Position numbers and translations under genes: made by a program
From: Novosphingobium sp. 9
GTDB lineage: Bacteria > Pseudomonadota > Alphaproteobacteria > Sphingomonadales > Sphingomonadaceae
Assembly: GCF_025340265.1 (NCBI RefSeq)
Contig: NZ_CP022707.1
Coordinates: forward strand, 2,232,501-2,296,500
Direction: 5' to 3'
DNA: 64,000 nucleotides
The notes under the pieces: generated by a model
What the model was told of the DNA's origin: nothing
The model's database searches: none
What the model saw: the letters and a program-made list of their open reading frames with translations, nothing else
Shown here: one piece after another, positions 1 to 64,000 of the stretch
How the letters are laid out: every line of letters starts with the position of its first letter
Position numbering within the stretch: the stretch's first letter is position 1

Positions 1-1638
1 CGGGTTGATCAGCGAGAGCCGGGTATTGTCGAGCAGCAGGTCGCCCCCGGTCGGCCGCGCCAGCCCGGCCAGCAGTCGCAGCATCGTGGATTTGCCCGCC
101 CCGATCCGCCCCAGCAGCGCCACGCGCTCTCCGGTGCGCAGCGCGAAGGTGTCGATCGAGAGCACTTCGGGGCTCTGTTCGTCATAGGCATAGCGCACGC
201 CGGTCATGTCGAAATTGCCCGACAGAGCGGGGCGCCGCAGCAGGCCAAGGTCCGGATCGTGATCGACCGGCCTTGCGAACAGGTCTTCAAGGCCCGTGAC
301 AGCGATCTTCGCGTTCTGCCAGCGCGTGAAGATCTGGCCGAACGGTACGAACAGCACCAGCGCCCGGCTGGTCAGGATCGAGCAGGCGATCAGCGCGCCC
401 ATCGTCATGTCCCCGTCCATCACCTTGAATGCGCCCGCCACGATCACGGCGGTATAGGCCAACTGTTGCAGGGTTTGCGTCCAGTTGACGAACAGCGCGG
501 ACCAGAAGCGCTGCTCTGCCCCCACGCGTGTTCCCGTCAGCGAGAGGTGTTCCCACATCGACTGGAACCGCGGTTCGGCCTGCGCCATCTTGATCTCGTC
601 GATCCGCTCGATGGATTCGACGAGGATCGCGTTGCGCAGCGCCCCCTCGCGCATCCCCTCCCCGGCCAGCCGCGCCAGCGGGCGTTGCAGCAACAGGCCC
701 GGCACGACGATGAGCACGGCGGCGGCCACCAGCACGAACGTCAGTTGCCCCGCCAGCAGCGCAAAAAGGATCAGGAATAGAGCGATGAACGGCAGGTCGA
801 TCAGCGCGGAGATCGTGGTGGAGGTCAGCATCTCGCGGATCTGCTCGATCTCACGCAGCTGGGCGATCAGGGCTCCGGTGGAGCGGGGCCGGGCATCGGA
901 ACGCAAGTCCAGTGCACGCGCGAATATGCGCGAGGACAGCTCGATGTCCGCGCGCCGCCCGATCCGGTCGACCAGCTGGACGCGCGCGGTGCGCAGCATC
1001 AGTTCCACCACAAGAGCAATGCCGGTGCCCAGCGCCAGCACCCAGAGCGTGGGGATCGACTGTGCCGGAACCACCCTGTCCCACACTTGCATGGCGAAGA
1101 GCGAGGTCGCAAACGTCAGCAGATTGCCGAAGACCGACCCGATCATCACTTCGCCATAACCGCGCCGGTCCCTGGCGATGATGTCGCGAACCCACGAGCG
1201 CGCAGGCGCACGCAGGAATTCCTCCAGCCGCGCATCGCGCGACCGGCTGGACAGCGGCTCGACAAAGCCCACCCGGCCACTCGCCATCGGGGCGAAAGTG
1301 GAGATCGGCAGGCTTATCGGCGTATCGCTGCCGGTGCCCGTGATCTGCACACGGACGCTCTCGGCATCGCGCCCGAACAGGATCGCGGCCTTACCGTCGC
1401 TCAACTCGATCACGCAGGGCATGAGCAGCACGGGCACGCCGTCCAGCGCCATGGCTGCGAATTCCAGTGAAAGGCCGGAGCGGCGTGCGGCGGATACGAG
1501 ATTGCTCTCCAGCGTGCCCCCCGAAGCCCAGTGCAATCGCCCTTCCAGTTCCTCCGCACTGGCTGGAACGCCCTTGATCGAGGCGATCCGCGCAATGGCC
1601 GCCGCCCAGGCCTGCGCCTTGATGGTATCGTGGATCAC
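1..1638 (-). CDS. Type I secretion ABC transporter, permease/ATPase (LapB/RssB type), 3' end outside window
   Basis: Inner-membrane exporter of a type I secretion system, expected to power export of the adjacent giant adhesin. The 546 codons seen read open to the window edge. The first ~150 residues look like a degenerate C39-peptidase-like domain, then come the transmembrane ABC domain (hydrophobic stretches around residues 180-400) and the start of the ATPase domain. The Walker A motif GRIGAGKST lies close to the edge (about positions 85-115). Signature and Walker B motifs lie outside. The start is the GTG at 1638, which overlaps the stop of the TolC-like gene (GTGA) and has a GAGAGGAGGGG ribosome site; translational coupling is likely. 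Order adhesin-TolC-ABC matches BapA/LapA-type loci; an HlyD-type adaptor would be expected just outside. Family call is firm; the substrate is inferred from position. Confidence 0.9.
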   Translation of the reverse strand, partial: MIHDTIKAQAWAAAIARIASIKGVPASAEELEGRLHWASGGTLESNLVSAARRSGLSLEFAAMALDGVPVLLMPCVIELSDGKAAILFGRDAESVRVQITGTGSDTPISLPISTFAPMASGRVGFVEPLSSRSRDARLEEFLRAPARSWVRDIIARDRRGYGEVMIGSVFGNLLTFATSLFAMQVWDRVVPAQSIPTLWVLALGTGIALVVELMLRTARVQLVDRIGRRADIELSSRIFARALDLRSDARPRSTGALIAQLREIEQIREMLTSTTISALIDLPFIALFLILFALLAGQLTFVLVAAAVLIVVPGLLLQRPLARLAGEGMREGALRNAILVESIERIDEIKMAQAEPRFQSMWEHLSLTGTRVGAEQRFWSALFVNWTQTLQQLAYTAVIVAGAFKVMDGDMTMGALIACSILTSRALVLFVPFGQIFTRWQNAKIAVTGLEDLFARPVDHDPDLGLLRRPALSGNFDMTGVRYAYDEQSPEVLSIDTFALRTGERVALLGRIGAGKSTMLRLLAGLARPTGGDLLLDNTRLSLINP

Positions 1639-3098
1639 GGCCCCTCCTCTCCCTGATCGAGCCGGGCCGGGAGACCCAGCGACGGACGCAGCGTGCCGTT
1701 CAGATTCTCGAACCGGACGCGAGCCTCCATGATGTCGTATTCGGCAGCGATGCGTGCGCTGGAGGCGCGGAACACCTCCAGCTGCGTATTGAGCAGTTCG
1801 GTCAACGTGCGTTTGCCCAGCTTGTATTCCTCGAAGAAGATACGCGTGGCCGTGACCGCCTGGTCCTCCTGCCGGGCATAAGTATCGATGCGAAGCTGAC
1901 CGGCGCGGATTTCCTGTTGCGCCGTAAGCGCCTTGCCGCGCGCCTCGATCACGGCGGTGTCCTGCGCCGCCTCGGCAGCGCGCTGGTCCTCGCGGGCGGC
2001 CTCGACCTGATAGCGCTGCCCGCGCCGGTAAAGATCGCCGCTGACCGTCACGACCGCCGTGAACGCGTTGTCACGCGAGTTGTAGGTATAGTTGTTGCGG
2101 GTGTAGCCCAGTTGCAGGCCCAGCTTGGGGTAGCGCTCGGCCTGCGCCTGCCCGACTTTCGCCTTGGCGGCATTCGCGGCATCGCCTGCCGCGATTACCT
2201 GCGGCAGCCTATTGTAATCGGGTTCCTCTTCCGCCGGTTCGAAGCGCGAGATAATCGCGGCAGGGTCGGCATAATGGCTGGCCGTCCCGCCGATCAGATT
2301 GGCCAGCGTGGCCCCCGCCATCGCCAGCGAGGTGCGGGCCTGTATCGCATCCGCACGCGCGCCATCGACGCGCACATCGGCCAGCATCAGGTCGGACTTG
2401 TCCGAGACCCCGGCATTCACCCGCATGGCGATCAGTTCGCGCAAGTGCGCCAGTTCACCGACCTGCCGCTCTGCCTCCACCGCAAGAACATCGAAACGGC
2501 GCACTTCCAGAAAGGCCAGCGCGCCCTGCTCTGCCAGTTGGTCGGCAGTTGCCTCCCGCTCATACCAGCGCTGTGCGGTGGTGGAGCGGGCCGCGCCGAT
2601 CTCGCCCCTGCTGCGCCCGAAATCCCAGACCTGCTGCTGTACGTAAAGCGTTGGCCCGGCGATATTCTCATTGAGCCCGGAGGCGTTCGCCCCGGACAGC
2701 ATGTGCGGACCAAGGTTGGCCTGATAGGACGCCTGCGGATACCAGGCGGATCGAGCCGCGCCGAGATCGGCCTTTCCCCGCGCCAGTGTCGCACTGGCCT
2801 GGGCGATCTGCGGATGGCGCTCCAGCGTCAGCGCAACCGCCGTGGCGATATCGAGATTGGCCGGCACTCCTGCGGAACGTAACGGATCGGCAGGACGGGG
2901 CGCTTCACCCTCCTTCCGTTCAGGATCGACCGCCTTCTCATCCCCGTCGCGCAAGGGCGCCGGATCGGCGACAGCGGCCATCTGGCCGACCTCCACCGGT
3001 GGAAGCTCGCCCTTGTCTTGCGCAGCCCCCACGCCTGTCTGCATTCCCGAAACGACAGCCAGCAGGCCGCCCGCCACATCCCGCCAGCCTCGCGCCAT
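1635..3098 (-). CDS. TolC-family outer-membrane channel of the type I secretion system
   Basis: 487-residue outer-membrane efflux protein forming the exit duct of the type I system. An N-terminal hydrophobic segment (about residues 8-25) acts as signal peptide, followed by a ~60-residue low-complexity acidic/proline stretch. Then come the two repeated TolC halves with long helical regions, for example LDIATAVALTLERHPQIAQA near residue 83. The C-terminal half ends with the usual YDIMEARVRFENLNGTL-type segment. The ATG is preceded by AAAGGG. It lies 68 bp downstream of the adhesin gene with no terminator between, and its stop overlaps the start of the ABC exporter, so the three genes probably form one transcript. 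Length is normal for the family. Confidence 0.9.
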   Translation of the reverse strand: MARGWRDVAGGLLAVVSGMQTGVGAAQDKGELPPVEVGQMAAVADPAPLRDGDEKAVDPERKEGEAPRPADPLRSAGVPANLDIATAVALTLERHPQIAQASATLARGKADLGAARSAWYPQASYQANLGPHMLSGANASGLNENIAGPTLYVQQQVWDFGRSRGEIGAARSTTAQRWYEREATADQLAEQGALAFLEVRRFDVLAVEAERQVGELAHLRELIAMRVNAGVSDKSDLMLADVRVDGARADAIQARTSLAMAGATLANLIGGTASHYADPAAIISRFEPAEEEPDYNRLPQVIAAGDAANAAKAKVGQAQAERYPKLGLQLGYTRNNYTYNSRDNAFTAVVTVSGDLYRRGQRYQVEAAREDQRAAEAAQDTAVIEARGKALTAQQEIRAGQLRIDTYARQEDQAVTATRIFFEEYKLGKRTLTELLNTQLEVFRASSARIAAEYDIMEARVRFENLNGTLRPSLGLPARLDQGEEGP

Positions 3099-3120
3099 AA
3101 GGCCCTTTCATCTGTTCGTT

Positions 3121-3147
3121 GCCCTGCTCTGCCCTGCTCTGCCCTGC
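3121..3147. repeat. Short 10-bp tandem repeat in the adhesin-TolC gap
   Basis: The unit GCCCTGCTCT occurs twice in perfect tandem (3121-3140) followed by a partial third copy (GCCCTGC). It fills part of the 68-bp spacer between adhesin stop and TolC ribosome site. No terminator hairpin is seen in this spacer. Confidence 0.6.
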
Positions 3148-3166
3148 CTTGCCCCGTCGCGTCTGC

Positions 3167-6100
3167 TCACGTCACCACCAGCACGGGATGATCGACGTAG
3201 ATGTTCGTCGCCCCGAGCGTGTAGTGATTGTAGGCTTCCCCGCCGATGATGGTCTGCCCCTGGAAGACGGCGCCGGTCATCGTCACCTGATCGCTGCCGT
3301 CACCCAGCACGGTCAGCGCATGGTTGCTGTCCGTCGCCCGCAGGATACCGGCCTCGGTCAGCGTGATCTGGCGCGCGGCATCGCCGGTGCCGAGGTCGAT
3401 CCGCTCGATATTGCGGATGTTGTTGACCAGATCGAGGTTGAGCACCGGCCCCGTACCCGAAGCGATCAGCAGCGTGTCGGTGCCGGCCCCGCCATCGATC
3501 AGCGTATCCGCCGCATCGTAGACCAGCGTGTCGTTGCCATTGCCCCCGTTCAGCGTATCGGCTCCGGCACCGCCGCGCAGCAGATCGTCGCCATCGCCGC
3601 CGTTCAAGGTATCGTTTCCGGCAAAACCGTAGAGGCGGTCATTCGCCGCCGTGCCCGTCAGCGTGTCGTTGCCGCTGGTGCCCTGATAGATGTTGCTGGC
3701 ACCGCTGGTGTTGAGCAGGCTGGCATCCAGCAAGGTACTGACCGTCGTCGTGCTCGACAGGTTGGTCGTGTCGTAGGCGGTGATCGAGGTCGCGTTGAGC
3801 ACATCCAGACTGACCAGCGAGGTGCTCTGCTGGAAGTGGACCGTCGCCAGCAGTTCGTTGACCGCCAGGTTGTCGATAACGCCGCCGCCGATCGCGGTGA
3901 TGGTGAGCGTCGATGACGGCGCAAGCACGCCCAGGAAGCCCGAGTTGTTGCTGATGCCGATCTGCAATCCCAGTTCCGCTGCCAGCGCTGCAGACGCCGT
4001 AAGCGTATAGGCGCCCAGCGAGACCGACAGCAGCGGCGCATAGGATACCACCACCCTCTGGAGGTTGTTGTTCACGTCCGCCGCGCTCAGCGACTGCGAG
4101 GACAGGTCGATCAGGTTCAGCGCGTTCAGGCCGACGAGCCCCAGCAGCGACGAACTGCTCGCCTGCACGACGGGCGCTGTCGCCGGAATGCTGGTGATCG
4201 TGATACCCTGCGAGGTGCTGTTGCCAATGTTGCCCGCCGCATCAACGACGCGCGCGGCAATGGTATGCGAACCCGTGGTCAAGGTTCCGGGACCGTAGAA
4301 CCAACTCGTTCCCGATGCGCTGGCATTCACCCATGTCCCACCATCGATCTGGACTTGCACCGTATCGCCGGACGTCAACGCAGTCCCCAGCGAGCCGCTG
4401 ATGGTGGGACTGTTATCCTGCGTGCTCCAGTCACCGACCGTCCCGGTATCGGTATACAGGGTAGTGATCGCAATCGTATTCGTCGGCGCTGTATGGTCGA
4501 GCGTCATTGCATAAGTGTTGGATGCAGCGCTGGCATTCCCCGCAGCATCGACGGAGACGGCTGTGAAATTGTGGGTTCCATCCGACAGCGCAGCACCGGG
4601 TGTAAACGTCCATGCGCCCGAGGCATTCGCGGTTGCCGAACCGATGGAAACGCCATTGTCATAGATCACCAGCGAAGCATTGGCTGGCGCCGTCCCAGTC
4701 AGTTGCGGCAACGTGTCGTTTGAGGAACCGCCATTCGCCACCACGCCGGTGTTCAGCGGCACATCATCGACGATACTGGTGATGACCGGTACGGCAGGCG
4801 CCGTCGTATCCAACGTTATCGCATATGTGTTCGACACAGGCCCAGTATTCCCGGCAGCATCGGTCGCTCTTGCCGTGAAGCTGTAACTCCCCTCCGCAAG
4901 AGCCGAAGCCGGTGTAAAGCTCCAGTTGCCGCTGGCATCCACGACAGTACTGCCGACCGAGACGCCGTTGGCCAGGATCGTCAAAGTCGAGCCCGCTTCA
5001 CCGGTGCCCCGCAGAAGCGGCAGCGTATCGTTGGTAACGCCACCAGTCGCAACGATGCCCTGCACTGTCCCGACATCATCCGTCACGCTGGCGATAACCG
5101 GGGCGACCGGGGCAGCCGTATCCACCCGGATCGCGAAAGGCGAAGACGCGGCGCTGACATTGCCTGTCGCATCCGTCGCACGGATCGTGAAGCTGTGGCT
5201 GCCATCTGCCAGAGCGGTCGTCGGCGTATAGGTCCAGACGCCCGAGGCATTGGTCGCGGTCGTTCCGATCAGCGTACCGTTATCGTAGATGGAAACGGTG
5301 GAATTCGCCTCGGCCGAGCCGGTCAGGGCTGGTCGCGTATCATCGGTGGCAGCCCCGTTTGCCAGTGTGCCCTGTACGCTTCCGACATCGTCGGTAACAC
5401 TGGCAATGGAGGGCACCAGAGGCGCGGTGGTATCAACCGTTATCGAATACGTGTTCGAGGTGCTGCTGAGGTTGCCTGCCGCATCGCGCGCAGTAGCGGT
5501 GAAAGCGTGCGATCCCTCTGCAAGCTGGCTGGGCGGCGTGTACGTCCATGCGCCGGATGCATTCGCAGTGGTCGTGCCGAGCAGCGCACCGTTGTTGTAG
5601 ATCGACACGATGGTATTCGCCTCGGCGGTGCCGGCGAGCAGCGGCGCGGCATCATCGGTCGTGCCGCCGCTGGAGACCACGCCTTGCGACGCGCCCACAT
5701 CATCCGTGGCGGAAACGATCACCGGCGCGGCAGGCGCGGTGGTGTCCACGGTCAGGTTGAAGGCCGATGTGGCTGCACTCTGATTGCCGACGGCATCGCT
5801 GGCGCGAACGCTCAGCGCGTGTGCCCCGGCAGCAAGGTCCGCCGATGGCGTGAAGGTCCATGTCCCCGCCGCGTTCGCCGTGGTCGTGCCAATGGCCGCA
5901 CCGCCATCGTAGACCGTGATCGTGGCATTAGCCTCGGATGTGCCGGTCAGCGTCGGACGAGGATCATCGGTGACGCCGCCGTTGGACAACGTGCCTTGCG
6001 TCGCTCCGACATCGTCACTGACAGCGGTGACTATCGGAACCGCCGGAGCGGTCGTGTCCACGGTCACGCTGTACGTGTTGGATGCCGGCCCGACATTGCC

Positions 6101-9100
6101 GGCACCATCGGTCGCCGTCGCCGTGAAGCTATGCGTGCCGCCTCCCAGCGCCGTTGCGGGTGTGAATATCCATGCGCCAGCAGCATTGGCAGTCGCAGTG
6201 CCGATCGCGCTGCCGCCATCGTAGATCGTCACCGTCACGTTGGCTTCGGCAGTGCCGCTCAGTGTTGGAGTGGCATCGTCGCTTGCACCACCCGATGCCA
6301 CCGTGCCCTGAATGGTGCCAACATTGTCGTTCGCACTGGTAATAACCGGCGCAACCGGCACAGCCGTATCAATCGTCAGGCCATAAATGTTGGAGGCGGA
6401 GCTGACATTCCCGAGGGCATCCGTGCTGATCACCGTGAAGGAATGCGAGCCGGTTGCCAGGGGCAGCGTGGGTGTAAACGTCCAGGCTCCCGAAGCATCG
6501 GCAGTCACCACCCCCAGCACCGAGCTGCCATCCCGGATAGTCACGGCCGAATTGGCTTCTGCCGTACCCGTAAGCGTCGGCGTGGTGTCGTTGGTTGCGC
6601 CGCCTGAGGAAACGCTGCCGGTCACAGGCGCCACGTTGTCGCTGGCGTTGACGATCACCGGGGTCGGGGGCGGTGCACTATCGACGCTCTGCGTGCTCGG
6701 CGACGAGAGATTGCCCGCTGCGTCTTCAGATCGTGCGGTTACAAGAGTGCCGTCGGGCAGCGGCGTGGCGGGCGTATACGTCCAGTTGCCAGCGTTATCG
6801 ACCGGCACCACGGCTTCGGGCACGCCATCCCCGGTAAAATCCAGATTGACCAGTGAACCGGGCTCCGCCGTCCCCGAAAGCGTGCTCCCATTGGTGGGGG
6901 CAATCGTCGGCGCAGCCGGTGCAGCCGTGTCGACACTGAGAGCTACGGGCGAGCTGTTGAGGCTTTCCAATCCATTCTGGGCAGCTGTCGCGGTAAAGCT
7001 GTGCGTGCCATCGGTCAGCGTTGGCGTGTAGCTCCAGTTACCCGCACTGTCCGCCGTGGTCATTCCGATCGGCACGCCCAGATCGTATATGGTGATCGTC
7101 GATAGCGGGTCCGCTGTACCGGAAAGCTCGGGCATGGCATCGTCGGTCGCCCCGCCACTGGAGACGGGACCCTGCGCGGTTCCCACGTTGTCGAAGATGG
7201 TAGGTGTCGACGGGACCGACGGCGGCGTCGTGTTTATGCCGTCATCCACCACTTCACTGTCCGGCGGCGAGACATTCCCTGCCGCATCCACCGCGACTGC
7301 CGAGACCGTGGTCCCATCGGGCAGCGCGGGACTGGCCGTGACGCTCCAATCTCCGAAACTGTCCACCGTGGTCGTGTAATTCGGCGTTCCGTTACCGTCG
7401 GTATCGACCTGGATGATCGCGCCCGGCTCTCCCGTTCCCGCTATCGTGATGCCGTCAGTGGGGAAAAGCACCGGAGCCGCAGGCGCCGCCGTGTCGACCG
7501 TGATCGCATAGGCGTTCGAGACCGTGCTGACATTGCCCGCGCTATCGGTCGCCGTCACGGTAAAACTGTAGCTCCCCTGCGCAAGCGTCGGTGTGAAGGA
7601 CCAGTTGCCGCTGCCATCGGCCGCCACCGTGGCAAGCGCCGTGGTGCTGGCGTTGGCGTAAAGGCTGACAAGCGCGCCTGCCTCTGCCGTGCCGGTGATC
7701 GTGGGCGTCGTGTCGTTGGTCGCCCCGCCACTGGCCACGTTACCGGTCTGCGGCGCGGCATTATCGCTGACATTCGCGATCACCGGCGTCGCAGGAGCGC
7801 TGACATCGATGCTGAAGGCGAAGGCAGGCGAAGATGCACTGCCAGTGTTGCCGGAAGGATCGGTTGCCACGATCGTGATCGTATGCCCGCCGGGGGCAAG
7901 CGCTGCAGCGGGCGTGAAGGTCCAGTTGCCGCTGCTGTCGACCAGTGCCGTTCCCAGCACGGTAGCGCCATCCCGCACGGAGACGGTCGCCCCCGCTTCG
8001 GCGGTTCCCGTAAAGGTAGGCTGCGTGTCGTTCGTCGCCCCACCTGCCGAAACCGCGCCTGTCACCGGCGCCTGATCGTCGTTCACCGCGACCAGAACCG
8101 GCGCGGCCGGTGGAACGGCGTCCACCGTTGCGCTCGTCGGCCCGGAAACATTGCCCGCGGGATCTTCCGCCCGCACGCTGACCACGGTGCCGTTACCCGG
8201 ATTGGTCGGGAAGGTATAGCTCCACGCGCCAGTGCCATCGGCGGTGACCGTCGCATCGACAGATCCGTTGTTACCGACATCGATCAACACGTTCGCCCCG
8301 GCCTCTGCCGTGCCCGAGATCTGGCTAGCCCCGGCACGGACGACAACCGGCGCGCCCGGCGCGGTCGCATCGATGGTGAAGCTGTAGGTGTTCGAGGAGC
8401 CGCTGGTCACGCCTGCCGCGCTCACCACAATTGCGGTTATGCTGTGCGCACCCTCGCCCAGCGAAGCACCGTAGCTCCAGTTGCCGCTGGCATCGGCATT
8501 GGCCGTGCCCAGAAGCACGCCGTCCGCATAGACCCGAAGCACGGCATTCGCAGCTGCCGTGCCTGCGATCAACGGCGAGGTATCGTTCGTCAGGCCACCT
8601 GCGGGAACCGTGCCGACATGGTCGGGGGCGTCATCGGCCACATTCGTGATCGTGGGCGCCGCCGGCGTCGAGGTGTCGATGGTGACGGAATAGACATTCG
8701 ATGCCCCGCTCACCGCGCCAGCCGCATTGGTTGCGATCGCCGTGAAATTGTGCGGCCCACCCGATAGCGGGGAAGTTGGCGTTAGGCTCCAAGCCCCAGC
8801 GCTATCGGCTGTTGCTGTGCCGATCAGCGTCGCACCATCATAAACGGCAATCGTCAGGTTCGCGCCCGAGGTTCCCCCCAGCACCGGGAGCGTATCGTCG
8901 CTTGTTCCTCCCGAGGCGACACCACCCTGAACGGGCCCGACATCATCTGTCAGCAAGGTGATGACCGGGGCTGGCGGAATGGCCGTATCCACCGTTACCG
9001 TATATGCCACAGACGCCGGACCGTTGTTGCCGGCCGCGTCCATGGCACTTGCCGTAAAAGCGTGCGAGCCGGTCGCCAACACAGTCGTAATCGGGAAAGT

Positions 9101-12100
9101 CCAATTTCCAGAGGCGTTGACCGCAGCGGTGCCCAGCGACATGCCATTATCGAGAATCGTGACAGTCGAGCCGGGCTCCGCCGTGCCGGTGAGCACCGGC
9201 TGGGTATCGTTGGTGCCGCCGCCGTTTGCCACTGTTCCCGTCTGAGGCGCCACGTCGTCAAGGACGCCGGTTATGGCGGGCGCCAGCGGTGCAGTGCGAT
9301 CGACCAGCGTGCTCGTTGGCGCGGACGTATTTCCTGCGGTATCGGTCGCTGTCGCAATCACCCGAGCACCATCGAGAAGCTGGATGGGCGGCGTGTAGGT
9401 CCACAGACCCGATCCATTCGCCACGACGCTGGTCTCTGCCACGCCGTTCCCGTCGAGGTCGAGATTGACGGTCGCCCCGGCTTCCGCAGTTCCCGTCAAC
9501 GTCGCGCCATTGCTCGGCTGGATAGTGGGCGCAGCCGGAGCCGTCACATCGATCCGCAGAGTGAACGGCCCAGAACTGGCACCGACATTTCCTGCGATGT
9601 CGGTGGCATAGGCCGTAATCGCGTGCGGACCTTCGGCCAGTGCCATCGTGGGCGTAAAGGTCCATGCCCCGCCGGCATCAGCCAGCGCAGTGCCAAGGAC
9701 AGTGGCACCATCGCTGATCGTGACCGTCGCGCCCGGTTCGGTCGTACCGGTGAAAGTCGGCAGAACGTCATCGCTGACACCGCCGCTTGCGACCGGCCCC
9801 TGGACCGTACCGGCGTTATCCAGTGCAGCCGTGATGACGGGCGCTGCGGGTGCCTGCGTATCGACGGTGAACGCGAACGGCGCCGTCGTCGGGCTCTGCG
9901 TTCCGCTGGCATCGGTGGCATATGTGGTCAGGACATGCGGCCCGCCCGCCAGGGCGACGGCAGGCACCAGGCTCCAGCGTCCGGTCGCATCGACCGGTGC
10001 GGTTCCAATCGAGGCACCGTCGATCAGGACCGTAACGACCGTGCCCGGCGATGCCGTTCCCGAAAACGATGGTAGCACATCGTCGGTCATACCGCCCGGC
10101 TGAACCGGTCCCTGCGCGCTGCCAGCGTCGTCCAGTACCGCGCTGACAGTGGGCGCTGCCACGGTCGGGGAAGTGATCGCCAGCGCATAAACAGAAGACA
10201 CCGGGCTGACATTGCCAGCCGTATCGGTCGAGGTCGCGGTGAAGCTGTGCGGCCCTACGGCAAGCGGCGATGTGGCGTAAAGCTCCAGCTTCCCACCCCA
10301 TTTGCAAGGGCCGTACCAAGCAGGCTCGTCCCGTCATAGATCGAGACACTGCTACCTGGCTCCGCACTCCCGCGCAGAAGTGGACTGGCGTCATCGCTCG
10401 AACCGCCCGAGGCGACCAGACCCTGAACCGCGCCAAAGTCATCGAGAGCCGAGGTGATCGAAGGTGCACTTGGTGCTGAGGTATCGATGTTCAGGCTGAA
10501 TGGTGATGTCGCGGGGCTCACATTGCCCAAAGCGTCGCTTGCCGTGGCCGTGAACACATGCACGCCTTGGGCCAGTGGATTCTGGGGCGAGATAGTCCAC
10601 GCACCGGCAGGCGTCGCGACCGCAGAACCCAGCAGCACTGCACCATCATACAGCGAAACGAGTGCACCCGGTTCCGCCGTCCCGGTGAATATCGGTTGGG
10701 TATCGTCGGTATAGGCGCCGCTGGCCATCGTCCCCTGCCTGCTGCCGGTATCGTCACTTGCCGACGAAATCGCAGGGGAGGCTGGCGCAGTACGGTCGAT
10801 CGTTGTCGAGCTTTGCGCAGATGTATTGCCTGCGGCATCGCTGGCAGTAGCGATTACGGTATCACCGCTGGCAAGCGGATCATCAGGCGTGTACGCCCAA
10901 CTCCCATCGGATCCCGCCTGTACCGTGGTATCGGCCGTGCCATCGCCATCGAGGTCGAGATTGATTGTCGCGCCGGCCTCTGCGGTCCCTGTCAGGCTAT
11001 CCCCGTTGCTGGCATTGATCACTGGCGCGGAAGGTGCGGTGGTATCGACCGTAAGCGCGAAGGCGGCGCTCGGCTGGCTCTCGTTGCCCTGCGCATCCGT
11101 GGACGTGAAGGTCAGCACATGCGGACCTTCCGCCAGCGTTGGCGCAAATGACCAGTTGCCCGAAGCATCCGAAGTGGTCGTGGAGACCAGGATACCCTGA
11201 TCGTAGAGCGACACCGTAACGCCCGGCTCGCTCGTCCCCACGATCAGCGGCGTCGTGTCGTCGCTGGCCGCATCGCTGGCAAGCTGCCCCTGTATCGATC
11301 CCACATCGTCCGTCACCGCCGTCAGCACCGGAACTGACGGCGGCGTGCTGTCCAGCGAGGCATCGACCGTGCCGCTGGCCGCAGGCGAGGCATTTCCAGC
11401 CGAGTCTTGTGTCACCGCGCTGATGGTGGTTCCATCCGCCAGCGCCGGATCGAACGAAACGCTCCAGCGACCGTTCGCATCCGCAGTTGCAGTCGCGTCC
11501 GGCGTTCCATCGCCATCGCTGTCGACAAGGATGGTTGCCCCTGCTTCTGCCGTGCCACTCAACGTTGCACCATCCGTGGGATTGAGAATGGGGCTGCTGG
11601 CGCCGTATAATCGAACGTCACAGGATAGGCGCTGGAAGGCCCGCTACCCACACCGTACGGATCGAGCGCTGTCACGGTAAAGCTGTGATTGCCCTCTGTC
11701 AGGGCAACGGTTGGCGTGAAAGTCCATGCCCCTCCTGCATTCGCCATCGCGGTGCCGATCGCCGTGCCGTTGTCGAGCACGGTGACGGTCGCCCCTGCCG
11801 CCGCGATTCCGCTGAGCGTCGGCGTCGGGTCGTTGCTCATCCCTCCTGCAACGATCTGCCCGGTTCCGGCGGCAACATCGTCCGACACGGCATTGATGAT
11901 CGGCACAACGGGATAATTAGCGTCAACGACCGTACTGGCCGGTGACGAGACATTGCCCGCCGCATCGCGGGCCGTCACCTCGACCACGGTATCGTCCGGA
12001 ATGGTTTGCGCGGGAATGTAGCTCCAGCGCCCGTTGGCATCGGCCTGTACGGTGGCATCGACCGAGCCGTCGCCGTCAATATCAATATCGACGAACACAC

Positions 12101-13799
12101 CGGCCTGCGCCGTACCGACCAGCCCGGAACCGTTCGTCGGATCGATAAAGGGAGAATCGGGCGCCTGCGTATCGACCACAAGGTCGAACGCCGAAGAGGA
12201 AGCACTGACGTTGCCCGCGCTATCGGTAGCGGTGAACGTCAGCGAATGCGGCCCATCCTCCAGCGGGGGAGATACCTCGAAGCTCCAGGTTCCATCCGGT
12301 TGGACAAGCGCTGTCCCCAGCACCTGCGTCCCATCGTAAATCGAGATCGTCGCGCCTGCCTCTGCGCCGGTGCCGCTCAACATAGGGGCAGCGTCATCCG
12401 TTGCATCGCCACTGGCCAGTGCGCCCTGCACCATGCCCTGATCGTCCGTCACCACAGGCATCGGCACCGGCGGCGGCGTGGTATCGAGCGACTGATCGAC
12501 AATCGCCGCCGCGGCAGCGGACACGTTCCCCGCAGCATCCGTTGCCGTGGCACTGACCGCAGCGCCATCCGCCAGCGCGGGATCGGCGGTGACAGTCCAG
12601 CTTCCATCATCAGCCGCTGTTGCAAAGAGATCGGCTACGCCATCACCATCGACATCCACGCCTACCAGAGCGCCCGCTTCTGCCGTACCGGCGATCGTGG
12701 TGCCGTCCGTTTCGGCAAGCACCGGTGCAGCGGGCGGTGTCAGGTCCACCGTCAGAGTATACGGGGCAGAGGCCGTGCTGGCATTGCCCAGCGCATCGGT
12801 GGCCACGACGGTGAAAGCGTGCTCGCCTTCCCCCAGCGGTGTACCAGGCGTGTACGACCAACTCCCGTTCGCAGCAGCCGTTACAGTCGCAATCAAAGTG
12901 CCGTTATCGTAGATTCCAACGCTGGCCCCCGCTTCAGTCACTCCTTCCAGAGTCGGCGTCGCATCGTCGGTAAATCCTCCCGAAACGACAATGCCCTGGA
13001 TCGTTCCGGCATTGTCCATGGCATCGTTGATGAACGGCTGAGGCGGTGCGAGCGAATCCGTGACGGTGCTTGCGGGCGGGGAAACGTTCCCCGCCGCATC
13101 CACCGCCGTCGCCGTAACGCTCGTCCCATCGGCCAGTGGACTGGGCGGCGTATAGGACCAGTGCCCACTGGTATCCGCCGTCACGCTGGCATCGACCGTT
13201 CCATCGCCGTTGAGATCGAGCCGCACTGTGGCCCCCGGCTCTGCCGTGCCATCGAGGACACTCCCGTTGCTAGGTGCAATCGTCGGCGTAGCAGGCGGCG
13301 TCGTGTCGCCCGAAGGCGTACTGCCGCCGCCATTATGCCCGCCACCGCTGGACACCGCGACGATGGCCCCCGCCGCCGCCAGCCCACCAAGACCGATCAG
13401 CAACCCGCTCGACAACCCTCCCGCGACGGCAGAAGAGCTTTCAAGCGGCACCATGGTAAAGTCGACAGGGCTGCTCGAAGTTTCCGCCGGCGCAACGCAG
13501 GTCAGGTCCGCCAGATGTGCAAGCCATTGATCTCCCGTCAGGGGATCGGCAAACGTCACGGGCGTCGCCTCGCTGGTTCCGCAGGCGAAATAGCCATCCA
13601 GCCGTACAACGCTGCCATCCGCGAACGAAATCACCAGATCATCGCCGTCACGAACCATGCCTGTCACGGTACCGGCAGCAACGTCGATCCTGACCGCTGC
13701 TCCCTGTTCAACCGCAATCGATGTTACACCATCTCCTGCATGAAGCGTCTTGCTGGCCGATCCTTTTACCTTGCTGGTGATCTCGACGCGCTTGTCCAT
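3167..13799 (-). CDS. bapA: BapA/LapA-like giant biofilm adhesin with Ig-like modules and RTX C-terminus; reading frame broken twice
   Basis: Surface adhesin exported by the type I system encoded downstream. As read, it falls into three open segments: 13799-11559, then to 10255, then 10201 and on to 3167. Single-base losses at about 11590-11593 (a G run on the plus strand) and 10271-10275 separate them. Adding one base at each joins module sequence exactly and gives about 3,544 residues. Parts: a BapA prefix domain (residues 1-~125); a Gly/Ala-rich hydrophobic stretch (~130-155); about 31 Ig-like modules; a ~230-residue region; RTX-type Ca2+ repeats (GGDGDDLLRGG, about 3470-3690); and a C-terminal type I secretion signal. 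There is no Sec signal peptide, as expected for this route. The ATG has GGGAGA upstream. Whether the breaks are real is doubtful, because the same kind of loss hits many genes here. Confidence 0.85.
4190..13290 (-). repeat. Array of ~31 Ig-like modules within the adhesin
   Basis: Two module types are interleaved. Type A is ~100 residues with a core like PTLTGTAEANSTVTIYDNG and ends in VDTTAPAAP. Type B is ~83 residues, lacks the DDVG..QG segment and carries an acidic loop such as LDLDGDGTAD that resembles a calcium-binding loop. A and B largely alternate in the first ~10 modules. The membrane-distal end is mostly tandem type A, with seven successive A copies near 4500-6650. The last module before the RTX region is of a third, divergent kind. 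Confidence 0.85.
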
Positions 13800-14238
13800 G
13801 GACTGTCTCCCGGTTGGCGGCGACCCACATCCTACGAGACAAATTTATGTGATAAAACTTAGTCAATAATACATATAACAATATAATTCATTTTTACATT
13901 CAAATTGAAGAATTTCAAAAATGATATACCATAATTTATCAGTACAACGTGATGCCGCCATTTATCAGCCGCACTTATCGTTATTTACTTTTCAAGATAT
14001 AGCCGTTTTCCGTCCAAAACAGACGAAAATCTCCAAAATCATGGGGAACCAATTCCAACAACCCTGACGCACTTGTCCCGACCTGCGATCACAACCCTGG
14101 CAATGCATCCATATCGGCACAGTATAGGAGTGTGGCGACGTGCCGATCGCGACAGCGGGCAATCATCCAAGCGCTCGACAAAGAAGCAGGGCACAGCCAG
14201 ATCGATACGCCTGAATGCGCATCGGCGATGCATGCCTC
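13800..14238. promoter_or_regulatory. AT-rich upstream region of the adhesin operon
   Basis: No convincing gene. From about 13840 to 14040 the composition drops sharply to AT-rich DNA, in strong contrast with the GC-rich flanks, with many A/T runs and TATA-like steps. It directly precedes the adhesin ATG (minus strand) and should hold its promoter; AT-rich DNA of this kind is a typical target of nucleoid-associated silencers (inference). The part from about 14040 to 14238 is ordinary GC-rich DNA downstream of the next minus-strand gene. Confidence 0.5.
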
Positions 14239-15453
14239 TCAAGCTGCGATATTCACATCCCGCCACTCGGCCCGTGCGACTACCGCCTGCGCCACCGTAA
14301 CCGCAGGCGACTGTCCATCGATCCGGGGGGTGCCGTCATGCATCCATGCGATCCCCTGGATGGCATAGGCCATGCGCTCCTTCTGCCATGCGGCATAGGC
14401 GCCATGTGCGGCGATGGCGCGATCCACGGCGGCAATCACATCGACGTCCGCGCCAACGACTTCCCCGAAATGCCACATCGCGAAGTTGTCGCAGTCACGC
14501 CATGCCGTTCCCGCCACGTCGATGAACAGGCAAGGGCGTGGATGAACGAGGAATTCGTAGACCTGACTGCTCACATCGCCGACATAGATGTCGGCACCAA
14601 GCGTATAGGTCATGTCACAACCACGCTCCGACCCGAGATCCACCCGGATCTGCCCCGGCACGGCCAGCGCCTCCCATTCACGGCGACGGCGCGCACTCCA
14701 GCTTCGCGCCATCCGGATATGCGGCGCGATCACCAGGTTATAGCGGCCATCCCGCATCACCGCCTCGGCCAGCCGCTTTCCGAAGCTCGGCAAGGAACCG
14801 AACTGCTTGGAAAAGTGCGGGTTATAGAGAATGGTCTTGCGATCATTGTCGAACAGACGGGCGCGCTGCGCATGGCATTTAAGCACGGTCGCCAGCTTGA
14901 CCGGCCCTGCAACAGTGCAACGATCCTCGGGCACCCTGCCGTCGGCCAGCAAGCGATCGCGATCCTTGCGGCCTGCAACGAACACCTCGTCGAAATAGGC
15001 GAAACGCGGCTCGAAGCCGACAGCCCGATCCCCTGCGCCATGCGGAATATGCAGGATCGGCGGGCAATCGCGGCCTGTGCGTGCAAGAATGGTCGAAGTC
15101 CGTTCCGCGCAAAGGATCACGTCAGCCTGAACCAGTCGCGATCGCCATGCAAGCAAGCGCCCGACCTTGCCCACCACTTTGCCGATGAAGGACACGCTGC
15201 GCGGCAAGGTCATCACCGTGACCCGCAGCATCGGCTCGCCTATCGCTGAAAGGAATGCTCCGAGCGCTCGCGCATCGCGGTGCGAGGGCACGAATATCGT
15301 CACCGCACCTGGCAGCAGGCGCTCCACCTCGCACGCGACAGGAATGATATGCGCGAACTGATGGGCTCCGCCGATAGCCATGACATGCACGCGCCCCGTG
15401 CCGCTGCCGACCATTGGAAAATGAGAAAATCGTTGTACCTGCAGGCCTGTCAT
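14239..15453 (-). CDS. CDP-glycerol glycerophosphotransferase-like protein (GT-B fold)
   Basis: About 404 residues. The C-terminal two thirds resemble the CDP-glycerol:poly(glycerophosphate) glycerophosphotransferase family: a YNPHFSKQFGS segment, an LVIAPHIRM strand, and the motif GDVSSQVYEFLVHPRPCLFID, which corresponds to the nucleotide-binding DxSS motif. Such enzymes transfer polyol phosphate or sugar to surface polymers; the actual substrate here is unknown. The start is uncertain: ATG at 15453 was chosen, but ATG at 15486 and one near 15412 are also in frame and none has a clear ribosome site. The gene stands alone between the adhesin control region and a divergent response regulator. 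Confidence 0.6.
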   Translation of the reverse strand: MTGLQVQRFSHFPMVGSGTGRVHVMAIGGAHQFAHIIPVACEVERLLPGAVTIFVPSHRDARALGAFLSAIGEPMLRVTVMTLPRSVSFIGKVVGKVGRLLAWRSRLVQADVILCAERTSTILARTGRDCPPILHIPHGAGDRAVGFEPRFAYFDEVFVAGRKDRDRLLADGRVPEDRCTVAGPVKLATVLKCHAQRARLFDNDRKTILYNPHFSKQFGSLPSFGKRLAEAVMRDGRYNLVIAPHIRMARSWSARRRREWEALAVPGQIRVDLGSERGCDMTYTLGADIYVGDVSSQVYEFLVHPRPCLFIDVAGTAWRDCDNFAMWHFGEVVGADVDVIAAVDRAIAAHGAYAAWQKERMAYAIQGIAWMHDGTPRIDGQSPAVTVAQAVVARAEWRDVNIAA

Positions 15454-15608
15454 GACCGTGTACTGACACGGCCTGATCGGTGACATGTGGCGCCAACATG
15501 TTTTTTTGCCCATGTTCGCGAGGCGATTCCGCGCCATGCCTCGACGCACGGCGACGTGCCGGGTATCGCCGGTTCTGGTCCCTCGTTCAGGAATATGCCG
15601 CCCTAACC

Positions 15609-16286
15609 ATGCAGATCCTGCTTGTCGAAGATGACGACAGCCTCGCGCGCCACATTCTCGCCGGCCTTGCCGAGGCGGGACACGTCGCCGAACGGTGCGG
15701 GGACGGGCGCGAAGGACTGGTTCGCGCCACCTGCGAGACATTCGATGTCATCATCCTCGACAGGATGCTGCCCTCGCTCGACGGGCTCAAGCTGCTTGCC
15801 GCCCTTCGCGCAACGGACGATGCCACGCCGGTCCTCCTCCTGAGCGCGCTCGGCGATGTCGACGAACGGGTACGAGGGCTGCGCGCTGGTGCCGATGATT
15901 ACATGACCAAGCCTTTCGCGATGTCTGAACTGCTGGCGCGCATCGAAGTGCTCGCGCGCCGCGGCAGCAGCGTCAACGAACCCGCAATGCAGATGCGCGT
16001 GGGCGAACTCGAAATCGACCTGGCGGCCCATACGGTAACCCGGCGTGGCCGCACTATCGCGCTGACGCTGCGCGAACTGCGCATCGTTGCCTATCTAGCG
16101 CGCAACGCGGGCCGGGTCGTCACGCGGTCTATGCTGCTGGAGAACGTGTGGCACTATCACTTCGATCCGCAGACCAACGTGATAGACCAGCACATCAGCA
16201 AAGTCCGCCAGAAGCTCACGATCGATGACGAACCGCAGCTGATCCATACGGTACGCGGCGTCGGCTATGTGATGCGCGCCGAATGA
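15609..16286 (+). CDS. OmpR/PhoB-family response regulator
   Basis: 225 residues with an N-terminal receiver domain and a C-terminal winged-helix DNA-binding domain. The phospho-acceptor is Asp51 (IILDRMLPSLDG), the acidic pocket is ED at residues 7-8, and the conserved Lys is Lys101 (DYMTKPF). The output domain has the usual LTLRELRIVAYLARNAGRVV core and the DVYVSRLRRKL-like element NVIDQHISKVRQKL. The ATG at 15609 gives the family-typical MQILLVEDD start. Its stop overlaps the start of the sensor kinase (ATGA), so the two form a classical two-component pair; no target genes can be assigned from the sequence. Confidence 0.93.
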   Translation: MQILLVEDDDSLARHILAGLAEAGHVAERCGDGREGLVRATCETFDVIILDRMLPSLDGLKLLAALRATDDATPVLLLSALGDVDERVRGLRAGADDYMTKPFAMSELLARIEVLARRGSSVNEPAMQMRVGELEIDLAAHTVTRRGRTIALTLRELRIVAYLARNAGRVVTRSMLLENVWHYHFDPQTNVIDQHISKVRQKLTIDDEPQLIHTVRGVGYVMRAE

Positions 16287-17655
16287 CGCGGATCCTGCGC
16301 AGCCTGTCGTTCCGGCTGGCCCTGACTTACGCCGGAATGCTGTGCATCTCGATGGCCCTGCTCATGGGCGCCGGTTATTGGCTTCGGGTCACGATGCCGA
16401 TGGAGGAACAGCGCGCAGCGGTAGAGACTGAAGCCCAGCTCTACGCCGCCGAACTGGCGAAATCCGGCATGGAGCCTGTCGCCCGGATGCTGGAGAGGCG
16501 CGATCATCAGGCTGGCGCGCGCAAACCCTTCCACGCCCTGATCGCGCCGGACGGGACCGTCATCTCCAGCAATCTGCCCAGTTGGCCGCCTCACGGCAAT
16601 GACCGCTTCACGATCATCGAAGCGGACAATTTTCTCGACGGGTTCGAGATCGACTATTCCTCTCTCACCCGTGACATCCTGATGCCCGATGGCACGCGCC
16701 TGCTCGTCGGGCGCGACGTCGATGACATCGTGCGCGACCAGAACATGCTGCAAACGGCGGCTCTCTGGATTCTGTGCGGCACCATGGTACTGGGCCTGAG
16801 CGGAGGCTGGGTGATGAGCCATGCCATCGGCAAGCGACTGGAAGCCGTCACCAAGGCCGCACGACAGGTCATGGACGGCGACCTTTCGGGCCGCATCCGC
16901 GTGCGCGGCACGAACGACGATTTCGATCGCCTTGGCGAAACGCTGAACCTCATGCTCTCGCGCATCCAGACCCTGTTCGAATCCACACGGCGGGTATCGG
17001 ACAATGTCGCGCACGAACTGCGCACGCCCCTTGCCCGGCTGGTCGGGCAACTGGAGGACATCGAACAGCGCGCGGGGACGATCACGAGATGCGCGCCGCG
17101 ATCGAGGCCGCGATCGACGATGCCAACCGCCTGCGCCAGATATTCGCGGCGCTGCTGCGCATCTCCCGCCTCGAAGGCGGGCGCCATCCGCTGCACCTTC
17201 AGGCGACCGACGTCGTGCAGTTGCTGGAAGACGTTGTAGAACTCTACCAACCCGAAGCCGATGCCCGCGGCATAACCCTGGCGCTGAACGCGCACAGGCC
17301 TCTGGTGGCGACGCTTGACCTCGATCTGATGTTCCAACTGTTGAGCAACCTGCTCGACAATGCGCTCAAGTATGTGCCGGAAAAGGGACATGTCCTGCTC
17401 TCGGCCGAACTGCGTGACGGCCTGTTGCTGGAAGTCCTCGACGACGGCCCCGGCATCGACGGCGAACACCTCGAACGCGCGACCGAACCGTTCTATCGCG
17501 GCAATGCCTCGGCCCGCACCGCCGGAGAAGGGCTCGGGCTCAGCATGGTCGCCGCTATTGCGCAGGCCCACGGCGCTGCGCTGTCACTGTCCTACGCCAC
17601 TCAAGAACCACGCAAGGGGCTGCGCATCACGCTGGCCCTGCCTCCTCTGGCCTGA
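16283..17655 (+). CDS. Two-component sensor histidine kinase; frame broken once
   Basis: Partner of the upstream regulator. About 457 residues after repair: TM1 at residues ~11-34, periplasmic sensor region ~35-155, TM2 ~157-179, HAMP, and the HisKA motif with His244 (NVAHELRTPLARL). The HATPase domain carries LDNALKYVPE, DDGPGI and GEGLGLSM. A base is missing in the G run at 17074-17077: reading GGGGG instead of GGGG continues EQRAGDDHEMRAAIEAA, while the sequence as given shifts frame and stops at 17239. The ATG at 16283 overlaps the regulator stop. Apart from the break all catalytic boxes are intact, so the gene is probably functional in the organism. Confidence 0.88.
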
Positions 17656-17664
17656 AGAGGTCTG

Positions 17665-19860
17665 TCAGGCGACGAGTTCGTGAACCCGTGAAACCAGTGC
17701 CTCGATCATGAAGGGCTTGGTGAGAATTGCAGAGTTTGCCTCCAGCTGGCCATTGGCCGCCACGACATTCTCGGCATAGCCGGTGATGAACAGCACTTTG
17801 AGCGAAGGCCGGGTCTGGCGGGCCAGATCGGCGACCTGACGGCCGTTCATCCCGTTCGGCAGGCCAACATCGGTCACAAGCAGATCCAGCCGGCCCGCAC
17901 GCTCCAGTTGCTGCGCCGCACTCGGCCCGTCAGCGGCTTCTATCACTGTGAAGCCTTCGTCTTCCAGCACTTCGACGATCAGCATGCGGATCATCGGTTC
18001 ATCATCGACGACGAGAACAACCTGCCCATGGCCACCGGTATCCGACGGGCTCCTCTTATCAAGCTCGTCGAGACCCACGGGCACACCCGCATCGCTGCGC
18101 GGGAGATACATGGTGATGCGCGCGCCCTGCCCCGGCTCGCTGACGATCTCCACCTGACCACCGGACTGCCGCACGAAACCATAGATCATCGAAAGCCCCA
18201 ATCCGGTGCCCTGCCCCAGCGGCTTGGTCGTAAAAAAGGGATCGAAGGCCTTCGCAGCAATGTCCGGCGACATCCCGGAGCCTGTATCGCTGACCGACAC
18301 GGAGATGTAGTCGCCAGCGACCAGCCCCATACTTCCAGCCGTCGGCTCGTCGAGAGTGCGGTTCTCGGTCACAACCGTCAGCGCCCCTCCATCCGGCATG
18401 GCGTCGCGGGCATTGATGCACAGATTGAGAACGGCGTTTTCAAGCTGGTTCCGATCAATCAGGGCGGACCAGCCCAATTCGCCGCCCTCGAAGCCGACAT
18501 TGATCGCCGGGCCCATCGTGCGGCTGACAAGATCCTCCAGATCCGCCATCAGCCGACCGACATCGGTGGGGAGCGGATCGAGCGTCTGCCTACGCGCGAA
18601 GGCCAGCAGCCGGTGCGTCAGCGCAGCAGCCTTGTCCACCGCGCCTTCGGCAGCGGCAAAATAGCGGTCGAGATCCTCCGTCCGCCCCTGACCAACGCGG
18701 TTGCGGATCATTTCGAGGCTGCCCCCCAGTCCCATCAGCAAATTGTTGAAATCATGCGCCAGACCGCCGGTCAACTGGCCGACAGCTTCCATCTTCTGCG
18801 CCTGCCGCAAGGCATCCTCCGCTTCCGACAGCTGTCGCGAACGTTCCTCCACCCGGCGTTCCAATGTTTCGTTCAGTTCTCCCAGTGCCATCGCCGCCTT
18901 GCGCAGATCGGCCTCGACCCCGACCCGTTCGACATGCGCCCAGGACCGCTGCGTGACTTCGCGAATCACGTCCAGGTCATAGTCATTCCACTGGCGCGGG
19001 CCGCGCGTGTGAATAGCCATCAACGCCGTCAGGCGTCCCCCTTTTACCAGCGGCATGCAGATGGTCGCCCCGATACCGATCGCCTGGAACGTCGCCGCTT
19101 CGTGCGGTGCCAGTTCGCGCAAGTTATCATTGACGATCAGCGGACGGCCCGCATGCAACTCGCGAACGGCAAGCGCACCGAAATCGGAGAGACTGTAATG
19201 CCCCAGTATCGATGGCGATCCGTCGGCAAACCAGTTGCCCCGGATCGTGAAACCATCCTCATCGGCATCCATGTCGGCATAGGCACAGTTCGATAGCGCG
19301 AGATGCTCCCCCGTCATGCGTGTGGTGATCGACAGGATACTGTCCGCATCACGGGAATCCGCCACCTTCTGACCCAGCGCATCGAGAAACGCCAGCTTGT
19401 CGCTGGTCCGGTCCAGTGCGTCACGCGCTTCATGGGTTGCCGTCGTCTCGTACAGCACGGCGAGTACACCGATCGCCTCGCCATGTTCGTCCCGAACGGC
19501 GGAATAGTCGAGATCGAGATAGACCGCTTCGGGCTGTCCATTGCGCTCGAACCGGAACATCTGGTCGTCGTAGCTGATCGCCTCTCCGGCGGTCACCCGC
19601 GCGATGATGTCCTGATTGAACGCGGCGACTTCGGGCCAGCTGTCCAGCACGCTGGAACCCAGCGACTGCGGATGCCGCCCTCCGGCGATGGGGATGTAGG
19701 GATCGTTGTAGATCATCGTCCCGCGCGCGCCCATCATCAGCGCCATCGGCACCCTGGAGGCCAGCACGAGATCGACGACCGCACGCAGCGAGGCCGACCA
19801 GTCCGAGATCGGGCCGAGCGGCGTCCCTGCCCAGTCATGGGAGGCAATCAGGCCGCTCAT
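17665..19860 (-). CDS. Soluble hybrid histidine kinase (PAS-GAF-HisKA-HATPase-REC)
   Basis: 731 residues with no membrane segment. An N-terminal PAS-like domain (HDWAGTPLGPISDW start typical of this group) is followed by a GAF domain (~165-310), a short coiled coil (~320-355), HisKA (QLTGGLAHDFNNLLMGL), HATPase (NLCINARDAMPDGG, DTGSGM, GTGLGLSM) and a C-terminal receiver (TDVGLPNGMNG, then LTKPF). The ATG at 19860 was preferred to a TTG at 19902 because it gives the family-typical N-terminus. It is convergent with the sensor kinase, only 9 bp away. It lies downstream of the glycosidase operon on the same strand but is separated by a 170-bp gap with a strong hairpin, so it is probably transcribed separately. 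Confidence 0.88.
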   Translation of the reverse strand: MSGLIASHDWAGTPLGPISDWSASLRAVVDLVLASRVPMALMMGARGTMIYNDPYIPIAGGRHPQSLGSSVLDSWPEVAAFNQDIIARVTAGEAISYDDQMFRFERNGQPEAVYLDLDYSAVRDEHGEAIGVLAVLYETTATHEARDALDRTSDKLAFLDALGQKVADSRDADSILSITTRMTGEHLALSNCAYADMDADEDGFTIRGNWFADGSPSILGHYSLSDFGALAVRELHAGRPLIVNDNLRELAPHEAATFQAIGIGATICMPLVKGGRLTALMAIHTRGPRQWNDYDLDVIREVTQRSWAHVERVGVEADLRKAAMALGELNETLERRVEERSRQLSEAEDALRQAQKMEAVGQLTGGLAHDFNNLLMGLGGSLEMIRNRVGQGRTEDLDRYFAAAEGAVDKAAALTHRLLAFARRQTLDPLPTDVGRLMADLEDLVSRTMGPAINVGFEGGELGWSALIDRNQLENAVLNLCINARDAMPDGGALTVVTENRTLDEPTAGSMGLVAGDYISVSVSDTGSGMSPDIAAKAFDPFFTTKPLGQGTGLGLSMIYGFVRQSGGQVEIVSEPGQGARITMYLPRSDAGVPVGLDELDKRSPSDTGGHGQVVLVVDDEPMIRMLIVEVLEDEGFTVIEAADGPSAAQQLERAGRLDLLVTDVGLPNGMNGRQVADLARQTRPSLKVLFITGYAENVVAANGQLEANSAILTKPFMIEALVSRVHELVA

Positions 19861-19931
19861 ATGGCTGCGGCTAAAGGGAAAGCTCAAGACGTGTTGCCCC
19901 AAGCAACCGACGTCGCGACGGGATTACCGCG

Positions 19932-19964
19932 AGGTCAGGCAGAAACGTGTGATCTGCCTGACCT
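19932..19964. terminator. 12-bp perfect hairpin between GH29 and the hybrid kinase
   Basis: AGGTCAGGCAGA (19932-19943) pairs perfectly with TCTGCCTGACCT (19953-19964) across a 9-nt loop. There is no T tract, so this is either a terminator-like stem for the glycosidase operon (minus strand) or an operator for the hybrid kinase that starts 72 bp further on. Confidence 0.45.
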
Positions 19965-20030
19965 GTTCCCGGCAAGGCGCGCGTCGGTGAATTTCTCCGA
20001 AGCGCGCCGTGCCTGTGTTCCTCCCGCCGC

Positions 20031-21962
20031 TCAGCGCCTTGCCGAAAAGCCGCCGATACCGGCAATGGCCAGCACGGGCGCCGACAGGGCCGTCTCGGCG
20101 AACGTCAGCCGCAGGAACCGCGCTTCGACCGGCTTGTCGAAGGCCACGCGCTGGGTCGAGAGCGCGTAGGCGATGTTCGAAAACTCGCCCTCGCCCTGCT
20201 TCGTCCATGTCTTGCCGTCCATGCTGGTTTCCGCGACGTAGCCCTTGGGCGGCACGGCATGGGCATCGACCTGACGGCCCGGCGTCAGGCTGAAGCCTGC
20301 CAGTTCCACCCCACCGCCCAGATCGACCGCGACCTGCACCGGATGGCCCGGCGTCGGCGCAGGCTGCTTCCAGATCGTGGCTGCATCGTTGTCGAGCAGG
20401 ACCGCCGCGCCCTCGCCGCTGGCGGAAACGACCGTCCAGCGGGTGGTGTCCAGTACCGTCGGATCGCTAGAGACGATCGCGGGCACCGGCACCGGTGCCA
20501 CGGCGGCGAACAGCGCGAACTCGCTGATCGCGGGACAGGCAGGCGCTTCCAGCACCACCAGACGCACCCGGCGCGCGGTGATTTTCTGCGGCAGGCGGAT
20601 CACCCGCTGCGCGCCGATGCACTCCTTCTCAGCCAGACGCTGCCACGCGCCATCGACTTCGGCCTCGACCACAAAGCGCGTGACGCGCACGCCGAGCGGC
20701 AGATATTCGCGCAGGCGGATCAGGTCAAAGTGCGTACCCGGCGCCAGATCGAGCGTGAGTGTGGGCGTGAGATCGGCATCGGGCGTGGACCAGTACGTCT
20801 CGCGACGCCCGTCGAGCACCTGCGCGGCCTCAAAGCCGCGACCGCGCGTGGCACTGGCATGGGCGACCGCGCCCTTGGTCAGATCGTTGGCCAGCGTCGC
20901 GCGCATCGCATCGCCGAAGGACTTGAGGATCTTCACGTCCTGATCGGCGATCCGTCCGCGACGGTCGGGCGGGAGGTTGAGGTTTAGGTTGGTGCCGCGC
21001 CCGATGGACTCGTCGTAAAGCTGGACCAGACGTTCCGGGCTCTTGACCTTGGAGTCCTCGTCCGCGTGGTAGAACCAGCCGGGACGGATCGACACGTCGG
21101 TCTCGGCTGGCCACCACAGTTCGCCGCCGCGAAGGCCCGAATTGCCGACATCCTGCCCATAGGGCTTGTTCGGCATGGTCGGCCAGCAGGGATCGCCCGC
21201 CACGCCGTTCTCGTTGCCCACCCAGCGGATGTCCGCCCCCAGCGGATCGAACGTGCAGGCATCGGGTTGGAGCTTGTGTACCATCTCGATGATCGAGGGC
21301 CAGTTGTAATACTTCGGCGCGTCGATGTGGCGCGTCTCGCGCGCGCCGCCGTAATAGCCGTCGCCACCATTCGCACCGTCGAACCACACCTCGAACAGCT
21401 TGCCGTAGCGGGTGCAAAGCTCTGTCAACTGGGTACGGTAATAGGTGATGTAGGCAGGCGTGCCGTAGTCTGCTCGATTGCGATCCCAGGGGCTGAGGTA
21501 CAGGCCGTAGTCCAGCCCCGCCCGGCGCGTCGCATCGCCCAGTTCGCGCACGATATCGCCCTTACCCTGCTTGTAGGGGCTGTTGCGGATCGAGTGCTCG
21601 GTAGTCTGCGTCTGCCACAGGCAGAAGCCGTCATGATGCTTGGCGGTGAGGATGATCCCCTTCATGCCCGCCGCTTTCGCTGCCGCCACGATCTGGTCAG
21701 GATCGAAGTCGGTGGGGTTGAACCACTCCGGCTTCTCGTCACCGTAGCCCCATTCCTTGTCGGTGAAGGTGTTCATCGCGAAGTGAACGAAGGAATACAT
21801 CCCGCGCTGGTGCCACTTCCACTGGCGCGCGGAGGGCGTCGCGCCCCACGGCTTGGGTGCATTCGCGGCGACGGCAGCATTCGCGGGCGCCGCCGAAAGC
21901 GCGCCGGCTACGGCACCGGCAGCAGCGGTTTCGGTCAGGAAGCGGCGGCGGGAAAAGTCCAT
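20031..21962 (-). CDS. Alpha-L-fucosidase (GH29) with C-terminal discoidin-like domains
   Basis: 643 residues; hydrolyses terminal alpha-linked fucose. The N-terminus has a textbook Tat signal (SRRRFL, then a hydrophobic stretch and an ANA cleavage site), so it is exported folded. The GH29 barrel shows QRGMYSFVHFAMNTF, the substrate-pocket motif TAKHHDGFCLW, and LFEVWFDGANG with the nucleophile Asp. The C-terminal ~270 residues contain two F5/8-type (discoidin) carbohydrate-binding-like regions. The ATG at 21962 has AAGGA upstream; longer in-frame readings run back into GH125 and were discarded. It is the last gene of the minus-strand glycosidase operon, 38 bp after GH125. In N-glycan use it would remove core or antennary fucose (inference). 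Confidence 0.9.
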   Translation of the reverse strand: MDFSRRRFLTETAAAGAVAGALSAAPANAAVAANAPKPWGATPSARQWKWHQRGMYSFVHFAMNTFTDKEWGYGDEKPEWFNPTDFDPDQIVAAAKAAGMKGIILTAKHHDGFCLWQTQTTEHSIRNSPYKQGKGDIVRELGDATRRAGLDYGLYLSPWDRNRADYGTPAYITYYRTQLTELCTRYGKLFEVWFDGANGGDGYYGGARETRHIDAPKYYNWPSIIEMVHKLQPDACTFDPLGADIRWVGNENGVAGDPCWPTMPNKPYGQDVGNSGLRGGELWWPAETDVSIRPGWFYHADEDSKVKSPERLVQLYDESIGRGTNLNLNLPPDRRGRIADQDVKILKSFGDAMRATLANDLTKGAVAHASATRGRGFEAAQVLDGRRETYWSTPDADLTPTLTLDLAPGTHFDLIRLREYLPLGVRVTRFVVEAEVDGAWQRLAEKECIGAQRVIRLPQKITARRVRLVVLEAPACPAISEFALFAAVAPVPVPAIVSSDPTVLDTTRWTVVSASGEGAAVLLDNDAATIWKQPAPTPGHPVQVAVDLGGGVELAGFSLTPGRQVDAHAVPPKGYVAETSMDGKTWTKQGEGEFSNIAYALSTQRVAFDKPVEARFLRLTFAETALSAPVLAIAGIGGFSARR

Positions 21963-22000
21963 GGTCTGTCCTTCAGGGAAACGGAGGCGGGCAGCGCGCG

Positions 22001-23491
22001 TCAGAGCGGCGCGGCGAGAATTTCGGGATGCGTGTCGACCAGCTTGACGATCAGTTCGCCGAACAGGCCGTTCGCCCAGGCGAACCAGGGCCGCGTGAAC
22101 TTGGTGGGATCGTTGCAGTCCACCGCTTCGTGGATGAAGCCGGTGTTTGCATCGGTATCGCGCAAGGTGCGCAACAACGAGCGCAGCAGCGCCGGATCGT
22201 CGGTGGAGAGCGCCCTCACGATCAGGCTCATCGGCCAGACCTGCCCGAGCCCCACATGCGGACCGCCGATGCCTTCCATCGCCTTGCCCTTGAAGAAATA
22301 AGGGTTGGCGTCCGACCACACAGCGGCGGCGGTCGTCTGCCACAGGGCATCGTCGGGCTTCACGCAATCAAGGAAAGCAAGGCCCAGCAGCGAGGGGACA
22401 TTGGCATCGTCCATGAACATCGCATTGCCGAAACCGTCGACTTCATAGGCCCATACGCGGCGCCCGTCGGGCAGCGTCATCGTGCCCCACTGGCCCAGCG
22501 CCGTTGCCAGTTCGTCTGCCAGCAGGCGCGCATCGGCGGCCAGAGCATCGTCGCCGCGCGCTTCCTCGGCCACATAGGCCATTTCGCGCAAGGTGGTCAT
22601 CGCGAAAAGGTTGGCGGGGATGAAGAACGGATAAGTGCACGAATCGTCCGAGGGGCGGAAGCCGCAGTGGATCAGGCCGACAGAGCGCGAAGGCGCGCCC
22701 CAGCCGTCGAGCTGCATCGTCTCGGTCGGGCGGTTGCTGGTGCGCTGGAAGCTGTAGGGACCGGCGCTGTCTTTGCGCTGCTGCTCACGGAAGGTGCGGA
22801 TGATCGTGCGCGCGGCATCGGCCCAAAGGCCGTCGAACGGGGTCTTGTCCCCCGTCGTGCGCCAGTAGCGGAAAGCGAGGCGCGTGGGATAGCAGAGCGA
22901 ATCGATCTCCCACTTGCGCTCGGCCACGCCCGGCTTCATCGCCGTCTGGTCCTTTTGCGCCCAGCCCAGATTGGTCTTAGCCGTGGGGTCCTTCATGAAG
23001 GCATTGGCGTAAGGATCGATCAGGATACAGCGCGACTGGCGAGCAATCAGGCCCCGGAACAGCTGCGTCAGCGCCTTGTCGCTCTTCGCAAGGTGCAGAT
23101 AGGGCATGACCTGCGCGCTGCTGTCACGCAGCCACAGACAGGGAATGTCGCCGGTGATGACGAAGGCATCGGGCTTGCCGTCCACCTCACCCATCTCGAC
23201 CGTGGTATCGAGCGTGTTGGGATAGCAGCCCACGAACATCGTTCGCAGCTTGGGATCGGAGATCTTGACCGAAACGCGCTCGATCTCGGCCTCGACCGCC
23301 TTGCTGACGAACTTGCGGTTCGCCGGCAGCGGGCGTCCGCCGCCCACCGGCATCGGGATATCCTTGGTGTAGCTGTCTGCCGCTGCCTGCGTGGCCGCCA
23401 GCGTCGGCGCCAGAGCGCCGGTCGCGAGGGCCGCGGCGCCTTTCACCAGCATGCGGCGATCGAGCTGAATTTTGCCTTTTTCAAACGTCAC
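22001..23491 (-). CDS. Exo-alpha-1,6-mannosidase (GH125)
   Basis: 496 residues of the metal-independent GH125 family (formerly DUF1237), which removes alpha-1,6-linked mannose from N-glycan cores. Family motifs visible are [64 protein letters not shown] and [15 protein letters not shown]. The N-terminus has a Tat-like signal (LDRRMLVKG followed by an Ala-rich stretch). The GTG start at 23491 overlaps the GH3 stop (GTGA) and has AAGGAG upstream, indicating coupling. Length is normal for the family. Substrate linkage is family knowledge; the role in N-glycan trimming follows from its neighbours. Confidence 0.92.
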
Positions 23492-26127
23492 TTCGGCAAC
23501 TCCTTCGCCTCTCCGGTCAGGGTGAAGCTGGCCCACTGGCCCGCGCCGTCACCCGGCTGGCCGCCGCCAATCCACACCTTGTAGTCGCCCGGCACCACGC
23601 GGCGAGTGCCGCGCCTGTCGACCACCGAGATGCGGCGCGGATCGAGCGTCAGCACCACCTTCGAAGACTTGCCCGGCGCCAGCTGAACGCGAGTGAAACC
23701 GGCAAGCTGGCGCTGGAGCACCGGTTCGGTCAGCATCGGCTGATGCCCATCCGACGGCGGCACCAGATAGGCCTGCACGACCTCCTCGCCCGCGCGCGCG
23801 CCGGTGTTCGAGAGCGTGACGCTGACCGTCACCGGCGAACCGGTTGTGGTCGAGCCTGCCGCCGCGCCCTGATAATCGAACGCGGTGTAGCTCAGGCCAT
23901 GGCCGAAGCGCCACAGCGGCGTGCCAGTGAAGTAGCGATAGGTCCGCTCCTTCATGCCATAATCGACGAAAGCGGGCAGATCGGTGGTGTGGCGGTAGAA
24001 CGTCACCGGCAGACGGCCCGAGGGGTTGTTCGCGCCCACCAGCGTATCGGCAACGGCGGTACCGCCCTCCTCGCCCGGATACCACGCCTCCAGCACCGCA
24101 TCGGCCATCTCGGGATCGAGCGAGACCGCACTGCCGCTGGAAAGCACCACGATCACCGGTTTGCCGGTGGCGCGCAGGGCTTTCAGCAGGTTCGCCTGCG
24201 GTTCGGGCAGTTCGATCTCGGAGCGGTCACCGCCGACGAAGCCCGGCACCTGCACCTGCAGCGCCTCGCCTTCGAGATCGGGCGAAAGACCCAGCACCGC
24301 GACCACGGCATCGGCCTGCTTCGCGGCGCTGAGCGCGCCTGCTTCCAACGCGCCCTCAGGCGGCAACCACATCAGGCGCAGGCCTTCGTCCTCGCCGTAG
24401 TGGTCCATCTCCAGCCGGATCGGCTGCGGTGTGCCGTCCGACGTAACCGTGAACTCCACCCGCTGTTTGCCGAGCGGGCCATCGTGCAATTGCTTGCCGC
24501 CCACCCACAGACGCACATCGTCGTGGCGGTGGCAGTCCTTCCAGCACTGCGGCGCATCGAGCGCGAGGCGGTAGGTTCCCGCAGCAGGCGGCACGAACGT
24601 ACCCGTCCAGCGCGCATCGAAGCGCTGCGGGTCGAGGCCTTCGGGCGCGGTACGGGTGAAGTTAAAGTCCACCCGGCGGTCCTGCCGTGCCAGCACCACC
24701 TTGCCCGCCGCATCACGGTACTCGGCGGCGAGCCCCGGCTTGCCGTTCGCGCTGAGTGCCGTCTCGGGCATCACCACCGGCGCGCCTTCGGCCAGCACCG
24801 AGCCTTGCGCATAGGTCACGTTCGCCGCGCCGAAGCGCTTGCGGATACCGTCGAGCGGCGTCACCGGATTGGCAGCGGTGCCGTGATAGTTGCCCTCCAG
24901 CACGCCGAGATCATCAGCATTGACGCCGATCACCGCCAGCTTCGCATTGGCCTTCAACGGCAGAACGCCGCCCTTGTTCTGGAGCAGGACGATGGCCTTG
25001 CGCGCGGCCTCGAGCGCCAGCGCGCGGTCGGCAGGCGTGTTGATCGCCTTGGGCGAGATCTTGCCCCACGGGTTGGGCGCGCCATAGACCACACCCAGCT
25101 TCCAGCGCGCTTCCAGCGAGCGTTCGAGCGCGGTGTTCACTTGTGCCTCGGTCAGCAGCCCGCGCGAAACTGCCTTGGGCACGCCAGCATAAGCCGTGCC
25201 GCAGTTGAAGTCCGTACCGCCCTTGATGCCCGCCGCCGAAGCCTCCGCGCTGTCGTAGGCATAGTGGTGGAACTGCCAGATGTTGCCGATCGCATCGCAG
25301 TCCGAAACGACGAAGCCTGTGAAGCCCCAGTCCTTGCGCACGGTCTGGTTCAGCAACTGGTCGCTGGCGCAGACGGGCGTGCCGTGGATCGAGTTGTACG
25401 AGCACATCAGCGAGAGGACATGACCCTGCGTCACCGCCATGCGGAACGCAGGCAGGAAGGTCGCTTCCATGTCCTGCGGGCTGGCATCGACATCGAAGCT
25501 GTCACGCCCCGCCTCGGGGCCGGAGTGCGCGACCAGATGCTTGGCGGTGGCGATCACGCGCGGGTGATCGAGATCAGGCCCCTGCAACCCGTCGATGAAG
25601 CCCACCGCAAGGCTGCCCGTCAGGAACGGGTCCTCGCCGTAGGTCTCCTGCCCACGGCCCCAGCGCGGATCGCGGAAGATGTTGATGTTGGGCGACCAGA
25701 TGGTCAGCCCTTCGTAGATACGCCGGTCGGCATCGACGGGCTTCGCATTGAACTTGGCGCGCGCCTCCGTCGAGACGACCGTGCCGACCTTCTCCATCAG
25801 CGCCGGGTCCCAGGTTGCCGCAAGGCCGATAGCCTGCGGGAACACGGTGGCGACGCCGTTGCGGGCAAGACCGTGCAGCCCTTCGCTCCACCAGTCGTAG
25901 GCAGGCAGGCCCATCGCCTTGTCGGCAGGCGCCGTGCTCTGGAGCTGCGCCGCCTTCTGGTCGAGGCTGGCCCTGGTGACGGCCGAAACCACTGCTGGCG
26001 CGATGGTTTCGGTCGGTGCTTCCTCCGCCAGCGCCGAGACGCTGCCGAGAGCGAGGACAGCGAGGCCGGAAGCCGTGGCGAGCAGGCGCGGCATGGACAT
26101 ACGGGGTATAGTCAAATGGGCAGTCAC
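23488..26127 (-). CDS. GH3 glycoside hydrolase with PA14 domain (beta-xylosidase/beta-glucosidase-like)
   Basis: About 879 residues with a Sec signal peptide (ends SALAEE). Domains in order: GH3 N-terminal barrel, with the nucleophile in [13 protein letters not shown]3 C-terminal domain interrupted by a PA14-like insert ([11 protein letters not shown] to [11 protein letters not shown]); and a fibronectin-III-like end ([23 protein letters not shown]). The SDCDAIG motif and the DFNCG segment are closest in my memory to plant-type beta-xylosidases. Because the neighbours act on N-glycans, core beta-1,2-xylose of plant glycans is a plausible substrate (inference). The GTG at 26127, with GGGAG upstream, was preferred; ATG at 26100 gives the same mature protein but has no ribosome site. 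It starts 2 bp after the mannosidase stop. Confidence 0.85.
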
Positions 26128-26128
26128 G

Positions 26129-28729
26129 TTACTTTGCTCCCGCCAGCGTGCGGACCACCAGCGCCTTGCGCAGCGCGGCCTCACCGGCCTTCGAGGTGAT
26201 CTGGATGGAGCGGCTCTCGCCCGGCAGCAGATCGAAGCCGTTATCGGCGGCGTGGGCATCGACCGAACCGAAGTCCAGCATCACCGCGCGGGCCAGCTTG
26301 GCCGCACGCAGCGTCACCGTGTCACCGTCCCATGTCACCGCAACCTGCGGCACCGGATAGGCCATTGCCTTGGGCAATTCGCGCTCGACGATCTGGCGCG
26401 AGACCAGCTTTCCACCCACGGTCAGTTCCGCAACGGCATAAGAGGCGTTCGACGCCGCCGTGCCGAACACCTGCGCGTCGGGCACATCGGCGCCCGTGGT
26501 TGCGGTAGTCGGCGCCAGCGTGACGTCGCCGCCAGCCTGCCCCAGCTTCGTGCCGTCCATCGCATAGCCGGTGAGCGACCACTGCGCCGCGACCGGCGAC
26601 ACAGCGTCCGAGACCAGCGTGACGTGCGTCGAGGCGTCCTTGTGCTCCGCCGTGACGATCTGCGGGGCAAAGAAGCGCTTGGCGGCATATTGCAGCAGCT
26701 TCCAGCGACCGTAGTGATCGATGCTCGCCCACGAGATCGAAGGCCACACGTCATTGAGCTGCCAGTAGAGCGAGCCCATCGTCACCGGCTCGCAGGCGCG
26801 GTGATGGCGCGCGGCCAGCTCGATGGCCTGCATCTGGTTGACCTGCGTCAGGTACACGAAATCGGCGAAGTCCTTCGCCGGACGCAGGCGTGCATCGAGA
26901 TAGAACTGGAGGCGGGCATTGCCCTCGCCCGCCAGGAACTTCTGGTGCGCCTTCATCACCGGGCTGTCCGGCGTGAACGGCCCCTTGCCTGCGAAGTCAT
27001 TGATCGTCGCCATGACCGGCATTGCCTGGAAGCCGAACTCGGACATGAAGCGCGGGCACGAAGCCGTGTAGTTCTCGACCGGCTTCGATCCCGACCATAC
27101 GTCCCAGAAGTGACGGTCACCGCCCGCGTCGGTATCGGTGGGGCCGTCGTAATCGTTCGAGGGCGACCCCGGCCAGTAGGGCGTGCCCGGCGAATGCTGC
27201 GAAACCGCGCCGCGCAGCACCTGATCGAACAGCACCGTCATCGCCGTCGCGATCCGCTCCTGCTCGTCGGGGCCAACCGCCTTTTTGAACGCCTTGCGGT
27301 CGCTCCAGTTCTCCCAGCCCGAAAGCACCTCGTTACCGCCTGCCCACAGCACGATCGAAGGGTGCGAGCCCAGACGCTCGACCTGCTGTTCGGCCTCGAC
27401 ACGCACGTTCTCGCGATAGGCGGCATCGGGCGGCGTGACCGAACCGCCGAACATGAAGTCCTGCCAGACCATCAGGCCCAGCCTGTCCGCCGCATCGTAG
27501 AACGCATCGTCCAGATAGGTGCCGCCGCCCCAGACGCGGATCATGTTCATGTTCGCCTCGCGCGCGTCGGTGAGCAACGAAGTCATCGTGACTTCGGTCA
27601 CGCGGCTGGGGAACATGTCGAGGGGGATCAGGTTCGAGCCCTTGGCGAAGATCGGCACGCCGTTGACCTTGAAGCCCATCGCGCCGCCGCCGCGGATCAG
27701 TTCAACGGTGCGCAGGCCCACGGTGCGATCCGCCGTCGCTCCCGCGCCTGCGCCGTCCGCGATGGCGCCTGCCACCTTGTAGAGCGGCTGATCGCCATAG
27801 CCTGCCGGCCACCACTTATGCGGGTGGTCGATGCTCAGCGGAAGGTCGATTTCGGTCGTGCCTGCGCCCACGGACACGGTGCGCTCGACCGGCGCCAGAG
27901 CCTGTCCGTCAGGCCCGGTAACGTTTTCGCGCAGCGTCATGCGCACCGGCTTGTCGGCGACCACATGGAAGCGTGCGCTCAGCATGGCCTCTGCGTCGTT
28001 CAGGGCCGTCTGCGTCACTTCGAACCCGGCAAGGCGGGCGTCGTCCCACGCCTCAAGGCGAACGTGCTGCCAGATGCCGGTGTTGACGATGCGCGGGCCC
28101 CAGTCCCAGCCGTAATCGTACTTCGGCTTGCGAATATAGGGCGAGGTCTGCTTGCCCTTGGGCTCATCGCCGAACGCGCTGTCGTACTCGCCCGGCAGCG
28201 GATGCGCCTCGGCCAACACCATCGGCTGGAGCTTGCGGATCGGCGAATCGAAATGCACCGCGATCTCGTTGGCACCGGCCTTCAGCCACGGTTTCGCGTC
28301 CACCCGCCAGCGGCGATGGGCGTTGTCGGCGGTGAGCACCTCGTGCCCATTGACGGTGACGGTGGCGAATGTGTCCAGCCCGTCGAACACCAGATCGAGA
28401 TGCCCGCGCGAAAGCATCTGCGGCGTCACCTGAAGCGTGCGGTGCATGTCCCAGCCGGTGAGGCCCGCCCACTGGATCGCGGCTTCATTGGTGCCGATAT
28501 AGGGATCGGGCACGCGCTTGCTCTCAACGAGCGTGCGCTGGATCTCGCCCGGCACCCGTACCGGGAACCAGCGGGCTTCCTTCGGGTGCGCCTTGGCGAT
28601 GGCAGCGTCCGCCGGGGCGATGCGCGCAGTCCAGCCTTCGTCGAGCGAGGCCTGTGTCGGCGTGTCAGCAAGCGCGATCTGCGCGGTTCCGGCCAGTGCC
28701 AGAGCGGTAAATGCGACGATACCCTTCAT
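26129..28729 (-). CDS. Beta-mannosidase (GH2)
   Basis: 866 residues; hydrolyses the beta-1,4-mannose next to chitobiose. A Sec signal peptide (ends IALADT) precedes the GH2 sugar-binding domain (DPYIGTNEAAIQWAGLTGWDM), the Ig-like domain and the TIM barrel. The acid/base Glu lies in WAGGNEVLSGWENW and the nucleophile Glu in RFMSEFGFQAMP; KYDYGWDWGPR and IRVWGGGTY are mannosidase hallmarks. Two starts are possible: ATG 28729, preceded by AAGGGGGA (chosen), and ATG 28744, which overlaps the GH20 stop (ATGA). Either way the gene is tightly coupled to GH20 upstream and GH3 downstream. Confidence 0.92.
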   Translation of the reverse strand: MKGIVAFTALALAGTAQIALADTPTQASLDEGWTARIAPADAAIAKAHPKEARWFPVRVPGEIQRTLVESKRVPDPYIGTNEAAIQWAGLTGWDMHRTLQVTPQMLSRGHLDLVFDGLDTFATVTVNGHEVLTADNAHRRWRVDAKPWLKAGANEIAVHFDSPIRKLQPMVLAEAHPLPGEYDSAFGDEPKGKQTSPYIRKPKYDYGWDWGPRIVNTGIWQHVRLEAWDDARLAGFEVTQTALNDAEAMLSARFHVVADKPVRMTLRENVTGPDGQALAPVERTVSVGAGTTEIDLPLSIDHPHKWWPAGYGDQPLYKVAGAIADGAGAGATADRTVGLRTVELIRGGGAMGFKVNGVPIFAKGSNLIPLDMFPSRVTEVTMTSLLTDAREANMNMIRVWGGGTYLDDAFYDAADRLGLMVWQDFMFGGSVTPPDAAYRENVRVEAEQQVERLGSHPSIVLWAGGNEVLSGWENWSDRKAFKKAVGPDEQERIATAMTVLFDQVLRGAVSQHSPGTPYWPGSPSNDYDGPTDTDAGGDRHFWDVWSGSKPVENYTASCPRFMSEFGFQAMPVMATINDFAGKGPFTPDSPVMKAHQKFLAGEGNARLQFYLDARLRPAKDFADFVYLTQVNQMQAIELAARHHRACEPVTMGSLYWQLNDVWPSISWASIDHYGRWKLLQYAAKRFFAPQIVTAEHKDASTHVTLVSDAVSPVAAQWSLTGYAMDGTKLGQAGGDVTLAPTTATTGADVPDAQVFGTAASNASYAVAELTVGGKLVSRQIVERELPKAMAYPVPQVAVTWDGDTVTLRAAKLARAVMLDFGSVDAHAADNGFDLLPGESRSIQITSKAGEAALRKALVVRTLAGAK

Positions 28730-28740
28730 CGTGTCCCCCT

Positions 28741-31153
28741 TCATTGCCCCTGCTCCGACCACACCACCTTCTCGACCGAATAGAGCGGATCGGAGAGGGG
28801 CGAGGTGAACTGGAAGCACACATTGCTTTCGTCCTGCATCGCCAGGTCGGCAGGCAGGACGGCATGAACATCGAACCGCTGCGGTGCGGTTTTTGGATCG
28901 GGCAGAGCCCAGCTGGCCAGCACTTTCGCGCCGGGCAGCGGATCGTGGTGCGCGGCCTTCGGGTCCTTGGCGTTCGCCGCAGCAGCTTCCTTGCAGCCGA
29001 GCGAGGCGACCAGTTCGCCGTGGGCGCTGGTGGGATAGTGCGTCGCTTGCGTCCACACATCATGCGCCAGCCCGAAGTTGCGCGGAATGCGCGCGATCGA
29101 GACCGTCACCGCCTTGGCATGGGCCAGCGGCGCGTGATCGTCGGCCTGACACGGATCGAAGATGTTGATGTTGTAGGCAGGGCCGTTCGTCGTCGCATCG
29201 GCATCGAGCGGCAGGCGCAGCCACAGCGACTGGCCGGGACAGGCCGCAAGCTGGCCGTTGGTCGTGGTCAGCAGCGCCTCGCGAGAGGTATCGAAACGGC
29301 GCGGCGCCGCCAGCATCGCGCCATCGGGCGCAAAGCTGCTGGCGGTCACGACCAAGCCGGACTTCACCGAAAGCGCGCCGGTATAGAGCTTGGACTTCGC
29401 GGTCGGCGCGGTCCCGTCGAGCGTATAGCGGATCGCTCCGAACGGCGCCTGCGTCGCCAGCGTCACGCCGACCTTGGGGGCGCCCAGCGCAACACCGCGC
29501 GACTGCGTGGTCGCGAAGGTCACGGCAAAAGCGCTGTCGGCCACTTCGACGCCCGCCTGCTTCCAGCGGCGAATCTGCGGCTCCAGCCTTGCCAGGAAGC
29601 CGGGATAGTCCTTCGCGCCTTCCACCTTCGGCGACCAGCCATCCTCGGCCACGGCGCCCGCGCGGGGAAACAGCTTGTGCTGCATCTGCCAGGGCGTGAC
29701 GAGGTATTCGCTCCAGGCATTGGCCTGCACGCCCATCACATGTCCCGCCTTCGCCGGATCGATCCCTTGGGCATCGGGTCGTAGCGATAGACGCTCTCCA
29801 GCGTCTGGACGAAGCCGCGCCCGGCCGGACCATCGCCCAGCGTCGACTGGCGGTTGTCGAAATAGAGGTTGGGCGATGGCGAGAGCACCACGTCGTGCCC
29901 GGCGTTGGCAGCGTCGATCGCGCCCTGCTCGCCGCGCCAGCTCATCACCGAGGCAGACGGCGGCACCCCGCCTTCGAGTATCTCGTCCCAGCCGATCAGG
30001 CGACGGTCATGCTTTGCCAGATACTGGCCAAGCTGCTCGATCATCCAGCTCTGCATGGCATTCTCGGTCTTGATGCCGAGCGCGCGCATCTGCGCCTGCA
30101 CGGCGGGCGAACGCTCCCACTGGTCCTTGACCGCCTCGTCACCGCCAAGGTGGATGAAGGTGGAAGGGAACACCGCCATCAGTTCGTCGAGCACGTTCTC
30201 GACGAACTCCATGCCCTCGGGGCCGGGATTGAACAGGTAGGGATTGATGCCCCAGTCATGCGAGACTTCCGTGGGCGATTGCAGGATGCCAAGCTCGGGA
30301 TAGGCCGCGACCAGCGCCTGAGCATGCCCCGGCAGGTCGATCTCGGGCAGGATCGTGATGCCGCGATCCGCCGCATAGGCGACCAGCGCCTTTAATTGAT
30401 CCTGCGTATAGAAGCCGCCCACGCGCGGACCTTCGCCATGCCCGCTGTCCGAACCATTGCGCCATGCACCTACTTCCGTGAGCTTCGGATAGCGCTTCAC
30501 CTCGAAGCGCCAGCCCTGATCGTCGGTCAGATGCAGGTGCAGGACATTGAGCTTCACATCGACCATCTGGTCGACCACGGCATAGAGTGATTCGATCGGC
30601 TGAAAATGCCGCGCCGTATCGATCATCAGACCGCGCCAGCCAAAGCGCGGGCATCGTCGATGACGACCGAGGGTACCCGTGCAGGCGCTCCATCGCCGCT
30701 GCCCAGCAACTGATCGAGCGTCATCGCGCCATAGACCAGCCCCTGCGCACCCGAAGCCGCAATGGTCGCGCCCTGCGGCGTCACGGTCAGGCGATAGGCC
30801 TCCGCCCCCTTGATCGCGGGATCGCGCACGAAGCGGATCTTGCCGGTCGAATTTTCGGAGACAACGAAAGTCAGCCCGCGCTCGGATTTGGCGCGGTCGG
30901 CGAGCAGTTGCGCAGCGGTCTTTGCCTCATGATCGCCGCCGGGGACTTGCAGCACCGTGCCCGAGGTCAGCGTCAGCACACCCGATGCACGCTCGACCGA
31001 AGCCGGATAAGGCACCAGCGGCAGAACCTGCCCGGCAGCGGCAGGATTTGCGAAGGCCGTGCCACAACTCACTACCGACAGCGCCGCCCCGGCCAGAAGT
31101 GCCAGCCTGCGTGCGCCTTTACCGCCGAAACCGGCAATCGCCCCTTGTGTCAT
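28741..31153 (-). CDS. Beta-N-acetylhexosaminidase (GH20); frame broken twice
   Basis: First gene of the glycosidase operon; removes terminal beta-GlcNAc. Repaired length ~804 residues. As given, it is split into segments 31153-30626, 30626-29736 and 29739-28741 by base losses at 30649-30651 and 29764-29766 (short G/C runs). Restoring one base at each yields SVVIDDAPRFGWRGLMID and PMPKGIDPAKAGHVMG, both family-typical. Parts: signal region with RR and a possible lipobox (VVSC), GH20b domain, GH20 barrel with HLTDDQGWR and the catalytic HLGGDEAV, a chitobiase C-terminal-like domain, and an extra C-terminal ~170 residues I do not recognise. The start ATG at 31153 faces the GntR gene across a 198-bp control region. 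Confidence 0.88.
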
Positions 31154-31175
31154 GTCCCGCCCGTCCCTGACCTGA

Positions 31176-31202
31176 TTGGTTTCTGGCACAAGGTGTAACC
31201 AA
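31176..31202. promoter_or_regulatory. Candidate GntR operator between GH20 operon and the regulator gene
   Basis: TTGGTT (31176-31181) and AACCAA (31197-31202) form an inverted repeat with a 15-bp spacer, 23 bp upstream of the GH20 start. Similar TTGGT/ACCAA inverted repeats occur in front of the nag operon and the TonB receptor. Binding by the adjacent GntR protein is inferred from shared motif and position, not shown. Confidence 0.5.
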
Positions 31203-31351
31203 AATATGTCCTTTGAGACAACAGGTATTACACAAGATCGGCAGCCCGTGCGAATAAACCGAAAGTCCGAGTGCGTGAAACGGTACGATTGCACCACCCG
31301 CATGACCAATGTAAGCCTTTGTTCCCGTTCAAGGGGTGCGAAAGAGGTAAC

Positions 31352-32089
31352 ATGGCATTTTCCGACCGTATCGGGTCGTTGCGCGCTGACAATGCGGCAC
31401 CGCTCTACCTGCAGCTTCAGCAGCTGATCCGGGACGCCATCGCTGGCGCCGTGCTCCAGCAGGGTGAAGCGATCCCGCCCGAGCGCGACCTTGCTGCCGA
31501 GTACGAAGTCTCGCGCATCACGGTGCGCAAGGCGATCGGCGGGCTGGTCGAGGAAGGCATGCTGACGCGCCGGCGGGGGGCCGGTACGTTCGTGGCCTCG
31601 CGCGTGGAAAAGAGCTTCTCCAAGCTCACCTCTTTCAGCGAGGACATGGCCGCCCGCGGGCGCCTGGCCTCCAGCAGCTGGGTCTCGCGCAGCAGCGGTC
31701 CGGTCGGCCCGGACGAGGCCATGGCTCTGGGCCTTGCGCCCGGCAGCACTGTCTTGCGCTTCACGCGTATCCGCTATGCCGACGATGTGCCGCTGGCGCT
31801 CGAATACTCGACACTCGCCAGCTTCTGCCTCCCCAGCGTCGATGCGGTCGATGATTCGCTTTATGCCGCGCTCGACAAGGCCGGGCATCGCCCGGTGCGT
31901 GCCCTCCAGCGCCTGCGTGCCGTGCCCTTCGGCGGAGAGCAGGCGCGCCGCCTTGGCGTCGATACCGGCCACGCGGGGCTGCTCATCGAACGCCACGGAT
32001 TCCTGCGCGATGGCCGCGCGGTCGAATTCACCCGCTCCTACTATCGCGGCGATTCGTATGATTTCGTCGCCGAACTGACGGACATGTGA
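31352..32089 (+). CDS. GntR-family (HutC/UTRA) transcriptional regulator, NagR-like
   Basis: 245 residues. The N-terminal winged-helix domain (QQLIRDAIAGAVLQQGEAIPPERDLAAEYEVSR-type core, then TVRKAIGGLVEEGML) is followed by a UTRA effector domain (SFSEDMAARGR... LLIERHGFLRDGRAVEFTRSYYRGDSYDF). UTRA proteins of this group commonly sense sugar phosphates such as GlcN-6-P or GlcNAc-6-P (family knowledge). The ATG at 31352 has GAGG six bases upstream. It is divergent from the GH20 operon and overlaps the start of the beta-galactosidase (TGATG). It is the only regulator within the carbohydrate locus, hence the likely controller of both glycosidase and nag genes. Confidence 0.9.
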   Translation: MAFSDRIGSLRADNAAPLYLQLQQLIRDAIAGAVLQQGEAIPPERDLAAEYEVSRITVRKAIGGLVEEGMLTRRRGAGTFVASRVEKSFSKLTSFSEDMAARGRLASSSWVSRSSGPVGPDEAMALGLAPGSTVLRFTRIRYADDVPLALEYSTLASFCLPSVDAVDDSLYAALDKAGHRPVRALQRLRAVPFGGEQARRLGVDTGHAGLLIERHGFLRDGRAVEFTRSYYRGDSYDFVAELTDM

Positions 32090-35001
32090 TGAAGCGGCGC
32101 TCGGTCCTTCTCGGCGGCGCCCAGCTTGGCGCCACGCTGGCCTTCGCAGGCGAACTGGTCTCCCCCACGCAGGCGGCGAAGACGGCACCTTTCGGTCCCG
32201 GCGAAGCAGACGGCCTGCCGATGCCGCCGCCCGAGCCCGGCGCCACGCCGCGCCTGCCCGAAAGCGACCCATCACGCACGCTGATGGAGCACGGCTGGCG
32301 CTTCCACGAAGGCGACGTGCCCTTCCCCGAACCGGCCGACCACAATGCCACGTACCTCTCGGTAAAGGCCGGAAACGCCACGGGCGCCGCCTCCTTCGCG
32401 TTCGACGATTCGGACTGGCAGGAAGTCACGCTTCCGCACGACTGGGCCAGTTTTCAGGACGTCACCGAAAGCGCCAACGTTTCCGAAGGCTATCGCCGGC
32501 GTGGAATCGGCTGGTATCGTCGCCTGCTGAAGCTCGATCCTTCGCAAAAGGGCCGCAAACTCGAACTCCATTTCGACGCGATCGCCACGCACGCGACCAT
32601 CTGGGTCAACGGCAGCGAAGTCGCGCATTCGTGGTCGGGCTATACCGGCACCATCGTCGATCTGACGCCGTTCGCGCGTTATGGCGACGATCTCAACTGG
32701 ATCGCCGTCCGCGTGGACGCCACCGCCCGCGAAGGCTGGTGGTACGAGGGCGCAGGGCTGTATCGCCACGTCTGGCTGGTAAGCCGCGCGCCGGTTTCGA
32801 TCGCGACGGACGGTGTCCATTGCCACCCGGTGCAGCAGGACGGCGCATGGACAGTGCCTGTCAGCGTGACGCTGGAGAACATCGAGACCGCCTCTGCCGA
32901 CGTCTCCGTCCACGCGCGCCTGCTCGATCCCGAGGGCAAGCCCGTCACCGATGGCAGCGCGTCGGCCAGCGTTCCGGTTCTGGAAAGCACGCAGGCCACC
33001 CTGAACCTCACCCCCGGTGCGGTGCGCCTGTGGTCGCCCGATGAGCCGGTGCTCTACACCGTGGAGGTCGATCTCCAGCGGGACGGCAAGGTCGTGGACA
33101 GCCGCCGCATCGCGGTAGGCTTCCGCACCCAGCGCTTCGACGCGAACGAAGGCTTCCTGCTCAACGGCACGCCGGTAAAGCTGAAAGGCGTGTGCCTGCA
33201 TCAGGACCATGCAGGCGTCGGCGTCGCCGTGCCCGATGCGCTGATGTACTGGCGGCTCCAGCGCCTCAAGGCCATGGGCTGCAATGCCATCCGCATGTCG
33301 CACAATGCCGCCGCAGCAGAACTGCTCGACTGGTGCGACCGGCTCGGCTTCCTTGTGATGGCGGAAAACCGGCTGTTCGATCCCGCGCCCGATTACATAG
33401 CGCAGCTCAAATGGATGGTGCGGCGCGATCGCAACCACCCCTCGATCATCCTATGGTCGGTGTTCAACGAAGAACCGATGCAAGGCACCCATGCCGGTGT
33501 CGAGATGGTGCGCCGGATGCGCGCTGCCGTGCGCAAGCTGGATACCGAGCGCCCCGTCACCGGCGCGATGAACGGCTCGTTCTACAATCCCGAGAATGTC
33601 GGCGGCGTGCTCGATGTCATGGGGTTCAACTACTATCAGGCGGACTACGACAAGGTCCACGCGATGTACCCGGAGCGGCTGCTGACCAGTTCCGAGGACA
33701 CCAGCGCCTACGAGACGCGCGGCGCCTTCGCCAGCGTGCCGCAGGCGCATGTCGTCACCTCGCTGGACAAGGAAGCTGCCTCGTGGGGTGCCACGCACCG
33801 CGAGACGTGGCGCGAAATCGCCTCGCGCCCGTTCATTGCGGGCGGCTTTGCGTGGACCGGGTTCGACTATCACGGCGAGCCTACCCCTTACGCATGGCCC
33901 ACGGTCAGCAGCTTCTTCGGCATTCTGGACCTGTGCGGCTTTCCCAAGACCGCGTTCGGCATCCGCTCTGCCCACTGGCGCGAGGATGCTCCGATGGTCT
34001 GGCTGGCGCCGCACTGGACCTGGCCGGGCCACGAAGGCAAGCTGCTGGAAGTCTTCGTGATCTCGAATGCCGAGGCGCTAAAACTGCGCCTCAACGGCAA
34101 GGTGATCGAAACCGTCGCCAAAGCCGACCGGATCATGGGCCACACCTTCAAGGTGCCTTATGAACCCGGCCGGATCGAGGCGATGGCGCTGAATGACGGC
34201 AAGGTCGTCGCCCGCGCGGTACACGAAACCGTCGGCCCGGCGGTGGCGCTGCGCCTCACCCCTTCACGCACCGCCCTTGCCAGCGATGGCGAGGACGTGA
34301 CGATGGTAACGGTCGATGCCGTTGACGCCAGAGGCCGCCATGTGCCCACGGTCAATGCGATGGCCCAGTTCACCGTATCGGGCGGCAACGTGATCGGTGT
34401 GGGCAACGGCGATCCGAACTGTCACGAAAGCGGCAAGGGTCTGAAGCGCTCGCTGTTCAACGGTCTTGCGCAAGTTATCGTGCAGGGCGGTGCCAGCGCC
34501 CAGCGCCTCGTCGTGACGGCCAAAGCGGATGGTCTCAAGCCCGCCCGCCTTCAGGTCGCGCGCGAGGCCCGCTCCGTGCGGGATCAGGTGCCCGCAATCC
34601 CTTCGCAGATGATGCTGGCCGACTGGCGCCGCTCTGCGCTGTTCGCGCAGCGTCCCGATCCTTCGATCGCGCCTGCCGATGGCGACAACAACTCGTGGGA
34701 TTTCGTCCACGCAGGCACGCCCGCCCCCAAGGGCACGGCAGGCTGGCGCGGCTACCGCACCGCGTTCACGCCATGGCGCAAGATCGGCGCGCAAGGCGGC
34801 ACCCTGCACTTTGCCTCGATCACCGGCCGTGCCGAAGTCTGGCTCGACGGCCAGAAGATCGCCACCAAGGCCCAAAGCGCTGCGGGACCGCTCGATGCGC
34901 CGGTTCCGGCGGGCAAGGACACGCGCAAGCTGCTAGTGCTGGTACAGGCCGAGGCCGATACGCCATCGGGCCTCACCGGCCCCGTTTCCCTGACGGCATA
35001 A
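32089..35001 (+). CDS. Beta-galactosidase-type GH2 glycoside hydrolase
   Basis: 970 residues with a Tat-like N-terminus (MKRRSVLLGG). GH2 sugar-binding domain (RRGIGWYRRLLKL, FDAIATHATIWVNG), Ig-like domain, and TIM barrel with RRDRNHPSIILWSVFNEEP carrying the acid/base Glu. The nucleophile Glu is in GFAWTGFDYHGEP. Behind the barrel come a DUF4982-like and a big-loop Ig-like domain and a final jelly-roll ending at the C-terminus. These features match secreted Bacteroidetes/sphingomonad beta-galactosidases rather than LacZ. The ATG at 32089 overlaps the GntR stop (TGATG). It would remove antennary galactose in glycan use (inference). A strong terminator follows immediately. Confidence 0.87.
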   Translation: MKRRSVLLGGAQLGATLAFAGELVSPTQAAKTAPFGPGEADGLPMPPPEPGATPRLPESDPSRTLMEHGWRFHEGDVPFPEPADHNATYLSVKAGNATGAASFAFDDSDWQEVTLPHDWASFQDVTESANVSEGYRRRGIGWYRRLLKLDPSQKGRKLELHFDAIATHATIWVNGSEVAHSWSGYTGTIVDLTPFARYGDDLNWIAVRVDATAREGWWYEGAGLYRHVWLVSRAPVSIATDGVHCHPVQQDGAWTVPVSVTLENIETASADVSVHARLLDPEGKPVTDGSASASVPVLESTQATLNLTPGAVRLWSPDEPVLYTVEVDLQRDGKVVDSRRIAVGFRTQRFDANEGFLLNGTPVKLKGVCLHQDHAGVGVAVPDALMYWRLQRLKAMGCNAIRMSHNAAAAELLDWCDRLGFLVMAENRLFDPAPDYIAQLKWMVRRDRNHPSIILWSVFNEEPMQGTHAGVEMVRRMRAAVRKLDTERPVTGAMNGSFYNPENVGGVLDVMGFNYYQADYDKVHAMYPERLLTSSEDTSAYETRGAFASVPQAHVVTSLDKEAASWGATHRETWREIASRPFIAGGFAWTGFDYHGEPTPYAWPTVSSFFGILDLCGFPKTAFGIRSAHWREDAPMVWLAPHWTWPGHEGKLLEVFVISNAEALKLRLNGKVIETVAKADRIMGHTFKVPYEPGRIEAMALNDGKVVARAVHETVGPAVALRLTPSRTALASDGEDVTMVTVDAVDARGRHVPTVNAMAQFTVSGGNVIGVGNGDPNCHESGKGLKRSLFNGLAQVIVQGGASAQRLVVTAKADGLKPARLQVAREARSVRDQVPAIPSQMMLADWRRSALFAQRPDPSIAPADGDNNSWDFVHAGTPAPKGTAGWRGYRTAFTPWRKIGAQGGTLHFASITGRAEVWLDGQKIATKAQSAAGPLDAPVPAGKDTRKLLVLVQAEADTPSGLTGPVSLTA

Positions 35002-35005
35002 CGAG

Positions 35006-35042
35006 AAAAGCCCCGATGAGACCAGACTCATCGGGGCTTTTT
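35006..35042. terminator. Bidirectional rho-independent terminator
   Basis: A 15-bp stem, AAAAGCCCCGATGAG (35006-35020) with CTCATCGGGGCTTTT (35027-35041), has a 6-nt loop and T runs on both strands. It ends the GntR-GH2 transcript and can also stop the nag operon coming from the other side. Confidence 0.92.
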
Positions 35043-35058
35043 CATGCCTTGGATATAC

Positions 35059-35093
35059 GAAGGGCGGGCCAGCCGGGGAGGCGCCCGCCCTTC
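35059..35093 (-). terminator. Second hairpin at the 3' end of the nag/PTS operon
   Basis: GAAGGGCGGGC (35059-35069) pairs with GCCCGCCCTTC (35083-35093), 26 bp after the EIICB stop. It has no T tract of its own and probably acts together with the terminator at 35006-35042. Confidence 0.6.
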
Positions 35094-35118
35094 TTCAGAT
35101 CGCCTGAGCCGGGAGAGT

Positions 35119-36852
35119 TCAGGCGCTGAAACGGTTCATGTCGGCGGGATCGAGCACAAGGTGCAGCCAATCGTTCGACGGTCTGGCGATGCTGCGCACG
35201 CCCAGCGCCGAAAGGTCGCCCTGCACGCGCTCAACATTGGCCACACCCACGCGCAGCCGGTTGCCATGGCGCGTGGCCGAGCGAACATTCGAGGCACCAC
35301 CCAGCGCTGCCAGCAGATCGTCGGGCAGGCTCACTTCGGAGGTAACCGCTGCGGATGCGGGCGCTGCGACTTCGGCGGACACCACGACCATCGGGCGCCC
35401 CATGGCCTCGCGGATCTCCACCGAGACGATGTCGGCCACCGGACCCAGGATCACCTGCAATGCCTTGTCGGAAGGACGGACCAGTCCGCGTGCGCCCAGC
35501 GCCTTGAGACGGGCATCGTCAACTGCGGACTGGCTGGCGACGATCAGACGCAGGCGCGTGGTGCAGGCCGAAACGCTTTCAAGGTTCGCCGCGCCGCCAA
35601 GGGCCGCAAGATAGGCCGCACCGCGCTGCGAAGGGTCGGAACTGTCGGCGATCTCTTCACCCACCGGATCGTCCTCGCGGCCAGGCGTCTTGAGGTCGAG
35701 CTTGCGGATCGCGAAGCTGAAGACGCCGTAATAGACCACGAAATAGACCAGACCGACCGGCAGCAACATCAGCGGGCGCGTCGCCTTGCCGAAGTTCAGC
35801 ACATAGTCGAACAGCCCTGCCGAGAAGCTGAAGCCCAGATGCACGCCGAGCGCGGGCATCAGCCACATCGAGATACCCGTCAGCACCGCATGGATCGCGT
35901 AAAGCAGCGGCGCCAGGAACATGAAGGTGAACTCGATCGGCTCGGTCACGCCAGTCAGCATCGAGGTGAGCGCAAGGCTGAGCAGCATGCCGCCCACCGC
36001 CTTGCGGCGCTCAGGCTTGGCAGTGCGATACATCGCAAAGCATGCCGCAGGCAGGCCGAACATCATCACCGGGAACATGCCGGTCATGAAGCCCCCGGCA
36101 GTGGGATCGCCTGCAAAGAAGCGGCGGATATCACCGTGCGCGCCGTGATAGTCGCCCAGCACGAACCAGAACAGATTGTTGAAGACGTGGTGCAGGCCGG
36201 TGACAAGCAGCAGGCGGTTCACCACACCGAACACGAAGAACCCGGCACCGCCCAGATCGGCAATACCCAGGCTGAGCGAGTTCACGCCGTCGGAGATCGG
36301 CGCAAAGGCAAAGCCGACGAGCGCCGCCAGCACCAGTCCCGCCACGCCCGAGACGATCGGCACGAAGCGCCTTCCACCGAAGAACGCCAGATATTCCGGC
36401 AGCTTGAACGCGGAAAAGCGGTTGTAGAACTTGCCGCCGACAAGCCCGGAAATGATCCCCATGGGCACGTCCAGCTTGGCAATCCCCTGCGCCTTGGCCG
36501 CCGCGATCATCGCCGCCAGCGTATCGCCGGTGAGCGTCGGATCTATCCCTGCGGGCACCGGCATCAGGATCTTGGCGCCCTCGGTCGAAACGAGAAAGCA
36601 GACGATCCCGGCAAGACACGCCGCGCCGTTGCCGTCCTTGGCATAGCCGGTGGCGACACCGATCGCGAACAGCAGGCCAAGGTGCGAGAACAGCGCATCG
36701 CCCGCCGCGCTCAACAGCGCGATATTCAGCAGGTCGGGCTGACCGAGCCGCAGCAGGAGGCCCGCCACAGGAAGAACTGCGATAGGCAGCATGAGCGCGC
36801 GGCCAAGCGGCTGCAACGTCTCGACGATGGCACGGAAATTGGGCTTGCTCAT
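35119..36852 (-). CDS. nagE: PTS N-acetylglucosamine transporter, EIIC-EIIB with a second degenerate EIIB
   Basis: 577 residues; imports and phosphorylates GlcNAc at the inner membrane. EIIC (residues ~5-385) has about ten hydrophobic segments and the signature GVTEPIEFTFMFLAPLLY. The EIIB domain (~410-485) has the phosphorylated Cys430 in SACTTRLR. A further EIIB-like domain (~510-574; LLAALGGASNVRS, then ATRHGNRLRVGV) has His529 where the active Cys would be, so it cannot act as a normal EIIB. The ATG at 36852 overlaps the stop of the EIIA-HPr-EI gene (ATGA). It is the last gene of the operon nagB-nagA-PTS. Sugar specificity follows from the glucose-family EIIC and the nag neighbours. Confidence 0.9.
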   Translation of the reverse strand: MSKPNFRAIVETLQPLGRALMLPIAVLPVAGLLLRLGQPDLLNIALLSAAGDALFSHLGLLFAIGVATGYAKDGNGAACLAGIVCFLVSTEGAKILMPVPAGIDPTLTGDTLAAMIAAAKAQGIAKLDVPMGIISGLVGGKFYNRFSAFKLPEYLAFFGGRRFVPIVSGVAGLVLAALVGFAFAPISDGVNSLSLGIADLGGAGFFVFGVVNRLLLVTGLHHVFNNLFWFVLGDYHGAHGDIRRFFAGDPTAGGFMTGMFPVMMFGLPAACFAMYRTAKPERRKAVGGMLLSLALTSMLTGVTEPIEFTFMFLAPLLYAIHAVLTGISMWLMPALGVHLGFSFSAGLFDYVLNFGKATRPLMLLPVGLVYFVVYYGVFSFAIRKLDLKTPGREDDPVGEEIADSSDPSQRGAAYLAALGGAANLESVSACTTRLRLIVASQSAVDDARLKALGARGLVRPSDKALQVILGPVADIVSVEIREAMGRPMVVVSAEVAAPASAAVTSEVSLPDDLLAALGGASNVRSATRHGNRLRVGVANVERVQGDLSALGVRSIARPSNDWLHLVLDPADMNRFSA

Positions 36853-39437
36853 GCCTCGTTCTCCCCCTGGAAAGCAGCGACAAGGTTGCGCACTTCGGCA
36901 GCCGAACTGCATTCAAGCGCGCGCTGCGCCAGCGCACGGCAGGCGTCGAGATCGAGCGTGCCGACCAGCGCCTTGATATCGGTGACGAGAGCAGCACTCG
37001 CCGAAAGCTCGGTAACGCCAAGACCCAGCAGCAGCGGGACGGCCACCGGATCGGACGCGAGCGAGCCGCAAACGCCGGTCCAGCGCCCATGCTTCGCCCC
37101 GCCCACGCAAGTCTGCGCGATCATGCGCAATACGGCGGGATGGAGCCCATCGAGCGAGGCGGCGACAGCGGCATTCCCGCGATCCATCGCCAGCGCATAT
37201 TGCGTCAGGTCATTGGTGCCGATCGACAGGAAATCCGCCTCGCGCGCCAGAATGTCGGCGGAAACCGCAGCGGCGGGTGTCTCGACCATGATGCCCAGTT
37301 CCACACGCTCGGTCAGGCCCAGACGCGCGCTCACCCGGTCGAGAACCTCGCGCACGGCGCGCAGTTCGGACAGGCTGGCGATCATCGGGATCATGATCTT
37401 GCAGCGACCGACCGGCAGGACGCGGGCAATCGCCTCGACCTGTGCCTCCAGCATATCGGGATAGGCAAAGCCCACGCGAATGCCGCGAAGGCCCAGCGCC
37501 GGGTTCTCCTCGCCGGTGATCGGCAGATAGGACGCAGGCTTGTCACCGCCGATATCGAGCAGGCGCACGATCAGCGGTCGGCCCTCCAGCGCATCGGCAA
37601 TCGCCTGATAGCTGGCGGTCTGCTCCTCGACATCAGGCGCTGCCGGACGGTCGAGGAACAGGAACTCGCTGCGCAGCAATCCGCAGCCTTCGGCGCCGTT
37701 GGCAACTGCCAGTTCGGCGTCTTCACGCGATCCGGTATTGGCGAACACCTCGATCCGGGTGCCGTCCTTCGTCGTGCAGGGCGCGGTGGCCTCGCGCGCG
37801 GCAGCGCGGCGGGCAGCCAACACGGCAAGACGATCGCGCACGGCAGCGATACGGGCGGCATCGGGACGTGCCTCGAACGCTGCCGAGGCCGCATCGACAA
37901 CGACTTCGGAGCCCTCGTCCAGCGTCCTGAGCACCGGCCCCATCGCCACGACCATCGGCACACCCATGCCGCCTGCCAGAATGGCGACGTGCGAGGTCGG
38001 GCCACCATGAACCAGCGCAATACCGGCAAGGCGTGCGGTATCGAGCGACATCAGTTGCGAGGGCAGCAGGTCTTCGGCGACGAGCACGGCGCCTTCGGGA
38101 AGATCCATCGCGCGCTCCTCGATTCCCGCCAGTTCGGCCAGAACCCGGCGTTCGAGATCGCGCATATCGTCGGCGCGCTCGGCGAGGCGAGCATCGCCCG
38201 ACTTCGCCAGCGCTTCCGCCTGCGGGCCAACGGCGGCCTTCCAGCCTGCCCCGGCGCTGGCGCCCTGCCCGATGGCCTCATGCGCGGCGAGGCGCAGATC
38301 CTCGTCCTCGAGCATCGCGGCATGCGCCGCCAGAATGCTGGCCGCGCGCGGATCGGCATGGGCGCTTTCGCCTGCGATCACGGCGGCAAGGCGCGACAGA
38401 GCACCGTCGAGCGCGGCACGCTCTGCCGCCACATCGCCGGAGCTTTCGGCAACCGGAATATCGGCCAGCCGGTGATGGACCACACGGCCCACCGCGATGC
38501 CCGGCGCCGCGCTGACGCCGCGCAGCACGCCATCGTCCGGCAAGGTCGTGACCGCCGCAACCTTGGGCGCAGCCTCAGCGACGGGCGCGACCAGCGCAGG
38601 CGGCGTCTCGCCCGGATTGGCGAGTTCGCCCATGCCGCTGGCGATCAGTTCCTCCAGCGCATCGAGCGCGGCAAGGGCCTGAGGACCGCGTGCATGAAGC
38701 GTGATCTCGTCCCACAGCCGCACGCCCAGCGCCAGCATCGCGACAGGACTGCGCAGGCTGGCGGCCTTGTTGCCCTTCTCCATGCGGACCACGGCATCGA
38801 ACTGGCCTGCGGTCTGGCGCAGGCGCGCCGCAGGTCGCGCGTGGATACCGTGTCGCAGCGGCACGGTGACACGGCGGTCGATGTCCTCGCCCTCGATGTC
38901 CACCGCAGGCGCAGCGACCGGAGCACCGGCGGCATACAGCGTCATGATCGCATCGCCGACCGCGACCGGCCCGGCAGCGCGCAGATCCCGCGCCGTAAAG
39001 CTCTCGCTTTCCAGCAGAAGCACCGGCGTCATCGCGCTGATAGCGCTGCACACCACGGCATCGAGGTCGAACCGCACCAGCGGATCGCCTGCGCGCACCA
39101 CCTGTCCTGCCTTGACGAGAGGCTCGAAGCCCCTGCCACCCATGGCGACGGTATCGATGCCAAGGTGCATCAGCAGTTCGGCGCCTTCCGGCAGGCGCAG
39201 CGTTACCGCATGTCCTGTCGTGGCGACCGAGGCGATCTCGCCGTCGCACGGCGCGTGCAACGTGTCGCCGGTCGGATCGATGGCGACGCCATCACCCAGC
39301 GCGCGACCGGCGAAGACCGGATCGGGAAGCTCGTCCAGCGGGCCGAGCCAGCCTGCAAGCGGAGAGACGATACGGATCGGCTGGCCTCCGGCCCCGTCCG
39401 TTGCGTGTTGTGTGGTCGGGGCGGTGGAGGCGGGCAT
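36849..39437 (-). CDS. nagF: Multiphosphoryl transfer protein EIIA-HPr-Enzyme I
   Basis: 862 residues carrying all soluble PTS steps in one chain. EIIA of the glucose type comes first, with phospho-His91 in LLMHLGIDTV; HPr follows, with His199 in GIHARPAARL; Enzyme I from about residue 300 has His483 in GGPTSHVAILA and the PEP-site Cys in TGVCGSLASDP. It takes phosphate from PEP and passes it to the EIICB encoded next, so this locus needs no other PTS proteins. The ATG at 39437 has GGAGA upstream. The gene lies 39 bp after nagA. The symbol follows the Pseudomonas/Xanthomonas usage for GlcNAc systems. Confidence 0.93.
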   Translation of the reverse strand: MPASTAPTTQHATDGAGGQPIRIVSPLAGWLGPLDELPDPVFAGRALGDGVAIDPTGDTLHAPCDGEIASVATTGHAVTLRLPEGAELLMHLGIDTVAMGGRGFEPLVKAGQVVRAGDPLVRFDLDAVVCSAISAMTPVLLLESESFTARDLRAAGPVAVGDAIMTLYAAGAPVAAPAVDIEGEDIDRRVTVPLRHGIHARPAARLRQTAGQFDAVVRMEKGNKAASLRSPVAMLALGVRLWDEITLHARGPQALAALDALEELIASGMGELANPGETPPALVAPVAEAAPKVAAVTTLPDDGVLRGVSAAPGIAVGRVVHHRLADIPVAESSGDVAAERAALDGALSRLAAVIAGESAHADPRAASILAAHAAMLEDEDLRLAAHEAIGQGASAGAGWKAAVGPQAEALAKSGDARLAERADDMRDLERRVLAELAGIEERAMDLPEGAVLVAEDLLPSQLMSLDTARLAGIALVHGGPTSHVAILAGGMGVPMVVAMGPVLRTLDEGSEVVVDAASAAFEARPDAARIAAVRDRLAVLAARRAAAREATAPCTTKDGTRIEVFANTGSREDAELAVANGAEGCGLLRSEFLFLDRPAAPDVEEQTASYQAIADALEGRPLIVRLLDIGGDKPASYLPITGEENPALGLRGIRVGFAYPDMLEAQVEAIARVLPVGRCKIMIPMIASLSELRAVREVLDRVSARLGLTERVELGIMVETPAAAVSADILAREADFLSIGTNDLTQYALAMDRGNAAVAASLDGLHPAVLRMIAQTCVGGAKHGRWTGVCGSLASDPVAVPLLLGLGVTELSASAALVTDIKALVGTLDLDACRALAQRALECSSAAEVRNLVAAFQGENEA

Positions 39438-39476
39438 GATCGTTGCAGGTCTCCGAAAAGGAAAAAGGTGTAAGGA

Positions 39477-40613
39477 TCAGGCCGCGCGGCGACCGGCGAT
39501 CCAGGTGCCGCGCGGATAGCCTTGCGCGTCAAGCCAGGCGAAATCGGCGGCGAAACCGGGTGCGATAGTCCCGCGCTGATCCGCCATGCCCAGGAACGCC
39601 GCCGGATAGGCAGACGCCATGGCCAGGGCTTCTTCAAGCGGCAGGCCAACCATCGAGACAGTGTTGCGTACAGCGGCCGCCATGTCGAGCGAAGCGCCCG
39701 CAAGCGTGCCCTTGTCATCGACGCAGCGCCCATCTTCGACGAAAATCTCGCGACCGTCGAGGATGAAGCTGGGCTCGTCGGAGCCGACGCAGGGCATGGC
39801 ATCCGTCACCAGCACAAAGCGCTCGTGCGGACGCGAGGCCAGAGCCACGCGCAGTGCCGCCGGATGGACGTGATAGCCATCGACGATCACGCCGATCCAC
39901 GCCTCACGGTTTTCCAGCGAGGCGCCAACCATGCCCGGCTCGCGATGATGCAGTCCGGACATCGCATTATAGAGATGCGTGACGCCTGTCGCGCCAAGCT
40001 CGAACGCGCGGCGAGCGGTCTCGTAATCGGCATCGGAATGTCCGATGGCGAGGATTACCCCCGCTTCCTTGAGCGCGCGCGCCTGCTCGTCATTGAGGTA
40101 CTCGGGCGCCATGGTGAACAGCACCCGGCCCTTGCGCGGCCGGGTCAGCAGTTCGAGCATCTCGTCGTCGAGCGGCTGGAGCCGTTCCTCGGCGTGAATG
40201 CCCTTGCGCACCTTGTTCAGAACCGGGCCTTCGACATGAATGCCAAGGCAACCCGGAACCCCGGCCTCGATCGCGGCGTCCACGGCATCGAGGCCCGCAG
40301 AAATCATCTCGGGCGACCCGCTGATCAGCGTTGGCAGGATACCGGTGGCGCCGAAACGCGCGTGTGCGGCGCAGATCGCCGCGACACCTTCGACTGTGGG
40401 ATCGGTGTTGAAGAGCACGCCGCCGCCGCCGTTGACCTGTACGTCGATCAGCCCCGGAACCAGCATGCCGCCGTCCAGATCGACGACCTCGCCGCCCTTG
40501 CCCGCTTCGTCGATCGCGACGATGCGGCCATCCTCGCCAAAGGCGATCGAGGCGCCTTCGCGCCATTCGCCCTCGACCAGCACGCGGCCATTCTGGAAAT
40601 CGATCCGGCTCAT
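39477..40613 (-). CDS. nagA: N-acetylglucosamine-6-phosphate deacetylase
   Basis: 378 residues; converts GlcNAc-6-P to GlcN-6-P plus acetate in the cytoplasm. Metal and catalytic motifs are in place: DVQVNGGGG at the first strand, the metal-ligand Glu in HVEGPVLN, His in AIGHSDAD, His in THLYNAMSGLHHREPG, and the catalytic Asp in LVTDAMP. Length is typical. The ATG at 40613 overlaps the stop of the SIS deaminase gene (ATGA), so the pathway is made in order: PTS product to NagA to deaminase. Confidence 0.95.
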   Translation of the reverse strand: MSRIDFQNGRVLVEGEWREGASIAFGEDGRIVAIDEAGKGGEVVDLDGGMLVPGLIDVQVNGGGGVLFNTDPTVEGVAAICAAHARFGATGILPTLISGSPEMISAGLDAVDAAIEAGVPGCLGIHVEGPVLNKVRKGIHAEERLQPLDDEMLELLTRPRKGRVLFTMAPEYLNDEQARALKEAGVILAIGHSDADYETARRAFELGATGVTHLYNAMSGLHHREPGMVGASLENREAWIGVIVDGYHVHPAALRVALASRPHERFVLVTDAMPCVGSDEPSFILDGREIFVEDGRCVDDKGTLAGASLDMAAAVRNTVSMVGLPLEEALAMASAYPAAFLGMADQRGTIAPGFAADFAWLDAQGYPRGTWIAGRRAA

Positions 40614-41629
40614 CGTGTTTCGGTCACCTTGCGCAGGTGCGCGGGCGCATCGGGGTCGAACCCGCGCGCCAGCGACAGCGCATTCGCTTCCGGATAGAAC
40701 GCCTGGATCATCAGCAGCGGCTCCAGCGCCGGATGTCCGGCAAGCTGGGCGACACTGCCGCCGGGAATGTTTTCAAGAGCATCGAGACGGCGCACGGCGG
40801 CATCCCGGCGCTCGAACTCGTCAGCAGCTTCGCGCACGCTCGGACCGCCCGCATCGCTTCCGGCGAAAGCGAGGATCGGGAAACCGGCGTTGACGATCGC
40901 CATCGGGCCATGGCGCACTTCGGCAGCGCTGAAGCCCTCGGCGTGAAGACCGCAGGTCTCCTTGAGCTTGAGCGCGGCTTCCTGCGCCACCGCAAAACCG
41001 TAACCGCGACCGATGATGAACAGGTTGTTCGCGTCTTTCAGAAGGTCGACAAGACCGAACGGCACCAGCGAGCGCACGGCGGCCAGACCATCGGGCAGTC
41101 CGTTCAGCGCCGTCAGCATCGCCTCATCCTCGGACCAGTGCGCGACGATCGCGGCAAGGCCTGCAAGGGCAGCGATATAGGACTTGGTGGCCGCGACGGA
41201 CTTCTCGGGACCAGCCTTGAGCGGGACGAACACGTCCGCCATTGCCGCCAGCGGAGAGGTCTCGTCATTCACCAGCGCGACAATGCGCGCACCGGCAGCC
41301 TTGTAGGCTTCCACCGTCGCGAGCAGGTCGGGGCTGCGGCCGCTTTGCGAGATCGCGATCATCAGCGCTCCACCCGGCACGACCGGCGCTTCATACACCG
41401 ACGCCACCGAAGGCGCTGCCGATGCCACGGGAATCCCTAGCTTCGTCTCAATCATGTACTTGCCGTAGGTCGCGGCATGATCGGACGAGCCGCGTGCGCA
41501 CGTCACCACCAGCGACGGAGGAGTCTCGCGCAGCGTACGACCAAGCTCGGCCAGAACACCGGCGTTCGCCGCGAGCAGCCTGCCGACTGCTTCGGGTGCC
41601 TCAGCTGCTTCTGCCGCCATCAGAGTCAT
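40610..41629 (-). CDS. nagB: Glucosamine-6-phosphate deaminase of the SIS type (NagB-II)
   Basis: About 339 residues with two SIS domains (CARGSSDHAATYGKY, AISQSGRSPDLLA, GRGYGFAVAQEAALKLKE, GFSAAEVRHGP). In nag operons of proteobacteria lacking classical NagB, this SIS protein performs isomerisation/deamination of GlcN-6-P to fructose-6-P (family knowledge). It lacks the glutaminase domain of GlmS. ATG 41629 is preferred because GGAG lies 9 bases upstream and it gives the usual short N-terminus. In-frame starts at 41644, 41671 and 41758 would add up to 43 residues without homology. It is the first gene of the nag operon, about 140 bp downstream of the operator at 41768-41800. Confidence 0.88.
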   Translation of the reverse strand: MTLMAAEAAEAPEAVGRLLAANAGVLAELGRTLRETPPSLVVTCARGSSDHAATYGKYMIETKLGIPVASAAPSVASVYEAPVVPGGALMIAISQSGRSPDLLATVEAYKAAGARIVALVNDETSPLAAMADVFVPLKAGPEKSVAATKSYIAALAGLAAIVAHWSEDEAMLTALNGLPDGLAAVRSLVPFGLVDLLKDANNLFIIGRGYGFAVAQEAALKLKETCGLHAEGFSAAEVRHGPMAIVNAGFPILAFAGSDAGGPSVREAADEFERRDAAVRRLDALENIPGGSVAQLAGHPALEPLLMIQAFYPEANALSLARGFDPDAPAHLRKVTETR

Positions 41630-41767
41630 CGATATCGTCTCCATCGCTCGCCCCGCGCCGCCGAACACCATATTCGAGCGGCAGGCGCCCAACCGGTCCG
41701 GCCGGGCTCTGGCGATCCTTGCATTGGTCTTGAAAGCCCCCTGCGTCGCAAGAGACATAAGTTATAT

Positions 41768-41800
41768 ATTGGTATTGCTCAAGACCTGATTAATACCAAT
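41768..41800. promoter_or_regulatory. Candidate operator of the nag operon
   Basis: ATTGGTATT (41768-41776) and AATACCAAT (41792-41800) form a perfect 9-bp inverted repeat with a 15-bp spacer. It sits directly after the cutC stop and upstream of the SIS deaminase gene. The core TTGGT/ACCAA recurs at three other control sites of the locus. Confidence 0.65.
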
Positions 41801-42528
41801 TCACGCGATTGCAGAGATGTAAGCGCGCACCCGCGCGACATCGGTTGCGCGCGGATTTCCCAGAGCAAAGCCCAGTTCGGTCAGCTTCGGCTCGACATCA
41901 CCGGCGACATCACTTCGGCAGGACGCATGAAATTCCCGGACTCCCACCGCCTGCAGCGCCGGGACCGATTCGGGCACAAGACCGCCTCCTGCCAGGATGC
42001 CCACAGCCGCTCCCGCGCGGTCCACCAGCCTGGCAAACGCAGGAACCGCATCACCCGCCCGAACCTTCCCGCCAGACGTCAGGATACGATCAAAACCGAG
42101 TGCAACAGCAGCATCAATCGCAGAAACCTGGTCATCGAGCAGGTCGAACACACGATGCAGCGTCAGACTGATGGCACTCCCCGTGCATCCGCACCCCGCC
42201 GGGCCAGATCGCCCCATGACCGCAGGACGGCAAGATCCAGCGCAGAACGATCTCCCGCGCCGATCACAATCCCGGCAGCCCCCGCCGCAACGATATCGAC
42301 AATATCGGCCGCGATCAGCGCCTTCTCCGCCTCGCTGTACACGAAGTCGCCCCCGCGCGGACGGATGAGCACATGAACCGGCAGAGGTCCTGCGACAGCA
42401 GCCCGCACCATTGCCAAGGACGGCGTGACACCACCGACTTCCAGCGCAGCGCAAAGCTCCACGCGCGCCGCGCCTCCATCATGCGCAGCGCGGACTCCCG
42501 CAAGACCATCAACACAAACTTCGAGCAT
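41801..42528 (-). CDS. cutC: CutC-family (copper homeostasis-like) TIM-barrel protein; frame broken once
   Basis: Repaired length 242 residues. The first part (42528-42163) reads MLEVCVDGLAGVRAAHDGG... LIRPRGGDF... GIVIGA. The second part, in another frame, reads SLTLHRVFDL... GFDRILTSGGK... GVREFHASC. These are the ordered CutC motifs. The break is a base missing at the C run 42179-42182 of the plus strand; five instead of four restores ADARGSAISLTLHRVFD. The ATG at 42528 has a G-rich ribosome site. CutC proteins were linked to copper tolerance but their true function is unsettled; co-location with nag genes is common in related genomes (recollection). It is upstream of the nag operon on the same strand but separated from it by the operator. 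Confidence 0.85.
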
Positions 42529-42575
42529 GCCACCCCCATGCGATTCGATTCGCCCAAGTCTATTTTGGACATATT

Positions 42576-42596
42576 TTGGTTCTCAAATCCAACCAA
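42576..42596. promoter_or_regulatory. Candidate GntR operator upstream of cutC
   Basis: TTGGTT (42576-42581) and AACCAA (42591-42596) flank a 9-bp spacer, 48 bp upstream of the cutC start. Same half-site as the repeats at 31176, 41768 and 42799. Confidence 0.5.
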
Positions 42597-42798
42597 GAGC
42601 GAAACTTTCAGACCCTCGGCACCGCTCCCGAGGGGGGTGAATTTCAGCAAAGTCCCTCCTCGCAATGGCGCTATCGAGCTGTTTCTAATTCAATTTTCCT
42701 TAAAGACACACTCCCGCAAAGAACGTCACCGCGCATGCAAATTTTGGTAGACAAGAGGTGTCATTGAGGTGACATATGGTCCTGTCGCTGGACCTTGA

Positions 42799-42813
42799 TT
42801 GGTTTCATACCAA
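42799..42813. promoter_or_regulatory. Candidate GntR operator upstream of the TonB receptor
   Basis: TTGGT-TTCAT-ACCAA, a 15-bp palindromic site 76 bp before the receptor ATG, in the position expected for control of its promoter. Confidence 0.5.
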
Positions 42814-42888
42814 GTCTTGAGAACAGAAAGCGGCACTCAGGGTTAAACGATCGCGGCTGCAAGGACGGCCGCGCACGGGGGTTACATC

Positions 42889-45597
42889 ATGGCATTTGCA
42901 CGCGCCGCGCTTCTTGCTTCCACAGCCGTCTTCGTTCTCTCCACCCCAGCCATGGCGCAGGACGCCACCGGTTCGGACCAGTCCGACAGCACCGCCGCCA
43001 ACGCCGACGTCAATCCGGCGAACAGCATCGTCGTCACCGGCATCCGCGCCTCGCTGCAGAACGCAATCAACGTGAAGCGCAACGCGAATGCCGTCGTTGA
43101 CGTCATCACCGCCGAAGGCATCGGCAAGTTCCCCGACCGCAACGTCGCCGAATCGCTGGCCCACATTCCTGGCGTCAGCGTCGACCACCAGTTCGGCATC
43201 GGCGAGCGCGTCTCGATCCAGGGCACCGACCCTGCCCTCAACCGCATCCTCGTCGACGGTCACTCGATCGCCTCGGCCGACTGGGGCGGCAACACCGGTG
43301 ACGTGACCGGCCGTACTTTCAACTATTCGCTGCTCGCCCCCGAAATCGTCTCGCAGGTCGAAGTCTACAAGTCGCCCGAGCCGTGGATCGACGAAGGCTC
43401 GCTGGGCGGCACCGTGATCGTGCGTACCCGCATGCCGCTGGACCTGAAGGCCAACACGCTGAACGGCTCGGTCGGCTACAACTACAACGACCGCTCGAAG
43501 CAGGGCAATCCGCGCGGCTCGCTGATGTACAGCTGGAAGAACGATGCCGGCACCTTTGGCATCCTCGTTGCTGGAACCTACGATGAAGATTCGCTGGCCC
43601 GCGCAGGTATCGAATACTTCGGCTACTCGACCGGTGCTGACTTCCTGACGACCGACTCAGACGGCAATACCGTCCTCAAGAACCCGAACGCGACGATCAC
43701 CGGCGGTTCGCTGAGCGACCTTGCGAACGCCCGTTACCCGGTCGGCATCAACCATGCTTACTTCAAGCAGACCCGCAAGCGCATCGGCGGCCAGTTCGCC
43801 ATGCAGTGGGCCCCCAGCAGCGACTTCGAAGTCGCGCTGACGGGCATGCACATCCAGGGCACCTACAACAACTACAGCCAGTCGGAATTCATCTACCCGA
43901 ACTGGGCCAGCAGCAACCTGACCTCGGCGACCATTTCGAACGGCCTGATCACCTCGGCCTCGTTCGCCGACGGCACGTCGACCCAGGCCGAGCTGGACAT
44001 GAACTACCGCAAGACCAAGGTCACCAACGACAGCTACAATCTGGCGACCACCTGGCACGCCAGCGACAGCTTCACGCTGACCGCCAACGGCGGCTGGACG
44101 AAGGCCACTGGCGGCACCAACCCCGAATACGACCTGACGATGTATTCGAACGGTGGCTACAGCTTCGACTACACCGGCACCTCGACCAGCGTCACGTATA
44201 ACACCGCCCCCTCGGATGCGAGCACCTTTGGCCGCACGTCGTCTTCCGAGATCACGCTGCCCGACGGCACGACGATCAACGGCTACCAGATCGGTGGTAT
44301 CGCCAGGTCGCAGCAGAAGGACGAGGAATTCTACGGCCAGTTGGACGGCAAGTGGGATGTCGATGACTCGTTCTTCAAGGACGTGCGCATGGGCGTGAAG
44401 GCCTCGACGCACGAGAACGGCACCACCGTCTACGGCTCGAAGGTCTATTACGACACACCGGTTTCGCTCTCGGATTTCGAAACCAACGCAACGCCGTCGG
44501 GCCTGTTCTCGGGCCTGAATGACAGCGGCAACGCGAACTCCTTCCAGACGCTGACCGCACAGGGCGTGATCGACGCGCTGAACGACGGCATCTACGTCGA
44601 CAGCGGCCTCGACAAGAGCTCGACCTTCCGCGTGCGTGAGAAGACCGCAGACGCCTACGTCCAGCTCGACTTCGAGACGGGTCCGATCCGCGGTAACGTC
44701 GGCTATCGTGCCGTCTACACGCAAGACATCTCGCACTATTATTCGACCACCGATGGCGGCACCACCTACACGCCAACTGTGGCCAAGAGGGACTACCTGA
44801 AGGGCCTGCCCAGCATCAACGTAAGCTGGGACATGTCGGACACGTTCAAGCTGCGCGGCTCGATTGCCGAAGTGATTGCCCGTCCGCGCTACGCCCAGCT
44901 TGCAGGTGCCTTCAGCCGCGATGATACCACGCTGACCGCCAGCTCGGGCAATCCCGATCTGAAGCCCTACCAGTCGACCAACTACGAGCTGTCGGCTGAA
45001 TGGTACTTCCGTCCGGGCGCCCTGCTTTCGGTCGAATATTTCCGCCGCGAAATCTCGTCGTATGTCGTAACCAAGACCGTTACCGAGCAGCTGACTCCGA
45101 CCGGTTCTGACAGCCCTGTCGACTATCAGGTCAGCGAGCCGGTCAACGCCTCGAACGCCACCGTGAACGGCGTGTCGCTGGCCTTCCAGATGCCGATCTG
45201 GAACGGCTTCGGCATCCTGACCAACTACACCTATGCCGATGCCAGCGCGGGTAAGGATGCGGATGGCAACGTCCTCAACCTGCCCTACCTTTCGCGCCAC
45301 ACGATCAACGTGATCCCGTACTACGAGAAGGGCGCATTCCAGGCTCGTGTCAGCTGGAACTACCGCACCCACTACTTCACCGGTGTCGGCCGCCTGAACT
45401 CGAACGACTCGACGGCGGGCTACCACCAGCTCGACGCCTCGGTTTCGTACAAGATCAGCCCGAACTTCACGATCCAGGCCAACGCGCAGAACCTGCTCGA
45501 CTCCACCTACTACTCGTACAGCGGCACCAAGTCGGCGCCGACCGCCTTCTACAAGAACGGTCGCACCTTCGCCGCCACGGCGCAGTTCAGCTTCTGA
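42889..45597 (+). CDS. TonB-dependent receptor (Xanthomonas/Caulobacter type) for glycan uptake
   Basis: 902 residues; outer-membrane gated porin. A signal peptide (ends PAMAQ) is followed by a TonB-box-like segment and the plug (IVVTGIRASLQNAINVKRNANAVVDVITAEGIGKFPDRNVAESLAHIPGVS-type region). The beta-barrel follows and ends in the C-terminal aromatic residue (AATAQFSF) needed for barrel insertion. The plug start is that of the TIGR01782-type receptors often tied to carbohydrate use. The ATG at 42889 has a GGGGG ribosome site. Substrate is inferred as a GlcNAc- or mannose-containing oligosaccharide because nag genes lie upstream and GH92 downstream. Confidence 0.92.
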   Translation: MAFARAALLASTAVFVLSTPAMAQDATGSDQSDSTAANADVNPANSIVVTGIRASLQNAINVKRNANAVVDVITAEGIGKFPDRNVAESLAHIPGVSVDHQFGIGERVSIQGTDPALNRILVDGHSIASADWGGNTGDVTGRTFNYSLLAPEIVSQVEVYKSPEPWIDEGSLGGTVIVRTRMPLDLKANTLNGSVGYNYNDRSKQGNPRGSLMYSWKNDAGTFGILVAGTYDEDSLARAGIEYFGYSTGADFLTTDSDGNTVLKNPNATITGGSLSDLANARYPVGINHAYFKQTRKRIGGQFAMQWAPSSDFEVALTGMHIQGTYNNYSQSEFIYPNWASSNLTSATISNGLITSASFADGTSTQAELDMNYRKTKVTNDSYNLATTWHASDSFTLTANGGWTKATGGTNPEYDLTMYSNGGYSFDYTGTSTSVTYNTAPSDASTFGRTSSSEITLPDGTTINGYQIGGIARSQQKDEEFYGQLDGKWDVDDSFFKDVRMGVKASTHENGTTVYGSKVYYDTPVSLSDFETNATPSGLFSGLNDSGNANSFQTLTAQGVIDALNDGIYVDSGLDKSSTFRVREKTADAYVQLDFETGPIRGNVGYRAVYTQDISHYYSTTDGGTTYTPTVAKRDYLKGLPSINVSWDMSDTFKLRGSIAEVIARPRYAQLAGAFSRDDTTLTASSGNPDLKPYQSTNYELSAEWYFRPGALLSVEYFRREISSYVVTKTVTEQLTPTGSDSPVDYQVSEPVNASNATVNGVSLAFQMPIWNGFGILTNYTYADASAGKDADGNVLNLPYLSRHTINVIPYYEKGAFQARVSWNYRTHYFTGVGRLNSNDSTAGYHQLDASVSYKISPNFTIQANAQNLLDSTYYSYSGTKSAPTAFYKNGRTFAATAQFSF

Positions 45598-45606
45598 TCC
45601 CAGCTT

Positions 45607-45691
45607 CGGCGCACATGGTTCTTCTTCCCTCCCCATGTGCGCCGTCCCTGCCGCCTGCCGGATCCCCCGATCCGGCAGGCGGTTTGTTTTT
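45607..45691 (+). terminator. Tandem hairpins after the TonB receptor
   Basis: The first hairpin is CGGCGCACATGG (45607-45618) with its perfect complement at 45633-45644. The second has a 14-bp stem (45651-45664 with 45669-45682), a CCCC loop and the tract TTTGTTTTT. The second is a classical terminator; the pair would strongly reduce read-through into the GH92 gene or protect the receptor mRNA end. Confidence 0.88.
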
Positions 45692-45725
45692 GCATTTCCC
45701 TCCCCTTTCGACGCAGGATGATGGC

Positions 45726-48071
45726 ATGACCAACCTCGCCCGCCGTGCCCTGATGACCGGCACCTGTCGCCTCGCCCTTTTCGCCTCGGCCGCTCTGGCC
45801 CCTCTTCCCGCCCTGGCGCGAAAGAGTGCCTCGTCTGGCGAGGCAAAGAGCCATGGCAAGGAGATCGACCTGTTCATCGGCACCGGTGGCGACGGGCACA
45901 CCTTCCCCGGCGCCTCGATGCCGTTCGGCATGGTGCAGTTGAGCCCGGACACCGATACCGCGCGCTGGGACACCTGCTCGGGCTATCACCACGGCGATGC
46001 CTCGATCATGGGCTTCTCGCACACGCACCTGTCGGGCACCGGCATCGGCGACATGCTCGACGTGCTGGTCCAGCCATGCCGTGGCGATGTGCGCCTCGAA
46101 CCCGGCCCGCTCGACAAGCCCGATCAGGGCTATCGTCTGCGCTACACGCAGGAGCAGGCAGAGCCCGGCTACTATGCGGTCGCGCTCGAAAACGGCGTGC
46201 GCAGCGAACTGACCGTCACCGAGCGCACCGGCATCCAGCGCCACACCTTCCCCGAAGGGATCGGCCATCTGCTGATCGACCTTGCGCATCTGGTGCAGGA
46301 TTCGTCCGATCATCCGCCGCTGATCGACCAGGCACAGCTCACGCTTGAACAGGACGGCACGCTCACGGGCACCCGCCGCGTGTTCCGCTGGGCCAAGGGA
46401 CGCCGCATCTATTTCGCGATGCAGTTCTCCCGCAAGCCGACCCGGATCGACTTCTACGGCGACGACAACGCCCCTGCCAAGGCGGGCAGCGAGACCGTTT
46501 CGGGCAAGCGCCTGAAGGCCGTCGTGTGGTTTGGCGATGCGGGCAACGAGCCGGTCGTGATCCGTACCGGCATTTCGGCTGTCGATATCGCGGGCGCCAA
46601 GGCGAACCTTGCCGCCGAAGCCCCGCACTTCGATTTCGACAAGTACCGCCTGATGGCTTCGCGCGCCTGGGCAGCGGAACTGACCCGGATCGAGCTGAAG
46701 GGCGGCACCGATGCGCAGCGCCGCATCATGACAACCGCGCTCTATCACACAGCGATAGGGCCGACGCTGTTCTCCGACGTGGACGGGCGTTATGTCGGGC
46801 TGGATCGCCAGATCCACCAGCTGGGCTACGACCAGACCTCGTACAGCGCCTATTCGCTGTGGGATACCTATCGCGCGTTCCATCCGTTGCAGACGATCAT
46901 GCGCCCCGGCCTCGTGCGGCACATGGTGGCAGACCTGATCCGGCAAACGCAGCAGAGCCCTTATGGCCCGCCGGTCTGGCCGCTGCAGGGTGTCGAGACC
47001 GGCTGCATGATCGGCTGGCACGCCGTTCCGGTTCTGGCCGAAGCGCAGGCCAAGGGCATCATCGGCGACTATGCCGCCGCATGGCCAGGCATTCGCCGTC
47101 GCGCGCTAGACTTCAATATGCCCACGATGGACAACTCGCTCGGCATCCCGCGCTACGACCGCCTCGGTTATATCCCGGCAGACGAAGTGTTCGAAAGTGT
47201 CAGCCGCACGCTGGAATACAGCTACGACGACTATGCCGCCGCGAAGATCGCCAAGGCCACCGGCTTCACGGCAGATGCGGACTATCTCGCGCGACGTTCG
47301 GGCAACTGGAAGAACGTGTTCGATACCTCGCGCGGGTTCGCGGTGCCGCGCTTTGCCGATGGTTCGTTCTGGAAGGACTACGATCCGGTCCAGCTTGGCC
47401 ACGCGCCCGAAAAATGGCGCGACTATACCGAGAGCAACGGCTGGCAGGCGACGTTCCTGAACCAGCACGACGTTCCCGGTCTCGTTTCGGCAATGGGTGG
47501 CGACAAGGCGTTCGAGAAGAAGCTCGATGCGCTGTTCAACGCGCCTTCGACGCTGCCCAAGAACGCGCCGCCAGACATCTCGGGCCTTGTCGGCCAGTAC
47601 GCGCACGGCAACGAACCTTCGCACCACGTCGCCTACCTCTACGCCTGGTGCGGCGCGCACTGGAAGACGCAGGCCATGGTCCGCCGTCTGCTGACCACCA
47701 TGTACAAGGCTGACCCGGACGGCGTGATCGGCAACGACGACTGTGGGCAGATGAGCGCGTGGTTCGTGCTGTCGGCGCTCGGCTTCTATGCCGTCGATCC
47801 GGTCAGCGCCAACTACATCCTCGGCAGCCCGTTGTTCGACGAGTCCAAGCTGTTCCTCGACAACGGCAAGACGCTGATCATCGAGGCCCGCAACAACGCG
47901 CCGGACCGCCCCTATTACGGCAAGGTCGAGTGGAACGGCCAGCCGATGACGAAGTGCTGGATCAGCCACGAAGAGCTGATGAAGGGTGGCCGCCTGACCT
48001 TTCATATGCAGGCGACGCCCGACAAGAGCTTCGCCACCGCCGCTGCCGACCGGCCGCCCGTCAACGCGTGA
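45726..48071 (+). CDS. GH92 alpha-mannosidase
   Basis: 781 residues; calcium-dependent exo-alpha-mannosidase family acting mostly on alpha-1,2-linkages of high-mannose N-glycans. Family motifs: GGDGHTFPGASMPFGMVQLSPDT, GYHHGDASIMGFSHTHLSGTG, ALYHTAIGPTLFSD, YSLWDTYRAFHPL, GNEPSHHVAYLYAW and GNDDCGQMSAWFVLSALGFY. The N-terminus has a Tat/Sec-like signal (LARRALMTG, ending LPALA). The ATG at 45726 has AGGA upstream; longer in-frame readings pass through the terminator. It is followed 10 bp later by the unassigned glycosidase. Linkage specificity cannot be read from sequence alone. Confidence 0.93.
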   Translation: MTNLARRALMTGTCRLALFASAALAPLPALARKSASSGEAKSHGKEIDLFIGTGGDGHTFPGASMPFGMVQLSPDTDTARWDTCSGYHHGDASIMGFSHTHLSGTGIGDMLDVLVQPCRGDVRLEPGPLDKPDQGYRLRYTQEQAEPGYYAVALENGVRSELTVTERTGIQRHTFPEGIGHLLIDLAHLVQDSSDHPPLIDQAQLTLEQDGTLTGTRRVFRWAKGRRIYFAMQFSRKPTRIDFYGDDNAPAKAGSETVSGKRLKAVVWFGDAGNEPVVIRTGISAVDIAGAKANLAAEAPHFDFDKYRLMASRAWAAELTRIELKGGTDAQRRIMTTALYHTAIGPTLFSDVDGRYVGLDRQIHQLGYDQTSYSAYSLWDTYRAFHPLQTIMRPGLVRHMVADLIRQTQQSPYGPPVWPLQGVETGCMIGWHAVPVLAEAQAKGIIGDYAAAWPGIRRRALDFNMPTMDNSLGIPRYDRLGYIPADEVFESVSRTLEYSYDDYAAAKIAKATGFTADADYLARRSGNWKNVFDTSRGFAVPRFADGSFWKDYDPVQLGHAPEKWRDYTESNGWQATFLNQHDVPGLVSAMGGDKAFEKKLDALFNAPSTLPKNAPPDISGLVGQYAHGNEPSHHVAYLYAWCGAHWKTQAMVRRLLTTMYKADPDGVIGNDDCGQMSAWFVLSALGFYAVDPVSANYILGSPLFDESKLFLDNGKTLIIEARNNAPDRPYYGKVEWNGQPMTKCWISHEELMKGGRLTFHMQATPDKSFATAAADRPPVNA

Positions 48072-48081
48072 CCTTGCGCGC

Positions 48082-50387
48082 ATGACGGTCCGCTTAGCCG
48101 CGCTTGCCGCCGCGTCGTTTCTGGCGCTGGCGGCACCGGTCGCGCATGCCCGCACCGCGCAGGTATCGCTGGCGCACGCCTGCGTCGAGGGAAGCGGCGA
48201 TGCCGAGGCCGCCGCACACCTTCTCGCGCAGCGCCTGACCGAGCGCGGCCTCACCGGTCAGGGCGGCTGTCGCCTGACGATCCGGCTCGATGCCACCTCG
48301 GGCCTTGGCGAGGGCTACCGCATTCGCCGTGAAGGCCACGGCTTCATGGTCTCGGCCAGCCAGCGGCGCGGCTATGTCTACGCCGCCGGATGGCTGCTCT
48401 CGCACCTGCATGGCGCCATGCTCGACTGGAATGAGCCGGTTGACGAGCACCCGGCGCTTGCCGTGCGCGGCGACCAGATCGGCATTCGGGCCAAGAACAA
48501 CAGCTTTGATGCCTGGACCCCGGCCATGCTGGCGCGCCATGTCGACGATCTAGCGCTGATGGGCGCCAATCGCATCCAGCTGGTCGGCCCGGTTTCCGAC
48601 GACGCAGGCGCCTCGCCGCTGGCCCCGGTTCCGGCGATGGACGCGATCCTCGCCACCGCGCGCGAGGCCAAGGCACTGGGGCTGGAGGTCGCGCTCTACC
48701 AGCCGCTGCTGCGCGACTATGCCAAGCCCGGCGCCGATGCCGCCGAACTGGCTACCTTCACCGATCTGATCGACAGGTTCCCGGCGCTCGATGCGGTCTA
48801 TTTCCCCGGTGGAGATCCGGGCAACACGCACCCCGACATCCTGTTTCCCCTGCTGGCCAAGCTCGCGGTTCCCTTGCGTGCACGGTTTCCCAAAGCGGAA
48901 CTGCTGGTCTCGACACAAGGGTTCGACGAGGCGGGCTTCCTCGCCTTCGTGGCGCAAATCCGCAAGCGACCATCGTGGTTGTCCGCCGTGTTCGTCGGTC
49001 CGCAGACGCGGGGCTCCATCGCCCGCCATCGCGAACTGATCGACCCCTATTATCCGCTCGAACTCTACCCGACACCGCGCACGCCATGCACGCGCAACTG
49101 CCGGTCCAGCGCTGGTCGCCAGTGTTCGCGCTGACCGAGGGACGCGAGCCGGTCAATCCGCGCCCCCTCGCCACGGCTGCCGCCTTCCGCGACCAGATCC
49201 CGCAGACGCGGGGTTTCATCGCCTATTCCGAAGGCGTGAACGATGACTGGAATGTCGCCCAGTGGCTGGCGCTGAGCTGGAATCCGAGCGAAACACCCAG
49301 CGACACGGCCCTGCGCTATGCCCGCCTGTTTATCGGTGATGATCGCTTTGCCGCCATCCCCGAAGCACTTGAACGCAACTGGCACGGCGATCCGGCGGAC
49401 AATGCAGCCATTCCTGCCACCCTTCGCCAGATAGACGCGCTGCACCCCGCGCCTTGGGCCGACTGGCGCATCGACCTCTACCGCTATCGCGCCGTCTACG
49501 ATGCGCTCGACGCCCAGCGCTGGAAAAGGGCGCGTACAGCACAAGCCAAGGCCGGTCGGGCTTTACGATCCGCCTCTATGCTCGGTGCCGAAACCGCCGC
49601 ACAGCAAGCGCTCACGGCGATGTCTCCAGTTGCCACCCCCGCCGAAGCACAGCTTTACACGCGTCTGGAAACGCTCGCAGCCCGCCTGTGGCAGCATGCG
49701 CGTATGCAACTCAGCGTGACGCGATATGGTGCCTCCAACTGGGAGCGCGGCGCCAATCTCGACCGCGCGATGATCGACCTCACGGACAAGGCCGCGCTGG
49801 CCCCGCGGATCAAGGCCGCACTGGCACTTCCCGCAGAAAACAAGCGCGCGGCAGCGCTTGTTCGGCTGGGAGACCGCCCCGATGCCCGCGATCGCGCGCT
49901 CTACGACGACCTCGGAAACGCAGGGCACGAGCCACACCTCGTTACCGGCCCCGGCGAAGGAACCGATCCGCAAGGACGGCAAGGCGCAATCGACGGCGTA
50001 GCAGATCACCTCCCGCAAGACGGCTGGGCGCTTTCCGAACTCTCCTATGCGGAAGCTCTGTACGAACAGCCGCTACACCTGCGCTATACACAGCTGCCCA
50101 AGGGGCAAAGTTGGTGCTTGCGCTACACATGGGCCGGGGAAGATTACTGGCGCCCGCTGCAAATCAGCGCAGGCGGCGAAGTCATCGTACCGTTCCACAA
50201 CCGGAAGAATAATCCGGCGTTCGAACAGACCGCCATTCCGGCAGAAACCGTTCACGACGGGACACTGGACGTCACCTTCGTCTCTCCGCCCGGAGCTGGC
50301 GGTAGCGGTCGCGGCAGGCAGATCGCCGAAACCTGGCTGGTTCCCGCCGCCCCGGCACAATGTTCAGGCGAGTGGACAGGACCGTGA
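48082..50387 (+). CDS. Unassigned secreted glycosidase-like protein (GH20b/GH67N-like N-domain plus barrel); frame broken once
   Basis: Repaired length ~768 residues. A signal peptide (ends VAHA) precedes a ~95-residue domain (RLTIRLDATSGLGEGYRIRR, then GYVYAAGWLLSHL) resembling the zincin-like N-domain of GH20 and GH67 enzymes. A barrel-like region follows, with LARHVDDLALMGANRIQLVGP, VYFPGGDPGNTHPDILFPLL, ELLVSTQGFDEAGF and PYYPLELYPDTAHA. A helical region and a beta-rich C-terminal domain end the protein. I cannot place it in a named GH family. The break is one base missing near 49071; GG instead of G continues LELYPDTAHAMHAQLPVQRW. Without repair the first part stops at 49134. It follows GH92 by 10 bp, so a role in glycan degradation is likely. 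Acidic residues of GGDPGNTHP and ELYPD are candidate catalytic groups (inference). Confidence 0.7.
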
Positions 50388-50396
50388 TGCACCCGG

Positions 50397-51041
50397 TCAG
50401 CAGGATGTCGTCGAATTGCCACCGGTCACGCCCGGCGTCAGATTGCGGTCGTCCCTTACCAGCAGTGCGGCTTCTCTTTCGAACCGGGAACTCTTGACGA
50501 ACATCGTCCCGAACAGGGGCTGATAGTCGTAATAGACTTCAACATACATCACCGCCATGCCCGTGGGGGCCATCACCATGTGACCGGTGCGCCCCATCCC
50601 GTTGGTCTCGATCGTTCCGGCCACACCATAGGCGGAAGCGACTGTCAGATCACCGCTGCAACGCTGCCAGTGAATGTATTGCTGACTTTTGGAATTGATC
50701 TCCAGGCTGGAGAGAATGATGCGCCCGTGCGCCTCGAAATTGAAGCTGTTACCCTGATAGAGCCCCCCGGTCATAACCGAGGCGACCTGTGTCTCAGTCA
50801 CGGTAGGCGTAACCGAACTGTTGTCGGTCTGGCCGATACGCGAAGAGTTGTCGGCCACCGAGGTCGCGATCTCGCTGACCTCCATGTTGATCATCGACAT
50901 ATAGGCGACCTCGGTGCCGTAAAGCCCCAGGATCAGGAAGATCGGCAGCGCCAGAGCAAATTCCAGGATCGATACACCGCGCCGGTCCCGCCGCATGGCC
51001 CGCAGCCATCCGGCGACTTTGGCCTTGGCGAATCCTTGCAT
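50397..51041 (-). CDS. TadE-like pseudopilin
   Basis: 214 residues. A short basic N-terminus (MRRDRRGVS) and a single hydrophobic helix with the TadE pattern ILEFALALPIFLILGLYGTEVAYM are followed by an extracytoplasmic domain. TadE proteins are minor pilin-like components of Tad/Flp pili, processed by a prepilin peptidase. The ATG at 51041 overlaps the stop of the preceding TadE gene (TGATG). It is convergent with the unassigned glycosidase, 9 bp away. No ATPase, secretin or other Tad machinery is in the window. Confidence 0.85.
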   Translation of the reverse strand: MQGFAKAKVAGWLRAMRRDRRGVSILEFALALPIFLILGLYGTEVAYMSMINMEVSEIATSVADNSSRIGQTDNSSVTPTVTETQVASVMTGGLYQGNSFNFEAHGRIILSSLEINSKSQQYIHWQRCSGDLTVASAYGVAGTIETNGMGRTGHMVMAPTGMAVMYVEVYYDYQPLFGTMFVKSSRFEREAALLVRDDRNLTPGVTGGNSTTSC

Positions 51042-51652
51042 CACTTGCACACCCCGACCGACGAACCATAGCTCGTCTGGGTCGCAAACGGCTGGTTCTT
51101 GCGAACCGAGGTGGCCGTGAGCGTCTGGTTCGTATTCCAGTTTTTCATCAGCGGGACCGGGAACAGCGGCTTGTAGGTTACTGTTGCGGTGTAGAGGATG
51201 ACGTCATCCGCGCCGCCATTGCCCGAGACGCCGATATCCGCATCCCACTGCCCGTTCTGGTTCTCGTCAATATAGCTTTCACCATTGTCGCAAGTACCGT
51301 CGTTATTGGAATCGTTCCACGACTCCGCACGGCCGACGTCGGTGAAATCGTAATAGCTCTTGCGCGAAAACGTCAGCGTAGCGCTGGGAATCACCTTCTG
51401 GACGATCCCCGTCACATAGGCGTCCTCGGTGGTCGTATTGGCGGTCTCGATAGTGCCGTTGCGCGAAACCTGTTCCACTGCGCCGTGCAGCACGGAATTG
51501 ATATACGCCATATACCCGATGTCGAAGATGCCCATCATCATCAGCAGGAACACCGGTGCCGCCAGTGCGAACTCCACCACGGTGACACCACCCCGGTCGC
51601 TCGCAATCGCACGCAGAACGCCTGGCCGATGATGAAATGCAGGAGGCGTCAC
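51041..51652 (-). CDS. TadE-like pseudopilin with two calcium-loop-like motifs
   Basis: 203 residues. The N-terminal pilin-like helix is VTVVEFALAAPVFLLMMMGIFDIGYM. The C-terminal domain carries two DxNx(D/N)GxxD loops at residues 114-122 and 129-137 (about 51242-51313), which resemble EF-hand/dockerin calcium loops and are not a standard part of TadE. The GTG at 51652 overlaps the TadG stop (GTGA). It forms one operon with TadG upstream and the second TadE downstream. Confidence 0.85.
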   Translation of the reverse strand: MTPPAFHHRPGVLRAIASDRGGVTVVEFALAAPVFLLMMMGIFDIGYMAYINSVLHGAVEQVSRNGTIETANTTTEDAYVTGIVQKVIPSATLTFSRKSYYDFTDVGRAESWNDSNNDGTCDNGESYIDENQNGQWDADIGVSGNGGADDVILYTATVTYKPLFPVPLMKNWNTNQTLTATSVRKNQPFATQTSYGSSVGVCK

Positions 51653-53469
51653 TGAACAATCCTCAGTTCGCCCACCTGCTTGGCGATCTCCTGAAACGCG
51701 GTGTTCAGGCCGCTGGCATCCGTAGCGGAATACGAACTGTCATCCGACGAGCAGTACTGCAGATCGTCGGAAAGGGTGGATGTAAACGCGATCACCCAGA
51801 TGCGAATGCCCTTGGCCTTGATCGCATCGCACGCCGCGCGGAAACGCGAGGTATGGTAATCGTCGTCGTTCGTGTACCCGTTGGCCGTCACGCGGCGGTC
51901 CCAGTACTCCACGCCCCAGGCCTGCTGGATCATGTAGTTCGTATCCATCTCACCGTCGGTCATGAAGATGAGGTGGCGCGAGACTTCACCACCGTTCTGC
52001 GGAGCCGCGGTAACATTCGCCGAGAACATCCCGGTCGGCGAGGCCAGACGGCCGCCCCAGATCATGCCGATATCGAGGTAGGTTCCCCCCTCGGCGACCA
52101 GGCTGTCAGCATAGGCGTTGAAAGCGGTTTGCGACATTTCGCTGAGCAGTTGCGCCTTCGCCGGGCAGAAGGTGTAGCCCAGACTGATAACGGAATAGCC
52201 ATAGTAGCCGTTCGCATACTGGATACGGCCGCTGGAATCGGTCCGCAGATACGTGACTTCAGGCCACATCGGCGCCCACTTGCTCTTGTCGTCGCTCGTC
52301 GGCGCGCCATCGATATCAAGGTCCAGCGCTGCGGCGGGCGAGATCCCTGTCGCCGAGCTATACGTGATATTCGTAGCCGGCACGGTGGATCGCTCTTCTA
52401 TGCAGCCACCCCAGGTCGAGCTGACCGCAGCACCATTGGTTCCGGTCGGCGTGGTGACGGTGGAGAATGCCTTATACTTGCTCGTATCATAGCTAATTGG
52501 CGCATAGAGATAGTATGAGGTCACATTACGCGACGTATAGCTGTAAGAAATATAGTAGTATGTATTTCTGTTCGATGTGAAGGCCTGACAGGCGTAGGTG
52601 TATTTCCTCTGTGCCTGCGTCGTTACGCCATTTGATGTCGACGAGCTTCCGTAGTTTGAATAATCGGAATCATTGGTCAGACCAGATTTCGCCAAAGCAG
52701 TGTTGCAGGACGCCAGGGTTGAATAGGCGGTCGAGTTGTATTTTGTCCAACTCGACGCCGAAGAAGCCGAACCCGTCGATGTGACGAACTGGCGCGACTG
52801 GTACGTGCGCGTATCGACAAGATAAGACGGGTTCAGATTGTACAGCAACTGGCCCACGTTCACGGTCGTGCTGTACGGCACGAAACCATAGCGGATACGC
52901 GCGTTGGTGCCCGACGTAGAGCTTTGCAGCGTGGTGTAGAAGTTCTTCATCGCCGTGCGCAGGGCGGCGATACGCGTGGTACTGCCGAGAGTTTCGTCCA
53001 TCGATCCGGTGGTATCAAGCACCATCATCACATCGGCATTGCCCACGCCCATCGAACTCGCACAGGTCGCAGTCAGCGGGATCGTCGAAAATCCGAACAA
53101 GCGGACCACGGCGGTGTTCATGACCGTGCTGGCCGAACCATCGACTGTCGAGCCGCTGTCGGGCGTGCTGGACGTAAATGTGGTGCCGTGGGTGTCCTGA
53201 TCAGCGTCAAGGAAATTCGCGCCGAAATAGGTCGTCGCGGCTGCCTGCGAAGCCGTGTCATAGCCATTGGTCGTCACTGTGCGGCGCCCGGCAAGCACAG
53301 CGGCATCACAGGCGGCCTGCAACTGGTTCTTCACCTTGTAGGCCCGGCTGAGATCGATTGAGGCCCCGACGATCATCGCGGTAACGATCATCCCTACCGC
53401 CGCGATCGGCAGCAGGCTTCCGGCAGTGTCGCGAAGGAGAGCGACGAAGGATTTAACGATGCGACCCAT
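51649..53469 (-). CDS. TadG-like protein with von Willebrand factor A domain
   Basis: About 606 residues. An N-terminal hydrophobic helix (GSLLPIAAVGMIVTAMIVGASIDLSRAY) anchors it, followed by the KNQLQAACDAAVLAGRR segment shared by TadG proteins. Then comes a VWA domain with the metal-ion site DTTGSM and the later strand HLIFMTDGEMD. Between these lies an unusual insert (about residues 225-350) very rich in Ser, Thr and Tyr. ATG 53469 was chosen because it puts the helix at the usual distance; the ATG at 53565 would add 32 residues unlike the family. It is the first gene of the tadG-tadE-tadE operon. Confidence 0.87.
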   Translation of the reverse strand: MGRIVKSFVALLRDTAGSLLPIAAVGMIVTAMIVGASIDLSRAYKVKNQLQAACDAAVLAGRRTVTTNGYDTASQAAATTYFGANFLDADQDTHGTTFTSSTPDSGSTVDGSASTVMNTAVVRLFGFSTIPLTATCASSMGVGNADVMMVLDTTGSMDETLGSTTRIAALRTAMKNFYTTLQSSTSGTNARIRYGFVPYSTTVNVGQLLYNLNPSYLVDTRTYQSRQFVTSTGSASSASSWTKYNSTAYSTLASCNTALAKSGLTNDSDYSNYGSSSTSNGVTTQAQRKYTYACQAFTSNRNTYYYISYSYTSRNVTSYYLYAPISYDTSKYKAFSTVTTPTGTNGAAVSSTWGGCIEERSTVPATNITYSSATGISPAAALDLDIDGAPTSDDKSKWAPMWPEVTYLRTDSSGRIQYANGYYGYSVISLGYTFCPAKAQLLSEMSQTAFNAYADSLVAEGGTYLDIGMIWGGRLASPTGMFSANVTAAPQNGGEVSRHLIFMTDGEMDTNYMIQQAWGVEYWDRRVTANGYTNDDDYHTSRFRAACDAIKAKGIRIWVIAFTSTLSDDLQYCSSDDSSYSATDASGLNTAFQEIAKQVGELRIVQ

Positions 53470-53716
53470 GAGTTTGCAGGCTTTCTGCGGATTTTGCGCT
53501 TGATCCTCGTCCCCTACCGGCAAATGCTTAACGAACACTTTGACGCACTGCGCCAAAATGGACATTCACGATCGTTAACGGCCGAGAAATAATGCAACTG
53601 CGAGCAAAAATGCGGAACCTTTCCGAAACTTGTCGGTTATTGCCCCAAATCGGGGCTTTGCGCGCACGGGGGGCGCAGCCCGCGCGCGCCTGCGGCCGTT
53701 CCCCGCGAGAGTACCG

Positions 53717-56700
53717 ATGACGTCATCCCAGGGACCGAATTCCCAGATTCTTCTCGCTTTTGCCCTGCCACTGATCCTGGGGCTCTGTCTTCTGACCGAC
53801 ATCACCTTGCCGCTCGGCACCGGGGTGAGCGTCCTCTATCTCCTGCCCACCGTTATCGCCTACGCAGGCAAACGTCCGGTAGCGCCGATAGCTACTGCAA
53901 TCGGTGGACTTGGTTGCGTCACGCTAGCCTATTTTTACGCACCTGACGGCGTTGCCGCCTCGATCGCGATCATGAACCGGGTACTCTCTGGCGCGACCAA
54001 CGTGCTGGTCGCCATCATCGGTGCATCGATCATTCACTACCGCAACCGCAACCGCCATGCACAGGCGCTGCGGGTAGCCGAAGCCGAACTGGCCCGAACC
54101 ATGGCCGGTGAAGTCCCGCTGGACGAACTGGGCCACCGCGCCATCACCTTCCTTGCCGAACAGTTCGGGGCCAGTGCCGGGGCTCTGTTCGCCCATGAAG
54201 ACGGCCAGTATCGCCGCATCGCTACCGTCGGCGTACCGCAGGATGCGAACATCCCGCGTACAACATCCCCGGACGACGGTCTGCTGGGCGAGGTCATCCG
54301 CACCGGAAATACCATCCATCTTGCCGATGTTCCGGCAGGCTACCTCGAAATCGGCAGCGCGCTTGGGCGCGCGGTGCCTCGTGCCCTGGTGATCGGTGCC
54401 GCGCAGGTCGACGGCTTCGTGAATGCGGTAATCGAACTGGGCTTTCTCGATCAGCCGAACGCTCGCCCCGAGGACGTGTCCGAGTTCCTCGACCTTGTAG
54501 GCGGACCTCTCGGGATTGCCCTGCGCTCCGCCAAATATCGCTCGCGCCTTGAGCACCTGCTGGCCGAAACGCAGAACCAGGCCGAAGAGTTACAGGCCCA
54601 GAGCGAGGAACTGCGCGCCAGCAACGACGAACTGGAAGCGCAGAGCAAACAGCTGCTCGATTCGCAGACCGAGCTGGAACAGCAGCAGGCCGAACTCGAA
54701 CGCTCGAACGCGCAGCTCGAAGAACAGACCGCCTCGCTCGAAGCCCAGCGCGACGAACTCGCGCGCGCGCAATCGCGTCTGCGCGGGCAGGCTGACGATC
54801 TGGAACAGGCCAGCCGCTACAAGTCCGAATTCCTTGCGAACATGAGCCACGAATTGCGCACCCCGCTCAATTCCCTGCTCATCATGGCGCGGCTGCTGGC
54901 GGACAACCGCAGCGGCAACCTGTCGGGCGAGCAGGTTCGCTTCGCCGAGACCATCGAGACGGCGGGCAACGATCTGCTCGCCCTGATCAACGACGTGCTC
55001 GACATTTCCAAGATCGAGGCCGGTCGCATCGACCTCGATCTGCACGAGACCTCGCTGGCCACGCTGCTCGCCAAGCTGCGTGACACGTTCGCGCCGGGCG
55101 CCGAGCGCAAGGGGCTGAACCTGACGATGAGCGTTGCGCCGGAGGCCCCAGCCTCGCTGGAGACCGATCCGCTTCGCCTCGAACAGATCCTCAAGAATTT
55201 TCTATCGAATGCGCTCAAGTTCACCGATGCCGGTTCTGTCGAACTGGCGATCCGCAGCACCGGGAACGACACGCTCGCCTTCACCGTGCGTGACAGTGGC
55301 CCCGGCATCGCGCCCGAGCAGCAGCAGGCGATCTTCGAGGCCTTCCGGCAGGCCGACGGCGGCATTGCCCGCAAGTACGGCGGCACCGGCCTTGGCCTCT
55401 CGATCTCGCGCGAGCTGGCCCGCCTTCTCGGCGGCCAGATCTCGCTCGAAAGCGAACCCGGCAAGGGCAGCGCCTTCACGCTGACGCTTCCCTGCACATT
55501 TGCAGGAAGCCGCGAGGCCGCACAGGCGCCGGTGCGCCAACAGGAAACGATCCGCCCGTCAGCTGCCACCCCCGCGCCGCGATCCACAGGATCGCTCCAC
55601 GCAACGTCCCCAAGGATGACCGCGAAGCGCTCTCCGGCGATTCCCGCATCATTCTGGTGGTCGAGGACGATCCGGCCTTCGCCCGCATCCTGTGCGATCT
55701 GGCGCACGAAGTCGGCTTCCACTGCCTGATCGCCGGAACCGCAGACGAAGGCGCGATGCTGGCGCGGCAATATCTGCCCCATGCCGTGATCCTCGACATG
55801 CACCTGCCCGACCACACCGGTCTTTCGGTGCTGGACCGGATCAAGCGCGACATTCGCACGCGCCATATTCCGGTCCACATCGTCTCCGCCGACCATGACG
55901 ATCACGGCGCGCTGGCCAGCGGTGCGGTCGGCTATCTGTTCAAGCCGGTCAGCCGCGACGCGCTGGTCGATATGCTGGAGGGCCTGGAAGCCCGCATGGA
56001 GCAGCGCCTGCGCCGGGTTCTGGTGGTCGAGGACGACGCGATGCAGGCCGAGGCGGTGAACCATCTTCTCGCCACCCGCGATGTCGAGACGGTCGCCGCT
56101 TCCAGCGCAGCCGAGTGCCTTGAGCGCCTCGGCACCGAGACCTTCGACTGCATGGTGCTGGACCTTAACCTGCCCGATATGTCCGGGCTGGACCTACTGG
56201 AAAAGCTCTCGGGCGACGACAGGCTCGGCTTCCCGCCGGTGATCGTCTACACCGGCCGCGACCTGTCTACCGAAGAGGAGATGCGGCTGCGGCGCTATTC
56301 CAAGTCGATCATCGTCAAGGGCGCCAAGAGCCCCGAGCGGCTGCTCGACGAGGTTTCATTGTTCCTGCATCAGGTGGTGTCCGACCTGCCGCCCGAGCAA
56401 CGCCAGCTGATCGAACGCTCGCTGGGCCGGGACTCCGCGCTGGAAGGCCGCCAGATCCTTGTCGTCGAGGACGATATCCGCAATGTCTATGCCCTCACCG
56501 CCGTGCTCGAACCGCATGGCGTAGCGGTCCGAATCGCTCGCAACGGCGTGGAGGCGCTGGACGAGCTGGCCAGAACCGAACGGGGCGAACGTTCGCCCAT
56601 CGACCTTGTGCTGATGGACGTGATGATGCCCGAAATGGACGGCCTCACCTGCATGCGCGAAATCCGCAAGGACCCGCGCCGTGCCGGGCTGCCGATCATC

Positions 56701-56829
56701 GCGCTCACCGCCAAGGCCATGGCGCGCGATCATCAGGAATGCCTTCAGGCCGGTGCGAACGATTATCTGTCCAAGCCGCTCGACGTGGACAAGCTGCTCA
56801 GCCTCGTGCGCGTCTGGATGCCCCGCTGA
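53717..56829 (+). CDS. Membrane hybrid histidine kinase with GAF and three receiver domains; frame broken once
   Basis: Repaired length ~1,037 residues. About four N-terminal membrane helices (residues ~10-125) are followed by a GAF domain (~145-290), a long Gln/Glu-rich coiled coil (~295-380), HisKA (FLANMSHELRTPLNSLL) and HATPase (FLSNALKFTD, DSGPGI, GTGLGLSI). Three receivers follow, beginning ILVVEDDPAFA, VLVVEDDAMQA and ILVVEDDIRNVYA. The kinase part shifts frame between the HATPase end and the first receiver. A base missing from the C run at 55569-55573 is the most likely point, and as given the first part stops at 55729. The ATG at 53717 has GCGAGAG upstream. Its stop overlaps the cheR start (TGATG), so the two are coupled. 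Confidence 0.86.
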
Positions 56830-57675
56830 TGCGCGCGGGCGAGACCATCGAGGACATCGAGCTGGACCTGCTGGTCGAGGCGATCTGGCGTCGGTATCAG
56901 TACGATTTCCGCGACTACTCGCGCCCCTCGCTGCTGCGGCGAATGCAGCGTGCGCAGACGCACTTCGGCTATCCCACGATGTCGCGGATGCTCGACCGCG
57001 TGCTGCACGATGCCGACAGTCTGACCACGCTGATCGGCTACCTGACCATTCAGGTCAGCGAGATGTTCCGCGACCCCACCTACTTCAAGGCCCTGCGCGA
57101 GAAGGTGATCCCTCACCTGCGTACATGGCCGACGATCAAGGTCTGGGTGGCAGGCTGCGCCAATGGCGAGGAATTCTACTCGCTGGCGATCCTTTTCCAC
57201 GAAGAGGGCCTGTCGGACCGCACGATGTTCTACTGCACCGACATCAACCCCGGCGCCCTCTCGCGCGCCGAGGGCGGTATGTACGAGATCGAGCGTATCG
57301 CCGGTTTTTCGCGCAACTATATCGAGGCAGGCGGCACCGGATCGCTATCGGACTACTACACCGCCAATTACGGCATGGCGCGCTTCTCGCCCGAACTGCG
57401 CCGCCGGGCGGTCTTCGCCGACCACAACCTCGCCAGCGACGAGGTGTTTTCCGAAGTGCAGCTCGTCTCCAGCCGCAACGTGCTGATCTACTTCGACCGC
57501 ACCTTGCAGGACCGCGCGCTGGACCTGTTCGCCCGCTCGCTGCCGCGCGGCGGGTTCCTGGGTCTGGGCTCCAAGGAGACCATCCACTTTTCCGATCAGG
57601 CGCGCCGTTTCAACGACTTCGCCCCGCAGGACAAGATCTACCGCCGCAACGCCCTCGATACGCAGGAGGCCGCCT

Positions 57676-57686
<11 letters not shown>
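56829..57686 (+). CDS. cheR: CheR-type protein-glutamate methyltransferase
   Basis: 285 residues. The CheR N-domain (YDFRDYSRPSLLRRM) and SAM-binding domain (VWVAGCANGEEFYSLAI, FYCTDINPGALSRA, VQLVSSRNVLIYF, GGFLGLGSKET) are complete. It transfers methyl groups from S-adenosylmethionine to receptor-like glutamates. No chemoreceptor, CheB or CheA is in the window, so it more likely serves the flanking kinases in a stress or signalling cascade than chemotaxis (inference). It overlaps both neighbours: TGATG with the hybrid kinase, and 11 bp with the HWE kinase. Confidence 0.9.
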
Positions 57687-59529
<1,843 letters not shown>

Positions 59530-59561
59530 CGCTATGCGCCTGAAGCGATAGGAGGCAGATC

Positions 59562-60029
59562 ATGGCCAATCCCGTGCCTGCCGTGTTGTTCGTTTGTCTC
59601 GGCAACATCTGCCGTTCTCCGCTGGCCGAGGCGGCGATGCAGCACGAAGCTCTCGCAGCCAGACTGACGCTCGATATCGATTCAGCCGGCACCGGCGCAT
59701 GGCATGTCGGCAATCCGCCGGACCCGCGCTCCATTGCCGAAGCAGCCCGGCACGGCATCGATATTTCGCACTATGCCGCACGACAGGTCACGACAGAGGA
59801 TTTCCATCGCTTCGATCACATCGTGGCGCTCGACCGGTCCAATCTTGCGAACCTTCAACGTCTGGCCCCGGACGACGGCACGGCAAATCTCTCGATGCTG
59901 ATGGATCACGTGCCGGGAATGGCGGGCCGCGATGTCAACGATCCCTACTATGGTGAGCCCCGCGATTTCGCGCGCACCTGGCGCGAAGTTCTGGCGGGAG
60001 CGAGAGGGCTGCTCGGCAAGCTTGCGTAG
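59562..60029 (+). CDS. Low-molecular-weight protein-tyrosine phosphatase
   Basis: 155 residues. The P-loop is VCLGNICRSPLAE with nucleophile Cys12, and the general-acid Asp lies in DVNDPYY near residue 126; both are intact. It hydrolyses phosphotyrosine, in bacteria often on exopolysaccharide kinases or arsenate-like substrates. The ATG at 59562 has AGGAGG upstream. It lies 32 bp after the HWE kinase on the same strand and may be co-transcribed with it. No partner tyrosine kinase is seen. Confidence 0.93.
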   Translation: MANPVPAVLFVCLGNICRSPLAEAAMQHEALAARLTLDIDSAGTGAWHVGNPPDPRSIAEAARHGIDISHYAARQVTTEDFHRFDHIVALDRSNLANLQRLAPDDGTANLSMLMDHVPGMAGRDVNDPYYGEPRDFARTWREVLAGARGLLGKLA

Positions 60030-60080
60030 AAATCGCATGGGTAAACTCGGATGGTCTGTAAGGGGCCCCATTGCGGACGC

Positions 60081-60201
60081 TTCCTCTCTCCTCTTCAGGG
60101 GAGAGAAACGAAGGCTTGGCAGCTTGCTGCCTAGCCGTAGTTGAGAGGGGTTAGGCCGCGCGCTCCCCTCTCCCAACCCTCTCCCCTGAAGGGGAGAGGG
60201 C
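60081..60201. repeat. Paired palindromic repeats, REP-like intergenic element
   Basis: Two related palindromes lie about 75 bp apart: CTCTCTCCTCTTCAGGGGAG (near 60085-60104) and CTCTCCCCTGAAGGGGAGAG (near 60179-60198). Each folds on itself and the two also pair with each other. They fill the gap between two convergent genes (phosphatase and acetyltransferase), the usual place for REP/BIME elements, and may serve as a bidirectional terminator. Confidence 0.6.
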
Positions 60202-60254
60202 TATGACCGCCTCCCACCCATAACAGCCATTCAGCAGACGTCTGTCCGCGCCGC

Positions 60255-60839
60255 CTAGAACCGGCGCAACCAATAGCGCATGGGCTTTTCGCTTTCGATG
60301 CTCTCGCCCTTGTCCTTCCAGCGCAAGGTGGTGCTGAGCGCATCTTCGCGCCGGTAGCCTCGCCCGGTCCAGAACCGGTCGAGCGGCACGTAGTCCTGGG
60401 GACGCGCAGGGTGATCGACCGGTCGCTCCACGGCTGCGAAAGTCGCCATCCGCGCGCCGTTCGCCTGTGCATGCCGTTCGCGATGGTCGAAGAAGGCATG
60501 GCCCACGCCCTGCCCGCGCCAGGATGGCAGCAGGACCGATTCGCCGAAATAGAACAGGTGTTCGATATCGAGCCCGGCCTCCCGGAACGGTGCGCTGAAC
60601 GCGGCTTTCTGCCCCGCCATCGGCGCCGCCGTCGCCGCCCCAACGACCGCTCTGCCCGCTCTTGCCACTACCAGCACCGCGCCCGGCGATGCTGCAAATT
60701 CGCGCAGGTATTCGCTCTCATGGGCGAGATCGCCCTCATAGAGATAGGGCCACGCCGCAAAGACCGCGATGCGCAGCCGTGCCAGATCCGCGATGGCAGA
60801 CGCGATCTGCGTGCCGGTCAGGCTTTCCACTTCCACCAT
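60255..60839 (-). CDS. GNAT-family N-acetyltransferase
   Basis: 194 residues. The acetyl-CoA motif region reads [22 protein letters not shown], with the R-G-Q-G-V-G pyrophosphate loop, preceded by the [15 protein letters not shown] strand. The C-terminal part ([26 protein letters not shown]) matches a subgroup of uncharacterised GNATs; the acceptor is unknown. The ATG at 60839 has AAGAGGTGA upstream, and longer in-frame readings were rejected. Divergent from purC with a ~220-bp gap. Confidence 0.88.
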
Positions 60840-61059
60840 CGTCACCTCTTTTACCCGCCTCTCGCTTGCCTTGCGTCCCATGCCCGGCGATAACCACGCA
60901 ATGGGATCGCCCGATCCCATGCGCGATTTGCTTTTGCACCGGCTTGCACTATATGCGCGCCGGAATACCCCGGCCCTTCCGTCCTCGCAGCGATGCGGCC
61001 CGGCACCGGGGATACCGCTCTTTTCGAACGCCCGTGTTCACTGTTCAAGGACGAAGCGC

Positions 61060-61842
61060 ATGTCCCGTCGCCGCCAGATCTACGAAGGCAAGGCCAAGAT
61101 CCTCTACGAAGGCCCCGAGCCCGGCACGATCATCCAGTATTTCAAGGACGATGCGACTGCCTTCAATGCCCAGAAAAAGGGCACGATCCAGGGCAAGGGC
61201 GTGATCAACAACCGTATCAGCGAATACGTGTTCTCGCGCCTCAACCACATCGGCGTTCCCAACCACTTCATCCGTCGCCTCAACATGCGCGAGCAGCTGG
61301 TGCGTCAGGTTGAGATCATCCCGATCGAGGTCGTGGTGCGCAACGTGGCCGCCGGCTCCATCTCCAAGCGCCTCGGCATTCCCGAGGGCGAGATGCTGCC
61401 GCACACGCTGATCGAATACTACTACAAGGACGATGCGCTGGGCGATCCGATGATCGCCGAAGAGCACATCGCCTGCTTCGGCTGGGCCACCAACGAGGAG
61501 ATGCAGGACATCTCGTCGATGGCGATCCGCGTGAACGATTTCATGTGCGGCATGTTCGCCGCCATCGACATCCGCCTTGTCGACTTCAAGCTTGAGTTCG
61601 GTCGCATCTGGGACGGCGACTTCAGCCGTGTGATCCTCGCGGACGAGATCAGCCCCGACGGCTGCCGCCTGTGGGACATGCACACCGGCGAGAAGCTGGA
61701 CAAGGATCGCTTCCGCCGCGATCTCGGCGGCGAAGAGGAAGCCTATCAGGAAGTCGCCCGTCGCCTTGGCCTGCTGCAGGACGACAACGGCCCCAGCGAA
61801 GTGCTCGACCTGTCGAAGCACCGCAAGCTGCGCGGCAAGTAA
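61060..61842 (+). CDS. purC: Phosphoribosylaminoimidazole-succinocarboxamide synthase
   Basis: 260 residues; joins aspartate to CAIR in purine synthesis. Clear family sequence from the N-terminus ([15 protein letters not shown]) through [44 protein letters not shown] and [15 protein letters not shown]. The ATG at 61060 has AAGGA upstream and gives the standard bacterial length. Stands alone here, with a strong hairpin behind it; no other pur genes are in the window. Confidence 0.96.
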
Positions 61843-61849
61843 TCTGATC

Positions 61850-61883
61850 GCAGGCCTCGCGCGCACCAGCGCGCGAGGCCTGC
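61850..61883 (+). terminator. 15-bp perfect hairpin after purC
   Basis: GCAGGCCTCGCGCGC (61850-61864) pairs perfectly with GCGCGCGAGGCCTGC (61869-61883) across ACCA. It starts 7 bp after the purC stop. There is no T tract, so termination may depend on stem strength alone or on Rho. Confidence 0.7.
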
Positions 61884-61988
61884 CGGTCGTACTATGGCGA
61901 TTGTCGGGCCGGACCGCTCTCACCCCCTCGCTATTGCGAACCCTTCTCCTTGCGCTTTAGCGACTTGCGGGTAAATCTTCTCCGCAGG

Positions 61989-64000
61989 ATGCCTGCAAAG
62001 ACTTTCGCGACACTCTCGCTCTCCGCCCTCCTGCTCACCGGCTGCGCGCAGATTTCCGCGCACACGCTACCGGTTCCGGCGAGTTCTCTCGCGCGTGCTG
62101 CCAAGCCCGATCCGGCAAGCTGGGCCTTCGAGAGCAGCGATCTCCCCCTCGATCCCGACTGGCGCTATGGCCGCCTGCCCAACGGCATGCGCTACATGGT
62201 GCGGCACAACGCCATGCCCGCGGGCACCGCGATGGTGCGGCTCGATATGAACGTGGGCTCGTTCGACGAGACGGCCAGCGAACAGGGCTTCGCGCATTTC
62301 GTCGAGCATATGGCCTTCAACGGATCGACCAATGTGCCCGAAGGCCAGATGGTCCCGCTGCTGGAGCGCGATGGCCTCGCCTTCGGGGCGGACACCAATG
62401 CCTCGACGAGTTTCGACCGGACGAATTACAAGCTGGACCTGCCGCGCGCCGATCCGAAACTGCTCGGCACCGCGCTGATGCTTATGCGCGAGACCGCCGG
62501 AAACCTGACGTTCGCCCCCGATGCCGTGGCACGCGAACGCGGCGTGGTGCTGTCGGAAATGCGTGATCGCAACACCTGGGCCTATCGCAGCACGCAGGAT
62601 GCCACGCGCTTCTTCTATCCCGGATCGCGCTTTTCCGAACGCTTTCCGATCGGCCTCAAAACAACGCTCGATGCCGCCACCTCGCAGTCGCTCTATACGT
62701 TCTATCGCCGCGAATATGTGCCGAAAAACGCCACGCTGATCGTCGTGGGAGACTTCGACACCGATGCCGTCATTGCCCAGATCAAGGCGCGCTTCGGAGA
62801 CTGGCGGGCAGCCCCGGTTGAACTCCAGCCCGATGGCGGACCGGTTTCGCCAAAGAGCAAGGGGCGCACGTCGATCTATCTCGACCCGGCGCTGTCCGAG
62901 CGGGTGACGATCCAGCGCAACGGCCCATGGATGGACGAGCCAGACAGCGCTGCCCAGCGCGAGGAAAACCTTTTACGATCTATTGGTTATGCCATCGTCA
63001 ACCGCCGTCTCCAGAGCATCGCCCGGCGTGCGGATGCTCCGTTCAAGGGCGCAGGCTTCGGCACCGGAGACGTGTTCGAGGCCGCCCGATCCACGCGCCT
63101 GATCGTCGATACCGTTGACGGTGGGTGGCAAAAGGGGCTGGAGAGCGCGACACAAAGTTACCACAACGCGCTTGAGAACGGGTTCAAACCGTCCGAAGTC
63201 GCCGAACAGGTCGCCAATATCCGCACGCAGCTGGAAAACGCGGCCGCAGCCTCATCCACCCGCTCGAACGCCGCACTCGTCGGCGCGGCCGAAGCGCTGA
63301 TCGACGATCGCAAGGTGGCGACCACGCCGCAGTCGGTACTCGACCGCTTCCGGGCGTTCGCCCCGAAGATCACCCCCGACGCCGTACTCGCTGCCCTGAA
63401 GCGCGAAGCCCTGCCGCTGACCGATCCACTGATTCGGTTCCAGGGACGTACCGCGCCCGCAGGCGGCGAAAAGGCGCTGCGCCAGACATGGCGCGCAGCG
63501 CTTCACGCGCCGCTCGGGTCCGACGCCGCGCAGACCGATGTCCCCTTCGCCTATACCGATTTCGGCACGCCTGGCACCGTGGTCAGCGATCACGTCGATC
63601 CTCGCCTCGGCATTCGCGAAGTGCGTTTCGCCAACGGGGTGATGCTGAACATCCGGCATACCGATCTGGTGCGCGACCAGATCTATGCCAGCTTCGCCAT
63701 CGACGGCGGCGACCGTCTGGAGACGAAGGCCGATCCCACCGCCACCGACATGATGAGCTATCTCGACAAGGGCGGTCTCGGCAAGCACAGCCTCGACCAG
63801 CTAGACACGATCACTGCGGGTCATACCGTGGGTATGGCACTGGGGAGCAGCGGCACCTCGTTCGACGGGCGCTTTGCCACGACGCCCAGCGACCTCGGTC
63901 TGCAACTGGAACTGATGGCCGCACTCGTTACCGATCCCGGCTATCGGTCCGAGGGCGAGGTCCAGTATCACCAGCAAGTGAACACCTTCTTCGCACAGAT
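61989..64000 (+). CDS. M16-family zinc metallopeptidase lipoprotein, 3' end outside window
   Basis: 670 codons seen, open to the window edge. The N-terminus is a lipoprotein signal with lipobox LTGC. The inverted zinc motif HFVEH is at residues 103-107 and the third ligand Glu is near residue 183 (ERGVVLSEM), spaced as in M16 peptidases. The first inactive partner domain follows (YVPKNATLIVVGDF, then the VNRRL region), and a second M16 unit begins near residue 530 (VRFANGVMLNIRHTD). The full protein should be roughly 950 residues, as in two-unit periplasmic insulinase-like enzymes. The ATG at 61989 has a weak ribosome site. Unrelated in function to purC upstream. Confidence 0.9.
   Translation, partial: MPAKTFATLSLSALLLTGCAQISAHTLPVPASSLARAAKPDPASWAFESSDLPLDPDWRYGRLPNGMRYMVRHNAMPAGTAMVRLDMNVGSFDETASEQGFAHFVEHMAFNGSTNVPEGQMVPLLERDGLAFGADTNASTSFDRTNYKLDLPRADPKLLGTALMLMRETAGNLTFAPDAVARERGVVLSEMRDRNTWAYRSTQDATRFFYPGSRFSERFPIGLKTTLDAATSQSLYTFYRREYVPKNATLIVVGDFDTDAVIAQIKARFGDWRAAPVELQPDGGPVSPKSKGRTSIYLDPALSERVTIQRNGPWMDEPDSAAQREENLLRSIGYAIVNRRLQSIARRADAPFKGAGFGTGDVFEAARSTRLIVDTVDGGWQKGLESATQSYHNALENGFKPSEVAEQVANIRTQLENAAAASSTRSNAALVGAAEALIDDRKVATTPQSVLDRFRAFAPKITPDAVLAALKREALPLTDPLIRFQGRTAPAGGEKALRQTWRAALHAPLGSDAAQTDVPFAYTDFGTPGTVVSDHVDPRLGIREVRFANGVMLNIRHTDLVRDQIYASFAIDGGDRLETKADPTATDMMSYLDKGGLGKHSLDQLDTITAGHTVGMALGSSGTSFDGRFATTPSDLGLQLELMAALVTDPGYRSEGEVQYHQQVNTFFAQ

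Follow-up and report, generated by a model that had tools for sequence, protein, structure and literature searches.

A putative glycoside hydrolase outside the Pfam and NCBIfam catalytic families in a nix-type N-glycan locus of Novosphingobium

Introduction

The closest described system to the locus reported here is formed by the nix genes of Xanthomonas (nixE to nixL). As described in PMC6718126 and PMC5700972, that system shares with our locus genes for a fucosidase, a hexosaminidase, a beta-mannosidase, a beta-glucosidase-type enzyme and mannosidases, and cutC is listed nearby (PMC6718126), as it is here. The nix table of PMC6718126 lists no protein of the family described below, which is an addition in the present locus. 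Xanthomonas nix also has a GH18 gene, nixF, whereas nothing GH18-like was seen in the sphingomonad loci.

In structure, models of the family share the fold of GH115 alpha-glucuronidases such as BoAgu115A (4c91). According to PMC3879575 and PMC9063842, Asp332 of BoAgu115A is important, its alanine mutant being inactive, and is equivalent to Asp303 of wtsAgu115A, the proposed general acid; the carboxylate-binding residues of GH115 are Tyr420 and His422 (PMC3879575).

Here we describe a gene in a 64,000-nucleotide stretch of the Novosphingobium sp. 9 genome (the window). With moderate confidence, we read its product as an exported glycoside hydrolase (periplasmic or secreted) of no Pfam or NCBIfam catalytic family, built on a GH115/GH20/GH84-type scaffold and acting as an extra enzyme of nix-type N-glycan loci. 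We document the family, its linkage to these loci, its invariant carboxylates and, through models of intact relatives, its fold.

Results

The locus in the window

All six core glycoside hydrolase classes (GH92, GH125, GH29, GH3, GH2 and GH20) are present in the window locus, GH20 as a split gene, which bears out the preliminary description of the locus as a set of genes for N-glycan use. The minus strand carries, in one frame each, a GH29 alpha-fucosidase (20031..21962; 77% identity to L046, where L numbers denote loci of relatives; Pfam of the relative), a GH125 alpha-mannosidase (22001..23491; match to relatives), a GH3 enzyme (23488..26094; Pfam of a relative) and a beta-mannosidase-type GH2 (26129..28744; Pfam of a relative), followed by a GH20 beta-hexosaminidase in three frames (28753..31072; match to relatives). 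A beta-galactosidase-type GH2 lies on the plus strand in one frame (32089..35001; 64% to L013; Pfam of the L013 relative). Back on the minus strand are an N-acetylglucosamine-6-phosphate deacetylase-like (NagA) gene (39477..40613; 74% to L012) and a sugar isomerase-domain (GlmS/NagB-II-like) gene (40610..41629; 78% to L012), both in one frame and named by eye, and a CutC-family gene in two frames (41801..42528; two pieces, 56% to L012; PF03932 in a relative). The plus strand then encodes a TonB-dependent receptor (42889..45597; PF00593, E 5.9e-41) and a GH92 alpha-mannosidase in one frame (45726..48071; PF07971, E 6.9e-158; 77% to L012), whose ORF may start at 45615.

The family gene spans two reading frames

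The family gene follows GH92 after 10 bp, as had been described: the GH92 stop is at 48071 and the next start at 48082. The preliminary description assigned this region to one secreted protein of 768 residues. Its coding region stands, beginning at 48082 and showing homology to the relative L012_6 as far as about 50384 (tblastn against the window DNA). A single continuous protein does not, and the earlier gene model overlooked a frame change. The 2,306 bases from 48082 to 50387 hold two ORFs in different frames, ORF 1 (48082-49134, 350 aa, frame 1) and ORF 2 (48975-50387, 470 aa, frame 3), such that residues 1-329 of the predicted protein and the remaining 438 are read in separate frames.

Searching with L012_6 gave two collinear matches that join at query residue 347, one with 66% identity over 48181-49071 in frame 1 and one with 63% identity over 49068-50384 in frame 3; homology thus switches from ORF 1 to ORF 2 at about 49068-49071. 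The 768-residue protein and its reported acidic segment ELYPD thus exist solely across the frame change. ELYPD occurs in neither frame (ORF 1 reads ELYPTPRT and ORF 2 reads RTLPDTAH), while the other segment singled out earlier, GGDPGNTHP, is present. The first piece (48082..49134, plus strand; homology ends near 49071) encodes a signal peptide, assigned by eye, a GH20b/GH67N-like N-domain and the barrel to about strand 7. The second (49071..50387, plus strand; ORF from 48975) encodes the end of the barrel with an invariant YSEGVNDD, a helical domain and a C-terminal beta-sandwich.

The two frames, together with an Asn at residue 248 where 179 of 187 relatives have His, raise the possibility that this is a true pseudogene and that its step has been lost from this genome. 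We consider this unlikely. Against it, among 82 columns with 98% or higher conservation across 187 relatives, the window pieces retain 81, and the one lost column is at the frame change itself. Moreover, when 12 nix-locus genes were probed with relatives, three were split, the family gene and CutC by one frame change each and GH20 by two. Single-frame matches were obtained for the remaining nine (GH92, GH29, GH3, two GH2, GH125, the TonB receptor and the NagA-like and GlmS-like genes), as they were for the three non-nix genes (c54, c55 and c56) among the 15 probes used. Outside the window, a GH84 gene (G000:C1:561630-562585) also lies in two open frames. The GH20, CutC and GH84 splits suggest many small indels in the assembly and, with the number of split locus genes and the retained columns, make an assembly indel, rather than old decay, the most likely cause of the split in the family gene.

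Relatives are rare near this genome

A protein search recovered 396 proteins at E <= 0.001 (7,997 candidates scored). Intact relatives exist, and among the best 120 of the 396, 115 are 690-830 aa long. Representative genomes encode relatives at 245 places, 80 of which make up the locus analysis below; ORFs in this high-GC DNA were called with a codon score, and their start positions are uncertain. The family is rare near this genome. Of 398 genomes from the window's phylum, five reach E <= 0.001: the window's own and one other have strong matches, and three have weak ones in the N-terminal part; in the window's family, Sphingomonadaceae, only its own genome, one of 249, matches at E <= 1e-30; and among near relatives the count is 2 of 61, again including its own. 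For the phylum and family scans, the best 2 or 4 first-look candidates were scored per genome.

In three Novosphingobium loci, the family gene is followed by a gene for a 782-791 aa protein (at L010:12447-14795 and in the corresponding position of L011 and L013); the L010 copy has no Pfam or NCBIfam match.

Association with N-glycan loci

Within up to 10 kb of the family gene, the 80 loci encode GH92 (52 loci), GH29 (46), GH3 (36), beta-mannosidase GH2 (35), GH20 (30), GH125 (28), CutC (18) and a glycosylasparaginase-like protein (13; Pfam Asparaginase_2, the finer name given by eye). In 43 of the 80, the gene immediately upstream on the same strand encodes GH92, and in 36 the gene immediately downstream encodes GH29. 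Many of the loci resemble Xanthomonas nix in gene content. All six core classes occur together in 17 loci, five in 13, four in 5, three in 9, two in 3, one in 7 and none in 26; loci with none or one include five related Sphingomonas loci, and some loci are short contigs.

We searched for GH92 and GH125 in 44 genomes, the window's among them, which we chose from those behind the 80 loci and which are not independent of one another. Both genes are carried by all 38 of the proteobacterial and Acidobacteriaceae genomes in this set (window's included), and in six genomes of a distant clade, discussed below, GH125 was found in two and GH92 in one. Across the window's family, GH125 occurs in 7 of 249 genomes, including the window's own and one partial match. 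Five of the other six (not G516) have several GH92 genes and a GH125 gene per locus, and these five loci hold no nix-type GH29, GH20, GH3 or beta-mannosidase GH2; one of them, L094, holds CutC and a glycosylasparaginase-like gene. We set aside a role as a mannan-locus accessory, as these five GH125 genomes without the family have loci of another kind. For a portion of its range, the family shows a link to N-glycan loci.

GH18 and GH85 genes coexist with the family in several lineages

Two roles had been suggested for this protein: removal of alpha-1,3-linked mannose, or an endo step missing from the locus. The first is disfavored, since PMC10154615 assigns that activity in Xanthomonas to a GH92. 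For the second, GH18, GH85 and glycosylasparaginase-like genes were sought in 40 genomes, again including the window's and chosen by us from behind the 80 loci (L013 was left out). GH18 in frames shorter than 800 aa was found in 13 of 40, and in Caulobacter and Nitrospirillum a GH18 of 350-363 aa lies within the same locus as the family gene. GH85 was found in 9 of 40, four of them Sphingomonas (in G492 the match is a weak one that coincides in part with a GH18 match), and in Asticcacaulis a GH85 and a glycosylasparaginase-like gene sit beside the family gene. Glycosylasparaginase-like genes at least 58% identical to that of L012 occur in 22 of 40; the window genome has one (G000:C2:129485-130483, 76% to L012's) that, together with GH20, would allow an exo-only route in this genome. 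In sphingomonad genomes, GH18 matches fall in frames of 1,102-1,317 aa, which are probably fusions, or are absent.

Four Sphingomonas genomes, as well as Caulobacter, Nitrospirillum and Asticcacaulis, have a GH18 or GH85 in addition to the family. This speaks against a simple ENGase replacement and, with the glycosylasparaginase-like gene of this genome, weakens the endo idea more generally. The idea is weakened and not dismissed because none of the three gene kinds (GH18 below 800 aa, GH85, or glycosylasparaginase-like at 58% identity or more) was found in 9 of the 40 genomes, namely four Sphingobium, two Novosphingobium, one Sphingomonas, Bryocella and Singulisphaera (G455, G456, G466, G467, G477, G478, G490, G485 and G493). 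These genomes, and the lack of a visible GH18 in sphingomonad loci, would fit a non-homologous endo-beta-N-acetylglucosaminidase standing in for the GH18 (NixF) or GH85 that other N-glycan loci carry. We find this reading doubtful, given that the other 31 of 40 genomes have at least one of the three kinds. PNGase H+ of Terriglobus was also considered and set aside: the enzyme is a PNGase A homologue, according to PMC7348039, and no such Pfam match was found in 31 family members.

Sequence matches are confined to the N-domain

The GH20b/GH67N-like N-domain reported earlier holds as a weak similarity: PF02838 matches the window protein at E 0.011, below its cut-off, and exceeds the cut-off in the relative L080. 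Among 31 members at E <= 0.1, the N-domain matches GH20b in 17 and GH67N in 16; four other Pfam matches, in one member each, were taken as chance. In NCBIfam, 14 of the 31 members weakly match an alpha-galacturonidase model, which covers the N-domain in the one table inspected, five match a beta-N-acetylglucosaminidase model, and one further match appears to be chance. PDB profile matches at E < 0.1 are likewise confined to the N-domain and are to GH138, GH67, GH20 and GH84 entries. The likeness to GH138 (BPa0997; 6hzf, E 0.0013) and GH67 (1k9d, E 2.6e-5) does not extend to the barrel, where neither has a sequence match at E < 0.1.

No match to the barrel could be credited at E < 0.1 in Pfam, NCBIfam or PDB sequences. 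The 31 members have no match to GH20 (PF00728) or GH84 (PF07555) at E 0.1, nor to GH115 (PF15979), the GH67 catalytic Pfam, or GH18/GH85 (PF00704, PF03644). This agrees with the preliminary view that the protein has no recognised catalytic-domain family in Pfam or NCBIfam; in these libraries a strong match to a known family did not occur. Searches of open-licence papers brought up no description of the family that we noticed.

Models of intact relatives contain a (beta/alpha)8 barrel

Two intact relatives were modelled (mean pLDDT 92-94), and both models contain a (beta/alpha)8 barrel like that of GH115, GH20, GH84 and GH67. The barrel region anticipated in the preliminary description is thus seen, in proteins other than the window protein itself, and a fold without a barrel did not occur. 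The overall fold of these models matches the GH115 kind. One comparison places the GH115 barrel narrowly closest. Foldseek ranks GH20C first for the same barrel, and PDB fold searches return GH20C and GH84 structures close to the top. A viral structure library gave weak barrel matches only, the best (E 9.8e-7) to a GH5 protein.

In profile comparison, full-length probabilities were 82% for GH115 and 84% for GH20, but with the barrel alone they fell away and were not significant (below 3%: 0.4% for GH84, 2% for GH115, and GH20 also below), so we attribute the full-length values to the N-domain. Despite the shared fold, identity to BoAgu115A is about 12%. Profile alignment to GH84, GH115 and GH20 was set aside as a means of naming catalytic residues, the barrel-only comparison not being significant.

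Invariant carboxylates suggest a catalytic center

Conservation was counted over 187 rows within length limits, for columns filled in at least 90%; residue numbers are those of P0003. Asp245, Glu356, Asp388 and Asp389 are invariant (187/187), Asp331 is present in 186 of 186 relatives, and Glu384 in 186, with Asp in one. Asp245, judged by strand positions in the model, lies just after barrel strand 4. GH20 enzymes carry a GGDE motif after this strand. In the family, the motif is GDP (GGDP) in 187 of 187, its position relative to the GH20 pair being placed by eye, and Pro occupies the position of the GH20 acid/base Glu, also by eye.

The full-length profile alignment sets Asp245 opposite the presumed GH115 Asp332 at low confidence, and this match is weak because the barrel-only comparison is not significant. 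From the invariant carboxylates and the placement of Asp245, we propose that two carboxylates may carry out catalysis, the likeliest general acid being Asp245 and the candidate base one of Asp331, Glu384, Asp388 and Asp389. An inverting mechanism would be more likely than a substrate-assisted retaining one. Most likely, the family is an accessory glycosidase with the invariant Asp245 carboxylate as its putative catalyst.

A distant clade mostly lacks core GH classes nearby

A quick tree of 61 rows (near-copies and fragments left out; midpoint root, SH-aLRT only) contains one supported branch of 19 from Bryobacterales/Bryobacteraceae, Planctomycetes, Verrucomicrobia, Hydrogenedentota and a few other Acidobacteria. 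In 18 of these 19 rows the neighborhood contains none of the core GH classes, and in the remaining row it contains a single class. Six of the 19 adjoin MFS or DapA cluster members, and genes for HpcH/HpaI aldolases and IclR and GntR regulators also occur. Over all 80 loci, the DapA family is found in 6 and an MFS cluster nearest TIGR00893 (D-galactonate; below cut-off) in 7. Since the residues at the strand ends are nearly identical in the distant clade, the active site may accept the same sugar there while the glycan differs.

Three acidobacterial loci (L073, L079 and L080) contain two family copies each, and their surroundings include aldolases, a sugar-acid-type transporter or an IclR regulator; a second substrate class is possible in these loci.

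The presence of Acidobacteria and Planctomycetes members beside TIGR00893-like MFS, DapA, HpcH/HpaI aldolase and IclR/GntR genes, together with the small margin by which GH115 is the closest barrel, would suit a GH115-related, glycuronidase-like enzyme that removes an acidic sugar, the nix version acting on acidic N-glycans (e.g. of invertebrates or algae). We judge this quite unlikely. The GH115 carboxylate-binding pair Tyr420/His422, as given in PMC3879575, could not be matched in the family, GH20C outranks GH115 for this barrel in Foldseek, and the neighbors would fit non-phosphorylative fucose or xylose catabolism as well. A beta-N-acetylhexosaminidase diverged from GH20/GH84 is improbable: GH20C and GH84 rank high in the fold searches, but many loci already hold GH20, their catalytic Pfam models match none of 31 family members at E 0.1, and a DE/DD pair is not seen, the motif, as placed by eye, being GDP throughout.

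Discussion

We return to the favored reading, an extra glycoside hydrolase of nix-type loci. Working with GH92, GH125, GH29, GH3, GH2 and GH20 partners encoded in the same locus, the enzyme would hydrolyse a glycosidic bond of an N-glycan or glycopeptide from the non-reducing side, a step presumably beyond the eight known Nix activities. Several observations weigh against this reading. The fuller loci seem to have enzymes for the usual plant N-glycan linkages already; 26 of 80 loci lack any core class and 7 have one, with nearly the whole distant clade (18 of 19 rows) lacking them; and the barrel alone, compared with those of GH84, GH115 and GH20, gives no significant profile match. A bolder proposal, which we regard as plausible but hold tentatively, is that this is a new GH family performing an unrecognised N-glycan step beyond the eight Nix enzymes, with a catalytic center distinct from those of GH20, GH84 and GH115.

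In Sphingomonadaceae, Caulobacteraceae, Azospirillaceae and Acidobacteriaceae, the association of the family with GH92 and GH125 suggests an N-glycan step for which we can name no characterised enzyme. With intact relatives and a confident fold, the family lends itself to direct testing, and glycan analysis could benefit if it makes a new cut on N-glycans.

Two further observations concern the loci at large. Of the 30 loci that have CutC (18) or the glycosylasparaginase-like gene (13), a single one has both, a count in which relatedness is uncontrolled. CutC may serve GlcNAc or N-glycan use instead of copper metabolism. Elsewhere in the window, as judged by eye, sensor kinase and hybrid kinase ORFs overlap across frames at 16283-17655 and 53717-56829, where further split genes are possible, and the minus strand from 3167 to 13658 holds large, repetitive, surface-protein-like ORFs, the longest of 2,307 aa.
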